From Bacteroidia bacterium (GTDB lineage Bacteria > Bacteroidota > Bacteroidia > 2-12-FULL-35-15), in contig JAURXZ010000049.1 of the NCBI GenBank assembly GCA_030654175.1, positions 218,334 to 282,333 of the forward strand: 64,000 bases of DNA, read 5' to 3'. The notes under the pieces are model-generated. The model did no database searches. It was not told where the DNA came from and saw only the letters and a list, made by a program, of their open reading frames with translations. Of the stretch, positions 1 through 64,000 are shown in pieces. Numbering within the stretch: the first letter of the stretch is position 1; each line of letters starts with the position of its first letter. A program made the translations under genes and the position numbers.

Positions 1-387
1 TTTCCAAAGCAAGGTATAAAAACCTCCAACATTTCCTTTTTTTCTTTTAAGATTCCAACTACCAATTACATAGCAACTGTTTTCTGATAATAGCTCAACA
101 CTTACAATTGAGAAATTCAATTCGCCCATTGTTGCTTTATCGGGATAACTTTTTTTATAATTATCCAGGGTGCTTTGCCAGCCAAACGTTATTCCATTTT
201 TCCCAATAAACTTTAAGCTGTCGCTATTCCAATAATAGGCCATAAATCCCTCAATGTCTCCTTTGTTCCATGCGAGTTCCTGTGCATGCATTGCTTTTTC
301 TATGGTGGATATTATTTTATTTTCTGTTTGAGAATAAAATTTGGTTGAAAGCAGTGATAGAAAAGAAATTAATAAATATTTTTTCAT
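1..387 (-). CDS. Secreted DUF4440/SnoaL-like (NTF2-fold) protein, C-terminus cut by window edge
   Basis: Translating the minus strand from the ATG at 387 gives 129 open residues running off position 1. The first 20 residues (MKKYLLISFLSLLSTKFYSQ) form a typical Bacteroidota signal peptide ending in YSQ. The rest has the DUF4440 pattern: an early helix with AWNKGDIEGFMAYY, then WNSDSLKFIG, a YPDKATMG turn, and strands with VIGSWNL and GGFYTLLWK. The family adopts the NTF2-like cone fold; many members have no known substrate, so no reaction is assigned. The gene lies 48 bp downstream of the ABC permease/peptidase gene on the same strand and may be its last operon member. The stop codon is outside the window. 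The fold assignment is fairly sure; the role is unknown. Confidence 0.8.
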   Translation of the reverse strand, partial: MKKYLLISFLSLLSTKFYSQTENKIISTIEKAMHAQELAWNKGDIEGFMAYYWNSDSLKFIGKNGITFGWQSTLDNYKKSYPDKATMGELNFSIVSVELLSENSCYVIGSWNLKRKKGNVGGFYTLLWK

Positions 388-435
388 AAATTGAAATGTT
401 GAAAGATCAAATCGTCACGGATTCGATTTTATTTT

Positions 436-3400
436 TTAATTACCGACTTTAATAGTAACAGCCGTTCCCTCATCACCTTCGCCACTATCCTTATCACCTC
501 CTTTTAACGACTTTGTATTATTATCAGGTGTTCGATCAATTAGTTTGTTATATGGATCAATTCCAACTTTAACGGGCTCTTGGTCAACAATAATTTCAAA
601 CTCCATTTTATTTTTATTGATCTTACGTTTTTGTAAATACAATTCGGTTTCTGTTTTTTTATCTTTTACCAGTTTACTGCCAAATACACCAATATCCATC
701 CAATCATTAACTGCAACATCTTTCATTTTGCCGATGCTGTCAGCTTTCATTTTTTTACTTTCGATAGAAAATTTCACTAAATATTTTCCATCTTTTGTTT
801 TTGTATACGAACATTTTGTTGTTTTATTTTCATACAAAGTGATGGTCTCAAACATATCGTTAATGATATATTTCAGGCTGTCAGGAGTAGCAGCTTTCAG
901 ATAACTGATGAACTCAATTGAATTGGTATAGGGTGGTTCCTGAAAAGCAACTTTTTTAATATACTTTGCCAGTGCTGCATTTAATGAATCTTCGCCTATA
1001 TAATCTTTCAAGGCATACATCACTATACTTCCTTTATTGTAATGAATATATTGTTGGTTTTCAACTAACATCAATGGGCGTTCTTTTTTACCTTCAGTAG
1101 CTCTGCCTTTTAAATATTGATTCATTTCATATTTCAAAAACTTTTTCATTGCTTCTTTTCCGTATTCTTTTTCCATGACCATCAATGCCGAATATTGCGA
1201 CATCGTTTCCGACATTATCGTAGAGCCCTGAACATTGCCTCCAATCACCTGATGCGCCCACCATTGATGTGCCACTTCGTGAGCTGTAACATAAAATGGA
1301 TAGTCGATCGATTCAGGATCATCTTCATCCACTTTGGCAATAAAACCTATCCCTTCCGAAAACGGAATTGTATTTGGGAATGATTGTGCAAATGTTGCAT
1401 AACGTGGGAATTCTAATATACGAACTTGTTTGTGCTGGTATGGCCCAAAGTTTTTTGTATAATAATCCAGGGATCTTTTTATTCCTTTTATCATTCTTTC
1501 TATATTATACTCATGGCCTTCATTATAATAAATTTCAATGGCCACAGCCTGCCCGGATCTTGAGTTAGGATCTGTCCATTTATCGCGTTTTACCTCGTAA
1601 CGGGCAGAAAGAAACGAATAGAAATTTAAAATTTTACTATCCATTTTATAATGAAAATAATTTCTATCGTCCTGCTTCCAGCTTTTAAGTAAATAGCCGG
1701 GAGCCACTGCCATCTGATCAAGTGAAGTACTCATTGTACATTCAAAATCTATCCAGTCTGCATCATGACTAATGTAAGTATTCATACGCGCAAGAGAATC
1801 ATTTACATTTGCCATACGTTCTTTTTTGCCCAGACCATATTTTTTTCGGGACGAATCGTCACTCAGTTCACTTTGTTCGGAATATCCTAAACTTGGTAAT
1901 AACTGATTATTAAAGAAAGTTCCATTATACACAATGGAAGTTCCTGCATCAGAATTTTTAAATCCTTTAGGGAAATAATCCAGATTCATTTCAAATTTAA
2001 CGGAATCTCCGGGCAGGAGAGCGGTTGCAAGTTTGTAAATCTGAAATCCATTTTCTTTATCATCTAACAATAGAGCGGTAGCTTTATTAAATTTTAATTC
2101 GTTAATATGAATTTCAGTGAATAAATTAATAATAATACTATCAATAGCTTTGTTTGTTTTATTTTTCAGAATATAAAAACCGTTCATTTTAACGCCACGT
2201 TCCTGTGGAAAAATATCGACATTCCAATTTGCAGCAACAATGCGTGGTTGAGGCGTTTTTGAATAACGTTTATATTTCTTTTCAAATTCAGCCTGGGTCT
2301 CTTCTTGTTTTTTGGAAGAAATATTTTTATTTAAAACAGAAGTATTAAAATAAATAAATCCTCCGCTCATTAAGAATACTAAAATACCCAGAGACATTGC
2401 TAGTTTTGCTTTGCCAGTAAATAAAGGTTTTGCAATACGTAAGCGATTTTTAAAACCTTTTTCTTTGCCTCGTACCCAAAGTAAATTTGATAGCAGAATA
2501 AGTATAATTGCAAAACTGCTCCAATAGATCTTAAAGATCAGGAATGAATAAATGCCATGCCCGTATCCATTCATATCTGAATAGGGTAGGCGAGGGCCGC
2601 TGCTGTTAAACATCAATAATTGATTATTCCATTCCAATAAGCTGAAGGCAATAGGGAAGAGGATCAAAATCAATACAGCCACAAAATAACCAACATATTT
2701 ATTGTTGATTATCACCTGCACAGCCATTGCCAATACGCATATCAATGATAAACTAATTAATTTAAAACCAAATAATTCTTTGATATATTGGAGTACTTCC
2801 ACTTTGTAATAACCATTATACATTTGAATAGACATCCCGGTGAGCATTATAACAAATAGTAAAATAATTTGTACCGCAATGAGGGCCGTTAATTTGGATG
2901 CAAAGCTTACCCATGGAGCGAGAGGGCTCACGCCAACTAATTCATCCACTTTAGCATCACGCTCGCGCCATACAACAATGCCTGCATAAAACACAATTAA
3001 AATGATCATGAAAAATTGAAAAATTCCTGCCCCTACTTGTAAGATCTGGTAGGTTACCGGGAATGTAGAAGTGCCATAAATAAGCCCTAATTGAGAACTA
3101 ACCGCAACAAAACTTAAAATGCTTAAGGCAATTATAATTAAGAAAAATATACTTTTTACAATTTTATTAAACTCGAATTTTGCTAAAAAAAAGGTTTGAT
3201 AAAAGCTGAACTTAGAACTGAAATTCTGTGTTGCCTTAGGAACATCAGCTAATGAATTAACAGGGGCGGATGCAATTGATAACATTTCTTTTCTTTTTCT
3301 GCGAAAGAATGAAACAGGTTCATTAAACTGGCTGAATTTGAAACGAAGGAATGTTAAAAGGGTAATGCTTATACCTATTCCAAGCCATAATAAACGATTG

Positions 3401-4134
3401 TAAAGTAAAACACCTTCAAATGGAATAGCTAATGTATTTTGTTCGGAAGGGGACCAGAATTTTGTGATTTTATTTAAAGCTTGTTCGCCAAAGGGTTCCA
3501 ATAAAGAGGCGATTGTTTGATTATCCAAGTCAGCAAGCAAGGATGAAGCGATACCTTTAATTAATATCAATGCAATGCAACCAACATAACCGGCAATCAT
3601 ATTACGCGAAAAAGTAACCAATGAAAAAAAGATGGCACCAACTAATAATGTATTGGGAACAACAAATAAAATAAATGGTTGAACGTAATTCATTAAATGA
3701 AATGCCCCTAATTTTTCTGCTTCAATCCCAGGTAAGGCACAAGTGATCATGTGGCCTAAAACAGTCCCGGTTAGTACAAACATCGCAACTAAAAATGCAG
3801 CAGTAAAACGTCCGAACAGATATCCGAATTTGCTGATAGGTTTGGTAAACAACAGTGGATGCATATTATACTGGAAATCCTTATAAACAGCAGGAGCAAT
3901 AATGGTAATCAAAATAATTGCTCCAATAATATCTGTACTCAAACCATTTAAAATACCTGCAATGGCATTGGCAGAATTAATTGTAGCATTACTGTCGGAA
4001 CTTGTACCTCCAAGCAAACCGGCAACTGCTGCGGTAAGTAGCATGGATAGTCCAAAGAATACCAGAAAGAAAATATATGTTGCAGGTTTTTTGAACCAGA
4101 GTTTAAGCTCGAAAAGAAATATTTGTTTGAACAT
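436..4134 (-). CDS. ABC-2 type permease fused to an M1-family (gluzincin) aminopeptidase domain
   Basis: This is a 1232-aa polytopic protein. Residues about 1-265 and 310-590 are two blocks of hydrophobic segments like ABC-2 permeases (start MFKQIFLFELKLWFKKP). Residues about 600-1190 are an extracytoplasmic region resembling M1 peptidases. The zinc motif HEVAH is at 952-956 in the context TAHEVAHQWWAHQV, and a glutamate follows at 976 (SETMSQYSAL). The GxMEN exopeptidase motif of classic M1 enzymes is not visible; the corresponding stretch reads NTIPFSEGIGF. ABC permease/M1 fusions are a known Bacteroidota arrangement, but their substrate is unknown. The partner ATPase is encoded 137 bp upstream on the same strand, so the two probably form one transporter. 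Whether the peptidase domain is active is an inference from the zinc motif only. Confidence 0.93.
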   Translation of the reverse strand: MFKQIFLFELKLWFKKPATYIFFLVFFGLSMLLTAAVAGLLGGTSSDSNATINSANAIAGILNGLSTDIIGAIILITIIAPAVYKDFQYNMHPLLFTKPISKFGYLFGRFTAAFLVAMFVLTGTVLGHMITCALPGIEAEKLGAFHLMNYVQPFILFVVPNTLLVGAIFFSLVTFSRNMIAGYVGCIALILIKGIASSLLADLDNQTIASLLEPFGEQALNKITKFWSPSEQNTLAIPFEGVLLYNRLLWLGIGISITLLTFLRFKFSQFNEPVSFFRRKRKEMLSIASAPVNSLADVPKATQNFSSKFSFYQTFFLAKFEFNKIVKSIFFLIIIALSILSFVAVSSQLGLIYGTSTFPVTYQILQVGAGIFQFFMIILIVFYAGIVVWRERDAKVDELVGVSPLAPWVSFASKLTALIAVQIILLFVIMLTGMSIQMYNGYYKVEVLQYIKELFGFKLISLSLICVLAMAVQVIINNKYVGYFVAVLILILFPIAFSLLEWNNQLLMFNSSGPRLPYSDMNGYGHGIYSFLIFKIYWSSFAIILILLSNLLWVRGKEKGFKNRLRIAKPLFTGKAKLAMSLGILVFLMSGGFIYFNTSVLNKNISSKKQEETQAEFEKKYKRYSKTPQPRIVAANWNVDIFPQERGVKMNGFYILKNKTNKAIDSIIINLFTEIHINELKFNKATALLLDDKENGFQIYKLATALLPGDSVKFEMNLDYFPKGFKNSDAGTSIVYNGTFFNNQLLPSLGYSEQSELSDDSSRKKYGLGKKERMANVNDSLARMNTYISHDADWIDFECTMSTSLDQMAVAPGYLLKSWKQDDRNYFHYKMDSKILNFYSFLSARYEVKRDKWTDPNSRSGQAVAIEIYYNEGHEYNIERMIKGIKRSLDYYTKNFGPYQHKQVRILEFPRYATFAQSFPNTIPFSEGIGFIAKVDEDDPESIDYPFYVTAHEVAHQWWAHQVIGGNVQGSTIMSETMSQYSALMVMEKEYGKEAMKKFLKYEMNQYLKGRATEGKKERPLMLVENQQYIHYNKGSIVMYALKDYIGEDSLNAALAKYIKKVAFQEPPYTNSIEFISYLKAATPDSLKYIINDMFETITLYENKTTKCSYTKTKDGKYLVKFSIESKKMKADSIGKMKDVAVNDWMDIGVFGSKLVKDKKTETELYLQKRKINKNKMEFEIIVDQEPVKVGIDPYNKLIDRTPDNNTKSLKGGDKDSGEGDEGTAVTIKVGN

Positions 4135-4166
4135 TTTTTAATCAGTTTGAAAGTTTAAAGTTGTTA

Positions 4167-4273
4167 AGTTTAAAGTTGGGAAGTTTGTTAGTTATTTCAT
4201 GAATTTGAAAAATTTGGATTTGTTTTGTAACAAGGATAGTCTTTTGAACTTTCCAACTTTCCAACTTTAAACT
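4167..4273. repeat. 19-bp inverted repeat between ABC ATPase and permease genes
   Basis: The arm at 4167-4185 (AGTTTAAAGTTGGGAAGTT) and the reverse complement of 4255-4273 differ at one base, and about 69 nt lies between them. The right arm overlaps the stop codon of the ATPase gene. The left arm sits in a short direct repeat (AAGTTTAAAGTTG at 4151 and again at 4166). There is no T-run, so this is not a normal intrinsic terminator. It could be a dispersed intergenic repeat or an mRNA fold separating the two cistrons. Confidence 0.6.
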
Positions 4274-5138
4274 AACTTGTTATCGTTGCAAAATAAACAT
4301 CTTCCAAATCGGCTGTTACAGGGGCGAAAGAAGCATCAGGTTGCGCTGTATCGAATACATGGATTTGGATCTTACCTTCTACTACTTTCGTAGAAATAAC
4401 TTTAAAATTGCTTTTGTGTTCGGTCAATTGTTCTTTATCAATATACTTCACCCAGATCTTACCTTTCATATCTTCAATGGTTTGAGCTGGTTTGCCCGAT
4501 AGCAATATCTTCCCCTGGTTCATGATCACCATATTTGAACATAAATTACGCACATCATCAACAATATGGGTTGAAAGAATAACAATAATATTCTCACCGA
4601 TCTCACTTAACAAATTATGAAAACGATTACGTTCCATAGGGTCTAAGCCTGCTGTGGGTTCATCCACAATTACCAATTTGGGATTGCCTAACAATGCCTG
4701 CGCAATACCAAAACGCTGACGCATCCCTCCGGAATAATCACCAATATTGCGCTTTCGGGCTTCGAATAAATTGGTTTGGTTAAGTAACGCTTCACAAACT
4801 TCTTTCCGTTCTTTGGCATTATCCAAACCTTTTAAAATTGCAAAATGGTTCAACATATCAATGGCCGATACTTTTGGATAAAACCCAAAATCCTGTGGTA
4901 AATACCCAAGCACTTTACGCACTTCATCTTTTTGTTTGATCACATCAATATCACCTAAAGTAACCGTTCCGCTATCCGGCTCCTGCAAAGTAGCAATGGT
5001 ACGCATGAGAGAGGATTTTCCTGCCCCGTTTGGTCCAAGTAAACCAAACATACCATTACCAATTTCCATATTAATATTGTCTAATGCTTTTAACCCGTTC
5101 GAATAGGTTTTAGAAAGATTGCTGATGGTTAGTTTCAT
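4272..5138 (-). CDS. ABC transporter ATP-binding protein
   Basis: This 288-aa cytoplasmic ATPase has all the usual motifs: Walker A GPNGAGKSS (35-43), Q-loop around Q82, signature YSGGM (135-139), Walker B LVIVDE (155-160) and switch histidine H191 in LSTHIV. Its length and the C-terminal extension after residue 220 fit the exporter-type subfamily that pairs with ABC-2 permeases. It lies directly upstream of the permease/peptidase fusion on the same strand and probably energises it. The start at 5138 gives the canonical MKLTISNLSKTY opening. The transported substrate cannot be told from the sequence. Confidence 0.95.
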   Translation of the reverse strand: MKLTISNLSKTYSNGLKALDNINMEIGNGMFGLLGPNGAGKSSLMRTIATLQEPDSGTVTLGDIDVIKQKDEVRKVLGYLPQDFGFYPKVSAIDMLNHFAILKGLDNAKERKEVCEALLNQTNLFEARKRNIGDYSGGMRQRFGIAQALLGNPKLVIVDEPTAGLDPMERNRFHNLLSEIGENIIVILSTHIVDDVRNLCSNMVIMNQGKILLSGKPAQTIEDMKGKIWVKYIDKEQLTEHKSNFKVISTKVVEGKIQIHVFDTAQPDASFAPVTADLEDVYFATITS

Positions 5139-5251
5139 TGCTGTTGTTTAGAAATTTTTGGTAAGACGATTAAAACTAAAAATTTGTTACTTTTTATTAG
5201 CTTATTTAATTTTTGAACAGGTAAATCTATTAAAAAATTGTTGATTACAAT

Positions 5252-5281
5252 AAAAAAACGCCCCGCAAATGCGAGGCGTTT
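5252..5281 (-). terminator. Intrinsic terminator of the tail-specific protease gene
   Basis: On the minus strand a GC-rich hairpin (AACGCCTCGC, loop ATTT, GCGGGGCGTT) runs straight into a T-tract, about 65 bp after the stop codon of the protease gene. It separates that gene from the ABC operon downstream. Confidence 0.85.
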
Positions 5282-5344
5282 CCATTTTAATCTGTGAAAT
5301 ATGTGACACTATTTTTATTGAAATTTTGCCTCAATTTTAGGAAT

Positions 5345-7432
5345 CTATTTCATATCATCCATAATAGCAATCGTTTCGCTCAGATAAATATCTTTTTTCA
5401 AAGTCTTATACCAATCTTTTGCTTTAGTAGCCTTCGCTGTATCGGCTGCGATAGCTATTGCATCTGTTTTTAAAGCTACTATTTCAATTCCCGGAATTTC
5501 TTTATCCAGTTCTTCCATCTTTTTTGATTCTGCTTTATACCGTTTTTGTTCACTTGTATATTTATCGAAATTCAAAGATACAATAGTGCTGTCCTTTTGT
5601 TTTTTCAAACGTTTAGCAGCAGTTTCCAAAATGGTAAAACCCGGATTTTTTTTCAAGCGTGCTTCACTATTTGCCTTCAGTTTATTAAGAGAATACGATG
5701 GATTTAAAGGCTGATATGCAGCAGGAGCTATTTCATCCCAGATCATAGGATATTCTTGCTCTTTTTCTCCCTGATCAAGTAAATAATAAGGATCAGGCAG
5801 AATAATGTCAGGTATCACACCTTTTAGCTGTGTTGCACCACCATTTATTCTATAAAATTTTTGAGTGGTGATTTTTACCTGTCCTAATGGCTTTATAGAA
5901 GCATATTGTGCCGGTAAATAATCGTCAAGATTAAAAAATCTTTGTACAGTACCTTTCCCAAAAGTAGATGGTGAAGTACCAACAATGACCCCACGCTTGT
6001 AATCCTGAATGGCAGCAGCCATAATTTCAGAGGCTGAAGCTGAATTGGAGTTAACCATAATTGTTAAAGGGCCACCATATACTACGGTTGGATCATGATC
6101 ATCCATTACATTAGGGATGCCGGTTTTTGATTTTACCTGTACTATTGGACCTTTTTCAATAAACAATCCTGCCATATTCACCACATCCGGTAATGACCCT
6201 CCGCCATTATAGCGGAGATCCAAAATGATACCATCTACCTTTTCTTCATTTAATTTCAGAAGTTCTTTTTTTATATCCTTAGCGCAACTCCTACCGTTAT
6301 TGCCATTGAAATCAGCATAAAAGGTTGGCAATTTAATATATCCGATATTTTTCTTTCCCTTTAAAATTGCTGATTGAGCATATGTTTCTTCAATAATTAC
6401 AATGTCTCTTGTAATTGGGATAACTACAATGCTATTATCCGGTTTTCTTACTGTCAAACGAACTTCGGTTCCCTTTTTTCCTCGAATTAGCTGAACAGCA
6501 TCATCTAAACGCATATCTGTAATATCCACAGGCTCAGCTTCACCTTGCGCTACTTTTAAAATAATATCACCGGCCTTCAATTGTCCCTGGCGATAAGAGG
6601 CACTTCCCGGAACAATACTACTAACTTTTACTGTGCCATCTTTTTCCTGAAGCTGTGCACCAATACCTTCTAACTGACCACTCATGCCAATATCAAAATT
6701 TGCTTTTTCTTTTGGAGGGAAAAATTCGGTATGCGGATCATAGATACCGGTCACAGAATTAAAATAGGCTGTGAGACGATCGTTGCGGTCTAATTTTTTT
6801 AAACGTTTAAACCAATCATCATTACTTTTTAGTACTTTTTTTCTTGCCGCTATTTCCAGCTCTTCTTTGGATTTAATTTTAACAGTATCGCTTTTTTCTT
6901 TTGCTTTTTCCTGGCTATCCATCATTTCGGATATACGGGAAAGGGTTTGATACTTCAGGTATTTTCTCCATTCTTCTTTTAAAGCATCTTTATTTTTACT
7001 GAAATTTATTTTTTCCGCATCCAGTTCAAGTGTTTCATTAGTACTGAAATCAAAAGGTTTTTCCAATATTTCTTTATAATAGGCTTGTGATTCATCAATC
7101 CTTAAATTAATGAGTTCAACCGATCTGTCAAAAAACGTAAAGCGACCTGTATTGATATCTTCATCAATGGAATGTTCAAACTTTTTTAATTCAGTAACAT
7201 CATCCTTAACCAGGAATTTTTTATTGTAATCCAACCGTTGGATATAAAGTTTAAAAACTTTTTCGGAGAAAGAATCGTCCACTTCTTTTGGAGAATAGTG
7301 CGAAGCGTTCAAACTCTGCATTACAATTTGATCAATGGCTACTTCTTTATCATTTTGGATGGTATATGTATATGAAACAAGTGCTATTGCAGCAACCGGT
7401 ATCAATAAGAGCAGTTTCTTTTTGTTAAACAT
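5345..7432 (-). CDS. prc: Carboxy-terminal (tail-specific) processing protease, S41 family
   Basis: The 695-aa protein has an N-terminal signal or anchor (MFNKKKLLLLIPVAAIALVS), an alpha-helical N-terminal region (about 30-230), a PDZ domain (about 245-340, with GIGAQLQEKDGTVKVSSIVP), the S41 peptidase core (about 355-540) and a long C-terminal helical domain. This is the Prc/Tsp layout. By alignment with E. coli Tsp, the nucleophile is S466 in NSASASE and the general base is K493 in STFGKGTVQ; D477 is also present. The family degrades or trims periplasmic proteins at their C-termini. The gene ends in its own terminator and is divergent from the alpha-2-macroglobulin gene across 156 bp. All key residues are intact. 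The symbol is by family; orthology was not tested. Confidence 0.95.
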   Translation of the reverse strand: MFNKKKLLLLIPVAAIALVSYTYTIQNDKEVAIDQIVMQSLNASHYSPKEVDDSFSEKVFKLYIQRLDYNKKFLVKDDVTELKKFEHSIDEDINTGRFTFFDRSVELINLRIDESQAYYKEILEKPFDFSTNETLELDAEKINFSKNKDALKEEWRKYLKYQTLSRISEMMDSQEKAKEKSDTVKIKSKEELEIAARKKVLKSNDDWFKRLKKLDRNDRLTAYFNSVTGIYDPHTEFFPPKEKANFDIGMSGQLEGIGAQLQEKDGTVKVSSIVPGSASYRQGQLKAGDIILKVAQGEAEPVDITDMRLDDAVQLIRGKKGTEVRLTVRKPDNSIVVIPITRDIVIIEETYAQSAILKGKKNIGYIKLPTFYADFNGNNGRSCAKDIKKELLKLNEEKVDGIILDLRYNGGGSLPDVVNMAGLFIEKGPIVQVKSKTGIPNVMDDHDPTVVYGGPLTIMVNSNSASASEIMAAAIQDYKRGVIVGTSPSTFGKGTVQRFFNLDDYLPAQYASIKPLGQVKITTQKFYRINGGATQLKGVIPDIILPDPYYLLDQGEKEQEYPMIWDEIAPAAYQPLNPSYSLNKLKANSEARLKKNPGFTILETAAKRLKKQKDSTIVSLNFDKYTSEQKRYKAESKKMEELDKEIPGIEIVALKTDAIAIAADTAKATKAKDWYKTLKKDIYLSETIAIMDDMK

Positions 7433-7588
7433 AGTTTGTATGTATTATTTGATTATAAAACTACGAATTATAAAGAGGCGAAGACATGACCGAAAATATT
7501 ATTTAACAATTAATAACAGATTGTATTTTTGTTATACATTTACTCATTAATTAGTATATCCAATATTAATCCCCCAAAAACTTCCTAA
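7433..7588. promoter_or_regulatory. Divergent intergenic region between protease and alpha-2-macroglobulin genes
   Basis: This AT-rich 156-bp gap must hold the promoters of both divergent genes. On the plus strand TATTTTTG (7524-7531) fits the Bacteroidota -7 consensus TAnnTTTG about 57 bp before the ATG at 7589, but no clear -33 TTTG lies at the right distance. No convincing box was found for the minus strand. Confidence 0.4.
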
Positions 7589-10500
7589 ATGTCAAAACGA
7601 CTATTATTATTCATTGTAGCCTTGGTTGCTGCTGTTCTGATTTTCCTTATGGTGTATAAAAGTAAATCATCTTCTTCAGAAAGTAAAGAAAATGCCGCTT
7701 TTAGCTCATATATCAACGCGTTTACATCAGGAATTATTTCAAGTGAGTCCACTATTCGGATTTTACTTACCAATGAAGTGGAAGGACCTGTTGAAATTGG
7801 AAAACCAATTGAAAAAACACTGTTTGATTTTTCTCCCTCTATCAAAGGAACTGCTGTTTGGTTAGATAGCAGGACCATAGAATTCCGCCCCGAGAAACCC
7901 TTGCCAAGTAATATACATTATGAAGCAGAATTTTATTTGTCAACTATTCTGAAGGTTCCGGACGAGTTTGAAACATTTGACTTTGATTTTCAAACCATGC
8001 AACAATCATTTGAAGTATATGTTGATGGAATTACCACTACCGATAAAAAGAGCCTTCGTACACAGCGTTTGGACGGTTCACTTGCTACCGCTGATGTTGC
8101 GGATCCTTTACAGGTAGAAAAATTGTTAACTGTTTCACAAAATGGTAAGAATTTGGTTATTACCTGGATCCATGAAGCAAACAGAACAACCCATCGTTTT
8201 TCGGTGGATGGAATACTACGAAGCGAAAAACCGGAGACTGTTGAATTAAAATGGGATGGAGCCCCTTTGAATCTTGAGATTAAAGGAAATAAAATTGTTG
8301 AAATTCCTGCACTTGGTGATTTTAAGGTAGTGGATGTAAAGGTGATACAAAGCCCTGAACAATACGCTGTATTACAGTTTTCTGATCCAATTATGGAAAA
8401 TCAAACTCTTGATGGATTGGTTACCTTAACGGGGGGGGCTGCATTAAAGTATATTATTGAAGATAACGAAATACGCGTTTATCCGCAATCTCGCCAAAAT
8501 GGTGCACGCACGATCACAGCTGAATTAGGTGTTAAAAATATTTTAGGAACTACCTTACGTGAACGTTATGTGATGGAAATAATGTTCGAAGAATTAAAGC
8601 CGGAAATTCAATTGGTTGGGAAAGGTGTGATCTTACCAAATTCCAATGGTTTGATCTTCCCTTTTAAAGCAGTGAGCTTAAAAGCAATTGATGTAAAGAT
8701 CTTGAAAATTTACGAAAAAAACATTCCTCAATTCTTACAAATAAATAATCTGGAAGGTGATCGTGAATTAAGGCGTGTAGGGAAGGTTGTATTGAAAAAA
8801 ACAATACAATTGACGCAAAAAAGTGCTTTTGACTTAGGTAAATGGAATACCTATTCATTTGATCTGGCAACATTAATAAAAGCCGAGCCGGGCGCTATTT
8901 ATAAAGTGATCATCAGTTTCAAAAAAGAATATTCAACTTATAAATGTGATAGTACCGATACTGAAAATAATGACGAATCAGGCATGCAGGAGGTTTCTGA
9001 TGAAGAGTCAGGTGATGACGAGGAACACGAATGGGATTATTATGGAGACTACTATTATGATGATTATGAATATTACGATTATGATTATCGCGAAAGAGAT
9101 AACCCTTGTAATTCAGCTTATTACAGGAATAAAGAGGTAAAACGCAACGTATTGGCTTCTGATCTTGGTTTGATCGCAAAACGAGGAACAGATGGTTCCA
9201 TGAATTTTATTGTTACCAATTTAATAACCACTAAGCCTGTTTCAGGAGCAACTATTGAATTATTAGATTATCAGTTACAGGTGATGAAATCACTTAAAAC
9301 CAATGGTGATGGTATGTGTGATGCCGTATTTAAAAAGAAACCATTTTTAATGGTTGCTAAAGTTGGTGAGCAACGTGGTTATCTGAAATTAGATGATGGT
9401 TCCGCACTTTCACTAAGTGCATTCGATATTTCGGGTGAACAGATACAAAAAGGAATCAAAGGATTTATTTATGGGGAACGAGGTGTATGGCGTCCGGGCG
9501 ATACATTGTTTTTATCTTTTATTCTTGAGGATAAATTGAAAACCTTACCTAAAAACCACCCTGTACAGTTTGAATTACTGAATCCACAGGGTCAGGTATT
9601 CCGTAAATTGATGAAGACTGTTGGACTTAATGGTTTCTATGATTTTACAACAACTACTGAAAAGAGCTCACCAACCGGTAACTGGACAGCGCGTGTAAAA
9701 GTAGGAGGGGTATGGTTCACAAAAAATATTAAGATCGAAACCATAATGCCAAATCGTTTAAAAATAAAATTAGATTTTGGGGTAGAACAGCTTTCAGTTG
9801 CACATAAAGATCAAAGTGGAACCCTTGAGGTGAAATGGTTGGTAGGTGCAGTAGCGAAAAACCTGAATGCTAAAGTAGACGTTACCTTGAGCCAGATCTC
9901 AACAGTTTTCAAAAAATATGAAGAGTATCATTTTGATGACGCTTCCCGTAGTTTCAGTTCGGAGGCTCAAACTATTTTTGATGGCAACATTAATGAATTA
10001 GGGAAGGCAATTGTGAAACCAAACATTACGGTTAAAGATGCGGCACCGGGGATGTTGCGTGCAAATTTCAAAGTACGTGTATTTGAACAAGGTGGTGCTT
10101 TTAGTGTTGACCAGTTTTCATTGCCATATTCTCCATATACTTCTTACGTAGGTATGAAAGTGCCTGAAGGAAGCAAGTTTAGCGGTATGTTGCAAACGGA
10201 TACCAACCATATTGTGAAAATTGTAACGGTTGACAGTGATGGGAAACCGATCTCAAAAAGCAGGTTGAAAGTACAGGTTTACAAAGTAAACTGGCGTTGG
10301 TGGTGGGATAGCTATGATGGTGATCTGGCTAACTATGTTGGAAGTGAATACAAACAACCTGTACAAGATCAGTTTATTTCAACAGTAAATGGTAATGGAC
10401 AATTTGTATTACGTGTGAATCGCCCGGATTGGGGACGTTTTTACGTATGTGTAACCGATCAGGAAAGTGGGCACCGCACCGGGCAAACAGTTTATATCGA

Positions 10501-13183
10501 TTGGCCGGCATGGGCAGGTTCATCTCCAAAAGGAAATGATGGTGCAACGTTACTTTCTTTTTCAAGTGATAAAAAACAATACAATGTAGGTGAAGATGTG
10601 AAATTAACTATTCCATCAAGTGGCGAAGGCCGCGCATTGATCAGCATTGAAAGCGGTTCTAAGGTTATCAAAGCATTTTGGGCTGAAACCAAAAAAGGTG
10701 AAACTACTTTTAACTTTCCTGTAACGCCTGATATGACGCCCAATGTATATGTGAATGTCACAATGGTACAACCGCATGCACAAACGCTGAACGACCTACC
10801 AATACGCTTGTATGGTGTTATTCCTATTTCGGTTGAAGATCCTAAAACGCATCTGAATCCTGTTATTAAAACACCTGAAGTTTGGAAACCTGAGCAGAAA
10901 GCGAGTTTGAGTGTTTCTGAAAAAGATGGAAAAGAAATGACATATACAGTTGCCATAGTGGATGAAGGTTTACTTGATCTGACACGTTTCAAAACTCCTG
11001 ATCCTTGGGCCGCTTTTTATGCACATGAAGCATTAGGTGTAAAAACATGGGATCTTTTTGATATGGTGATGGGTGCTTATGGTGCTGAATTATCACGCAT
11101 ATTGGCAATAGGTGGTGATGGAGATATAAATAACAAAGCAGGCAAAAAAGCAAATCGCTTTAAACCAATGGTGAAATTTATGGGACCATTCCATCTGAAG
11201 AAAGGTGAAACAGCGAAGCTAGAATTTATGATGCCTCAGTATGTTGGTTCGGTAAGAGCAATGGTGGTGGCAGGTTACAATGGTGCTTATGGTTCAGCCG
11301 AAAAAACTACTCCTGTTCGTATGCCATTGATGATATTGGGTACATTGCCTCGCGTGGTTGGTCCGGCTGAAGAAGTGGATCTTGCCGTAAACGTATTCGC
11401 AATGGAAAAACACGTGAAAAATGTAAAAGTAGAGATACAGGTCAACAATCTATTCAGCGCTTTGGATGGCACTTCTAAAACCATTACATTTAAAGAAATA
11501 GGGGATGAGGTAGTGAACTTCAAATTAAAAGTAAACTCTGTATTGGGTGTTGGTAAGGTGAAGATTGTTGCTACAAGCGGCTCAGAAAAAGCGACTTACG
11601 AAATTGAAATTGATGTACGTAATCCTAATCCGAAAGTAGTGAATGTAATAGAAAGTGTTATTGAAGCAGGAAAAACCTGGGACACTCAATACACTCCGGC
11701 CGGTATGTCAGGGACCAACAAAGGAACAATTGAATTATCATCCATTCCTCCAATTAATCTGGGCGAACGATTAAAATATTTAATTGAATATCCTCATGGA
11801 TGCGTGGAACAAACCACTTCATCCGTATTCCCACAATTGTATTTAGCGGATATTATGGAACTCAACAGCGATTTCAAAATTGCGATAGATAAAAATATCA
11901 AAATTGGAATTGAACGTTTGAAACAATTCCAGACTTCAAGCGGAGGTTTGAGCTATTGGGCAGGACAATATGATTCCGATGATTGGGGAACAAGTTATGC
12001 AGGACATTTTATGCTGGAAGCAGAAATGAAAGGTTACTCACTTCCATCAGGATTTATTGACAATTGGAAACGTTATCAACGTAATAAAGCAAATGCATGG
12101 ACTTCCAGATCACGTGATAAATATTATTATTACAATAATGATCTGGATCAGGCGTACCGCTTATATACTTTAGCACTAGCGAAAGCCCCTGAATTAGGTG
12201 CGATGAACCGTTTGAAAGAAAATCCTTCGCTTTCTGTTTCTGCGAAATGGAGATTGGCTGCGGCTTATGTAAAAGCCGGTCAGCCGGAAGTTGCAAAAAA
12301 CTTAATTGCAAGTTTGACAACTTCTATTCCTAAATATTCTGAAATGGGCTATAGCTATGGTTCCAACGACCGTGATGAAGCGATGATCCTGGAAACATTA
12401 ACTCTGCTTGATATGAAAGCTAAAGCCGCACCTTTAGTAAAAAGCGTATCTAAAGCATTGAGTTCAAGCAACTGGATGAGTACTCAAACAACGGCATATT
12501 GTTTGATAGCAGTTTCTAAATTTGCAAGCTCAGGTGGCGGTGCAAGTTCTGAAATGAAATACAATGTGAAGATCAATACCAATGCGCCTATCAGCCTGAA
12601 CACAAAATTACCTGTGAAACAAATTGATATGCAATTAAAAGGTGCAAGCGTAGGAAATATGAGTGTAACCAATAAAGGGACAGGAATTTTATTTGCCCGC
12701 GTTATTTTAGAGGGTATTCCTGAAACTGGCGACCAGACCGATGTTGATAATGATCTGAAAGTAAATATAAATTATACAACCATGAAGGGGGCATCAATTG
12801 ATGTTACTAAATTGGAACAGGGAACCGACTTTATTGCAGAAGTTAAAATTACAAACCCTGGTGTACGCGGTGAATATTTGCAAATGGCATTATCACAAAT
12901 ATTTCCAAGTGGTTGGGAAATTCACAACACACGAATGGATGATGCCGAAAGTGTAATCAAAAGCGATTATCCTACTTACCAGGATATACGTGATGATAGG
13001 GTATACACTTACTTTAATATTTCGCCATACAAAACAAGCACATTCCGTATTGTTTTGAATGCTGCATATATAGGGAAGTTTTACTTACCTACCATTTATT
13101 GTGAGGCCATGTATGACAATACTATTAATTCGCGTAAGCCTGGGAAATGGGTGAATGTGGTGAAACCGGGCGGGGGGGAATAG
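7589..13183 (+). CDS. Bacterial alpha-2-macroglobulin family protein (thioester type)
   Basis: This is a 1864-aa protein with an N-terminal hydrophobic anchor (residues 3-22) and no lipobox cysteine, so it is likely membrane-anchored in the periplasm rather than a lipoprotein. Macroglobulin domains come first, including IYGERGVWRPGDTLFLSF near residue 628, which is typical of the family. The A2M core with VAIVDEGLLDLT is near 1130, and the thioester domain contains GCVEQ with Cys1405. The internal thioester is what lets family members trap attacking proteases covalently. A strongly acidic, tyrosine-rich stretch lies at about 470-505. Bacterial members are often next to pbpC, but no penicillin-binding protein gene is in this window. 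The product may act as a protease trap, though that role is inferred from the family. Confidence 0.93.
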   Translation: MSKRLLLFIVALVAAVLIFLMVYKSKSSSSESKENAAFSSYINAFTSGIISSESTIRILLTNEVEGPVEIGKPIEKTLFDFSPSIKGTAVWLDSRTIEFRPEKPLPSNIHYEAEFYLSTILKVPDEFETFDFDFQTMQQSFEVYVDGITTTDKKSLRTQRLDGSLATADVADPLQVEKLLTVSQNGKNLVITWIHEANRTTHRFSVDGILRSEKPETVELKWDGAPLNLEIKGNKIVEIPALGDFKVVDVKVIQSPEQYAVLQFSDPIMENQTLDGLVTLTGGAALKYIIEDNEIRVYPQSRQNGARTITAELGVKNILGTTLRERYVMEIMFEELKPEIQLVGKGVILPNSNGLIFPFKAVSLKAIDVKILKIYEKNIPQFLQINNLEGDRELRRVGKVVLKKTIQLTQKSAFDLGKWNTYSFDLATLIKAEPGAIYKVIISFKKEYSTYKCDSTDTENNDESGMQEVSDEESGDDEEHEWDYYGDYYYDDYEYYDYDYRERDNPCNSAYYRNKEVKRNVLASDLGLIAKRGTDGSMNFIVTNLITTKPVSGATIELLDYQLQVMKSLKTNGDGMCDAVFKKKPFLMVAKVGEQRGYLKLDDGSALSLSAFDISGEQIQKGIKGFIYGERGVWRPGDTLFLSFILEDKLKTLPKNHPVQFELLNPQGQVFRKLMKTVGLNGFYDFTTTTEKSSPTGNWTARVKVGGVWFTKNIKIETIMPNRLKIKLDFGVEQLSVAHKDQSGTLEVKWLVGAVAKNLNAKVDVTLSQISTVFKKYEEYHFDDASRSFSSEAQTIFDGNINELGKAIVKPNITVKDAAPGMLRANFKVRVFEQGGAFSVDQFSLPYSPYTSYVGMKVPEGSKFSGMLQTDTNHIVKIVTVDSDGKPISKSRLKVQVYKVNWRWWWDSYDGDLANYVGSEYKQPVQDQFISTVNGNGQFVLRVNRPDWGRFYVCVTDQESGHRTGQTVYIDWPAWAGSSPKGNDGATLLSFSSDKKQYNVGEDVKLTIPSSGEGRALISIESGSKVIKAFWAETKKGETTFNFPVTPDMTPNVYVNVTMVQPHAQTLNDLPIRLYGVIPISVEDPKTHLNPVIKTPEVWKPEQKASLSVSEKDGKEMTYTVAIVDEGLLDLTRFKTPDPWAAFYAHEALGVKTWDLFDMVMGAYGAELSRILAIGGDGDINNKAGKKANRFKPMVKFMGPFHLKKGETAKLEFMMPQYVGSVRAMVVAGYNGAYGSAEKTTPVRMPLMILGTLPRVVGPAEEVDLAVNVFAMEKHVKNVKVEIQVNNLFSALDGTSKTITFKEIGDEVVNFKLKVNSVLGVGKVKIVATSGSEKATYEIEIDVRNPNPKVVNVIESVIEAGKTWDTQYTPAGMSGTNKGTIELSSIPPINLGERLKYLIEYPHGCVEQTTSSVFPQLYLADIMELNSDFKIAIDKNIKIGIERLKQFQTSSGGLSYWAGQYDSDDWGTSYAGHFMLEAEMKGYSLPSGFIDNWKRYQRNKANAWTSRSRDKYYYYNNDLDQAYRLYTLALAKAPELGAMNRLKENPSLSVSAKWRLAAAYVKAGQPEVAKNLIASLTTSIPKYSEMGYSYGSNDRDEAMILETLTLLDMKAKAAPLVKSVSKALSSSNWMSTQTTAYCLIAVSKFASSGGGASSEMKYNVKINTNAPISLNTKLPVKQIDMQLKGASVGNMSVTNKGTGILFARVILEGIPETGDQTDVDNDLKVNINYTTMKGASIDVTKLEQGTDFIAEVKITNPGVRGEYLQMALSQIFPSGWEIHNTRMDDAESVIKSDYPTYQDIRDDRVYTYFNISPYKTSTFRIVLNAAYIGKFYLPTIYCEAMYDNTINSRKPGKWVNVVKPGGGE

Positions 13184-13260
13184 TCTTGCAATTTTGTGAT
13201 TTTCTGGAATGTTTAATTTTTATTATTTAAATTTGATATAGAAATTCAATTGGTTAAAAA

Positions 13261-14274
13261 ATGCAAAAACTAAAAAATGCGTTGCTGATTTTGTTCACCA
13301 TTGTAACAGTATCAAGCTGTTCCAAATACGGTCATGTAACACTACAATATCCAATAGCTTCACAGGCAGTTTTGCCGAAAAGTATTCATAAAATTGCAAT
13401 TGTTAACAGGTCGTTTGTTAAAAAGGGAGATAAACCGAATTCTTTGCTTGAAGCTGTTGTCAGTGGCGAAATTGCAGGATCTGATAAAAAAGCTTCTGGT
13501 GAATGCCTAAAAGGTGTGTATGATAAGGCCCAAGGCTGGAAGCAGGTAGAAATTGTTATTCCAGCTACAAACCAATTGTATGGAACAGGCAAAAGTGAAA
13601 CTCCTGAATTAGTAGATTGGAAAATTATAGAACAAATTTGTAATTCCGAAAAAGCGGATGCTCTGTTGGTTTTAGAAACATTCGATTCCAATTCCGATAT
13701 TTTGACGAATACTGTTAATACAGCTATAAACTTAGCATTAACAGGAACTCCTCCGCCCCCTCCCTCAAATCAAATCAAAATGAATGTTAAATGTTTCTGG
13801 AGGCTTTATGATCCAGTTAATCAAAAAATAATCGACCAATACCAATCAACAAATTATTTTACATTTGATAAGGGCGAATCAATAATTGCTATTCCACCAC
13901 AAGAAATATTGTTACAAACGGCTTACCGTGCTGGAGAGGAATACATTCAACGGTTTTTACCAAATTACTATTATGTAAAAAGAAACTTATATAAAAAAGG
14001 TAAAAGTGCTGATAAACAGCGCTTTTTAAGCGCATTTAGAAAATCGGAGGTAGCTGATTGGGAAGGAGCATTGCAGGTTTGGGAGCCGCTTACAAAAAGT
14101 GAAAACAGAAAAAATGCTGGAAGAGCGTGTCTGAATATGGCTGTGGCTTATGAAGTGTTAGGCGAAACAGATAAGGCATTGATATGGGCAAAAAAGGGGT
14201 ATACAGATTTCGGTAATAAACTGGCTAGAGATTACCAAAATCAATTACAAGACCGTCTTCTTATAGAACGATAG
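13261..14274 (+). CDS. Lipoprotein with C-terminal TPR-like helices, probable DUF6340 family
   Basis: This 337-aa product opens with a lipoprotein signal; the lipobox is VSSC with Cys20 as the lipidation site. The following region (PKSIHKIAIVNRSFVKKGDK) matches what I recall of the DUF6340 family of Bacteroidota lipoproteins. The part from about 255 on (EGALQVWEPLTKSE, ACLNMAVAYEVLGETDKAL) is helical and TPR-like. The expected location is the outer or inner membrane, facing the periplasm. It follows the macroglobulin gene by 77 bp on the same strand and could be co-transcribed. Function unknown; family name from memory, not tested. Confidence 0.75.
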   Translation: MQKLKNALLILFTIVTVSSCSKYGHVTLQYPIASQAVLPKSIHKIAIVNRSFVKKGDKPNSLLEAVVSGEIAGSDKKASGECLKGVYDKAQGWKQVEIVIPATNQLYGTGKSETPELVDWKIIEQICNSEKADALLVLETFDSNSDILTNTVNTAINLALTGTPPPPPSNQIKMNVKCFWRLYDPVNQKIIDQYQSTNYFTFDKGESIIAIPPQEILLQTAYRAGEEYIQRFLPNYYYVKRNLYKKGKSADKQRFLSAFRKSEVADWEGALQVWEPLTKSENRKNAGRACLNMAVAYEVLGETDKALIWAKKGYTDFGNKLARDYQNQLQDRLLIER

Positions 14275-14537
14275 GATCAAGGTATGTCACTTGCTAGTGG
14301 TTATAAAGTAACTTATTTGTTTCTAATAAGAAATTTAATGGAATTAGTGATCCTTGAACTTCATCTGCAGTTTGATTTTTTGTTTAATTCATGCTGTATT
14401 TTTTAGTAAAAAGTTGTTTTCCTCAGTTCAAACCTTGTCCCTCTTAAAATTTATTGTTAATATTTTGTAAAAAAATAATAAAGTGGAAAAATCATAATAT
14501 TTTTACAATATGTTTATAAAAATAAACTGATCTAAAA
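14275..14537. other. AT-rich gap with no gene seen
   Basis: These 263 bp separate the lipoprotein and thioredoxin-like genes. No open frame of note, hairpin followed by a T-run, or clear promoter pair was seen. Confidence 0.4.
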
Positions 14538-15545
14538 ATGAAAATTAAATTCCTATTCATATTAATTTTTTTTACAAGCCTAAGCTTTGCCCAAAATGAA
14601 AATGGCGCTGTTAACTGGCTTACGTTTAAAGAAGCTCAGGAAAAGAACAAAATTATACCAAAGCCATTTTTGATTGATGTGTATACCGATTGGTGCGGAT
14701 GGTGTAAACACATGATGAAAACAACTTATTCCAATCAGGGCTTTGCACAATATATCAATACAAATTTTTACCCAATAAAATTTGATGCCGAAGGAAAAGA
14801 CACCATTGAATATAATGGTGAAAAATATACACCAACATCAATTAAACCCAGGACACCACACGGTTTGGCGATAAAGTTTTTAGGAAATAAATTAAGTTAT
14901 CCCTCCACCATTTTTGTGGGTAATAATTTTGAATTTAATTTGCTTTCTCAGGGTTATTTGGATGAAAAAAAAATGGAGCCTTTGTTAATTTTTATCGTTG
15001 AAAATGTTTTTAAAACCAGTTCTTATGAAAATTTTGAGGAACGATTTAATAAAACATTTGTGGATACTACTGCTTTCAGAAAAAAAGAAGTAAAAACATA
15101 TGCTCTTAAGGAAGCTTTAGCATTGCAAAAAAAACAGCCTAAAAAATTATTAATAAATATTTATACGAATTTCTGTAATTCTTGCAGAGTAATGAATAAA
15201 ACTACTTTTACTGATACGCTCGTAGCGGATTATATAAATAAAAATTTTTACCTGGTGAATTTTGATGCGGAGAGCAATGATACAATTGTATTTAATAATG
15301 AGATATTTTACAAACAGCTTATTGATGGCTTTCCCTTTAATTCGTTTGTAAGAAAAATTACAAATGGATATTTGACTTTCCCCTCTATTACTATATTAGA
15401 CGAGGAATTAAACATATTAAATGTTTTAAATAACTATCAGCACCCCCAATTTTTAAGACCCGTAATAATGTATTTTGGTGACAATGAATACAAGACAAAA
15501 AAATGGAGTGATTTTTATCAGCAGTATCAAACAAAGAATAAATGA
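14538..15545 (+). CDS. Secreted protein with two thioredoxin-like domains
   Basis: This 335-aa protein has a signal peptide (MKIKFLFILIFFTSLSFAQ) followed by two tandem thioredoxin-like (thioredoxin_7/DUF255-type) halves. The first has DVYTDWCGWCKHMMKTTY with the redox pair C53/C56; the second has NIYTNFCNSCRVMNKTTF with C213/C216. Both halves continue with an NFYxxxFDAE strand and then a short insertion, so the second looks like an internal duplication of the first. The differing CXXC contexts (WCGWC versus FCNSC) suggest different redox potentials. The likely role is thiol-disulfide exchange in the periplasm; the partner is unknown. Confidence 0.88.
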   Translation: MKIKFLFILIFFTSLSFAQNENGAVNWLTFKEAQEKNKIIPKPFLIDVYTDWCGWCKHMMKTTYSNQGFAQYINTNFYPIKFDAEGKDTIEYNGEKYTPTSIKPRTPHGLAIKFLGNKLSYPSTIFVGNNFEFNLLSQGYLDEKKMEPLLIFIVENVFKTSSYENFEERFNKTFVDTTAFRKKEVKTYALKEALALQKKQPKKLLINIYTNFCNSCRVMNKTTFTDTLVADYINKNFYLVNFDAESNDTIVFNNEIFYKQLIDGFPFNSFVRKITNGYLTFPSITILDEELNILNVLNNYQHPQFLRPVIMYFGDNEYKTKKWSDFYQQYQTKNK

Positions 15546-15590
15546 GTTGCTGATTGTAAGAGTTTAATTGTTTAAATTTATTGACATAAA

Positions 15591-16016
15591 ATGAAGAAAC
15601 TTTTTTTATTTGTCGTATTCACCCTGGTATCGTTTACAATATTTGCACAAAGCGTTCCTAAAACCAGGGAAGAAGAATCAGAGTCATCAATTGAGTTCGG
15701 GAATATAAAAGCCAATAATGGCGATTGGAAAGGAGCTCTTAACGACTATACAAATGCCATCGGTTACTATCCCAAAAATGGATTGGCTTATTTTCACAGT
15801 GGCCAGGCAAAACAAAATTTAAAAGATTACAGAGCCGCACTTGTAGATTTTTCTAAAGCGATCTATTTTAATAATTCTGATGCAGCATCCTATTATGGAA
15901 GAGGACTGTGTTATATTTTATTGAGCAACAAACAAAAGGGTTGTTTTGATTTAAGCAAGGCAAGCGAATTGGGTTATAATGAAGCTAACCAGGCAATACA
16001 GGATTATTGTAATTAA
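15591..16016 (+). CDS. Small secreted tetratricopeptide-repeat protein
   Basis: This 141-aa protein has a signal peptide ending in FAQ (residue 20). Residues about 34-135 contain about three TPR helix pairs (GDWKGALNDYTNAIGYYP, NLKDYRAALVDFSKAIYF, then GCFDLSKASELGYNEA). The closing GCFDLSKASELGY motif is common in small Bacteroidota TPR proteins. It lies 45 bp after the thioredoxin-like gene on the same strand, so they may share a transcript. A protein-protein scaffold role is likely; the partner is unknown. Confidence 0.85.
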   Translation: MKKLFLFVVFTLVSFTIFAQSVPKTREEESESSIEFGNIKANNGDWKGALNDYTNAIGYYPKNGLAYFHSGQAKQNLKDYRAALVDFSKAIYFNNSDAASYYGRGLCYILLSNKQKGCFDLSKASELGYNEANQAIQDYCN

Positions 16017-16047
16017 AATATAGTTAAATATAAATTTTTCAAAAGAA

Positions 16048-16099
16048 CCTATTGTTTTCAGGAAACTGGTTTTTTGTTGCTCAATAAGTAAACAATAGG
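16048..16099. terminator. 10-bp perfect inverted repeat enclosing a smaller hairpin, possible terminator
   Basis: CCTATTGTTT (16048-16057) is matched exactly by the reverse complement at 16090-16099. Inside lies GTTTTCAGGAAAC followed by a run of six Ts (16070-16075). It begins about 32 bp after the TPR gene stop, in the right place for a factor-independent terminator, but the outer loop is large. Confidence 0.45.
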
Positions 16100-16131
16100 A
16101 AATTATTTTTAAAATAACATCAAAGAAGTAA

Positions 16132-16160
16132 TTTGTTTGAAAAAATAAATATTATATTCG
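16132..16160 (+). promoter_or_regulatory. Candidate Bacteroidota promoter of the metalloprotease gene
   Basis: TTTG (16132-16135) is followed after 17 bp by TATATTCG (16153-16160), close to the -33 TTTG / -7 TAnnTTTG consensus with one mismatch. It would give a short leader before the ATG at 16191. Confidence 0.3.
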
Positions 16161-16190
16161 TGTATAAGAAATTAATTTAAAATTAACCAG

Positions 16191-17348
16191 ATGAAAAAAC
16201 TGCTACTTCCTTTATTTATTTTTATTTCATTTGGTATTATTGCGCAAACTCCCAGCACATTTACTTTTAATATTAATGGAAGTCCTTTACCTACAGGACT
16301 TGTTGCTGCTTTAGATAACGCTGCCCAAAGATGGAACAATTACCTTATAATAACGGTACCAATTAAAGTAAACATAACTTTAGTAAATGGTTCATATTAT
16401 CCTTTTTCAGGTTTGACCTTAGCAAATGGGAGAACAAATTTTGTTAATGCTCCTGTTACTGACCATATTTATCCTACAGCATTGGCTAATCAACTTGCCG
16501 GAACTGCATTAAATTCAGGGGAATATGATATGGATATATATGTCAACTTATATACTTCTTTTTATTATGGAACAGGAAAGCCAACCAATAGCAAAATGGA
16601 TTTCATAACTTTTATAATGCACGAAATAGGCCATGGATTGGGCTTTTATAGTGATGGATATGTAAATTCAAGTAATATAGGATCATTTGGAAACATTCCA
16701 CCGTCAGCTCTTTCTCCACTCACTACTTCATTTCCTTGGCATGGTCAGGATAGTGTTCCTACTATTTATGATAAATTTATTATTAAACAATCTCAAAATC
16801 ACTTGGTAGGTATAGCTCCCGAACATACAACAATGTTAGGTGATAGTATCAAACACACAACAAATTATTTTGATGGACCAACATATGCGAATGCTTCAAA
16901 TGGTGGGCTTCCGGTTAAATTATCAGGGGGAACCGGTGCATTTACATTGGGTGTAGATTTGTTGCATCTTCATAGTTCTGTTTGTAACTCAATTATGAGT
17001 TATTGCTGGGGAATGGGCGATACTGTGAGGAAACCTGCCAGTTTTGAAATTGGAATTTTAAAAGAAATCGGATGGAATATAAACCCTGCCAGTAGTGTCA
17101 ATGATATTGCCTTGGTAGAGAATACATTCACTATATATCCCAATCCTTCACATGATAATATTTTCTTATCAAGCTCCTTCCCAAAAGAAAAAATAAAAAG
17201 TATTGAAATAAAAAATATTCTCGGTGAAAGGGTAGCTGTATTAGCAAATAATGCAAATTCGGATGTTTCTATGCTGTCCAAAGGGATTTATTTTATCACC
17301 ATCCTAACTGATGAATTTCAGGCTGTTCAGAAATTCATTAAAGAGTAA
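16191..17348 (+). CDS. Secreted metzincin-like zinc protease with T9SS type A sorting domain
   Basis: This 385-aa protein has a signal peptide ending in IIAQ. The zinc-protease signature TFIMHEIGHGLGFYSD has H144, E145 and H148. In the metzincin pattern HEXXHXXGXXH/D, position 11 is Ser154 and Asp155 follows, so the third zinc ligand is not the usual residue. A possible Met-turn is SIMSYCWG further on. Residues about 312-385 (starting FTIYPNPSHDNIF, ending VQKFIKE) form a classic type A T9SS C-terminal domain, which is removed after export and leads to surface attachment or release. The substrate is unknown. It is followed by 185 bp without a gene before the TonB-receptor-like gene. Confidence 0.87.
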   Translation: MKKLLLPLFIFISFGIIAQTPSTFTFNINGSPLPTGLVAALDNAAQRWNNYLIITVPIKVNITLVNGSYYPFSGLTLANGRTNFVNAPVTDHIYPTALANQLAGTALNSGEYDMDIYVNLYTSFYYGTGKPTNSKMDFITFIMHEIGHGLGFYSDGYVNSSNIGSFGNIPPSALSPLTTSFPWHGQDSVPTIYDKFIIKQSQNHLVGIAPEHTTMLGDSIKHTTNYFDGPTYANASNGGLPVKLSGGTGAFTLGVDLLHLHSSVCNSIMSYCWGMGDTVRKPASFEIGILKEIGWNINPASSVNDIALVENTFTIYPNPSHDNIFLSSSFPKEKIKSIEIKNILGERVAVLANNANSDVSMLSKGIYFITILTDEFQAVQKFIKE

Positions 17349-17533
17349 AAAGCAGAAACTGCTCCACTTACATATTCATTTTTCATTGTCATAACTCCTA
17401 AGGGTAAATAGTTACGCTACTTTCGTATCATTTATTTTTTTTTGACAATAAATTAAAAAAAAGCAAATCTTCTTGTATCTTTTTTGCAAACTCGCATTAT
17501 TAAGTTAAATTCGTTTCATTTTAAATTTATTAT

Positions 17534-20272
17534 ATGCGTAAATATCTTCTTTTAGCGATCAGCCTTTTTATTGTAAGTGTGAATGCATTTTCTCAAAAAA
17601 TGAATATTGGAGGTAATGTGCAAGATACAATTGCAAAAACGCCCTTAGCATCAGCTGTTGTTATAGCAGTAAGATTGAGTGATTCGGTTCTTGTTGCTCA
17701 TACTCGTAGTGATGCAAAAGGTTTTTTTGCGTTAAAAAACATGAAGATCGATACTGTACAAATTATTGTTTCTCATCCAAAATTTGGTGACCAATCCTAT
17801 TATGTTTTTGGAAGTATTGAAAATAATGCATTTGATTTTGGTAAGATCATACTTCCTTCGAAGAGCCACACCTTGAACGAAATTGTAATTTATGCTTATA
17901 AAGATCCTGTTTATTACAAAGGCGATACATTGATCTATACTGCCGATTCATTTAAAGTGAAACCGAATGCTACTGTGGAAGATCTGTTAAAAAAGCTCCC
18001 TGGTATCAGGGTTGACGCTCAAGGGAAAATAACCTCTCAGGGAAAAAAGGTAGACCAGGTTTTAGTGGATGGCGATGAATTTTTTGGGACCGATCCTACT
18101 ATGGCAACTCAAAATTTGAATGCAAAAGCTGTTGAATCGGTTCAGGTATATGAAAAGAAAAATGAAAATGAATCTGATGATGGCAATGAAACTTTGCAAA
18201 TAATGAATCTGAAACTGAAGGACGAAGCAAAAAAAGGTTATTTCGGAAAAGTTACAGGAGCCAGTGATTTTGAGAAGTTTTATGAAGGTGAATTTTTAGC
18301 CAATAAATTTAAAAATAAACAAAAAATATCTGTCTTTGCTTTAGGAAGTAATACACCTCACTCAAGTTTAGGCTGGGAGGATATGTATAAATTTGGCCTT
18401 TCGGATGAATCTGATTGGCAAGCTGATGAGGATGGCGATTATAGTTGGAATGGAATGGAGAGAAACCAAGGCATTCCGCAAACATTAAAATCCGGAATTT
18501 ATTATACTGATAAAATTTCTTCTAAAACAAAGTTGAATTTTAATTACACTTACAATAACAATCAGTTAAATGCAAATTCCGAAACTGCATCTCAGTATTT
18601 TTTAACCGATACCACATACAAAACCAATAATAGAAGTAATTCTAAACAGTTAAATGAATCACATAGTATCAATTTTGGCATCGTTCAAACTTTGGATTCA
18701 TTAACCGAATTAGTGATTACACCTAAGTTGGATTTTAATTCGTCAACTACAAATCGTAATGAATTAACAGATTTCATTGGAGGAGACGAAATATTATCAA
18801 GAAGAACAGAGATAAATAATAAAAATAAAGCCAATGGTTATAAATTAAATACTACTGCAAAAATTACCAGAAAATTCAAGAAAAAAGATCGCTTATTGGA
18901 AGCGTCTTATAATAATGTATTAAATAATAATACATCTGAAGGAACTTTAATTTCTGACAATGTCTTTTTCAATAATTCAAATATTGGAAATGATTCCATC
19001 AATCAGAAAAAAACAAATTTAGGCAACAGTAGATCTAACAATGCAACTATTACATATATTGAGCCCCTCACAAAAAAAATTAAATTAGAATTTGAGTACA
19101 ATTTAAATTTTAATGTAGCCCTGCAGGAAAAAAAGGCTCTCAATTTTACTAATGGTGAATATGCTTTACAAGATTCATTGTTTACCAATAATTTTGAAAA
19201 CATTCGGATGACCAACCGTTTTGGTGCAAAATTTATTTACGAAGTTAAAAAGCAGCGTTTGATAGTAGGAACAAGAATTCGTCAGGTTTCAATAGCAAAT
19301 AATAATCTGATAACTGAACAAACAATTAAACAAACGGTTAATAATGTTTTGCCTTATTTAAGATATATGTACAAGTTTAGTGAAAATTCACGGGTCAATT
19401 TTAGTTATAAAACAAATTCTAGTCAGCCGAGTATTGACCAATTACAACCTATTCAGGATAATACCAATCCAAATCAAATCAAAAAAGGAAATCCTAATTT
19501 ATTACCTACGTTTAAGCAGGGTTTCGAATTGAGTTATAATACTTATAAACCAATTAGCGGTAAATATATTTGGTCAAGTGCAAATTATTCAACTACCAAT
19601 AATGGGTTTAGCAATTCCATCATATACGATAGCATTGGAAGGACTATTACAACGCCTGTTAATGTAAATGGTAATTTTGATGGCGGTGCATACATTGGCG
19701 CTGGTTTTCCTCTTTTTTCTCAAATGCTTGAACTTAATCCTAATTTTGATTTTAATTATAATAGTTATACCAGCTTTATTAATAATCAAAAAAATATTAC
19801 AAAAACTGCCCACACTGGATCCAGATTGGATGTTATTCTAAAATTAGATACACTTGACTTTTCAATAGGTTACGGATTTGACTATAATTCGCCATCATCA
19901 ACTTTATTTGCTTCAAATAATAAGCCTTATACTTCACAAAAAATGAATGCTTCATTAAATTTAAAATTACCGTTTAAGTTTAATCTTGAAACCAATGCTG
20001 AATATGTTATTAATAGTAGACGTGCACAAGGATACAACATCAATTATTTTCTTTGGAACGCATCACTAAAAAAGACATTTTTGAAAAATGAAAATTTAAT
20101 TATTTCAATTGATGCAACAGATATTTTAAATCAGAATATTAACACTTCAAGAACCATTCAGGATAATGTAATTACTGATAACAAAACAAATATTATTTCG
20201 CGCTATATTTTATTAAAAGCAATTTTTAAGTTTAACAGCAATAAAAATAAAAAAGATGAAGAGGAATATTAA
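17534..20272 (+). CDS. TonB-dependent-receptor-like outer membrane beta-barrel protein
   Basis: This 912-aa protein has a signal peptide (MRKYLLLAISLFIVSVNAFSQ), a carboxypeptidase-regulatory-like beta domain (about 25-105; GGNVQDTIAKTPLASAVVIA, then GFFALKNM), a plug-like region (about 115-235; ATVEDLLKKLPGIRVDAQGK, QVLVDGDEFFG) and a long barrel rich in alternating Asn/Ser/aromatic strands. This is the outer membrane beta-barrel family close to TonB receptors that is common in Bacteroidota. No clear TonB box was recognised, so energy coupling is uncertain. Its last 17 nt overlap the GLPGLI gene, so they are surely one transcript. Ligand unknown. Confidence 0.92.
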   Translation: MRKYLLLAISLFIVSVNAFSQKMNIGGNVQDTIAKTPLASAVVIAVRLSDSVLVAHTRSDAKGFFALKNMKIDTVQIIVSHPKFGDQSYYVFGSIENNAFDFGKIILPSKSHTLNEIVIYAYKDPVYYKGDTLIYTADSFKVKPNATVEDLLKKLPGIRVDAQGKITSQGKKVDQVLVDGDEFFGTDPTMATQNLNAKAVESVQVYEKKNENESDDGNETLQIMNLKLKDEAKKGYFGKVTGASDFEKFYEGEFLANKFKNKQKISVFALGSNTPHSSLGWEDMYKFGLSDESDWQADEDGDYSWNGMERNQGIPQTLKSGIYYTDKISSKTKLNFNYTYNNNQLNANSETASQYFLTDTTYKTNNRSNSKQLNESHSINFGIVQTLDSLTELVITPKLDFNSSTTNRNELTDFIGGDEILSRRTEINNKNKANGYKLNTTAKITRKFKKKDRLLEASYNNVLNNNTSEGTLISDNVFFNNSNIGNDSINQKKTNLGNSRSNNATITYIEPLTKKIKLEFEYNLNFNVALQEKKALNFTNGEYALQDSLFTNNFENIRMTNRFGAKFIYEVKKQRLIVGTRIRQVSIANNNLITEQTIKQTVNNVLPYLRYMYKFSENSRVNFSYKTNSSQPSIDQLQPIQDNTNPNQIKKGNPNLLPTFKQGFELSYNTYKPISGKYIWSSANYSTTNNGFSNSIIYDSIGRTITTPVNVNGNFDGGAYIGAGFPLFSQMLELNPNFDFNYNSYTSFINNQKNITKTAHTGSRLDVILKLDTLDFSIGYGFDYNSPSSTLFASNNKPYTSQKMNASLNLKLPFKFNLETNAEYVINSRRAQGYNINYFLWNASLKKTFLKNENLIISIDATDILNQNINTSRTIQDNVITDNKTNIISRYILLKAIFKFNSNKNKKDEEEY

Positions 20273-20984
20273 AATCGGTTTATTGCTGGGTATTTTATTT
20301 TGTGGTTTAAGCGATTCAATTGCTCAGATTACAACCGGTAAAATTGTGTATGAACGGAAAACGAATCTCTATAAAAAGTTTAAGGGCGATGATTATCGTG
20401 AATGGATAAAAGAGGAAGATAAAAACAAAATTGATTTTTTTGAACTTTATTTTAATGATAGTTTATCTGTTTTTATACCGCAAGAGAGTGAATTAAAAGA
20501 AGAGATGAGTTGGGCTACAAGTAAAAATGTTGTTTATCAGAATTTCAATAAAAATTATCGATTGACCATTAAAGAAATTTGGAGAGAAAAATTGTTTGTG
20601 GAGGACACTTTAAATGTTCGCCAATGGAAAATTACAGAGAACAAAAGGGTTATAAGTGGTTACAATTGCCGCAAAGCAATTTGGGAGGCCGATGACAGTA
20701 CCCGTATTTATGCATGGTATTGTGGAGAAATTATTCCAAATATAGGTCCGGAAAGTTTTTGTGGGCTGCCGGGAGCTATTTTAGGGATTGCTACCGAAGA
20801 TGGCGGAGTCATTTATTTTGCAAAAAGTATTGAAATTACAAAACCTGATATGGCAGCTTTAATACCTAAAAAAGGGAAAAATAAAATTTATACCACAGCC
20901 GAATTAAAAGCGAAACTTATAAAAGATTTCGGTAAAAATCCATGGGGGAAAGCAATGATCAAAAATAATTTTGGAATTTGGTAA
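20256..20984 (+). CDS. GLPGLI family protein
   Basis: This 242-aa secreted protein has a signal peptide ending in SIAQ (residue 24). The family hallmark appears as CGLPGAILGI (169-178), and GKIVYERK and YNCRKAIWE are typical flanking strands. The start ATG lies inside the end of the barrel gene (17-nt overlap, different frame), showing translational coupling. GLPGLI proteins are repeatedly found after TonB-receptor-like genes; their biochemical role is not established. The gene converges with the giant repeat gene on the other strand, leaving only 81 bp. Confidence 0.92.
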   Translation: MKRNIKIGLLLGILFCGLSDSIAQITTGKIVYERKTNLYKKFKGDDYREWIKEEDKNKIDFFELYFNDSLSVFIPQESELKEEMSWATSKNVVYQNFNKNYRLTIKEIWREKLFVEDTLNVRQWKITENKRVISGYNCRKAIWEADDSTRIYAWYCGEIIPNIGPESFCGLPGAILGIATEDGGVIYFAKSIEITKPDMAALIPKKGKNKIYTTAELKAKLIKDFGKNPWGKAMIKNNFGIW

Positions 20985-21065
20985 GCAATGATTTATTTGG
21001 TGCTAGATTGTATTTAACCTAAGTTCGATTGTTATTTTTCACTAAAGGTCAATAAACATTAACAA

Positions 21066-24000
21066 TTAATACCTCAACAGCGTAAGGTCACCACTTAAGT
21101 TATAAATTTTTCCATTGTTAAGTTTGATATACGCCTTCCATACATATACATCCTGTTGACATATTTCCCCTCTGTAATAACCATCCCAGCCCGTTTTTAT
21201 ATCCAATGATTCGAAAATTTGTTCTCCCCAGCGGTTAAACATTTCTAATTTGTATTCAATCACCCCATAAGTGTATGGAAAAAATACATCATTACTTAGA
21301 TCAAACAGCGTATAAGTTCCGCCTGATGATCCATTTGGGTCCGGGGTAAATACATTTGGAAAAATAACATTTGCATTTGTTATTACATCTAAATATGCTG
21401 TATCAAGACATCCGTGCTGTGATGTAGCAATAAGCTGAACCTGGAAAGTACCAGATAGTGTATATACATATTCAGGATTTACTGCCGTTGAAGTGCCGCC
21501 TTCTCCAAAACTCCATTCATATGAATTTGCACCTACTGATTGATTATCACAAACCAAAACATCGTAAGGGATCAGCAGATCACTTGAGTTAACCGCAAAT
21601 GCTGCAACAGGAGCAGGGTAGGACGTAATAGTTAATGGTGTTATTCCATTATCTGAGGTGCATCCTCCATCTGTATTAACAGTTAATGTTGCAAAAAAAG
21701 TACCTGATTGATCAAAGTAATGGAAAGGATTCTGTTCTGTTGATGATGTTCCATCTCCAAAATTCCAGTACCACGAAGTGATTGGGTCATTTATATTTCC
21801 GGTAATAGAAATATCGGTGAATTGAACCCCTCCAAGTGCGCATAATGCAGTAGGACCGGCTGATACAACAACTGTAGGCTGAGGATTAAAAAGAACATCA
21901 ACCGAATCGGTAACCGACAAGCCGCAAACATTACTAACAGTTACAATATAAGTGGTAGGCTGTCCTGGAGTGGCCAGATAAACACCCGGTCCTGTTCCTA
22001 AATTATTATTCCACTGATAAGTTAAAGGACCTGTTGTACCAGAGGTTTCAACATATACAGCAGTAATTTGACCGGGGCAAATAGGAGATGTAGCTATTGC
22101 CTGAACATTTGCTCCGGTTAAAGTATATACTATAGCACTAACAGTTGAAGGTGTTCCAGGACATCCGACCTGATCATAAGCTACCACTGTATAGGTAGTA
22201 TTACTTGTAGGTGTAATGTTTAATGAACCCGCATTGTTGATACCGGTTGGCTGCCATACAAAATAATAACTACCTGTTCCTCCACTCGCAATCGCTGTGA
22301 CTGTACCTGACTGACCAAGACAAATTGTATCATTTGCTCCTGCTGTTGTTATTAATTTTTGAGGCTGGGTAAGCACTACACTGCTGGTTGAAATACAGCC
22401 ATTCGTATCCGTAACTGTTACAGTATATGAACCTGCAATAAGATCATTTACTGTACTTCCCGTTTGCGCTATAGCTGGTGCCGACCAGGAATAAGAATAA
22501 GGTATAACGCCTCCCGAGGCAACCACTGTTGCACTTCCTGTACCATCAAAACATGCAGGATTCTTAATCACGCTTGCAGAAGAAGAAAGTACAGTTGGTT
22601 CTGAAATTGCAGCTGATATTGATTTAGTACAATTATTTTGATCCGTTACATTCACAGTATAGCTTCCTGAACTCAGGTTAGCAGCTGTTGAAGTACTTGC
22701 ACTGTTTGGTGCCCATGAATACGTATATAGCGGGCCGGTACCGCCTGTAGGAGAAACACTTATTTCTCCGGTATTCCCTCCATTACACAACACATTGGTT
22801 ATCGAAGAAATAGAAACATCAACAGGTGTTGGTTCAGTTATAATTATCGTATCTGAAGTTTGACAGCCAATAGCATCAGTCACATTTACAGTATAGGTAC
22901 CAATTGAAAGAGAGCTAGCCGTTAAACTATTACCACCGGCCGGTGACCAGTTTATTGCATATGGAGCTGTTCCCTGAGTAATATTTATGGTGGTAGAACC
23001 ATTATTTCCTCCATAACACGAAACATTATTTATCGATGAAACAGCCACAGAAGGGCTGGCTATATTGACTAAATTAGCAGATAAGGGGAATATACAATTT
23101 AAAGAATCTGTTATCTGCACATTGTATGTTCCCGGAGGTAAATTATTAATTCCGGCAGTTGTTGAAGATCCCCATGTCCATAAATAAGTGTATGGAAAAG
23201 CCCCTCCGGATAGTTGTGATGAAACAGAGCCATTTGATAAACCACATGAAGGATTTATATATGCCAGTGTACCATTGATAGCCGGTGGTTGTGCTATATT
23301 CACCGATTTATTTATTTTACAGTTATTGCTATCAGTAACCAAAATTGTGTAATTTCCTGGAGCGAGTCCGAAAGCAGTATCATTTATTGACACAGCAGGG
23401 GTCCAAAGATAAGAATAAGAAGGTGTACCACCGCTGGTATTTATGCTTGCTGTACCGTTTGAACCTCCATAGCAACTTGTTGAAGACCCTGTGCTAATTG
23501 CTGAAAGTGCTTGTAAGGGTTCCGTAATTGTTACTGAACTTGTGGTATTACAACTTTTAAAATCAGTTACTGTTACCGTATATGTGCCCGATACAAGTCC
23601 TGTTCCTGTTGGTCCATTGCCCCCTAAAGGCAACCAGTTATAATTATAGGTAAGACTACCTCCGCTGGCTGTAACTGTTGCATTTCCATTGTTTTCCCCC
23701 ACGCAGGTTACATTACTTGAAGATGAAATGACAGAGGTCAATTGAGTAGGCTCTGTAATTACAACAGGCAACGTTTTTAAACAACTTTTACTATCTGTCA
23801 CCTCAACGGTATAAGTGCTGGCAATAAGATTTAGTATTGTTGTTCCAGCAATTCCACCCGGCTGCCATTGATAGGTATAACCGGAGGTACCGCCAGATGC
23901 AATAGCTGATGCGGTTCCATTACTGCCTCCAAAACAACTCACATTGCTCTTGGTTACACTAATGAATAGAGGATTAGGTTCGGTTATTTCAGGGCTGATT

Positions 24001-27000
24001 GCCGGGATAGATTGACATAGATTATTATCTGTTACAGTAACCGTATAGGTACCCGGTAATAAGCCTGTTGCAATAGCATTGGTTCCTCCTGTTGGAGACC
24101 ATAAATAGGTGAATGGTCCGGCACCTCCGGTAACACTCACAGTAGCTGTACCATTTGAACCATTGTTACAACTAACATTGGTAGTAGCAGTAACAGTTGC
24201 TACCGGACTTGGATTATCATTTACCGTTACTCCTTTTGTGGAAATACATCCATTTGCGTCAGTCACTGTTATTGTATATGGTCCCGAAAATAAGGTAGTT
24301 GCAGATGCGTTGGTTCCTCCGGAAGGTGACCACTGATATAAAAAAGCTCCGGTTCCTCCTGCTGCAACAACAGAAGCCTGCCCGTTTGCAAGGCTGCAAT
24401 TTGAATTAATACTATCTGTAGTTAATACAACCAGTGTGGGTTGAGTAACAGAAATAGAATTTGAAAAAGTACATCCATTAAAGTCAGTTATTGATACTGT
24501 ATAAGTGCCGATAGCAACATTTGAATATACCGGACCATTGCTATTTCCCGGCATCCAGCTATAGTTATATGGAGCGGTTCCTCCCGCAGCAGCGGCAGAA
24601 ACAGAACCATCCATTCCTCCATAACAGCTAACGGGCGAAAAAGATAAAGGCGCAGAAAGCGGAGCAGCAGGTTGAGTAATGGTAAAAGGCAATGTTTCTA
24701 TACAACTATTGAGATCTGTAACCTGTATGGTATAAGTACTTGCTACAAGATTAGTTATGCTTGCTCCTGTTGTTCCACTTGGCAACCATTGATAGGTATA
24801 TCCTGAAGTGCCGCCAGATGCAATGGCAGAGGCCGTTCCATTGGTTCCACCAAAACAACTCACATTGGTTTTGGTTACCGTAATTAAAATAGGAGAGGGC
24901 TGGGTAATTTCAGGGCTGATTGCCGGGATAGATTGACATAGATTATTATCTGTTACAGTAACCGTATAGGTACCCGGTAATAAGCCGGTTGCCGTTGCAT
25001 TGGTTCCGCCCGCTGGAGACCATGAGTAGGTGAATGGTCCTGCACCTCCTGCAACGCTTACAGTAGCTGTACCATTAGAACCTGTATAACAGCTTATATT
25101 AGTAGTGGAAGTAACAGTTGCTACCGGACTTGGATTATCATTTACCGTTACCCCTTTTGCTGAAATACATCCATTTGCGTCAGTCACTGTTATTGTATAC
25201 GGTCCCGAAAATAAGGTAGTTGCAGATGCATTGGTTCCTCCTGAAGGTGACCACTGATACAAATAAGCTCCTGTTCCGCCAGATGCAACAACAGAAGCCT
25301 GTCCGTTTGCAAGACTGCAATTAGAATTGATACTATCAGTACTAAGTAATAATGGAGTTGGTTGAGTAATAGAAATAGAATCTGTAAAGGCACAACCTTT
25401 TATGTCGGTAACTGTTAGCGTATAGGTTCCGGAGCTAAGATTAGAAATAGTAGAGCCGTTAAAATTTCCAGGCATCCAATTATAGTCGTATGGAGTAGTT
25501 CCACCGCTTGCGGCTGCAGAAACCGAACCATCCCCTCCTCCAAAGCAACTATTGGGTGTAAAAGTTAAAGAAGCTGAAAGTGCCGCACTTGGCTGGGCAA
25601 TTGTAAAAGGCATTGTTTGAACACAGAGATTGGAATCTGTAACCTCAATGGTATATGTAGTTGCTGAAAGATTGCTTACATTTAAACCTGTTGTTCCACC
25701 CGGTAACCATTGATAGGTAAAACCGGGAGTACCACCGGATGCAACAACTGATGCTGTTCCATCATTGCCCCCAAAACAACTCACAGTGCTTTTTGTGATC
25801 GTTATTAAAATTGGCGGTGGCTCCAAAATATCAGGACTTGTTGTTGCAAGGGATTGACAGCCATTTGAACCGGTAACAGTAACAGTGTAAGTGCCTGCTG
25901 TTAAGCCTGTCGCAGTTGAATCAGTGCCGCCATTTGGCATCCAGGAGTATGTAAAAGGACCTACCCCTCCTGAAGTTCCAACTTTTGCAGAGCCGGTTGC
26001 TCCTCCAAAACATTTTACATTAACTACTGAAAAAATGGTTGCAACTGGCGCTGAATTTTCGTTCACATTTCCAAATTGCGTTGATATACATCCCGTAGAA
26101 TCAGTTACTATAACTGTATAAGCGCCAGATACCAAACTATCGGCTATTGCATTGGTTCCGCCTGAAGGCGACCAGAAATAAGAATAAGGGGCATTTCCTC
26201 CGGAAACAGAAACTGAACTTTCTCCATTTGGCTGGCCGCAATCAGAATTAACACTAGAAGTAACAAGAATTATTTTTGCAGGTTGGATAACAGTAACCGA
26301 ATTAGTGCTTGTACATCCTTTTGAATCCGTTGCAGTTACCGTATAAGTTCCGGCAGTACGATTTGGAATGGTTTGTCCTGATAAGCTTCCCGGCATCCAG
26401 GTATATGTGTATGAGCTTGTGCCATTAACTCCTGTAGCAGTTACAGAACCATTGTTCCCACCGAAGCAACTTACAGGTAAAGAAGATGCAGAAACACTCA
26501 GAGGAGCTGTTGGTTGAGTAATGGTAACAGAATTTATCACAATACATCCTCTTGAATCTGTGCTTGTAACCGTATAAGATCCGGCTACTAAATTTGTTTT
26601 CGAAGATGTTGTTGCTCCTCCTGGTGCCCATAAATAGGAATAGTTTGGCGTTCCTCCTGAAGTAGTTGCTAATACCGAACCATTATTCCCTCCAAAACAA
26701 CTTACATTTATTTGTGCTGTGAAATTTATTGCTAATGGCGCAGGTTCAGCTATTATTGCATTGGATGTTGCAGAACATCCTTTGGCATCAGTAACTGTTA
26801 AGGTATAAGTTCCGCTTGATAGATTGTTAATGCTTATGGATGTTAATGCCCCTGGTTGCCACAAATAAGTATAACCGGCTGTTCCTCCCGAGGGTATTGC
26901 TGTTGCAGTTCCGTTATTGAGGTAATTACAGGTTTCATTTACTTTCGAAGTGCTTGCTGAAAGTAATAAAGGTTGTGTTATTACAACAGAATTGGTTGCA

Positions 27001-30000
27001 ATACATCCCTGTGCATCGGTTATGGTAACTGAATAAGTCCCTGCTGTTAAATTTGTTTTTGTAGCAGTGGTTGTTCCTCCCGATGCCCATAAATAGGTAT
27101 ATCCGGAAGTCCCTCCCGAAGGGCTTGCTGTTACTGCACCATTATTTCCTGCAAAACAACTTACATTTGTTTGTGCTGTGAAACTGATCACTATTGGTGC
27201 AGGTTGAGTGATTATAGCGTTGGCAATTGATGTACATCCATTCGCATCAGTAACTGTTAAGGTATATGTTCCGGAAGATAAATTAGATATAGTACCTGTT
27301 GTTTGCAAACCCGGTTGCCACAAATAGGTATAGCCACCTGTACCTCCTGATGCAACTGCAGTTGCAGTACCATTGTTTAAGTAATTACAGGTTTCGTTAG
27401 TAACGGAAGTGCTTGCTAAAACTATAGCAGGCTGTGTTATAATAACTGAATTTGTTTCAACACATCCCAAATTATCAGTTACAGTAACACTATATGTGCC
27501 GGCAGTCAAATTGGATACCGATGCAGTTGTTGCGCCTCCAAAGGACCATAAATAAGAATAGTTTGGTGTTCCTCCTGCAGGGCTTGCAGTTACAGTTCCA
27601 TCACTGCCTCCAAAGCAGCTAACATTTGTTTGTGCAGTGAAACTGATTACAACTGGTGCCGGTTCAGCAATTATTGCATTGGTAGTTGCAATACATCCTT
27701 TCGCATCGGTAACCGTTAATGTATATGTTCCGCTAGATAGATTGTTTATGCTGTTGGACGTTAAACTTCCCGGTTGCCACAAATAAGTATAGCCTGATGT
27801 TCCTCCTGAAACAATTGCTGTTGCCGTTCCGTCATTGCTGTAATTACATGTTTCATTCGTTGTTGAAGTGCTTGCTGAAAGTAATAAAGGTTGTGTTATT
27901 ACAACAGAATTGGTTGCAACACATCCCTGTGCATCGGTTATGGTAACTGAATAAGTCCCTGCCGTTAAATTTGTTTTTGTAGCAGTGGTTGTTCCTCCCG
28001 ATGCCCATAAATAGGTATAACCGGAGGTCCCTCCCGAAGGACTTGCTGTTACTGCACCATTATTTCCTGCAAAACAGCTTACATTTGTTTGTGCTGTGAA
28101 ACTGATCACTATTGGTGCAGGTTGAGTGATTATTGCATTGGCAATTGCGGTACATCCATTAGAGTCAGTCACTGTTAAGGTATACGTTCCGGAAGATAAA
28201 TTAGAAATGAAAGCAGTTGTTTGTAAGCCGGGTTGCCACAAGTAGGTATAATTACCCGTACCTCCGGAAGAGATTGCCGTTGCAGTACCATTATTCAGAT
28301 AATTACAGGTTTCATTAATAACGGAAGTGCTTGCTAAAACTACGGTTGGCTGTGTTATAACAGCTGAATTTGTTTCAACACATCCTAAATTATCTGTAAC
28401 TGTTACTGTATAGGTACCCGCTGTTAAATTAGAAACCGAAGCGGTTGTAGCTCCTCCCGATGCCCATAAATAGCTGTAGTTTGGTGTTCCTCCTGAAGGG
28501 CTGGCTGTTAAAGTACCATTGCTGCCTGCAAAACAACTTACATGTGAAGGGGTGAAATTTATTGTTATTGGTGCCGGTTCAGCTATTATTGCATTGGTAA
28601 TTGCAGTACATCCCTTCGAATCAGTAACTGTTAACGTATATGTTCCGCTAGATAGATTGTTTATGCTGATGGTTGTTAATGCCCCTGGTTGCCACAAATA
28701 AGTATAGCCTGATGTTCCTCCTGAAACAATTGCTGTTGCCGTTCCGTCATTGCTGTAATTACAGGTTTCATTCGTTGTTGAAGTGCTTGCTGAAAGTAAT
28801 AAAGGTTGTGTTATTACAACAGAATTGGTTGCTATACATCCTTGTGCATCGGTTACGGTAACTGAATAAGTTCCTGCCGTTAAATTTGTTTTTGTAGCAG
28901 TGGTTGTTCCTCCCGATGCCCATAAATAGGTATAACCGGAGGTCCCTCCCGAAGGACTTGCTGTTACTACTCCATTATTTCCTGCAAAACAACTGACATT
29001 TGTTTGTGCTGTGAAACTGATCACTATTGGTGCAGGTTGAGTGATTATTGCATTGGCAATTGCTGTACATCCATTCGAATCAGTCACTGTTAAAGTATAC
29101 GTTCCTGAAGATAAATTAGATATAGTACCTGTTGTTTGCAAACCCGGTTGCCACAAATAGGTATAACTACCTGTACCTCCTGATGCAACTGCAGTTGCAG
29201 TACCATTGTTTAAGTAATTACAGGTTTCGTTAGTAACGGAAGTGCTTGCTAAAACTATGGTTGGCTGGGTTATAACAGCTGAATTTGTTTCAACACATCC
29301 TAAATTATCTGTTACTGTTAATGTATATGTACCCGCTGTTAAATTAGAAACCGAAGCTGTCGTTGCTCCTCCAGATGCCCATAAATAGCTGTAGTTTGGA
29401 GTTCCTCCTGCAGGGCTTGCTGTTAAAATACCATTGCTGCCTGCAAAACAACTTACATGTGTAGGGGTGAAGTTTATTGTTAGTGGTGCTGGTTCAGCAA
29501 TTATTGCATTGGTAGTTGCAATACATCCTTTCGAATCAGTAACTGTTAACGTATATGTTCCGCTTGACAGGTTATTTATACCTATGGATGTTAAAGCTCC
29601 AGGCATCCACAAATAAGTATAGCCTGTTGTTCCCCCGGCAACAACTGCTGTTGCGGTTCCGTCATTGCTGTAATTACAGGTTTCATTCGTTGTTGAAGTG
29701 CTTGCTGAAAGTAATAAAGGTTGTGTTATCACAACGGAATTGGTTGCTGTACATCCCTGTGCATCGGTTACGGTAACTGAATAAGTTCCTGCCGTTAAAT
29801 TTGTTTTAGTTGCTGTAGTTGTTCCTCCCGGTGCCCACAAATAGGTGTATCCGGAAGTACCTCCCGAAGGACTTGCGGTTACTGCTCCATCATTTCCTGC
29901 AAAACAGCTTACATTTGTTTGTGCTGTGAAACTGATCACTATTGGCGCAGGTTCAGTGATTATAGGATTGGCAATTGCTGTACATCCATTCGAATCAGTC

Positions 30001-33000
30001 ACTGTTAAAGTATACGTTCCGGAAGATAAATTAGAAATGTTAGCAGTTGTTTGTAAGCCGGGTTGCCATAAATAGGTATAACTACCGGCTCCTCCTGAAG
30101 AAACAGATGTTGAAGTACCATTATTTGAGTAGCTACAAGTTTCATTCGTAATTGTTGTGCTTGTGGTAAGAAGTGTTGGTTGTGTTATAGTGGCTGTATT
30201 AGTGGTAACACATCCTTTCGAATCTGTAACAGTTGTTGTAAAGCTTTGAGAGCTGAGATTTGAAATTTGTGCTGTTGTTGCACCATTGCTCCATAAATAG
30301 GTATAATTAGGCGTGCCTCCTACAGGGCTTGCAGTAACAGTGCCATCAGTCCCTGCAAAACAACTTACATTTATCTGGCTAATGAAATTTATTGCTAAAA
30401 GTGCAGGTTCAGCAACTGTTGCAAATGCAATGGCTGTGCATCCCTTCAAATCAGTCGAAGTTAAAGTATAGGTCCCGCTTGATAAATTGTTTATATTCAT
30501 GGTTGTTAAAGCTCCGGGTTGCCACAAATAGGTATATCCGGGAGTCCCTCCTGAAGCAACAGCTGTTGCTGTTCCGTTATTCAGATAATTACAGGTTTCA
30601 TCGGTGCTTGTTGTGCTTGTAATAACAGCAGTTGGCTGACCTATTGAAACGGAATTTGATAATAAACATCCCAAATTATCAGTAATGGTTAAGGAAAAAG
30701 TACCGGCTTGTAAACCCGTAGCATTTGGAGAACTCGCTCCCGAACTCCAATTATAAGTATAAGGTGCATTTCCTCCCGATACTGTTGAACTCGCTATTCC
30801 ATCATTCCCGTTAAAGCAACTTACATCGGTTGGGGTAAGTGATATTACAATTGGTGCAGATTGATTGATGGTATAAGGCGTTGTCAGCTGACAGGAATTT
30901 GAATCGCTTACCGTTATTGTATAGGTTCCTACAGGCTGACTGCTTATTGATGATGTTGTTTGATTTCCCGGCTGCCACAGATAGGTATAAGGAGCAATAC
31001 CACCTGTTGGAGTTATAGATATGGAGCCGCTGCTTTGGCCTGAACAGGCTATATGTGTGATTGATGAAGCAAGTTGAACCGGGGGAGGCTGAGTTATAGT
31101 AACAGGGTTTGTTGAAGTACATCCAATACCATTTGTAATGGTAACGCTATAAGTACCAATGGCTAAGTTAACAGCAGTTATAGTTGATTGTGCAGGTGAT
31201 GTATTCCAGGAATAAGTATAAGGAGGTGTACCGCCAGTAATTCCCACTGTAGCGGTACCATTAGTGCCTCCGAAGCAGCTTACAGGTGTTGAAGTAAGAG
31301 TTACGGTTCCTGCAAATCCTACATAATTAATTTTAATAGTATCATAAGCAGCAGGGCAGGAGCCGTTCCCGGTTGTGGTCAATAGTAAATTTACAAAACC
31401 CGCTGTTAATTCAGCAGCAGTAGGAGAATAGGTTACACCGGAAAGTGTTGTATTATTCGGACCGAATGTTCCTCCACCACCCGACCAGATACCACCACTT
31501 GCACCGGCAACAGAAGCATTTAAAGTGGTGATAGGAATTTGATTACAAATTGTTTGATCGGGACCTGCATTAGCGGAAATAGCAACTGAATAAGAGGTAA
31601 CTGTTACAGTGGCATAAGCCGGAGGACAGCCTGATACATCAGAAATTCGAACTGTATAGGTTCCATTTCCAACAAGAATGCTTTGTGCCGGATTAACGCT
31701 GTTCCATAAATAACTATATGGCGGGGTACCCCCGGTTCCGTTAGCCGTTAGCATTGTGGAGGTCTGCCCCATACAAATTGTGGGGTTTTGAGGAACAATG
31801 GTTACGCCAAGAGTGAAATTAAAAATAACCCTTACCGTATCACAGACATTTGCTGCATTACACGCAGCAGACTGGCCACAAATTTGGTAATCAACAAAAG
31901 GTGGAGCTCCGATTTGACCTGTAGCTGTGGGGCTTAAACAACCTGTGGTACATGATAAGTAACTGTTATAAGCACCCAAAGCACCCGGATATACTGAGTT
32001 CCATGTAACAGTAGCCGGAGTATAACCTGTGGCTGTCATTGTACTCGTACATCCTTGGTTTACAATAATGTCAGTTCCGGCAAAAGGAGGAGGTGGTTGA
32101 GGGCAATTCACTACATTGAATTGAAAATCTCTGATTGTTTCTCCTATGTAAACCCCATTTCGGTATTCTTTTACGACCACACCTACCACAAATTGGCCAA
32201 GTGTGGCGGCCATTCCGGTTAACAATCCTGTGTATGGATTAAGATTGAGCGGGGCTCCACCAAGTGGATTGGTGGCAGAATATCCCGGCTGCCAAACAAT
32301 TGGGGTAAACGAAGCCGTATTCCCGGAAAAGGTAGGATCTAAGGGGCCTCCTATTGCATTATCACCATTATAGGGTGTGTAAAAAGAATATACTAATGAA
32401 TCTCCATCAGCATCGGTTGCGGCATGATTAAAAGTAAAGGTCTGGCCAACACATACAAAAATAGGTGGAAACAGATTGAAAACGGGATCACTGTTAGGTA
32501 TAAAATCATTACAGGAAACAACCACATTATCGAATCGGTATATTTCACTGTTTGGAGAATTAATATCATAATGAACCCTGATCACTATTTCAATTGTGCT
32601 GCCTGCTATTCCTGTGGCACTTGCATTTGCACTGGTGAAATCATCTCTTATAAAGCCATTCGTGGAAAACGCAGTAAGTGGCCCACCGTTCAGCCTGTAA
32701 TACACAAATATTGAATCATTAGCGTCTAAGGTTCCGGTTTCTGATAAATTTACACTTAAATTAACGGAAGGGCAGGAGGATATTGGTATTAATTGAGAGG
32801 TCCAGATTTTCTGAGCGTTGTTTGCACCCGTTGTTTCAAAAAGATTATTATTTACCCGTGCTGTGGCCGGGGCAGGATATCCTGCAACATTAGCGATACT
32901 CCATGCTGTAGCTCCGTTATCAACTATTGTATTATTAGCTAAAGTAAGATCCTCTGCCCAAATAACTGAATTTCCCGGAATGTATGCATAAAAACTTGAA

Positions 33001-33446
33001 CCTATGCAATTACAACTGGCATTAACATTACTTAAACCAAGGTTTCGTGCAATTACTTGGTAATTCAAATGATAACCGCCTGCATTTGGTGGAAGATTAT
33101 TTACAGTTCTGGTATAAATACCTTCCTGAACACAGGGGACGGGGTTAGGTGTTATTGCGCAAGGATCAAGGGAAGGTGGGACTGTACTTACTGCTCCTAA
33201 GTTCATCACAATATCTAAACTAGGTGAAAAAGCAGCTCCGTTATACCCTTCAACGTTAATAGTTACAGAGTTAGGAAATCCAGCGGTGTTAGGGCCACAA
33301 TCGCGGTAAAGTTTTAATGTTACAGTATAACTTGAGCCCCCGTTATATGCATAAGTTAAAGAACCGCCTACAATATGAGTAGAGTAAGCAATTGATGAGA
33401 TGCTCAGAAACACACACACAAAGAATATATACAATCGACTTTTCAT
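21066..33446 (-). CDS. Giant SprB-repeat surface protein with T9SS type B sorting domain (paralogue 1)
   Basis: This is a 4126-aa protein. The signal peptide spans residues 1-22 (..SSIAYS). The head (23 to about 540) starts HIVGGSLTYAYNGGSSYTVT and ends with a module containing YPGALGAYNSYLSC and VDYQICGQ. An Ig-like stretch (GGIWSGGGGTFGPNNTT) leads to 39 SprB-type units from about 719 to 3650. Each unit runs from a VSCFGG or NETCNY start, through YTYLW, to TVTDxxGC and ITQP. Then come an NDTICLGQSG segment, two PKD-like domains (about 3860-4022; WYWNFGDGTSS, YEWSFGEGG) and the type B sorting domain (about 4027-4126; MFNRWGEQIFES, ending LLRY). The family is exported by T9SS and displayed on the cell surface; adhesion or gliding is inferred from SprB. 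It is the largest of five paralogues in a row and contains a near-identical 915-bp superrepeat. Confidence 0.96.
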   Translation of the reverse strand: MKSRLYIFFVCVFLSISSIAYSTHIVGGSLTYAYNGGSSYTVTLKLYRDCGPNTAGFPNSVTINVEGYNGAAFSPSLDIVMNLGAVSTVPPSLDPCAITPNPVPCVQEGIYTRTVNNLPPNAGGYHLNYQVIARNLGLSNVNASCNCIGSSFYAYIPGNSVIWAEDLTLANNTIVDNGATAWSIANVAGYPAPATARVNNNLFETTGANNAQKIWTSQLIPISSCPSVNLSVNLSETGTLDANDSIFVYYRLNGGPLTAFSTNGFIRDDFTSANASATGIAGSTIEIVIRVHYDINSPNSEIYRFDNVVVSCNDFIPNSDPVFNLFPPIFVCVGQTFTFNHAATDADGDSLVYSFYTPYNGDNAIGGPLDPTFSGNTASFTPIVWQPGYSATNPLGGAPLNLNPYTGLLTGMAATLGQFVVGVVVKEYRNGVYIGETIRDFQFNVVNCPQPPPPFAGTDIIVNQGCTSTMTATGYTPATVTWNSVYPGALGAYNSYLSCTTGCLSPTATGQIGAPPFVDYQICGQSAACNAANVCDTVRVIFNFTLGVTIVPQNPTICMGQTSTMLTANGTGGTPPYSYLWNSVNPAQSILVGNGTYTVRISDVSGCPPAYATVTVTSYSVAISANAGPDQTICNQIPITTLNASVAGASGGIWSGGGGTFGPNNTTLSGVTYSPTAAELTAGFVNLLLTTTGNGSCPAAYDTIKINYVGFAGTVTLTSTPVSCFGGTNGTATVGITGGTPPYTYSWNTSPAQSTITAVNLAIGTYSVTITNGIGCTSTNPVTITQPPPVQLASSITHIACSGQSSGSISITPTGGIAPYTYLWQPGNQTTSSISSQPVGTYTITVSDSNSCQLTTPYTINQSAPIVISLTPTDVSCFNGNDGIASSTVSGGNAPYTYNWSSGASSPNATGLQAGTFSLTITDNLGCLLSNSVSIGQPTAVITSTTSTDETCNYLNNGTATAVASGGTPGYTYLWQPGALTTMNINNLSSGTYTLTSTDLKGCTAIAFATVAEPALLAINFISQINVSCFAGTDGTVTASPVGGTPNYTYLWSNGATTAQISNLSSQSFTTTVTDSKGCVTTNTATITQPTLLTTSTTITNETCSYSNNGTSTSVSSGGAGSYTYLWQPGLQTTANISNLSSGTYTLTVTDSNGCTAIANPIITEPAPIVISFTAQTNVSCFAGNDGAVTASPSGGTSGYTYLWAPGGTTTATKTNLTAGTYSVTVTDAQGCTATNSVVITQPLLLSASTSTTNETCNYSNDGTATAVVAGGTTGYTYLWMPGALTSIGINNLSSGTYTLTVTDSKGCIATTNAIIAEPAPLTINFTPTHVSCFAGSNGILTASPAGGTPNYSYLWASGGATTASVSNLTAGTYTLTVTDNLGCVETNSAVITQPTIVLASTSVTNETCNYLNNGTATAVASGGTGSYTYLWQPGLQTTGTISNLSSGTYTLTVTDSNGCTAIANAIITQPAPIVISFTAQTNVSCFAGNNGVVTASPSGGTSGYTYLWASGGTTTATKTNLTAGTYSVTVTDAQGCIATNSVVITQPLLLSASTSTTNETCNYSNDGTATAIVSGGTSGYTYLWQPGALTTISINNLSSGTYTLTVTDSKGCTAITNAIIAEPAPITINFTPSHVSCFAGSNGTLTASPSGGTPNYSYLWASGGATTASVSNLTAGTYTVTVTDNLGCVETNSAVITQPTVVLASTSVINETCNYLNNGTATAISSGGTGNYTYLWQPGLQTTAFISNLSSGTYTLTVTDSNGCTAIANAIITQPAPIVISFTAQTNVSCFAGNNGAVTASPSGGTSGYTYLWASGGTTTATKTNLTAGTYSVTITDAQGCVATNSVVITQPLLLSASTSTTNETCNYSNDGTATAIVSGGTSGYTYLWQPGSLTSNSINNLSSGTYTLTVTDAKGCIATTNAIIAEPAPVVISFTAQTNVSCFGGSDGTVTASPAGGTPNYSYLWSFGGATTASVSNLTAGTYSVTVTDNLGCVETNSVIITQPAIVLASTSVTNETCNYLNNGTATAVASGGTGGYTYLWQPGLQTTGTISNLSSGTYTLTVTDANGCTSIANAIITQPAPIVISFTAQTNVSCFAGNNGAVTASPSGGTSGYTYLWASGGTTTATKTNLTAGTYSVTITDAQGCIATNSVVITQPLLLSASTSKVNETCNYLNNGTATAIPSGGTAGYTYLWQPGALTSISINNLSSGTYTLTVTDAKGCSATSNAIIAEPAPLAINFTAQINVSCFGGNNGSVLATTSGGTPNYSYLWAPGGATTSSKTNLVAGSYTVTSTDSRGCIVINSVTITQPTAPLSVSASSLPVSCFGGNNGSVTATGVNGTSSYTYTWMPGSLSGQTIPNRTAGTYTVTATDSKGCTSTNSVTVIQPAKIILVTSSVNSDCGQPNGESSVSVSGGNAPYSYFWSPSGGTNAIADSLVSGAYTVIVTDSTGCISTQFGNVNENSAPVATIFSVVNVKCFGGATGSAKVGTSGGVGPFTYSWMPNGGTDSTATGLTAGTYTVTVTGSNGCQSLATTSPDILEPPPILITITKSTVSCFGGNDGTASVVASGGTPGFTYQWLPGGTTGLNVSNLSATTYTIEVTDSNLCVQTMPFTIAQPSAALSASLTFTPNSCFGGGDGSVSAAASGGTTPYDYNWMPGNFNGSTISNLSSGTYTLTVTDIKGCAFTDSISITQPTPLLLSTDSINSNCSLANGQASVVASGGTGAYLYQWSPSGGTNASATTLFSGPYTITVTDANGCISAKGVTVNDNPSPVATVTSTTNISCYTGSNGTATVSVAGGAGPFTYSWSPAGGTNATATGLLPGTYTVTVTDNNLCQSIPAISPEITQPSPILITVTKTNVSCFGGTNGTASAIASGGTSGYTYQWLPSGTTGASITNLVASTYTIQVTDLNSCIETLPFTITQPAAPLSAPLSFSPVSCYGGMDGSVSAAAAGGTAPYNYSWMPGNSNGPVYSNVAIGTYTVSITDFNGCTFSNSISVTQPTLVVLTTDSINSNCSLANGQASVVAAGGTGAFLYQWSPSGGTNASATTLFSGPYTITVTDANGCISTKGVTVNDNPSPVATVTATTNVSCNNGSNGTATVSVTGGAGPFTYLWSPTGGTNAIATGLLPGTYTVTVTDNNLCQSIPAISPEITEPNPLFISVTKSNVSCFGGSNGTASAIASGGTSGYTYQWQPGGIAGTTILNLIASTYTVEVTDSKSCLKTLPVVITEPTQLTSVISSSSNVTCVGENNGNATVTASGGSLTYNYNWLPLGGNGPTGTGLVSGTYTVTVTDFKSCNTTSSVTITEPLQALSAISTGSSTSCYGGSNGTASINTSGGTPSYSYLWTPAVSINDTAFGLAPGNYTILVTDSNNCKINKSVNIAQPPAINGTLAYINPSCGLSNGSVSSQLSGGAFPYTYLWTWGSSTTAGINNLPPGTYNVQITDSLNCIFPLSANLVNIASPSVAVSSINNVSCYGGNNGSTTINITQGTAPYAINWSPAGGNSLTASSLSIGTYTVNVTDAIGCQTSDTIIITEPTPVDVSISSITNVLCNGGNTGEISVSPTGGTGPLYTYSWAPNSASTSTAANLSSGSYTVNVTDQNNCTKSISAAISEPTVLSSSASVIKNPACFDGTGSATVVASGGVIPYSYSWSAPAIAQTGSTVNDLIAGSYTVTVTDTNGCISTSSVVLTQPQKLITTAGANDTICLGQSGTVTAIASGGTGSYYFVWQPTGINNAGSLNITPTSNTTYTVVAYDQVGCPGTPSTVSAIVYTLTGANVQAIATSPICPGQITAVYVETSGTTGPLTYQWNNNLGTGPGVYLATPGQPTTYIVTVSNVCGLSVTDSVDVLFNPQPTVVVSAGPTALCALGGVQFTDISITGNINDPITSWYWNFGDGTSSTEQNPFHYFDQSGTFFATLTVNTDGGCTSDNGITPLTITSYPAPVAAFAVNSSDLLIPYDVLVCDNQSVGANSYEWSFGEGGTSTAVNPEYVYTLSGTFQVQLIATSQHGCLDTAYLDVITNANVIFPNVFTPDPNGSSGGTYTLFDLSNDVFFPYTYGVIEYKLEMFNRWGEQIFESLDIKTGWDGYYRGEICQQDVYVWKAYIKLNNGKIYNLSGDLTLLRY
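23990..25830 (-). repeat. Two copies of a four-unit SprB block, period about 921 bp, in paralogue 1
   Basis: Units 25-28 and 29-32 repeat the same order of types: TASxxASGG, SVSAAAxGG, SNCSLANGQ, GTATVSVxGG. At the DNA level a run of about 76 bp starting CAGGGCTGATTGCCGGGATA at 23990 recurs without a change at 24911, 921 bp away. One copy of this block is in paralogue 4, two are in paralogue 2 and none in paralogues 3 and 5. Confidence 0.85.
26512..30632 (-). repeat. Nine alternating A/B SprB unit pairs, with about 915-bp superrepeats inside
   Basis: Units 4-21 alternate between an NETCNY..NNGTATA type (A) and an NVSCFAG..GTVTASP type (B). Within this zone units 8-11, 12-15 and 16-19 are near-identical four-unit superrepeats. 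The phrase GGTTGTGTTATTACAACA or a close variant recurs at 26971, 27889, 28804 and 29719, giving periods of 918, 915 and 915 bp, and partial copies flank both ends. All periods are multiples of three, so the frame is kept. Confidence 0.9.
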
Positions 33447-33721
33447 AACGCTTCATTTACAACAACTTTTAGATTTATATTCTAAGATTAATACCTCAGT
33501 TAAATACTCAAAAGGTCAATTTTTTATTATTATATTTTTTTTACTCTAAACCAACTGCCGTTATTTCCTTTAATAATATCGATATTTTTCGTTGATTTAT
33601 TGAACAATATCTATTTCATGTTCATAACGTATGATTCATACAAAGGTTTCTATTTGTTAATACTTTTAATTAAAAGTTAATAACAGTATTAACAATTGAT
33701 CTAAATGATTCAAAAACCACG

Positions 33722-33735
33722 AAACCCTAGGGTTT
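33722..33735. repeat. 14-bp perfect palindrome
   Basis: AAACCCTAGGGTTT reads the same on both strands. It lies about 276 bp upstream of the paralogue 1 start and could be a binding site for a dimeric regulator; nothing else supports that. Confidence 0.35.
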
Positions 33736-33915
33736 ACGCAATCTCAAGGTAATCAACAAGATGTCCGGTCAAATTGAACAGGGAAGTGAAAAAGTAATCA
33801 GGAATCAAGCTTTTTGAAATACATTAATAACAAAGCAAATTGCGGTAGAAATCTGAGTTTGATCGATAAAATAAAAATAATTCAGCTAAAACCTTTCATT
33901 TTGGCATTTTTACAA

Positions 33916-34021
33916 TGAAAGAGAATTTTTAAGCTACTATTGGGCTGGTCAAAATTAACAATCGAATTAAGCTGGTAATAATGATCAAGCCCTGGTTCGA
34001 CTTAAGTTCAATATCCAAAAT
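33916..34021. repeat. Duplicated 3' flank, copy A (after paralogue 2)
   Basis: This stretch matches 44107-44213 with small gaps. Shared blocks in order are TGAAAG, TATTGGGCT, AAAATTA, ACAAT, CCC.GGTTCGACT and ATATCCAAAA. Both copies lie just downstream of a giant repeat gene, in the same orientation. Confidence 0.65.
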
Positions 34022-34079
34022 TAATAATCCCTGCATCTAACATCTATCATCTAAAATCCAATATCTGATACCTAAATAC

Positions 34080-37000
34080 CTAATACCTCAGAAGCGTTAC
34101 ATCTCCACTTTTATGAAACATTTTTCCATTATTGAGTTTAACGTATGCTTTCCATACATAAACATCTTGTGAACATATAGCTCCTCTGTAATAACCATCC
34201 CAACCTTGTTTAATGTCTAAAGATTCGAAAATTTCTTCGCCCCAGCGATTAAAAATTTCTATTTTAAACTCAATCACCCCGGAACTGTAAGGGAAAAAAA
34301 CATCATTGTTGAGTACATTTAAATCATAAGTTCCACCTTGTGTACCCTCTGGGTTAGGGGTGAAAACATTCGGAAAAATAACATCGGCATCTGTTGTAAC
34401 TTCGGTATAGGTGGTATCGGAACACCCGTATTGGTTCATCGCTATTAGCTGGATCTGGAAAACACCTACAGCCGTATATACATATTGGGGGTTAAAAGAT
34501 GTTGAAGTTCCGCCATCTCCAAAATTCCACAAATACGAGTTCGCACTTATTGATTGGTTGTTGCATGTTAATACATCATATGGAAGATCAAGAATGGTTG
34601 AGTTGACCGAAAATGCTGCTGTAGGGATCGGGTGTGCATCAATTGTTAATGGTGCTGAAGAATTATTTGATGTGCATCCTCCGGAAGTACTTACTGTTAA
34701 TGTAACAATATAAGAGCCCGGTTGGTTATAAGTATGAACAGGATCTTCTTCTATTGAGGTTGTTCCATCGCCAAAGTTCCATTCCCACATAGTGATTGGA
34801 TCATCTGTATTTCCGGTAACAGAATTATCAAAAAATGGCATAGACCCGGGAACGCACAACGAATTTGCATCAGATGTCAGCGAAAGGGTGGGCTGTGGGT
34901 TAAATAGAACAACAGCGGAATCGGTAATTGATAAACCGCAACTATTACTAACCGTTACAACATAGGTGGTAGGCTGCAAAAGTGTTAGTAAAAATGCTCC
35001 TGTTCCTGTTCCTAAATTATTATTCCACAGATATGTTAAAGGCCCTGTTGATCCTGATGTTTCAACATATACGGTAGAATTTTGGCCGGGGCAGATAGGA
35101 GAGGTACCCATTGCCTGAACATTTGAAGCGGTCAGATTATATACAATAGCAGTTACAGTTTCGGGAGTTCCGGGGCATCCAATTTCATCAAAAGCAACTA
35201 CCGTATACGTTGTAGTGGTTGTTGGTGTAATAGGTAATGTTCCGGCAGTGATGGCACCAGATGGCAGCCATGCGTAATAATAATTTCCGGCTCCGCCTAC
35301 TGCCGTTGCCGATATACTTCCTGTTTGCCCAAAACATAACGTATCATTTGTTCCTGCTTGTGTGATTACTTGTAAAGGTTGTTTTATTATCACATTACTG
35401 GTTGTAAAACAACCGTTTGTATCGGTAACTGTGACTGTATAGGAGGCTGCACTCAGATCGTTTAATACATTTCCTGTTTGCCCTGTAGCAGGAGCTGACC
35501 ATGAATAACTATAAGGTAAAACTCCTCCGGATGCAAGTACTGCGGCACTACCGGATCCACCATAACAGGTAGCATGAATTACAGTATCTATAGTGGATGA
35601 AAGTGGTGTGGGTTCTGTAATGGTAGCAGATATTGATTTTGGACAATTATTCTGATCCATTACATTTACAGTATATGTTCCGATACTAAGACCATCAGCC
35701 GTAGAAGAAGTTGAGCCCCCAGGTGCCCATAAATAAGTATAAAGAGGCCCTGTACCTCCTGTAGGAGCAACAGATATAGATCCGGTACTTCCTCCATTAC
35801 ATAAAACATCTGTTATGGAAGAAATAGAAACATCAATAACTGTTGGTTCTCCTATTGTCAAGCTATCTATTGTCTGGCATCCAATGGCATCCGTTACACT
35901 CATAACATAAGTTCCGGCAGATAATGCCGAAGCAGTTAAACTATTCCCACCTGAAGGTGACCAGCTGATTATATATGGTGCTGTTCCCTGAGTGATATTT
36001 ACGGTTGCTGAAGCATCATTTCCACCAAAACAGGAAACATTGTTTATAGAAGAAACAGCAATAATTGCGTTAGGTATAGTGGTAAGATTGGCTGATAAAG
36101 ATTTGGTGCAACCGGAATCATCGGTTACTGTTAAATTATAAGTTCCCGTTGCTAAACCACTTATTCCGGAAGTGGTAGCTGAACCTGGTGACCATAAATA
36201 GGTATATGGGAATGAACCACCTGATAGTTGCGATGCAATAGAACCATTTGATAAACCGCAGGAAGGATTTACAGTTACAAGTGTGCCGCTTAATTCTGAG
36301 GGTTGAGCAACACTAACCGAAACATTTGCCTCACATCCTTTACTATCTGTCACTAAAATGGCATAATTGCCCGGAGAAAGGCCTGAAGCGGTGTCATTTG
36401 TTGATACAGGAGGGGTCCATAGATAAGAATATATTGGTGTCCCACCATTTGTATTTATTCCTGCGGTGCCATTTGTGCCTCCAAAGCAACTTGTAGAATA
36501 TCCTGTTCCTGTTGCCAAAAGAGCTTGTGAGGGTTGAGTGATAGTAACAGAATCCATACTTACACAATTATTAAAATCAGTTACTGTTATAGTATATGTG
36601 CCAGCCGATAACCCTGTTCCCACAGGACCGTTACCTCCCAAAGGCATCCAGTTATAAGTATAACTTATGGTACCTCCGCTAACTGTTGTTGTTGCTGTTC
36701 CATCATTTCCTCCGTTGCAGTTAACATCGGCAAAAGATGAAATTGCAGCAGTCAATTGAGCCGGCTCAGTGATTACAACAGGTAATGTTTGAACACAGCT
36801 ATTGGTGTCAGTTACTTGTATGGTATATGTATTTGCAGAAAGATTAGTTATGCTTGTGCCTGTAGTTCCGCCAGGCAACCATAAGTAGGAATATCCGGGA
36901 GTACCGCTTGAGGCGATAGCAGATGCAGTTCCATCAGTATCTCCAAAGCAGGTTGTATTGGTTTGGGTTACGGTAATTAAAATTGGAAATGGTTGAGTTA

Positions 37001-40000
37001 TTTCCGGACTTGTAACAGGTTCCGATTGGCATAAATTGGTATCTGTAACAGTAACGGTATAGGTACCCGGTAACAAACCCGTTGCAATTGAATCAGTGAT
37101 ACTGCCAGGCATCCAGGAAAAGGTGAATGGGCCTGCTCCTGAAGCACTAACCGTTGCAGTACCATCAGAACCAGCATTACAAGATACATTGGTTGTTGAA
37201 AAGATGGTGGCTACCGGGCTTGCATTATCATTTACGGTTATTTCTTTTGTTGAAGTACAACCATTTCCATCAGTTACAGTAACAGTATATGTACCGGAAA
37301 GAAGACTTGTTGCAATAGCATCTGTTCCACCGGATGGTGACCAAAGATACGTATACGCTCCTGTTCCACCTGATGCAATAACCGATGCCTGGCCATTAGC
37401 CATACTGCAATTGGAATTGACACTATCCGTTACAAGCACAATATAAGCAGGTTCAGTTACGGTAATAGAATCTATAAAAGTACATCCTTTAAGGTCAGTT
37501 ATTGATACTGTGTAAGATCCTGTTGTAACATTAGAAAAATTAGGTCCATTGCCATTTCCGGGCATCCAGGTGTAATTGTATGGTGCGGTTCCACCGGTTG
37601 CAGTTGCAGATACAGAACCATTTGTGCCTCCAGCGCAGGTTCCGGGAGTAAAAGTTAGGGGTGCAGAAAGTGCTGCCAATGGTTCAGAAATAGTAAAAGG
37701 TTCCGCTTTTACACAACTATTGGTATCAGTAACCTGTATAGTATATGTTGTTGCCGAAAGATTTGTCAGGCTGGTACCTGTTGTTCCGCTTGGTAACCAT
37801 AGATAAGTATAACCAGGTGTACTACCCGAAGCTATTGCTGAGGCTGTTCCATTAGTACCACCAAAACAACTTACAGAGCCCTTTGTAATACTAATAAATA
37901 TCGGAGAAGGTTGGGTTATTTGAGGACTTATAACAGGAATTGACTGGCATAAATTAACATCTGTAACTGTTAACGTATAGGTTCCGGGAAGTAATCCAGT
38001 TGCTATTGAATCTGTTATTCCTCCAGGCATCCAGGAGTATGTGAATGGTCCGTTACCGCTTGAAATACTAAGGGTGGCTGTACCATCAGAACCTGTATTA
38101 CAAGTTACATTGGTTGTTGAAGATACCGTAGCTACAGGACTTGCGTTATCATTAACTGTTACCCCTTTTGTTGAAATACAGTTATTCCCGTCAGTTACTG
38201 TAATTGTATATCCTCCTGCAAGCAGAGCTGAAGCAGAAGCATTGGTGCTTCCTGAAGGCGACCATAGATAGGTGTAAGATCCCTGGCCTCCTGCAGCAAC
38301 CACAGATGCTTGTCCGTTTGGCAAGCTGCAATTGGAATTGATACTATCGGTGGTAAGTACTATTTTTGCAGGTTGAGTAACTGCAATGAAGTCGGTGAAG
38401 GTACATCCTTTTAAATCAGTTACTGTAACGGTATAGGTACCTGCTATAAGATTCGAAATTGTTTGTCCGTTAAAATTTCCCGGCATCCAATTATAGTTAT
38501 AGGGAGACGTTCCACCGGCAGCGGTTGCAGTCACAGAACCATTATCACCTCCAAAACAGCTAACAGGTGTGGAAGATAAAGGCGCTGATAAAACTACAGG
38601 TGTTTGGGTAATTGTAAAAGGCATGGTTTGCACACAGCTATTGGTGTCTGTAACTTGTATAGTATAGGTTGTTGCGGAAAGATTAGCTACACTTAACCCC
38701 GTTGTTCCGCCAGGCAACCATTGATAGGTATAACCGGGATTACTACCGGATGCAATTGCAGATGCAGTTCCATCATTCCCGCCAAAACAACTTACCGTAG
38801 TTTTTGTAACTGTTATTAATATTGGGGTAGGCTGCATAATATCAGGACTTGTAGTAGCAAGGGATTTACAGCCATTAGATCCTGTAACGGTTACGGTATA
38901 GGTACCTGCAGTCAACCCTGTTGCAATTGAATCAGTGCCACCCGAAGGGCTCCAGGAGAAAGTAAAAGGAGAAATACCTCCTGAGGTTCCAACATGTGCT
39001 GAACCATTAGTCCCTCCATTACATGTCACATTAGTTACCCCAAAAATACTTGCTACCGGTGCTGAATTTTCATTCACATTTCCAAATTGTGATTCAGTAC
39101 ATCCTACAGAGTCCGTTACTAAAACAGTATAAGCGCCTGTTACCAAGCCGGCTGCTGTTGCATTTGTTCCTCCTGATGGTGACCATAGGTAGGTATAAGG
39201 ATCATTTCCCCCTGATACCGAAACTGTAGATTGTCCATTGGGTAACCCGCAATCGGAATTAACACTTGTAGCCGTGAGTATTATTTTTGCAGGTTGAGTT
39301 ACTGTTGTTGGAGCCGTGGACACACATCCCAATGAATCGGTGGCTGTAACTGTATAGGTTCCGGCAGCAAGGTTCGTAATGTTTTGTCCGCTCAGGTTTC
39401 CGGGCATCCAGGTATAAGTATAGGGGCCTGTACCATCAGTTGCGGAAGAAGATACAGAACCGTTCAATGATCCATAACATGATGCCGGTAACGATGCCGC
39501 AGAAACAGCCAATGGAGCAAGTGGTTGGGTAATAGTAACAGAATTAGTGGTGGTACACAATTTTGAATCGGTAATTGTAATAGTGTAGGTACCAGCTGTT
39601 AAATTTGTTTTTGATGCGGTGGTTGTTCCACCCGGTGTCCATAAATAGGTGTAGTTAGGTGTTCCACCGGATGGGCTTGCTACCACAAGTGCGTCATTCC
39701 CTGCAAAGCAGCTCACATTTGCCTGTGATGCGAAACTTACGGCTAATACTGCCGGTTCAGCAATTATTGCATTGGCTGTTTCCGTACATCCTTTGGAATC
39801 AGTGATGGTTAATGTATAAGTTCCGCTTGATAAATTATTAATGCTTATGGATGTGAGTGCTCCGGGTTGCCACAAATAAGTATACCCTGAAGTACCTCCT
39901 GAAGGCACTGCTGTGGCTGTTCCATCATTCAGGGAATTACAGCTTTCATTGGTAACTGTTGTGGATGCAGCCAGTACAGCAGGTTGTGTTATCGTAACAA

Positions 40001-43000
40001 ATTTAGTGGCGGTGCAGCCCACATTATCAGTAACAGTAACTGTATATGTTCCTGCCGCTAAATTTGAGATGGTTGCTGAAGTTTCTCCCCCCGGTGCCCA
40101 TAAATAGTTATAAATGGGGGTTCCACCCGTAGGGCTTGCTGTTACAGTACCATCACTGCCAGCAAAACAACTGACGTTAGTTTGTGCTGTGAAGTTAATA
40201 GCTAATGTAATGGGTTCAGCAATTATCGCATTTGTGGTTCCTTTACATCCTTTCAAATCAGTTACTGTTAAGGTATAGGTTCCGGCTGACAGATCAGTTA
40301 TTGTACTTGTTGTTTGTAAATCCGGTTTCCATAAATATGTGTAACCAGGGTTACCTCCGGAAGCGCCACCTGTTGCGGTTCCGTCATTCAGATAATTACA
40401 GGTTTCGTTAGTAATTGTTGATGTCGCTATTACCTGTGTAGGTTGTGTAATTATAACTGAATTAGTACTAAAACATCCATTTTTATCAGTGATAGTAATA
40501 GAATAGGTTCCTGCCGTTAAATTTGTTCTGGATTCAGAACTTCCTCCTCCTGATGCCCATAAATAGCTGTAGTTTGGAGTACCTCCTGCAGGGCTTGCTG
40601 TTACCGCCCCATCGCTTCCTCCAAAACAGGTTACATTTACCTGTTCGTTGAAACTTATTACTATTGCATTGGGTTCAGTTATTATTGGATTGACTGTAAC
40701 AATACATCCTTTCGAATCCGTAACCGTTAAAGTAAAAGTTCCACTTGATAAACCGGTAACAGAAGCAGTTGTTAGTGCTCCGGGTTGCCATAAATAGGTA
40801 AATCCGGGTGTACCTCCCTTTGGAATAGCTGAAGCCGTTCCATTATTAAGGTAATTACAGGTTTCATTGGTAACCGTTGTACTTACTGTAAATGGCTCAG
40901 GCTGTGTAATCGTAACTGTGTTTAAAAATGTACATCCTTGCGAATCAGTAATGGTGACTTTATGTTTGCCTGCAATTAAATTCGTTGCTGTAGGTGTGGT
41001 TGCTCCACTTGGGGTCCAGGAATAAGTATAGCCCGAAGTTCCTCCGGATGCATTTGCTGTTACTGAACCATCACTTCCTCCAAAACAGCTTACATTTGTT
41101 TGTGCACTGAAACTTATAGCTAACGGTGAAGGTTCAGTGATCAATGCAGTGGCAGTTGCTGTGCAGTTATTCAAATCAGTGACTGTTACAGTATAAGTTC
41201 CTGCTGCTAAACCAGATACCGTTCCTGTTGTTTGTAAACTGGGTTTCCAAAAATAGGTATAGCCGGCAGTTCCTCCAGAAGCAGTTGCGGTTGCGGTACC
41301 ATTATTTTTATAATCACACGTTTCATTGGTACTTGTTGCACTTGCGGTGAGAAGCACTGGCTGCGTTATAATCACTGAATTAGTGGTAAAGCAACCTCTT
41401 GAATCAGTTACAGTAACAGTGTATGTTCCGGCTGTTAAATTTGATTTAGAAGCAGTAATGCCTCCGCCTCCTGCCCATAAATAGGTGTAAGGTGCGGTCC
41501 CGCCTGCAGGGCTTGCTGTTACAGTACCATCACCTCCGCCAAAACAACTTACATTTTTCTGACTGATAAAATTTATTGTTAAAGGTTGTGGTTCAGTAAC
41601 TGTTGCAAAAGCGGTTCCTGTGCATAATTTCAAATCAGTTACCGTTAAGGTATAGATTCCGCTGGATAAATTGTTTATAATTGCGGATGTCAGTGATCCG
41701 GGTTGCCAAAGATATGTATAACCAGGATTACCACCTGAAGCAGCGGCTGTGGCAGTTCCATTATTGGAATAACTGCAGGTTTCATTGGTGTTTGTTGTAC
41801 TTGCCGTAATTGCAGTTGGTTGAGTTATGGTAACGGAATTAGTTTTCAAACATCCTAAATTATCAGTAACGGTTAAGGAAACTGGCCCTGCTGGTAAACC
41901 AGATGCATTTGGAGAGGTGGCTCCTGAACTCCAATTATAGGTATAGGGGGAGGTACCACCTGATACTGTTGAATTGGCAATTCCATTATTTCCATTAAAA
42001 CAACTTACAGGGGTTGTTGAGAATACTATGGCTATTGGATCAGGTTGAGTGATCGTAAATGCTGTTGTTTTTTGACATCCTTTTGCATCTATTTCAAGTA
42101 ACGTATATACACCAGCCAACTGATTGTTAATGGATGATGTTGTTTGACTTCCAGGTTGCCACAAATAAGTATAAGGTCCCGTTCCACCGGTGGGGCTTGT
42201 TGATATGGAGCCATTATTGCCTCCTGAGCAGGATACCTGAGTAATTGAAGAAGTAACATTTAGTGGTAAGGGCTGAGTAATGATAACAGAATTTTGAGAG
42301 GTACATCCAATACCATCTTTAATAGTTACTGCATACGTACCAATGGCCAGGTTTGTAGCATTTGGACCAGATTGTGCCGGTGCAGTATTCCAGGCATATG
42401 TATACGGTGGAGTGCCAAGGGTTATATTAATTGTTGCAGTGCCATCATTGCCCCCAAAACAGGAAGTAGGAGTAGGAGTAATTGCTACAAGCCCTGAAAA
42501 TCCTACATAATTAATTCTAATAGTATCTGTATCACCCGGACAAGATCCATTTCCTGTTGAAGTTAATATTAAATTAACAAATCCAGCCGCTAATTCAGCT
42601 GGACTGGGAGTGTAAGCTGCCGAAAGTGTTGTATTATCAGGGCTGAAAACGCCTGCTCCACCTGACCAAATGCCCGTTTCATACTGGGCTGCACTACCAC
42701 TGCTATTAAGATCAACATCAATTTCACCATCTAAGGTTACAATCGGATTTTGATTACATACTGTTATATCATCACCTGCATCAGCTTCAATTGGATCGTC
42801 AAAAGAAACAACTGTTACTGTAGCATAAGCCGGTGGGCAAGTGGAAGCATCCGTAAGTTTAACGGTGTAAATTCCGTTTCCAACAAGAATACTTTGTGCG
42901 GAATTTTGATTATTCCATAAATAGGTATATGGGGGAGTACCTCCAGAACCATTTGCGGTAATTGTTGTGGAGGTTTGGCCAAAACAAATAATTGGATTTG

Positions 43001-43703
43001 GAGGAGAAATATTTACTAAAAGTGTGGTTGGGAATGAAATTCTAACGGTATCGCAAAGTGGTCCCAAATTGCAGGTGGAAGCAGGTGAACCACAAATCTG
43101 GTAGTCAACATAAGGTGGAACTACTCCTGATGCTGTTACTGTTGGATTCTGGCATCCGGAAGTACAAGATAAATAATTATTATAAGCACCCAAAGCTCCC
43201 GGGTAAATTGATTTCCAGGTAGCTGTAGTTGTATTAAAGCCGGAGGCATTTATAGTACCGGTGCAGCCATCGTTAACAGATATATCAGTACCAACAACAG
43301 CACCTGGTATGGATGTAATTTTGTAGGTATTCTGATTGTTTCCCGGTTTGCAAAAGGTTATTTTATGGGGTCCTACCCCTGAAAGACAAACTGGTGTTCC
43401 GCAAGAAACAACCGGTCCACAATTTACTTGATATTCAAGAATGCCAGGAGCAGCGCCATCAATAACTTCTAATTTGAGTCCGGCAGAGCCAGGGTCAAGT
43501 GTTACAATAAAATAAATACAAGGTCCGCCCATCCCACAACAACTGCCAACTCTACTTACAGAAGGGCTGGTCCATGCACCATTTGGAGTGCCAGTGAGAT
43601 TTACATTAAAAGTGGGAACCGTTCCACCACAAGGAGATTGTGCTAATCCCAATCCGGCAAAAATAAAAAAGAAAAATAATATAATGATTGATCTTAAATG
43701 CAT
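34080..43703 (-). CDS. Giant SprB-repeat surface protein with T9SS type B sorting domain (paralogue 2)
   Basis: This is a 3207-aa protein. A signal peptide (MHLRSIIILFFFFIFAGLGLAQ) precedes a cysteine-rich head (SPCGGTVPTFNVNL, VGSCCGMGGPC) unlike that of paralogue 1. From about residue 140 it shares the VNDGCTGTINASG / YPGALGAYNNYLSC / VDYQICG module and the Ig-like GGAGVFSPDNTT stretch. Thirty-one SprB units run from about 411 to 2717. After the conserved NDTLCFGQTG region come two PKD-like domains (about 2950-3090; WEWNFGDGTTS, YLWNFGDGGTS) and the type B sorting domain (about 3107-3207; IFNRWGEEIFES, ending LLRY). The head swap with a shared C-terminus suggests a different binding target from paralogue 1 with the same export route. 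Confidence 0.96.
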   Translation of the reverse strand: MHLRSIIILFFFFIFAGLGLAQSPCGGTVPTFNVNLTGTPNGAWTSPSVSRVGSCCGMGGPCIYFIVTLDPGSAGLKLEVIDGAAPGILEYQVNCGPVVSCGTPVCLSGVGPHKITFCKPGNNQNTYKITSIPGAVVGTDISVNDGCTGTINASGFNTTTATWKSIYPGALGAYNNYLSCTSGCQNPTVTASGVVPPYVDYQICGSPASTCNLGPLCDTVRISFPTTLLVNISPPNPIICFGQTSTTITANGSGGTPPYTYLWNNQNSAQSILVGNGIYTVKLTDASTCPPAYATVTVVSFDDPIEADAGDDITVCNQNPIVTLDGEIDVDLNSSGSAAQYETGIWSGGAGVFSPDNTTLSAAYTPSPAELAAGFVNLILTSTGNGSCPGDTDTIRINYVGFSGLVAITPTPTSCFGGNDGTATINITLGTPPYTYAWNTAPAQSGPNATNLAIGTYAVTIKDGIGCTSQNSVIITQPLPLNVTSSITQVSCSGGNNGSISTSPTGGTGPYTYLWQPGSQTTSSINNQLAGVYTLLEIDAKGCQKTTAFTITQPDPIAIVFSTTPVSCFNGNNGIANSTVSGGTSPYTYNWSSGATSPNASGLPAGPVSLTVTDNLGCLKTNSVTITQPTAITASTTNTNETCSYSNNGTATAAASGGNPGYTYLWQPGSLTSAIINNLSSGIYTLTVTDLKLCTGTAFATVTEPQPLTINFISQKNVSCFGGGDGTVTASPAGGTAPYTYLWAGGGGITASKSNLTAGTYTVTVTDSRGCFTTNSVIITQPVLLTASATSTNETCDYKNNGTATATASGGTAGYTYFWKPSLQTTGTVSGLAAGTYTVTVTDLNNCTATATALITEPSPLAISFSAQTNVSCFGGSDGSVTANASGGTSGYTYSWTPSGATTPTATNLIAGKHKVTITDSQGCTFLNTVTITQPEPFTVSTTVTNETCNYLNNGTASAIPKGGTPGFTYLWQPGALTTASVTGLSSGTFTLTVTDSKGCIVTVNPIITEPNAIVISFNEQVNVTCFGGSDGAVTASPAGGTPNYSYLWASGGGSSESRTNLTAGTYSITITDKNGCFSTNSVIITQPTQVIATSTITNETCNYLNDGTATGGASGGNPGYTYLWKPDLQTTSTITDLSAGTYTLTVTDLKGCKGTTNAIIAEPITLAINFTAQTNVSCFAGSDGTVTASPTGGTPIYNYLWAPGGETSATISNLAAGTYTVTVTDNVGCTATKFVTITQPAVLAASTTVTNESCNSLNDGTATAVPSGGTSGYTYLWQPGALTSISINNLSSGTYTLTITDSKGCTETANAIIAEPAVLAVSFASQANVSCFAGNDALVVASPSGGTPNYTYLWTPGGTTTASKTNLTAGTYTITITDSKLCTTTNSVTITQPLAPLAVSAASLPASCYGSLNGSVSSSATDGTGPYTYTWMPGNLSGQNITNLAAGTYTVTATDSLGCVSTAPTTVTQPAKIILTATSVNSDCGLPNGQSTVSVSGGNDPYTYLWSPSGGTNATAAGLVTGAYTVLVTDSVGCTESQFGNVNENSAPVASIFGVTNVTCNGGTNGSAHVGTSGGISPFTFSWSPSGGTDSIATGLTAGTYTVTVTGSNGCKSLATTSPDIMQPTPILITVTKTTVSCFGGNDGTASAIASGSNPGYTYQWLPGGTTGLSVANLSATTYTIQVTDTNSCVQTMPFTITQTPVVLSAPLSSTPVSCFGGDNGSVTATAAGGTSPYNYNWMPGNFNGQTISNLIAGTYTVTVTDLKGCTFTDFIAVTQPAKIVLTTDSINSNCSLPNGQASVVAAGGQGSYTYLWSPSGSTNASASALLAGGYTITVTDGNNCISTKGVTVNDNASPVATVSSTTNVTCNTGSDGTATLSISSGNGPFTYSWMPGGITDSIATGLLPGTYTLTVTDVNLCQSIPVISPQITQPSPIFISITKGSVSCFGGTNGTASAIASGSTPGYTYLWLPSGTTGTSLTNLSATTYTIQVTDTNSCVKAEPFTISEPLAALSAPLTFTPGTCAGGTNGSVSATATGGTAPYNYTWMPGNGNGPNFSNVTTGSYTVSITDLKGCTFIDSITVTEPAYIVLVTDSVNSNCSMANGQASVIASGGTGAYTYLWSPSGGTDAIATSLLSGTYTVTVTDGNGCTSTKEITVNDNASPVATIFSTTNVSCNAGSDGTATVSASGAGPFTFSWMPGSITDSIATGLLPGTYTVTVTDTNLCQSEPVTSPEITQPFPILITVTQTNTTCFGDTDGTASAIASSGTPGYSYLWLPGGTTGTSITNLSANTYTIQVTDTNSCVQTLPVVITEPAQLTAAISSFADVNCNGGNDGTATTTVSGGTISYTYNWMPLGGNGPVGTGLSAGTYTITVTDFNNCVSMDSVTITQPSQALLATGTGYSTSCFGGTNGTAGINTNGGTPIYSYLWTPPVSTNDTASGLSPGNYAILVTDSKGCEANVSVSVAQPSELSGTLVTVNPSCGLSNGSIASQLSGGSFPYTYLWSPGSATTSGISGLATGTYNLTVTDDSGCTKSLSANLTTIPNAIIAVSSINNVSCFGGNDASATVNITQGTAPYIISWSPSGGNSLTASALSAGTYVMSVTDAIGCQTIDSLTIGEPTVIDVSISSITDVLCNGGSTGSISVAPTGGTGPLYTYLWAPGGSTSSTADGLSIGTYTVNVMDQNNCPKSISATITEPTPLSSTIDTVIHATCYGGSGSAAVLASGGVLPYSYSWSAPATGQTGNVLNDLSAASYTVTVTDTNGCFTTSNVIIKQPLQVITQAGTNDTLCFGQTGSISATAVGGAGNYYYAWLPSGAITAGTLPITPTTTTTYTVVAFDEIGCPGTPETVTAIVYNLTASNVQAMGTSPICPGQNSTVYVETSGSTGPLTYLWNNNLGTGTGAFLLTLLQPTTYVVTVSNSCGLSITDSAVVLFNPQPTLSLTSDANSLCVPGSMPFFDNSVTGNTDDPITMWEWNFGDGTTSIEEDPVHTYNQPGSYIVTLTVSTSGGCTSNNSSAPLTIDAHPIPTAAFSVNSTILDLPYDVLTCNNQSISANSYLWNFGDGGTSTSFNPQYVYTAVGVFQIQLIAMNQYGCSDTTYTEVTTDADVIFPNVFTPNPEGTQGGTYDLNVLNNDVFFPYSSGVIEFKIEIFNRWGEEIFESLDIKQGWDGYYRGAICSQDVYVWKAYVKLNNGKMFHKSGDVTLLRY
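37000..38835 (-). repeat. Two copies of the four-unit SprB block in paralogue 2
   Basis: Units 17-20 and 21-24 show the same ordered types as the two blocks of paralogue 1 (TASAIASGS, SVTATAAGG or SVSATATGG, SNCSxxNGQ, GSDGTAT). The two copies differ more from each other than those in paralogue 1, so this duplication looks older or less homogenised. Confidence 0.75.
39525..41815 (-). repeat. Five alternating A/B SprB unit pairs in paralogue 2
   Basis: Units 4-13 alternate NETC..NNGTATA and NVSCFGG..TVTASP types. Unlike paralogue 1, no near-identical 915-bp superrepeat is obvious by eye; neighbouring pairs have diverged. Confidence 0.8.
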
Positions 43704-44106
43704 TCAGTATATTTTAAACTATAATACGTTAAACTATATAAATAAGTTGCAATTTTCTGCATCTATTGAACATGTTAGCTGCTACAAGCGGATTTAAAAA
43801 CAAATTATTCAAAAATTGTTTGAAGTTGTTGAATTTATTAGGTTTAGAGCTAATTTAATACTTAGATAAAAAAACTTTTTATTTAGGAGAGCGAATTTAT
43901 GAAAAAAAATGTATAAATATAGATTAATCAGCATTAGTAGGAAGACAAAAATATGCTTGCCGTTTTTAGAGGTCCATGCAGCAAAAAGATTAACATGGTT
44001 GCACTAAAATCAAGACACATAAATCTCTATAGTTCTTTCATAAAAAAAAATTTACGAGGAATTAACTCTGAGTTTGCCCAAGGGAATACGTAACATTCAT
44101 CTAAAA

Positions 44107-44213
44107 TGAAAGGGGATTTGTTAGCGTATATTGGGCTTAAGCTAAAATTATACAATCCAACTCGGTAGTATCAATAATCAAACCCCAGGTTCGACTAATA
44201 TCCAAAATCTAAT
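44107..44213. repeat. Duplicated 3' flank, copy B (after paralogue 3)
   Basis: This is the partner of 33916-34021. It keeps the same order of shared blocks, including ATTGGGCT and the GGTTCGACT / ATATCCAAAA end, with small insertions and deletions. Confidence 0.65.
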
Positions 44214-44276
44214 ACGCAAAATCTAACATCTAAAATCTAAAATCCAACATCCAACATCCAACATCCAACATCCAAA
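44214..44276. repeat. Short tandem repeats: ATCTAAAATC-like units, then four exact CCAACAT heptamers
   Basis: From 44214 loose ten-base units (AAATCTAACATC, TAAAATCTAA) grade into four exact heptamers CCAACAT at 44244-44271, ending just before the stop codon of paralogue 3. A looser version of the same pattern follows paralogue 2 at 34033-34085. Confidence 0.85.
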
Positions 44277-44279
44277 CAT

Positions 44280-47200
44280 CTAATACCTAAGAAGCGTAAC
44301 ATCCCCGTTTTTATAAAATACTTTTCCGTTGTTGAGTTTAACGTAGGCTTTAAAAACATATACGTCCTGCTGACATATAACTCCTCTGTAATACCCATCC
44401 CAACCTTTTTTGATATCTAATGATTCGAAAATTTCTTCACCCCAGCGATTAAAAATTTCTATTTTAAAATCAATTACTCCTGAACTGTAAGGGAAAAATA
44501 TATCATTACTGAGGTTATCCAAAGCGTATATTCCTCCCTGGCTGCCGTTTGGATTTGGAGTAAACACATTAGGGAAAATAACATCCGCATCTGCTGTAAC
44601 TTCTGCAAACGCAGTATCAGTACATCCATATTGAGACATGGCAATAAGTTGAATTTTGAAAACACCTACAGATGAATATACATACTGAGGGTTAACGAGT
44701 GTTGATGTCCCATTATCTCCAAAACTCCAACTATAGGTGCTTGCATTTATTGATTGATTGGTACACATTAAAACATCATAAGGAAGCTCAAGATTAGTTG
44801 AACTTACCGAAAATGCTGAAGTAGGAATAGGATGAGCAATTATCATTAATGGCCCCGAAAAATTATTTGATGTACATCCTCGTGCGGTGGTCACCGTTAA
44901 GGAAACGAGGTAAGTCCCAGGTTGGCTATAATTATGAATAGGGTCCTCTTCTGCGGAGCTACTACCATCTCCAAAGTTCCATTCCCACGAAGTGATTGGA
45001 TCATCGGTATTTCCTGTTATAGAATTATCGAAAAATGGCAATGAGCCAGGCACGCATAATGCATTTGTGGCCGATGTTAAAGCAATTGCAGGTTGCGGAT
45101 TAAAAAGAATATTTACTGAATCAGTAACAGATAAACCGCACATAGTATTAACTGTAACAATATAAGTTGTGGGTTGCGCAGGCGTTACAAGATAAACTCC
45201 TGTTCCTGTACCTAAATTATTATTCCACTGATACGTTAAAGGTCCTGTTGATCCTGTTGTTTCAACATGAATGGCAGCGCTTTGGCCCGGGCAGATAGGG
45301 GAGGTACCTATTGCATACACATTATCAGGGGTTAAATTATATACGATGGCAGAAACAGTTTCAGGAGCACCCGGACATCCGATTTGATCATAAGCAACTA
45401 CAGTATAGGTAATATCATTTGTTGGTGTAATAGGCAATGTTCCTGTTGTGATAGCACCTGAAGGCTGCCATGCATAATAATAATAACCACCTGCTCCTCC
45501 TACTGCCGTTGCACTAACACTTCCTGACTGACCAAGACATAATGTATCATTTTCTCCGCTCGATGTTATTACTTCCAATGGTTCTTTTATTATCAAATTG
45601 ATACTTGTAACGCAACCTGTTGTATCGGTAATAGTAACCGTATAAGAACCTGCAACAAGTCCGTTTGCTTCATTTCCGGTTTGTCCAACAGCAGGTGCTG
45701 ACCACGAATAATTATAAGGGATTGCCCCTCCGGATGCAAGTATTGTAGCACTTCCAGGTCCACCATAGCAACTGGCATGAATTAAAGTATCTACAGAAGC
45801 AGATAGCAATGCAGGCTCTGTAATAGTGGCAGAAATTGATTTAAGACAATTGTTTTGGTCCGTTACATTCACTGTATATGTTCCTATTGAAAGATTTGCC
45901 GCTGTTGATGAATCTGACATAACAGGCGTCCAGGAATAAGTATAAAGTGGACCTGTACCTCCTGTTGCTGCAACAGTTATAGAACCTGTATTTCCTCCGT
46001 TACATAAAACATCTGTCAAGGAAGAAATAGAAACATCAACCGGTGCAGGCTCTGTGATGGTAAGGCTATCAATTGTCAGACATCCTGAAGCATCGGTTAC
46101 ATTTATAGTATAGGTTCCAACAGATAAAATAGATGCCGTTAAACCATTACCTCCTGAAGGAGTCCATTTTATTGCATAAGGTGGCGTTCCTTGTGTAATA
46201 TTAATTGTTGCCGAACCATCATTTCCTCCAAAACAGGAAACATTGTTTATTGATGAAACCGTTATAGCAGGGGCAGGCATAACCGTTAGGTTGGCTGACA
46301 AGGATTTGACGCAATTGGATGCGTCAGTAACCAGTAAATTATATACTCCCATTCCTAAACCAGTAATTCCTGAGGTTGTAGAAGCCCCATCTGACCATAA
46401 ATAGGTATATGGCAATAGACCTCCCGATAATTGTGATGAGATAGATCCATTCGATAAACCGCAGGAAGGGTTTGCCGAAACCAACGAGCCACTTATTTCG
46501 GAAGGTTCTGTTATGCTGATTGCAAGGTTTGTTTCACAGCCGTTATTATCTGCAATTAAAACAGTGTAATTGCCCGAAGAAAGACCATAGGCTGTATCAT
46601 TCAATGATACAGAAGGGTTCCATTGGTAGCTATAATTAGTTGTTCCGCCAACAGGATGAATACCAGCTGTACCATTTGATGCCCCAAAGCAGGTGATGTT
46701 GGAAACCGTGTTGGTTGCTGATAAAGCCTGGCTTGGTTGAATGATAGATGCAGAATCTTGCTTAACACAACCATTAAAGTCTGTTACTGTTAATGTAAAT
46801 GTTCCATTTGATAAGCCTGTTCCTAAAGGGCCGTTACCGCCCAAAGGCAACCAGTTATAAGTATACCCCATGGTGCCTCCGCTAACAGTTGCGGTTGCTG
46901 TCCCGTCACTTAAACCATGACAGCTGACATTTGTTGTTGATGAAATACCAAGGTTCAATTCAGGGGCCTCATTAATTAATACAGGCAGTGTTTGAATGCA
47001 GCTATTGGTGTCTGTAACCTCTATTGTATAGGTTTGAGCAGAGAGATTTGAGATTTGAGAAGAAGTGCCCCCATTGCTCCACAAATAGGTATAACCAGGC
47101 GCACCTCCCGAAGCAATGGCAGATGCAGTCCCGTCATTACCGCCAAAACAAGCCACAGCGGTTTTTGAAACACTTATTAAAAGTGCGGGAGGTTCTGTAA

Positions 47201-50200
47201 TACCCGGAATTATTGTAGCAAGCGATTGACAGTTATTGGATCCTGTTACAGTAACGGTGTAAGAGCCTGCCGTAAAACCTGTGGCAATTGAATCATTACC
47301 CCCTGACGGCATCCAGGAGTATGTAAAAGGGCCAACACCGCCAATGGTTCCAACCTTCGCAGAGCCGTTTGATCCTCCGTTGCAACTTACGTTTACCACA
47401 GAATAAATAGTTAATAGGGGGGCTGAATTTTCACCCACATTTCCAAATTGTGTGGACGTACACCCGTTTAAATCAGTTACAGTTACCGTATATGCACCAG
47501 ATACCAATCCCGTGACTGCAGCATTTGTTCCACCGGTTGGTGACCATAAATAATTGAATGGGAAATTGCCTCCTGATACGATTGAAACAGAAGTTTGTCC
47601 ATTAGGCTGACCACAGTCAGAGTTGACGCTTGTGGTGCTAAGCACTATTTGATCGGGCTGATTTATAGAAACAGAATTAGTATCTGTACATCCTTTTGAA
47701 TCGGTTGCTGTTACTGTATAGGTACCTGCTGCAAGGTTTGGAATATTTTGTACAGCTAAACTTTCAGGCATCCAGAAATAAGTATAAGGTCCGGTTCCAT
47801 TGCTGGCTGCAGAAGAAACGGACCCATTCGTTCCTCCATAACAGGTTGCCGGTAAGGATGAGGTGGAAACTGATAAAGGAGCTGATGGTTGAGAAATGGT
47901 AACGGAATCAGTTGCGGTGCATCCTTTCGAATCAGTAACAATAACCGTATAAGTTCCTGCGATCAGGTTACTTAGGGTGCTTGATGTATTTCCTCCGGGA
48001 GTCCATAAATACGTATAGTTTGGAACTCCTCCGGAAGGATTTGCTGTTACACATCCATTGTTCCCTCCAAAACAACTAACATCTATCTGGCTGATATAAT
48101 TTATAGATAGTGGCGAAAGTTCCTCAATTGTTGCAAACGAAGTTGCAGTGCATCCTGAAAGGTCTGTGGTGGTTAAAGTATAAGTTCCTCCCGATAAATT
48201 ATTTATAGAAGTGGTCGTTTGTCCTCCTGGTTGCCAAACATAAGTATAACCCGGAGTCCCTCCTGAAGTAGCGGTGGTTGCTGTTCCATTATTCAGATAA
48301 TTACAGGTTGCATTTGTGACCGTTGCTGTTGGCACTAAAGCTGAGGGCTGTGTAATAATTGTAGAATTTGATCCGGTGCATCCTGAAATGTCAGTAACGG
48401 ATAAGGTAAACGTCCCGGCTTGCAAACCGGATGCATTAGGCGATGTGGCTCCCGAACTCCAGTTATAGGTATAAGGAGAAGTACCACCTGATACTGTTGA
48501 ATTGGCTGAACCATTATTTTCATTGAAACAAGTAACCGCTGTAGGTGCTAGTAATACTGTTACTGGTAAAGGTTGATCGATTGTAAATGTTGAGGTTTTC
48601 TGACAGGTTTTTGAATCCGTTACCGTTATCGAATAGGTTTGAGATGTAAGATTTGAGATTTGAGAGGTAGTGTTTCCATTGCTCCATAAATAAGTATAAG
48701 GGCTTGTTCCGCCTGTTGCTGTTACAGAAATCGCGCCATTGCTTCCTCCTGCACAGGTTACATTGGTAACTGAAGAAGATAGCGCAAGGGGTAAAGGTTG
48801 ACTAATAGTAACCGAATTAGATGAGGTGCATCCAATTCCATTTGTAATTGTTACAGAATAACTACCTACAGCAAGATTAGATACTGTTGGTGTTGATTGT
48901 GCCGGTGCAGTGTTCCAGGAGTATGTATAAGGAGTAGTGCCATTTGAAATACTCACCGTTGCAGTTGCATTGTTCCCTCCAAAGCAGCTTACAGGAGTTT
49001 GCGTAAAAGAAACAATTCCATTAAAGCCCACATAATTAATTCTGACAATATCAGTGCCGGGTGCACAGCTACCATTGCCTGTTGTGGTTAAAGTAAGATC
49101 AACAAATCCATTGGTTAATTCAGCGGCAGTAGGAGAATAGTTCACACCTGAAAGTGTTGTATTGGTGGGGCTAAATGTTCCACCTCCACCCGACCAAATT
49201 CCGCCAATGGCTCCTATAATAGAACCACTTAAGGTAGTAATTGGATTTTGTTTGCAAACCGTTTTATCCGCACCCGCATTAGCAGAAATAGCAACAGAAT
49301 AGGAGGTAACAGTTGCTGTAGAGTATGCAGGGGGACATCCGGGATATGAAATTTTAACGGTATATACTCCGCTTCCTACCACTATACTTTGAGCAGGATT
49401 AACATTATTCCATAAGTAGGAATAGGGAGCTACACCACCAGTCCCGGTAGCAGTGAGTGTTGTGGAAGTTTGACCAAAACAGAGCGCTACATTACTCCCG
49501 GCATTGGCGATTACAGGGGCGCAACACTTCTGAAAAACAATATCGTCTAATCCAAAATCATTTCCAGCCGGGTTGGTGTTTTGATTTTTTATACAAATAT
49601 TAATTGTAGTATTTGTTCCTGAATTCCATGTAGCGGAAAAATTAACCCATGTGTTTGTTGATGAAGGAGCATTAAAAACGGGTCCCAAAAGAACACCATT
49701 TGCCCAAAACTGTAATTTAGCCGGACTGCTCGGGTGAACAGAACAAACCCATGTTGAAAATTGATAAGTGCTGTTTGGATTAACTGAAATAGTTTGACAC
49801 CATACTGAAGAATTAGGTATTCCCTTCCCATTTACAATCATAAAATTCCCATTACCTGTTGTGTGATCGTGTCCTGAGAATGCTCCATGAAAGTAATTAG
49901 CATTTGTGCCTATGCCATAACGACCCTCAGGATAAAGGCAATTAGCCGAATTACAATACGAATAAGCGCTGGAAAACGATGTGTTGCCAGCGCTGAAATT
50001 TCCGTTAGCCACCAAATTTGTGCCGGAGGGAGATGTGCCGGAAGGACACTGGCCCTTTGACAAAAGTGATGAGAAAAATAAACCCAGGAACAGAAACAGA
50101 TAGAATAATGAAATAGGTAAATTGAAAAAAATCAGCTTGTGATCATACTGGAATAAGAGTGAGCGCAATCTGCTTTCCTTTGTTAAGAATTGTTTATAAA

Positions 50201-50288
50201 AATGACTTTCGAAAAAAAAATCCGTGGCAATCTTAGATTTTTTTTTATCGAAGAATGAACTATAATATGAATGCCTGAATAAAACCAC
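44280..50288 (-). CDS. Giant SprB-repeat surface protein with CBM-like head and T9SS type B domain (paralogue 3)
   Basis: The open frame codes for up to 2002 aa from a GTG at 50288; no in-frame ATG precedes the hydrophobic signal segment (LIFFNLPISLFYLFLFLGLF). A TTG at 50168 (codon 41) would give a normal-length signal peptide and 1962 aa, and seems the better start. The head (about 80-255) starts GTNLVANGNFSAGNTSF and reads like a carbohydrate-binding jelly-roll (WCQTISVNPNSTYQFSTWV, ending NDFGLDDIVF). After the Ig-like GGIWSGGGGTFSPTNTT come 15 SprB units (about 429-1506), the NDTLCLGQSG region, two PKD-like domains (about 1735-1890) and the type B sorting domain (about 1899-2002, ending LLRY). 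It is the shortest complete paralogue. Sugar binding is inferred from the head's shape only. Confidence 0.93.
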   Translation of the reverse strand: MVLFRHSYYSSFFDKKKSKIATDFFFESHFYKQFLTKESRLRSLLFQYDHKLIFFNLPISLFYLFLFLGLFFSSLLSKGQCPSGTSPSGTNLVANGNFSAGNTSFSSAYSYCNSANCLYPEGRYGIGTNANYFHGAFSGHDHTTGNGNFMIVNGKGIPNSSVWCQTISVNPNSTYQFSTWVCSVHPSSPAKLQFWANGVLLGPVFNAPSSTNTWVNFSATWNSGTNTTINICIKNQNTNPAGNDFGLDDIVFQKCCAPVIANAGSNVALCFGQTSTTLTATGTGGVAPYSYLWNNVNPAQSIVVGSGVYTVKISYPGCPPAYSTATVTSYSVAISANAGADKTVCKQNPITTLSGSIIGAIGGIWSGGGGTFSPTNTTLSGVNYSPTAAELTNGFVDLTLTTTGNGSCAPGTDIVRINYVGFNGIVSFTQTPVSCFGGNNATATVSISNGTTPYTYSWNTAPAQSTPTVSNLAVGSYSVTITNGIGCTSSNSVTISQPLPLALSSSVTNVTCAGGSNGAISVTATGGTSPYTYLWSNGNTTSQISNLTSQTYSITVTDSKTCQKTSTFTIDQPLPVTVLLAPTAVTCFNENNGSANSTVSGGTSPYTYNWSSGATSPNASGLQAGTFTLSVTDISGCTGSNSTIITQPSALVPTATVTNATCNYLNNGTATTATSGGTPGYTYVWQPGGQTTTSINNLSGGTYTLTTTDLSGCTATSFATIEELSPLSINYISQIDVSCFGGNNGCVTANPSGGVPNYTYLWTPGGNTSSTLSNLIAGTYTVIVTDSKGCTATDSVTISQPSAPLSVSTSSLPATCYGGTNGSVSSAASNGTGPYTYFWMPESLAVQNIPNLAAGTYTVTATDSKGCTDTNSVSINQPDQIVLSTTSVNSDCGQPNGQTSVSIVSGGNFPFNYLWSPTGGTNAAVTGLVSGAYTVTVTDLNGCTSTQFGNVGENSAPLLTIYSVVNVSCNGGSNGSAKVGTIGGVGPFTYSWMPSGGNDSIATGFTAGSYTVTVTGSNNCQSLATIIPGITEPPALLISVSKTAVACFGGNDGTASAIASGGAPGYTYLWSNGGTSSQISNLSAQTYTIEVTDTNSCIQTLPVLINEAPELNLGISSTTNVSCHGLSDGTATATVSGGTMGYTYNWLPLGGNGPLGTGLSNGTFTLTVTDFNGCVKQDSASIIQPSQALSATNTVSNITCFGASNGTAGIHPVGGTTNYSYQWNPSVSLNDTAYGLSSGNYTVLIADNNGCETNLAISITEPSEISGSLVSANPSCGLSNGSISSQLSGGLLPYTYLWSDGASTTSGITGLGMGVYNLLVTDASNCVKSLSANLTVMPAPAITVSSINNVSCFGGNDGSATINITQGTPPYAIKWTPSGGNGLTASILSVGTYTINVTDASGCLTIDSLTITEPAPVDVSISSLTDVLCNGGNTGSITVAATGGTGPLYTYSWTPVMSDSSTAANLSIGTYTVNVTDQNNCLKSISATITEPALLSASVDTLIHASCYGGPGSATILASGGAIPYNYSWSAPAVGQTGNEANGLVAGSYTVTITDTTGCVTSINLIIKEPLEVITSSGENDTLCLGQSGSVSATAVGGAGGYYYYAWQPSGAITTGTLPITPTNDITYTVVAYDQIGCPGAPETVSAIVYNLTPDNVYAIGTSPICPGQSAAIHVETTGSTGPLTYQWNNNLGTGTGVYLVTPAQPTTYIVTVNTMCGLSVTDSVNILFNPQPAIALTSATNALCVPGSLPFFDNSITGNTDDPITSWEWNFGDGSSSAEEDPIHNYSQPGTYLVSLTVTTARGCTSNNFSGPLMIIAHPIPTSAFSVSSTNLELPYDVLMCTNQSINASTYSWSFGDNGTSTLVNPQYVYSSVGVFKIQLIAMSQYGCTDTAFAEVTADADVIFPNVFTPNPNGSQGGIYALDNLSNDIFFPYSSGVIDFKIEIFNRWGEEIFESLDIKKGWDGYYRGVICQQDVYVFKAYVKLNNGKVFYKNGDVTLLRY
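47885..48345 (-). repeat. Single A/B SprB unit pair in paralogue 3
   Basis: Units 4-5 are one NATCNYLNNGTATT unit and one DVSCFGGNNGCVTANP unit. This is the minimal state of the zone that holds nine pairs in paralogue 1. Confidence 0.75.
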
Positions 50289-50568
50289 GTGATAAATAGA
50301 TTGATCGAAAATACTAAACGCAGTTTAAATTTTCCGCATAATTATTTTTGCAGCAAAAAAATATGTTTTTTGTTTTACGCAAAAAAAACGTTAAAGTTGC
50401 TGTTTTTTGTGATTTGCATAGAAAAAACATCATTTCTAAATGATAATAAGAATGGTATCTTTTAAGGAGATTTTCTTTTTTTTATGAAGTAGCGGTAGTT
50501 TGAAAAAGGGATGAGTTATCAGATGTTGATTTTTTTTATAATTTAAAAACAGAAAAATTGATTTTTTT
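50289..50568. other. Intergenic region between paralogues 3 and 4
   Basis: This 280-bp, very AT-rich stretch has several A and T runs (for example around 50345-50395 and 50525-50570). No gene, clear promoter pair or copy of the flank repeat seen after paralogues 2 and 3 was found. Confidence 0.5.
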
Positions 50569-53500
50569 CTAATATCTAAGAAGCGTAACATCCCCGTTTT
50601 TATAAAATACTTTTCCGTTGTTGAGTTTAACGTAGGCTTTAAAAACATATACGTCCTGCTGACATATAGCTCCTCTGTAATACCCATCCCAACCTTGTTT
50701 TATATCTAATGACTCGAAAATTTCTTCACCCCAGCGATTAAAAATTTCTATTTTAAAATCAATTACTCCTGAACTGTAAGGGAAAAAGATATCATTACTG
50801 AGGTTATTCAAATCGTATATTCCTCCCTGGCTGCCGTTTGGATTTGGGGTAAACGCGTTAGGGAAAACCACATCAGCGTCTGTTGTAATCTCTGCAAAGG
50901 CTGTGTCAACACAGCCATATTGCGACATTGCAATCAGTTGAACCTGGAAAACACCCAAGGAGGTGTATACATATTGAGGATTAAATTGGGTAGATGTCCC
51001 GGCATCTCCAAATTCCCAGTAGTATGAAGTGGCACCTACTGATTGATTGTTTAGAATTAATACATCATAAGGAAGATTAAGATTAGTTGAGTTTATTGAA
51101 AATGCCGCAGTTGGGATAGGGTGAGCAGTAATCGCTATTGGTGCCGATAAATTATTATTGGTACATCCGCCTGAAGTTGTGACAGTCAAAGTAACAAGAT
51201 AATCACCAGGTTGTGCATAATTATGGTCAGGGTCTTCCTCATTTGAGGTTGTACCATCTCCAAAGTTCCATTCCCACCCGGTGATAGGATCATCAATATT
51301 TCCTGTAACAGAATTATCAAAAAATGGCATGTATCCCGGAACACATAATGTATTTGCTGCCGATGATAAAGCAATTGTAGGTGGCGGATTAAAAAGAACC
51401 TCAACCGAATCAGAAACCGATAAACCGCACATATTACTAACCGTAACTATGTAAGTTGTAGGTTGGGCAGGTGTTACCAGAAAAATACCGGTTCCTGTTC
51501 CCAAATTATTATTCCATTGATAAGTTAATGGACCCGTTGTTCCGGATGTTTCAACATATATAACAGAACTTGCACCAGGGCAAATAGGAGTAGTGCCCAA
51601 AGCCTGAATATTTGCAGCAGTCAAATTATATACAATAGCAGTAACAGTATCAGGTGTTCCTGCACATCCAATTTGGTCGAAAGCAACTACAGTATATGTT
51701 GTATTGCTTGTTGGCGTAATGGGCAATGTACCTGAAGTGATGGCACCTGAAGGTTGCCATGTGTAATAATAATTACCAGCTCCACCCACAGCTGTTGCAG
51801 ATACACTTCCGGTTTGGCCAAGGCATAGTGTATCATTTGCACCGGTTGATGTCATTACCTGCAAGGGGTGTTTAACTATCAGGTTAGTGCTTGTAACACA
51901 TCCATTTGTATCTGTAATTGTAATAGTATAAGAACCTGCTATAAGATTGTTTGCTTCACTTCCTGTTTGTCCAATAGCAGGAGCGGACCATGAATAACTA
52001 TAAGGCAGAACCCCTCCGGATGCAATTACTGAAGCACTTCCAAAACCATTAAAACAAGTTGCATGAATAATAGTATCAACAGCAGAAGAAAGTGATGTGG
52101 GTTCTGTAATGGTAGCAGAAATTGCTTTAAAGCAATTGTTTTGATCCATAACATTTACAGTATAAGTTCCAATAGAAAGATCAGTTGCTGTGGCTGAAGT
52201 GGCGCCCCCAGGAGCCCATAAATAAGTATAAAGAGGCCCTGTACCTCCCGAAGGAGCAACAGATATAGATCCTGTACTTCCTCCATTACATAAAACATCT
52301 GTTACCGAAGAAATAGAAACATCAACCGGAGTGGGTTCTGCGATGATAATGCTATCCATTGTCAGACATCCTAAAGCATCTGTTACATTTATAGTGTAAG
52401 TTCCGATAGATAGAACCGAAGCAGTTAAACCATTACCACCTGATGGTGACCAGTTTATTGTATAAGGTGCCGTTCCTTGTGTAATATTTATAGTTGCAGA
52501 CCCATCATTTCCTCCAAAACAGGAAACATTGTTCAAAGTAGAAACCGCTATACTTGGATCGGGTGCAAATGTAAGAGTTGATGACAGTGATTTGGTGCAA
52601 CCTGAAGCGTCAGTTACTGTTAAATTATAAACTCCCGTTCCTAAACCATTTATTGATGAGGTTGTAGCGGCCCCATATGACCATAAATATGTATATGGCA
52701 ATACACCTCCTGATAATTGAGATGAGATAGAGCCATTTGATAAACCACAGGAAGGATTTACCGATACCAATGAGCCCCCGATTTCTGAAGGTTCTGTTAT
52801 GCTGATTGCAAGGTTTGTTTCACAGCCGTTATTATCGGCAATTAAAACAGTGTAATTGCCGGAAGCAAGACCGGAAGCTGTATCATTCATTGATGCAGAA
52901 GGATTCCATTGATATGTGTAATTAGTTGTTCCACCAACCGGATGAATACCGGCAGTACCGTTTGATGCTCCAAAACAGGTGATGTTGGAAACCGTGTTGG
53001 TTGCAGATAAAGCCTGGCTTGGTTGAGTGATCGCCACAGAATTCTGATCTACACAACCATTAAAATCAGTTACCGTTAACGTATATGTTCCATCTGATAA
53101 GCCTGTTCCTACAGGGCCATTTCCTCCCAATGGAAACCAGTTATAAGTATAACCCATGGTGCCTCCGCTAACAGTTGCTGTTGCTGTCCCATCACTTAAA
53201 CCATAACAAGTAACATTGGTAACAGATGGAATTACCAGATTCAACGCACCAGGCTCATTAATTATAACAGGTAGGCTTTGCACACAGTTATTGAAATCAG
53301 TAACCTGTATAGTATACGTTTGAGCCGATAGATTGGATATTAGAGTTGAAGTGCTACCATTGCTCCACAAATACGAATAAGTAGGTGCGCCCCCTGAAGC
53401 CGTGGCAGAAGCTGTTCCATCATTATCTCCAAAACAAGTAACAGAGGTTTTGGTAACAGTAATCAAAATAGGATAGGGTTGTGTTATTTCCGGACTAATT

Positions 53501-56500
53501 GCAGGAGCAGATTGGCATAAATTAGCATCCGTCACAGTTACAGTATAGGTACCAGGCAATAAACCTGTTGCGATCGAATCAGTGTTGCCAGATGGCATCC
53601 ATGAGTAGGTGAATGGGCCAGTTCCACCTGTAACACTTACTATTGCAGTTCCATTAGAACCTGCATTACAGGTTACATTACTAGTTGAAAATACACTTGC
53701 TACCGGACTTGCATTATTATTTACCGTTACCCCATCTGTAGAAATACATCCATTCCCGTCAGTTACTTTAACTGTATATGCTCCAGCCAGAAGAGCCGGG
53801 GCTATAGAATTAGTTCCCCCTGAGGGAGACCATAAGTATAAATAGCCTCCGGCCCCTCCCGATGCAGTTACAGAAGCCTGTCCGTTAGCCAGGCTGCAAT
53901 TGGAATTGATGCTGTCTGAAGTAAGTATTACTTGTGTAGGTTGGGTTACAGTAATAGAGTTATTATAGATACATCCTTTTAAGTCAGTCAGGGTAAGTGT
54001 ATAGGATCCTGAACTTAGATTAGAAATAGAGGCCGCATTAAAATTTCCTGGCATCCAATTGTAGTTATATGGAGCTGTTCCACCGATTGCTGTAGCAGAA
54101 ACGGAACCGTCAGATCCTCCAAAGCAGTTGCTGGGTGTAAAAGTTAAAGAGGCAGAAAGTGTGGAAGGTGCCTGAGTGATAGTAAAAGGTGTTGTTTCTA
54201 CACAACTATTGGTATCAGTAACCTGAACGGTATAAGAAGTTGCTGAAAGATTAGATACGCTTAATCCCATTGTTCCTCCAGGCAACCATTGATAGGTATA
54301 ACCGGGGGTGCCGCCTGATATAACTGCAGCAGCTGTTCCATCATTGCCACCAAAACAACTCACCGGAGTTTTTGTGACTGCTATTAAAATCGGAGAAGGT
54401 TGAGTGATGTCAGGACTTGTAGTAGCGAGAGATTTACAGCCATTGGATCCGGTTACGGTTACTGTATAAGATCCTGCTGTAAGTCCTGTTGCAATTGAAT
54501 CTGTACCACCTGATGGCATCCAGGAGTATGTAAATGGACCAATACCTCCAATAGTACCAACTTTAGCAGAACCATTTGTTCCTCCAAAACAACTTACATT
54601 GATAACTGAAAAAATAGTTGCAACAGGTGCTGCGTTTTCATTCACATTCCCAAATTGTGATGCAGTGCATCCAATAGAATCTGTTACGATAACAGTATAT
54701 GCACCGGTTAACAATCCTATAGCCGTATCATTTGTTCCACCTGCAGGCGACCAGAAATAAGTGTAAGGATCATTTCCTCCTGATACCGAAACAGAACTTT
54801 GTCCGTTAGGTAAACCACAGTCTGAATTAACACTGGTGGTAGTGAGTATTATTTGTGCCGGTTGGGCTACAGAAATTGAATTAGAGCTAACACATCCTAA
54901 TGAATCGGTTGCTGTAACTGTATAAGTTCCTCCTGCAAGGTTTGAAACGTTTTGTCCGATAAGGCTTCCGGGCATCCAGCTATAAGTGTATGGCCCTGTT
55001 CCGCTTGTTGCTGAGGAAGAAACTGAACCGTCCGTTGCTCCATAACACGTGGCAGGTAAAGATGATGCAGAAACAACAAGAAGGGGTGGTTGAGTGATAA
55101 TAACCGAATTTGTGGTAAAACAACCTTTGGCATCTGTAACCGTAACAGAATAGGTTCCGGCAGTTAAGTTTATTCTGGATGAGGTAGTTCCTCCTCCAGC
55201 TGCCCATAAATAAGAATAATTTGGTGTTCCACCGGAAGAGGAGGCTGTAACGCTACCATCATTTTCCCCAAAACAGCTTACATTTGTTTGTGATGCGAAA
55301 CTTATGGTGAAAGGTGGCGGTTCGGTAATTACCGGATTTGCTATTGCTGCACATCCGTTGGAGTCAGTTACAGTTAAGGTGTAAGTTCCGCTGGATAAGT
55401 TGTTGATAGATAAGGTGGTGAGTGACCCTGGTTGCCATAGGTAAGTATATCCGGGAGTTCCTCCCGAAATATCAACTGTAGCTGTTCCGTCATTTAAAGA
55501 ATTGCAGGTTTCATTGGTCACGGATGTTTCTAATCCCAATGGTGAAGGTTGAGTAATAACAACAGAATTTGTTAAAAAACAGCCTTTAGAATCTGTAATG
55601 GTAACTGAATATGTTCCTGCCGATAAATTTGAGGTTGTAGCTGAAGTTGCTCCTCCGGGAGCCCATAAATAGGTATATAGGGGAGTTCCACCGGCAGGAC
55701 TTGCTGTTACTGAACCATCTGCTCCTGCATAACAACTTACATTTGTTTGTGCTGTGAAACTTATTGCAATTGGCGAAGGTTCTGTGATCGTGGCATTTGC
55801 GACTCCAGTACATCCTTTCGAGTCAGTTACTGTTAAAGTATGGTTTCCGCTTGATAAATTATATATACTATCAGTTGTTTGTAAACCAGGTTGCCACAAA
55901 TAAGTATAAGTAGGGGTACCACCAGAAGCAATTACTTTTGCCGTTCCATTATTCAGAGAACCGCAGGTTTCATCAGTACTTGTTGTACTTGCCGTAACTA
56001 TTGTGGGTTGTGTTATTACAACCGAATTTATAGTATCACATCCATTGGCATCCGTAATAGTTACTGAATAGGTTTGAGCGCTGAGATTTGAGATCTGGGA
56101 TGTTGTTGCACCATTGCTCCATAAATAAGTAAAGGTTCCGTTTCCTCCTGCAGGGTTAGCAATTACAGACCCATTATTCCCACCAAAACAACTTACATTA
56201 ACCTGGCTGATAAAATTAATTGTTAAAGGTGTAGGCTGTGCAATTACTGCAAAAGTAGTTGCCTGGCATCCATTCAAATCTTTTGCAATTAAGGTATAAG
56301 TTCCACTTGATAAATTAGATATAGTACCAGTAGTTTGGGCTCCAGGTTGCCATAAAAAAGTATATCCGGGTGTACCTCCCGAAAGGATAGCTGTTGCAGA
56401 TCCGTTATTCAAATCACTACAGGTCTCATCTGTTTTTGATGTACCTGCTATTAAAGCTGTGGGCTGTACAATGGTTACAGAATTAGAAGCAAAACATCCC

Positions 56501-59223
56501 GCAACATCAGTAACGGTTAAAGTTATAGGTCCTGCCTGTAAGCCTGAAGCATTAGGAGAGGTAGCTCCTGAACTCCAATTGTATGTGTAAGGCAAAGTCC
56601 CGCCTGATACGGTTGAATTGGCCGTACCATTGCTTCCATTAAAACAACTTACAGGAGTTGGTGTTAATGATATGGAAATTGTGGAAGGTTCAGTAATGGT
56701 ATAAGTTGATGTTTTCGTGCAATTTTTGGAGTCAGTTACAGTTATTGAATAGCTTTGGGCGGTGAGATTTGAGATAAGAGCAGTTGTAGCACCATTGTTC
56801 CAAAGATAAGTGTAAGGCCCTGTTCCACCTGTTGCATTTATGGATATGGAGCCATTGTTTCCCCCGGAACACGATACATTTGTTATAGAAGAAGAAAGAG
56901 CAAGTGGTGTTGGTTGAGTTATACTAACGGGATTGGTAGAAGTACATCCCATACTATTTGTAATTGTAACGCTATATGTACCCAAAGCCAAGTTGGTGGC
57001 CGTTTGAGTTGATTGTGCAGGTGAAGTGTTCCAGGAATAAGTATAAGGAGACATTCCTCCTGTTATGTTAACTGTAGCGGAACCATCATTACCTCCGAAG
57101 CAGCTTATGGGGGGTTGAGTAAAAGAAACAACTCCTGAAAATGGTATATAAGTAATTCTTACAATATCAGAAGCCGCGGGACACGTTCCATTCCCTGTTG
57201 TGGTTAAGGTCAGATCAACAAATCCATTGGTCAATTCAGCAGGAGTGGGGGAATATGTTGCTGAAAGCGTTGTGTTATTTGGACTGAATACTCCTCCACC
57301 ACCTGACCAGATTCCGCTCAATGCCCCGGTAACAGAACCATTAATAGTTGTAATAGGGGTTGCTTTACAAACTGTTTTATCGGCACCGGCATTAGAAGTG
57401 ATAGCAACAGAAAAAGATGTAACGGTTACAGTAGCAAATGCCGGGGGGCAGCCAGATCCATCTGAAAGCTGAATAGTATATGTTCCATTTCCAACAAGAA
57501 TACTCGGTGAAGGATTTAGATTATTCCAAAGATAGGTGTATGGAGGTGTGCCGCCACTCCCTGTAGCAGTGATTGTTGTGGATGTTTGGCCAACACAAAG
57601 GACCGGGTTCTGGGGCGCAATGGTTACACTTAGAGGAGGGTTAAAGGTCACTCTTGCAGTATCACAGGCAGGTGCATTATTACAGGTCGAAGACTGGCCA
57701 CAAATTTGATAATCAACATAAGGGGGGGCTCCGCTTTGTGCTGTTGCCGTTGGGTTTAAACATCCTGAAGTACAAGATAAATAACTGTTATACGCACCCA
57801 ATGCCCCCGGATATATAGAGTTCCATGTTACAGAAGAGTCAGCGTAACCTGTAGCAGTGATCGGACTATTGCATCCTTGATTTACTGAAATATTAGTACC
57901 CGCAGATGGAGGCGGGGGTTGTGGGCAACTCACCACCTGGTATTCAAAATCTCTTAATGTTTGGCTCATGTAAACTCCATTTCGATAATCTTTGACCATT
58001 ACACCAACAATAAATCTCCCAAGTATACCAGGTGTACCTGTTAAAACTCCTGTAGATGCATTAAGATTGAGTGGGGCACCTCCAAGAGGATTGGTTGCAG
58101 AATATCCCGGGTTCCAAACAACTGGAGTAAAAGTGGCGATGTTTCCGGAAAAAGTAGGAGCTCCTTCTTTATAAGGTGTATAAAGTGAATATACCAATGA
58201 ATCCCCATTTGAATCTATTGCTGAATGATCAAAAGTAAAAGGCTGCCCTGCACAAAGGAGAACAGGAGGATATAGTTTAAAAACAGGATCATTATTTGTT
58301 ACAAAATTATTACAGGTAACAAGCACATTATCAAATTGATAAATTTTACTTGCACTTGAACCAGGAATAAATTGAACACGAATTACTATCTGAACAGTGC
58401 TGCCTGCAATTCCTAACTTACTTGCAGTTACAGGAGTGAAATTACCAGTTAAAGTTCCATTAGTAGGGAAAAGTGTCAAAGGGCCTCCATTTAATTTATA
58501 ATAAACAAATATTTTATCCAAAGTTAATGTTCCGGCCTTAGATAGATCAACACTCAAATTAACAGAAGAGCAGGAAGAAATAGGAATTATTTGGGACGAC
58601 CAGGTTGCACTTGCATTGCTGGCACCAGTGACACGAAAAAGATTGCTTTGTACATTCGCAGCACCAGGAGCAGGCGGTCCAAGAGTTCTGCTCCAGGCCG
58701 TTCCAGCGTTATCAACCGTTGTGTTATTTGGTAGTGTAAAATCTTCTCCCCAAATAATAGGAATTCCGGGAATGTCTGCATAAAGATGCATTGAAACGCA
58801 ATTACATGGAATAGTACTATTAACAATACCCAAAGACCGATAGATCACTGGACAACTTAGATGATATCCGCCTGGGATTGGAGGGAGATTAGTAACAGTT
58901 TTGGTATAAACACCTTCTTGAATACAAGGCATTGGACTTGGCGAAATAGCACAAGGAGGGAGAATTGCAGGAATTGCGTTAACTTGTGTCAAAGTCATGG
59001 TAATACTTGGTAAGGCTATACCATTATATCCGCCAACATTAATTGTTTGATTTGTAAATTGGTAGCTTGCGTTACAGAAGCGATAAATTTTTAATGTTAT
59101 GGTATAGCTTGAACCTCCATTATGAACATAGGTTAACGTTCCACCAGCAAGGTGGCTGGAGAATCCCATTGAAGATACACTCAAAAAAACACACACAAAG
59201 AATATTTGTAATAGTTTTTTCAT
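50569..59223 (-). CDS. Giant SprB-repeat surface protein with T9SS type B sorting domain (paralogue 4)
   Basis: This is a 2884-aa protein. Its signal peptide (MKKLLQIFFVCVFLSVSSMG) and head (HLAGGTLTYVHNGGSSYTIT, through YPGALGAYNSYLSC and VDYQICGQS) are clearly homologous to those of paralogue 1. The Ig-like GGIWSGGGGVFSPNNTT stretch is followed by 23 SprB units (about 704-2388), the NDTLCLGQTG region, two PKD-like domains (WEWNFGDGTTS, YYWEFGDAGTS) and the type B sorting domain (about 2784-2884; IFNRWGEEIFES, ending LLRY). The last 280 bp of the gene are almost the same as those of paralogue 3, although the heads differ. A possible promoter lies just upstream: TTTG and TAATTTTC on the minus strand, 20 bp apart (59267-59270 and 59239-59246). 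Confidence 0.96.
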   Translation of the reverse strand: MKKLLQIFFVCVFLSVSSMGFSSHLAGGTLTYVHNGGSSYTITLKIYRFCNASYQFTNQTINVGGYNGIALPSITMTLTQVNAIPAILPPCAISPSPMPCIQEGVYTKTVTNLPPIPGGYHLSCPVIYRSLGIVNSTIPCNCVSMHLYADIPGIPIIWGEDFTLPNNTTVDNAGTAWSRTLGPPAPGAANVQSNLFRVTGASNASATWSSQIIPISSCSSVNLSVDLSKAGTLTLDKIFVYYKLNGGPLTLFPTNGTLTGNFTPVTASKLGIAGSTVQIVIRVQFIPGSSASKIYQFDNVLVTCNNFVTNNDPVFKLYPPVLLCAGQPFTFDHSAIDSNGDSLVYSLYTPYKEGAPTFSGNIATFTPVVWNPGYSATNPLGGAPLNLNASTGVLTGTPGILGRFIVGVMVKDYRNGVYMSQTLRDFEYQVVSCPQPPPPSAGTNISVNQGCNSPITATGYADSSVTWNSIYPGALGAYNSYLSCTSGCLNPTATAQSGAPPYVDYQICGQSSTCNNAPACDTARVTFNPPLSVTIAPQNPVLCVGQTSTTITATGSGGTPPYTYLWNNLNPSPSILVGNGTYTIQLSDGSGCPPAFATVTVTSFSVAITSNAGADKTVCKATPITTINGSVTGALSGIWSGGGGVFSPNNTTLSATYSPTPAELTNGFVDLTLTTTGNGTCPAASDIVRITYIPFSGVVSFTQPPISCFGGNDGSATVNITGGMSPYTYSWNTSPAQSTQTATNLALGTYSVTITNSMGCTSTNPVSITQPTPLALSSSITNVSCSGGNNGSISINATGGTGPYTYLWNNGATTALISNLTAQSYSITVTDSKNCTKTSTYTITEPSTISISLTPTPVSCFNGSNGTANSTVSGGTLPYTYNWSSGATSPNASGLQAGPITLTVTDVAGCFASNSVTIVQPTALIAGTSKTDETCSDLNNGSATAILSGGTPGYTFLWQPGAQTTGTISNLSSGTYTLIAKDLNGCQATTFAVIAQPTPLTINFISQVNVSCFGGNNGSVIANPAGGNGTFTYLWSNGATTSQISNLSAQTYSVTITDANGCDTINSVVITQPTIVTASTTSTDETCGSLNNGTAKVIASGGTPTYTYLWQPGLQTTDSIYNLSSGNHTLTVTDSKGCTGVANATITEPSPIAISFTAQTNVSCYAGADGSVTASPAGGTPLYTYLWAPGGATSATTSNLSAGTYSVTITDSKGCFLTNSVVITQPSPLGLETSVTNETCNSLNDGTATVDISGGTPGYTYLWQPGSLTTLSINNLSSGTYTLTVTDSNGCAAIANPVITEPPPFTISFASQTNVSCFGENDGSVTASSSGGTPNYSYLWAAGGGTTSSRINLTAGTYSVTVTDAKGCFTTNSVIITQPPLLVVSASSLPATCYGATDGSVSSSATSGTGPYTYSWMPGSLIGQNVSNLAGGTYTVTATDSLGCVSSNSISVAQPAQIILTTTSVNSDCGLPNGQSSVSVSGGNDPYTYFWSPAGGTNDTAIGLLTGAYTVIVTDSIGCTASQFGNVNENAAPVATIFSVINVSCFGGTNGSAKVGTIGGIGPFTYSWMPSGGTDSIATGLTAGSYTVTVTGSNGCKSLATTSPDITQPSPILIAVTKTPVSCFGGNDGTAAAVISGGTPGYTYQWLPGGTMGLSVSNLSATSYTVQVTDTNSCVETTPFTITQAPSTLSASLTFTPSNCFGGSDGSVSATAIGGTAPYNYNWMPGNFNAASISNLSSGSYTLTLTDLKGCIYNNSITVTQPTQVILTSDSINSNCSLANGQASVTASGGAGGYLYLWSPSGGTNSIAPALLAGAYTVKVTDGNGCISTDGVTVNNNASPVASVFSTSNVTCNAGSNGTAIVSVTGGTGPFTYSWMPSGNTDSIATGLLPGTYTVTVTDANLCQSAPAISPEITQPYPILITVTKTSVTCFGDNDGTASATASGGAPTYSYLWSNGSTSTLISNLSAQTYTIQVTDFNNCVQSLPVIINEPGALNLVIPSVTNVTCYGLSDGTATATVSGGTMGYTYNWFPLGGNGPVGTGLSDGTYTLTVTDFNGCVDQNSVAITQPSQALSATNTVSNITCFGASNGTAGIHPVGGTTNYTYQWNPSASMNDTASGLASGNYTVLIADNNGCETNLAISITEPSEIGGSLVSVNPSCGLSNGSISSQLSGGVLPYTYLWSYGAATTSSINGLGTGVYNLTVTDASGCTKSLSSTLTFAPDPSIAVSTLNNVSCFGGNDGSATINITQGTAPYTINWSPSGGNGLTASVLSIGTYTINVTDALGCLTMDSIIIAEPTPVDVSISSVTDVLCNGGSTGSISVAPSGGTGPLYTYLWAPGGATSATATDLSIGTYTVNVMDQNNCFKAISATITEPTSLSSAVDTIIHATCFNGFGSASVIASGGVLPYSYSWSAPAIGQTGSEANNLIAGSYTITITDTNGCVTSTNLIVKHPLQVMTSTGANDTLCLGQTGSVSATAVGGAGNYYYTWQPSGAITSGTLPITPTSNTTYTVVAFDQIGCAGTPDTVTAIVYNLTAANIQALGTTPICPGASSVIYVETSGTTGPLTYQWNNNLGTGTGIFLVTPAQPTTYIVTVSNMCGLSVSDSVEVLFNPPPTIALSSAANTLCVPGYMPFFDNSVTGNIDDPITGWEWNFGDGTTSNEEDPDHNYAQPGDYLVTLTVTTSGGCTNNNLSAPIAITAHPIPTAAFSINSTNLNLPYDVLILNNQSVGATSYYWEFGDAGTSTQFNPQYVYTSLGVFQVQLIAMSQYGCVDTAFAEITTDADVVFPNAFTPNPNGSQGGIYDLNNLSNDIFFPYSSGVIDFKIEIFNRWGEEIFESLDIKQGWDGYYRGAICQQDVYVFKAYVKLNNGKVFYKNGDVTLLRY
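53485..54405 (-). repeat. Single four-unit SprB block in paralogue 4
   Basis: Units 13-16 (TAAAVISGG, SVSATAIGG, SNCSLANGQ, GTAIVSVTGG) form one copy of the block that is doubled in paralogues 1 and 2. Its length of about 920 bp agrees with the 921-bp period there. Confidence 0.8.
55090..56465 (-). repeat. Three alternating A/B SprB unit pairs in paralogue 4
   Basis: Units 4-9 alternate DETC or NETC..LNNG/LNDG types with NVSC..GSVTASP types. Units 4 and 6 start with DETC, units 5, 7 and 9 with NVSC. Confidence 0.8.
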
Positions 59224-59705
59224 AAATTTTCTTTTTGCGAAAATTATATTCTTATTCCCTCAGATGCAAAAGAAAGGGGAAAAGTTGCAATTTTTTTAAT
59301 AAAAACAATTCGCAAATACTTTTACAATACTATAATTTGGTTAAAGCAAAAAGAGGCAAAGTTTAAACAAAAAAATAAAATCATGGAAAAGCATTTTTTC
59401 GCGTTTCCAAAATTTTTAATTTCATTTAAAAATATATAATATGATTAAACATACGATTTTTATAGGCACAAGGTTACTATAAACATATTTTTAGTTGTAA
59501 TAAACCGATTTTTGGTAAAAATTGAAACGAAAATTTAAAGTTAGTATAAAAACAGCTATTGATGGCATTACACCAAGCGCTCTTTGGCAGGTCTTTATAT
59601 TTTATTACACAATTGAGCTTGCTAAACTGGATTAGCCTTTGATTGATGGATCTGTTGAGAAAAGATAAAAGAAGGAAGGCCGTGTAATTTATTAAAAATT
59701 AAATT
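59224..59705. other. Intergenic region between paralogues 4 and 5
   Basis: This 482-bp AT-rich gap has no gene. Besides the possible promoter of paralogue 4 at its left edge (59239-59270), nothing specific was recognised; the flank repeat found after paralogues 2 and 3 is absent. Confidence 0.55.
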
Positions 59706-62700
59706 CTAATAGCTAAGAATAGTAACATCCCCATTTTTATGAAATATTTTTCCGTTGTTCAGTTTAATGTAAGCTTTCCAAATGTATACATCCTGCTGAC
59801 ATATTTGCCCTCTGTAATAACCATCCCAGCCTTTTTTTATATCCAATGATTCAAAAATTTCTTCGCCCCAGCGATTGAAAATTTCAATTTTAAACTCAAT
59901 TACTCCTGAAACGTAAGGAAAAAAAACATCATTGTCCATACTATTTATATCATAAGATCCTCCGGAGGCACCGTTTGGATTTGGGGTAAATACGTTAGGG
60001 AATATAAGATCGGCATTTGTGGTAACTTCTGCAAAAGCAGTATCAAGACAGCCAAACTGGGACATAGCAATTAGCTGAACCTGAAAAACGCCTACTGAAT
60101 TATATAAATACTGAGGATTTAAAAGTGTTGATGTTGAACCATCTCCAAAATCCCAATAATATGAATTTGCTCCTGTTGAATGGTTATTTAAAATCAATTC
60201 ATCAACAGGCAGAGCAAGATTAGTTGAATTAACTGTAAATGCCGCTGTTGGAATAGGATGTGCGTTTATTGTTATTGGAGCTGATGAATTATTATTGCTA
60301 CATCCGCCAGAAGTACTTACAACCAAGGTAACCTGATAAGTACCGGATTGATCATAATTATGTTCGGGATCCTCCTCAATGGATGTTGTTCCATCACCAA
60401 AGTTCCAATTCCACATCGTGATCGGATCATCCAGATTACCTGTAAGTGAATTATCAAAAAATGACATGGATCCGGGAATGCATAATGCATTCGTATCAGA
60501 TGATAAAGTAATTGTAGGCTGGGGAATAAATAGCACTTCAACTGAATCTGCAATATTTAAACCACACATATTACTGACAGTAACAATGTATGTTGTAGGC
60601 TGGGAGGGTGTTACAAGATACCCCCCTGGAGCGGTCCCTAAATTATTATTCCACTGATAGGTGAGTGGACCGGTTGTTCCTGAGGTTTCAGCATATACAA
60701 AGGAACTTTGACCGGGGCAGATAGGAGAGGTACCAAATACCTGAACATTGCCTCCATCTAAATTATATACAATTGCGGTAACCGAATCAGGGGTTCCTGC
60801 GCAGCCAATTTGATCAAATGCAACTACAGTATAAGTGGTATTACTTGTTGGTGTAATTGGTAATGTTCCTGAAGTTATGGCCCCTGAGGGTTGCCATGCG
60901 TAATAATAATTTCCTGCACCTCCTATTGCAGTTGCGGACAGGCTTCCTGTTTGACCGAGGCATAGTGTATCATTTGCCAGGGCTTGAGTTATTACCTGAA
61001 TCGGTTGTTTTATTAACACATCAATAGTTGTAAAACACCCGTTTGTATCAGTAACTGTGACAGTATAGGAGGCTGCGCCAACATTATTTACCTCCGATCC
61101 TGTTTGCCCTGAAGCAGGCGCTGACCAGGAATAAGAATATGGAAGCACACCTCCTGATGCAAGTATAGTAGCACTTCCAAGACCTCCATAACACACTGCG
61201 TCAATAATAGTATCAACAGAAGCGGAAAGTAACGTGGGTTGAGTAATGCTTGCAGAAATTGCTTTTGCGCAATTATTCTGATCCATTACGGTTACCGTGT
61301 ATGTTCCCATAGTGAGACCATAAGCTGTGTTTAACGTTGAGCCGCCTGGTACCCACAAATAAGTATAGAGTGGTCCCGTACCTCCGGTTGGGGCAACAGA
61401 TATGGTTCCTGTATTTCCTCCATTACATAAAACATCTGTTATTGAAGAAACAGAAACATCAACAGGTGTTGGTTCGGTTATAATCACACTATCTGATATT
61501 TCACATCCTAAAGCATCGGTCACAGTTACTGTATAAGTACCAATTGAAAATCCGGAAGCTGTTAAACTATTTCCACCCGAAGGTGACCAGTTTATTATAT
61601 AAGGCGCCAATCCCTGGGTAATAGTAATAGTTGCTGAACCATCACTTCCTCCATTACAGGAAACATTGTTTATAGAGGAAAAGGCAATACTTGGGCCGGG
61701 GGCTATGGTAAGGTTGGCTGATAAGGATTTGGTGCAACCTGATGCATCTGTTACCAGTAAATTATAAACTCCGGTTCCCAAACCGGTTAATGCTGAAGTT
61801 GTAGCAGCGCCTAATGACCATAAATAAGTATATGGAAATGTACCACCTGAAACTTGCGATGAGATTGACCCATTGGATAATCCACAAGCAGGATTTATAG
61901 TTATCAGTGTGCCGTTTATTTCTGAAGGTTCTGAAATACTAACTGATAAATTTGCCTTACAACTATTATAATCGGTAACAGTAATTGTATAATTTCCGGG
62001 AGCAAGACCGGAAGCTGTATCATTCAATGATACAGAAGGGGTCCATTGAAAGGAATAAATGGGAGTGCCACCGGCAGGATGTATTCCAACAGCAGCATTT
62101 GATGCCCCGAAACAAGTGCCGGAGGATACTATACTTGTTGCTGATAATGCTTGGCTTGGTTCCGTGATTGTTACTGAACTAGTGTCGATACAACCCTTTA
62201 TATCCGTTACTGAAACGGTATAAGTTCCTGCAGATAAACCTGTTCCTATAGGGCCATTGCCTCCCCAAGGCATCCAGTTATAATTATAAACCGGTGTACC
62301 ACCGCTAACAATTGCTGTAGCCGTTCCATTGTATTCACCTAAACATTTAACATTGGTAGTAGAAGAAATTATAGCACTTACCTGACCAGGCTCAATAATT
62401 ATTACCGGCATTGTTTGCACACAGTTATTGTTATCGGTAACCTCTATGGTATAAGTACCGGCAGAAAGGTTAGTTATGCTTGCCCCGGTTGTCCCACTTG
62501 GTAACCATTTATAGGTATAACCTGGAGTTCCACTTGATGCGATGGCTGAAGCGGTTCCATCATTCCCGCCAAAACAACTCACTGTGGTTTTTGTAACATT
62601 TATTAGAATTGGTAATGGTTGAGTAATGCCCGGGTTAATTGTAGCGAGCGCTTTACAACCATTGGTGCCGGATACTGTAACGGTGTATGAGCCTGCCGCC

Positions 62701-64000
62701 AGGCCAGTGGCAATTGAATCAGTCCCACCTGATGGCATCCATGAGTATGTAAACGGACCTATACCTCCTGAAGTAGCTACTTTAGCAGAACCATCTGAAC
62801 CTCCATAGCAACTTACATTGATCACTGAATAAATACTTGCTGTAGGAGCTGAATTTTCATCCACATTTCCGAATTGAGTAGCGCTACATCCGGTGGAATC
62901 GGTTACCACTACAGTATACGCGCCTGATATTAAGCCTGGTGCTGTTGCATTTGTTCCGCCTGTGGGCGACCAGAGATAAGTGTAAGGTGAAGTACCTCCT
63001 GTAACCACAACGGAAGTTTGCCCGTTAGGCTGGCCGCAGTCTGAATTAACTCCCGAAGTGGTAAGTACTATTTGCGTGGGCTGAGTTATTGTATCCGAAT
63101 TAGTAATTAAACATCCTTTTGAATCAGCAGCTGTAACAGTATAAGTTCCTGCATTAAGATTTGCAATGTTTTGTCCTGTTAAATTCCCGGGTGTCCAGAT
63201 ATAAGTGTACGGACCTGTTCCATTTGCTGCGGAGGCTGAAACAGAACCATCATTTCCTCCGTAACATGTTGCAGGTAAAGCTGAAACAGAAACTGACAAA
63301 GGTGCCAAAGGTTGAGTGATAGTAACAGAATCTGTGGTAACACATCCTTTTGAATCAGTTACTGCAACAGTATATGATCCCATTGATAAATTGGTTTTAG
63401 TAGCCGTTGTTGCTCCTCCTGGAGCCCATAAATAGGTATAGTTTGGAATACCTCCGACCGGACTGGCTGTTACAATACCATCATTTCCTGCAAAACAGCT
63501 TACATTTACCTGGCTAATAAAATTTATTGTTAAAAGAGCAGTCTCGGTTATTGTTGCAAAAGCAGTTGCTGTGCAACCTACAGAATCAGTTACTGTTAAC
63601 GTATAGATTTGAGATGTCAGATTTGTGATTTGAGATGAAGTTACACCATTGCTCCAGAGATAAGTATATCCGGGGGTACCTCCTGAAGAACCAGCTGTTG
63701 CGGTGCCATTGTCTAAATAATTACAGGTTTCATTGGTGATTAAAGTGCTTGCAATTAGAGCAGTAGGTTGTGTAATAGTTACAGAATTGGATTTCAAACA
63801 TCCTTTATTGTCTGTTACTGTTAAAGTAAAAGTACCCGCAGGTAAGCCTGATGCATCAGGAGATGTAGCTCCCGAATTCCAATTGTAAGTATATGGGCTC
63901 GTTCCTCCAGTGACTGTTGAACTGGCCGTTCCTGTGTTTCCTCCAAAACAATTAACAGGTATAGCTGTCAGTAATATGGCAATTGCTGAAGGTTGGGCAA
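59706..64000 (-). CDS. Giant SprB-repeat surface protein with T9SS type B sorting domain (paralogue 5), N-terminus beyond window
   Basis: The frame is open from the stop at 59706 to the window edge, giving at least 1430 residues; the apparent start near 63797 is only an internal TTG (Leu in NKGCLKSNS), so it is not the gene start. Visible are 13 SprB units, beginning with VNCFGGNTGTASSTVTGG and ending AVCYGGLGSATILASGG. After them come the NDTLCLGQTG region, two PKD-like domains (WNWNFGDGTTS, YYWDFGDGSTS) and the type B sorting domain (IFNRWGEEIFES). The last residues are ILSY rather than LLRY. By comparison with its neighbours, two more units, the Ig-like stretch, a head and a signal peptide should follow upstream. 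Confidence 0.94.
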   Translation of the reverse strand, partial: AQPSAIAILLTAIPVNCFGGNTGTASSTVTGGTSPYTYNWNSGATSPDASGLPAGTFTLTVTDNKGCLKSNSVTITQPTALIASTLITNETCNYLDNGTATAGSSGGTPGYTYLWSNGVTSSQITNLTSQIYTLTVTDSVGCTATAFATITETALLTINFISQVNVSCFAGNDGIVTASPVGGIPNYTYLWAPGGATTATKTNLSMGSYTVAVTDSKGCVTTDSVTITQPLAPLSVSVSALPATCYGGNDGSVSASAANGTGPYTYIWTPGNLTGQNIANLNAGTYTVTAADSKGCLITNSDTITQPTQIVLTTSGVNSDCGQPNGQTSVVVTGGTSPYTYLWSPTGGTNATAPGLISGAYTVVVTDSTGCSATQFGNVDENSAPTASIYSVINVSCYGGSDGSAKVATSGGIGPFTYSWMPSGGTDSIATGLAAGSYTVTVSGTNGCKALATINPGITQPLPILINVTKTTVSCFGGNDGTASAIASSGTPGYTYKWLPSGTTGASITNLSAGTYTIEVTDNNNCVQTMPVIIIEPGQVSAIISSTTNVKCLGEYNGTATAIVSGGTPVYNYNWMPWGGNGPIGTGLSAGTYTVSVTDIKGCIDTSSVTITEPSQALSATSIVSSGTCFGASNAAVGIHPAGGTPIYSFQWTPSVSLNDTASGLAPGNYTITVTDYNSCKANLSVSISEPSEINGTLITINPACGLSNGSISSQVSGGTFPYTYLWSLGAATTSALTGLGTGVYNLLVTDASGCTKSLSANLTIAPGPSIAFSSINNVSCNGGSDGSATITITQGLAPYIINWSPSGGNSLTASGFSIGTYTVTVTDALGCEISDSVIITEPTPVDVSVSSITDVLCNGGNTGTISVAPTGGTGPLYTYLWVPGGSTLNTAYGLTMGTYTVTVMDQNNCAKAISASITQPTLLSASVDTIIDAVCYGGLGSATILASGGVLPYSYSWSAPASGQTGSEVNNVGAASYTVTVTDTNGCFTTIDVLIKQPIQVITQALANDTLCLGQTGSLSATAIGGAGNYYYAWQPSGAITSGTLPITPTSNTTYTVVAFDQIGCAGTPDSVTAIVYNLDGGNVQVFGTSPICPGQSSFVYAETSGTTGPLTYQWNNNLGTAPGGYLVTPSQPTTYIVTVSNMCGLNIADSVEVLFIPQPTITLSSDTNALCIPGSMSFFDNSLTGNLDDPITMWNWNFGDGTTSIEEDPEHNYDQSGTYQVTLVVSTSGGCSNNNSSAPITINAHPIPTAAFTVNSTNLALPVDELILNNHSTGANSYYWDFGDGSTSTLLNPQYLYNSVGVFQVQLIAMSQFGCLDTAFAEVTTNADLIFPNVFTPNPNGASGGSYDINSMDNDVFFPYVSGVIEFKIEIFNRWGEEIFESLDIKKGWDGYYRGQICQQDVYIWKAYIKLNNGKIFHKNGDVTILSY
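63310..63775 (-). repeat. Single A/B SprB unit pair in paralogue 5
   Basis: One NETCNYLDNGTATAGSSGG unit and one NVSCFAGNDGIVTASPVGG unit. As in paralogue 3, this is the minimal state of the expandable zone. Confidence 0.75.

Follow-up and report, generated by a model that had tools for sequence, protein, structure and literature searches.

The five large genes that lie side by side in the window, i.e., the 64,000-nucleotide stretch analysed here, encode stalks that appear to grow in blocks of four modules (tetrads) and not module by module. In this family, the quantum of four is real, as the core of the stalk (from unit L2 to the last unit E) is a multiple of four, and indeed of eight, units long in 22 of the 22 arrays in which both variable zones are whole (8, 16, 24, 32 or 40 units). 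The stalk consists of two zones of tetrads held between the constant ends L1 and T1–T6, and each zone is opened by an invariant lead tetrad. We consider it quite probable that the tetrad is an inherited four-domain super-repeat, which is gained and lost in register, as whole tetrads, by homologous recombination. The window (positions 218334–282333 of contig C34) belongs to a 5.1 Mb genome in 51 contigs (GCA_030654175.1, referred to as G000).

By their sequences, the five genes P1 to P5 are read as paralogues that encode SprB-repeat adhesins of T9SS type B, all on the reverse strand. The longest, P1 (21066–33446, 4126 aa), carries 39 units, namely L1, five zone-1 tetrads, three zone-2 tetrads, and T1–T6. 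Its zone 1 begins with the lead tetrad L2-L3-A-B (30150–31058, 303 aa), followed by extra tetrads 2–5 of the form A-B-A-B (26478–30149), which share 81–90% mutual DNA identity; its zone 2 begins with the lead tetrad F-C-D-E (25560–26477, 918 bp), followed by two extra tetrads of 924 and 918 bp with 80% DNA identity (23718–25559), and the constant units T1–T6 occupy 22359–23717. P2 (34080–43703, 3207 aa) has 31 units with three plus three tetrads at 36729–42242, P3 (44280–50324 as a stop-to-stop frame, with the listed ORF ending at 50288) has 15 units with one plus one at 46938–48767, and P4 (50569–59223, 2884 aa) has 23 units with two plus two at 53221–56883. P5 (2316 aa, 15 units, one plus one) starts at 59706 and runs past the window edge at 64000 to 66656 in window-continued coordinates. 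Two further members, P6 (4417 aa, 47 units) and P7 (1976 aa, 15 units), were found on the same contig outside the window, and an additional member, P10, is truncated at the end of its contig. A Pfam scan of P1 and P3 matched both to the SprB repeat profile PF13573 (cut-off 28), with 1046.6 bits over 40 stretches and 433.5 bits over 16 stretches, respectively; in P3, these stretches fall four and four in its two tetrads and six in the T zone.

Units were called at >60 bits with a profile made from the family's own genes, giving 39 in P1, 31 in P2, 15 in P3, 23 in P4, 15 in P5 (completed from adjoining contig sequence) and 15 in P7; the 47 units of P6 were counted between weak edge units. An earlier reading of the window's letters (the sequence-only reading) had already arrived at the counts for the complete genes P1–P4 and at a series of 15 + 4m units with even m. 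Both hold, and the series, which is equivalent to 15 + 8k, now extends to P6, P7 and all 15 of the relatives' arrays. The same reading had put the repeat period of P1 at 915–918 bp in zone 1, where the measured extra tetrads are 915, 915, 918 and 924 bp long, and at 921 bp in zone 2, a value which corresponds to the distance between the first and the second C-type unit (residues 2401 and 2708), while the F-to-F spacings are 918, 924 and 918 bp. The module is about 76 residues long and the tetrad about 306 aa or 0.92 kb, with the 22 tetrads of P1–P5 ranging from 302 to 308 aa (906–924 bp).

Fifteen type profiles (L1–L3, A, B, F, C, D, E, T1–T6) were trained by position on six of the counted genes, so that the arrays of the relatives provide an independent test of them. 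The better reading of the arrays is a parse into tetrads, in which L1 is followed by L2-L3-A-B and more tetrads, then by F-C-D-E, repeated, and finally by T1–T6. The lead tetrad of each zone occurs once in all 22 whole-zone arrays. Zone 1 is lengthened by L2-L3-A-B tetrads in the relatives G001, G013 and G017, which shows that L2, L3 and the first A-B pair together make up one tetrad. This bears on an earlier proposal that A-B pairs, numbering 9, 5, 1, 3 and 1 in P1–P5, are odd in number in all five genes and seem to be added two at a time. The type profiles return the same pair counts, but the pair is only a sub-period of the tetrad, and the number is odd because the L2 and L3 preceding the first A-B form the first half of L2-L3-A-B. 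P6 reads L1 L2 L3 A B L2 B L2 B (A B)x6 F C T2 E F B A B (F C D E)x3 T1–T6, with some labels near-tied. Tetrads of the F-B-A-B form carry zone-1-like sequence with F as the first unit.

The rule was followed among relatives in 36 available genomes, a set that is the same for the order, the family and the genus. With a T3–T5 profile, 34 genes from 17 of these genomes scored over 230 bits, the next score down being 193, and 36 arrays were typed (the 34 genes, P10, and the cut array G008.C431). Both zones are whole in 22 of the 36, seven from the host genome and 15 from relatives; the 22 were hand-picked for the visibility of both zones and include G008.C57a despite its cut T zone. Eleven of these have a core of 8 units, four a core of 16 (P4, G001.C89, G013.C29 and G029.C1), three a core of 24 (P2, G014.C5 and G017.C3), one a core of 32 (P1) and three a core of 40 (P6, G021.C693 and G018.C35). 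Even pair numbers or changes of one or two units, which had been named beforehand as observations that would speak against the quantum, occur in the variable zones of none of the 22. An array of G007 is split across two contigs that have an exact 99-base end in common, and, when joined, it gives three plus three tetrads with one F unit at only 36 bits; P10, with five diverged units followed by F C D E T1, fits an eight-unit core and was left out of the count. In the constant T zone of the P1-like array G008.C258 (L093), unit T2 has been lost in frame, which, unless it is an assembly error in this 790-contig genome, would be a one-unit change in the family and would argue against a strict rule. 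Farther afield, a class sample of 395 genomes gave T3–T5 matches at 1e-58 in seven genomes outside the genus, two of which exceed 250 bits (G040 and G190, both with arrays cut by contig ends). Searches of the orders around these two (six and seven genomes) found no further family members, and a phylum sample of 395 genomes gave a match (1e-62) in the window's own genome only.

The periodicity was measured as the similarity of units by lag, compared with 500 shuffles of unit order. The strongest lag is 4 in nine of the 11 expanded cores (z 3.8–11.4), and zone by zone it is best in 11 of 14. The z values of 11.4, 9.0 and 4.4 for P1, P2 and P4, respectively, place the even spacing beyond the chance which had been allowed for it at first sight. 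In these three genes, all odd lags are negative. The remaining two cores are those of G018.C35, where lag 8 (z 6.2) is just over lag 4 (6.0), and G029.C1, where only a weak lag-2 peak is seen (z 2.2, with lag 4 at 1.3). Peaks at lag 2 that are weaker than those at lag 4 were observed in P1 (core z 3.9), P2 and P6, reflecting the pair sub-period. Among 24 control arrays from other SprB-type genes, taken as whole arrays where the family cores were trimmed to L2..E, the best lag was 1 in 16, 4 in three (L064, L066 and L075) and another in five; L036 had been dropped from the original 25 as a cut family member. When each position was compared with all other positional classes, all eight lead-tetrad positions had the matching extra-tetrad position as their closest class. 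In the reverse direction, six of eight extra-tetrad positions were closest to the matching lead position; the two exceptions, zone-1 extra positions 1 and 2, were most like positions 3 and 4 of their own class, which is the pair sub-period. A common origin of the tetrads of both zones from a single ancestral tetrad is left as a possibility, the class scores favouring the unshifted register only slightly.

Tetrad trees give some indication of when the copies arose. The zone-2 tree unites the 22 first tetrads in a single clade (SH-aLRT 97). In the zone-1 tree, the 22 first tetrads share one 28-row group with the six extras from G001, G013, G014 and G017, themselves copies of the first-tetrad type, and the A-B-A-B extras of P1, P2, P4, P6 and relatives fall outside it. 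Within P1, the zone-1 extra tetrads 2–5 are one clade (SH-aLRT 99) and the zone-2 extra tetrads 2 and 3 are a pair (97). At lag 4, exact matches between units of P1 reach 96 bases, and at lag 8 they reach 66, compared with at most 23 at lags 1–3 and 5–7, whereas the longest in P2, P4 and P6 are 19–26 bases (lags up to 8). The P1 clades, together with the DNA identity of the extra tetrads and the long lag-4 matches, thus show recent in-register copying of tetrads in P1, while the sizes of the other arrays appear to be older. The sites had also been called expandable, but array sizes look old and stable in several orthologues.

On the reading that we favour, the stalk is made of small beta-rich domains, each about 76 aa long, that follow one another as a super-repeat of four different domains, and its length changes by the gain or loss of whole later tetrads. 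Copies may arise through in-register homologous recombination, i.e., unequal exchange or replication slippage between units of the same position, as the longest matching stretches are four units apart. Unlike units would match poorly or fold wrongly, keeping out-of-register products rare. In P2, P4 and P6, no trace of such a mechanism is visible, given that their longest exact repeats are so short and that recent copies occur in P1 only. Simple recombination between like units must in any case give a four-unit step in zone 2 and in P1, and there the word quantum may carry no meaning beyond it. What this simple account leaves over is that two-unit steps in zone 1, although type-matched, are absent in 22 arrays and that the total number of tetrads is always even.

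A rival account, which we regard as rather unlikely, is selection on structure, in which the tetrad has a role of its own in function or structure (e.g., a superhelix turn or a ligand-binding period), out-of-register or unmatched arrays are purged, and the zones may pair or fold together. Two-unit steps would be in register with the zone-1 sub-period seen at lag 2 in P1, yet none of the 22 arrays shows them, and P6-like arrays have kept ten tetrads (40-unit cores, 47 units in all) across three species (G000, G018 and G021). Moreover, 20 of the 22 arrays have as many tetrads in one zone as in the other when divided by position before and after the first F, with P1 (5,3) and G014 (2,4) as exceptions, and 18 of the 22 do when divided by sequence type, with P1 (5,3) and three P6-like arrays (6,4) as exceptions. 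The tetrad numbers of the two zones, n and q, exceed one together in five of five well-supported independent pairs (p = 0.0625; seven on all branches), where these pairs and the parsimony counts took G014 as 3,3 and the P6-like genes as 5,5. However, only about seven or eight lineages are involved, and the permutation test of zone equality (0.014 under either criterion) was post hoc and used 8 or 7 lineages of our own choosing. The unequal zones of P1 and, by type, of the P6-like arrays also count against such selection, and AlphaFold2 offered no contact evidence, with uninformative models for one zone-2 tetrad (alignment of 10 rows, mean pLDDT 42.0, pTM 0.24) and for the eight-unit core of P3 (alignment of 7 rows, mean pLDDT 37.1, pTM 0.20). 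The linkage of zone sizes is therefore best described as a suggestive, statistically weak and open pattern. A physical matching of the zones, with zone-1 and zone-2 tetrads side by side in a folded-back or paired stalk that grows by a tetrad per zone, in eight-domain steps, would explain the multiple of eight in every whole core, though equal zones are found only in the 18 or 20 arrays given above, and we hold it to be distinctly unlikely.

Common descent on its own, in which a few ancient gains and losses were widely inherited and now mimic a rule, is also unlikely in our view. The extra tetrads of P2, P4, P1 and P6 are mutually as alike as the lead tetrads are, suggesting that much of the size variation is old, and on the tail tree only eight changes are needed, whether n, q or the two taken as a pair are counted. 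However, recent within-gene copies in P1, and sister tetrads inside one gene in zone 2 of G014 and zone 1 of G017, indicate that later events were also in fours, and it would be improbable by chance for all eight changes to preserve multiples of four if any number of units were allowed. The collapse or expansion of whole super-repeats by an assembler might be suspected from the 14 of 36 arrays that are cut inside the array by contig ends and from the 99-base end common to the two G007 contigs. We nevertheless judge such an artefact very improbable, since the longest exact repeats in P1 and in P2, P4, P6, G017 and G014 (19–26 bases in the latter two as well) are short for a collapse at ordinary read lengths, and separate assemblies agree in array size, as with the 47 units of G000, G018 and G021.

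P1–P5 probably are giant outer-membrane-anchored adhesins exported as T9SS type B substrates, judging from their sequences and gene setting. The genes form a row on one strand in the order P6, a PorE/OmpA-like gene, a PorP/SprF gene, P5, P4, P3, P2 and P1. The PorP/SprF gene matches TIGR03519 with 240.4 bits (cut-off 90.55), and no carrier gene lies between the genes P1–P4. The matches of the PorE-like gene (206.4 and 189.5 bits) are below the cut-offs of 620 and 600, ending near profile positions 485 of 639 and 446 of 648. The type B sorting profile TIGR04131 scores 22.9–33.2 bits in P1–P5, under its cut-off of 35 in all five, and CHU_C (PF13585) scores 28.4 bits in P3 (cut-off 27) and 25.1 in P1. 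By eye, hydrophobic N-termini were seen in P1, P2, P4 and P5, and two cysteines near the C-terminus of the SprF-like protein, a motif that has been described for SprF (PMC12635249). According to PMC9143113 and PMC12618676, type B adhesins are anchored by PorP/SprF proteins, some with PorE-like partners, and by analogy an anchored adhesin is the likely role here.

The far-over-cut-off SprB profile is shared with SprB of Flavobacterium johnsoniae and other PF13573 surface proteins, and the PorP/SprF-family gene in the row matches what PMC12618676 and PMC9143113 describe for type B substrates. In contrast to F. johnsoniae SprB, the repeats here are ordered as two zones of four-domain super-repeats. 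PMC9143113 also describes sprB/sprF as lacking a porE-like neighbour and PorE-linked type B proteins as postulated to be non-mobile, whereas here a PorE-like gene adjoins the SprF-like gene. The closest parallel in architecture is the titin A-band, in which, according to PMC10665226, small beta domains are strung in a higher-order repeat, those at the same super-repeat position are the most alike, as in the present arrays, and growth is thought to have proceeded via super-repeat duplication. The present system differs in having four domains instead of eleven, in being bacterial, and in varying in number among paralogues, and the parallel is an analogy without a claim of homology, with the period here known from sequence alone. 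Against solved structures, the tetrad profile had three matches below 0.001, all with phage decoration or neck proteins and spanning 49–62 profile positions, and one at 0.71 with a collagenase, which we take as a weak beta-domain resemblance.

Tandem-repeat adhesins as a general class vary by unequal recombination, and the present genes share with them a length variation through in-register change of copy number. They differ from that class in that the copy unit is four unlike domains, that there are two separate zones, and that sizes seem stable in several orthologues. In SprB-repeat proteins, which are giant adhesins, the repeats are usually treated as single units, and a literature search, mostly short of full-text depth, returned no report of a four-domain super-repeat in such proteins. 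A super-repeat whose lead blocks are fixed and whose extra blocks can be counted reduces the question of how adhesin length is set to a simple count, and makes one tetrad a natural fragment for structural work. The number of tetrads would set the length of the stalk and, in turn, the reach of the adhesin, and a matched growth of the two zones, if true, would point to a folded or paired stalk.

The four-unit block, or tetrad, also occurs as F-B-A-B, in the P6-like genes (loci L061, L069 and L009/L010) and in L041; its first unit is F-type, yet its sequence resembles zone 1, and in the P6-like genes it lies within zone 2. A diverged family member in the same genome as the window, P10 (L013, 2832-7112), which is cut by a contig end, carries five B-like units followed by F, C, D, E and T1. 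In the constant zone (T1-T6) of a P1-like relative, L093 (G008.C258), unit T2 is lost in frame, at frame residues ~172-190, which reflects either a one-unit deletion or an assembly error.

Between the paralogues, a short tandem repeat with 7/14/21-base periods occupies window positions 44195-44283 in the P3-P2 gap, at the P3 3' end and past it. Outside the window, the P6-P5 interval of the same contig (C34; L009, 10388-13133) holds a PorE/OmpA-like gene, whose profile match stops near 485 of 639, i.e., with the final part missing, and then a PorP/SprF gene, whose product carries a pair of cysteines close to the C-terminus. This pair shares a gene row with six adhesin paralogues.

Two giant genes, P8 and P9 (L012, 1074-18074), are unlike the P1-P7 family in architecture, being built of runs of shorter units of a single type (~69 aa each), and their best lag, the unit spacing of strongest similarity, is 1. 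SprB-type arrays of different architecture in relatives also showed a best lag of 4, namely L064 (G017.C5; z 5.1, from 500 shuffles of unit order), L066 (G009.C3; z 4.1) and L075 (G026.C30; z 2.5). The tetrad period may extend beyond the P1-P7 adhesin family.
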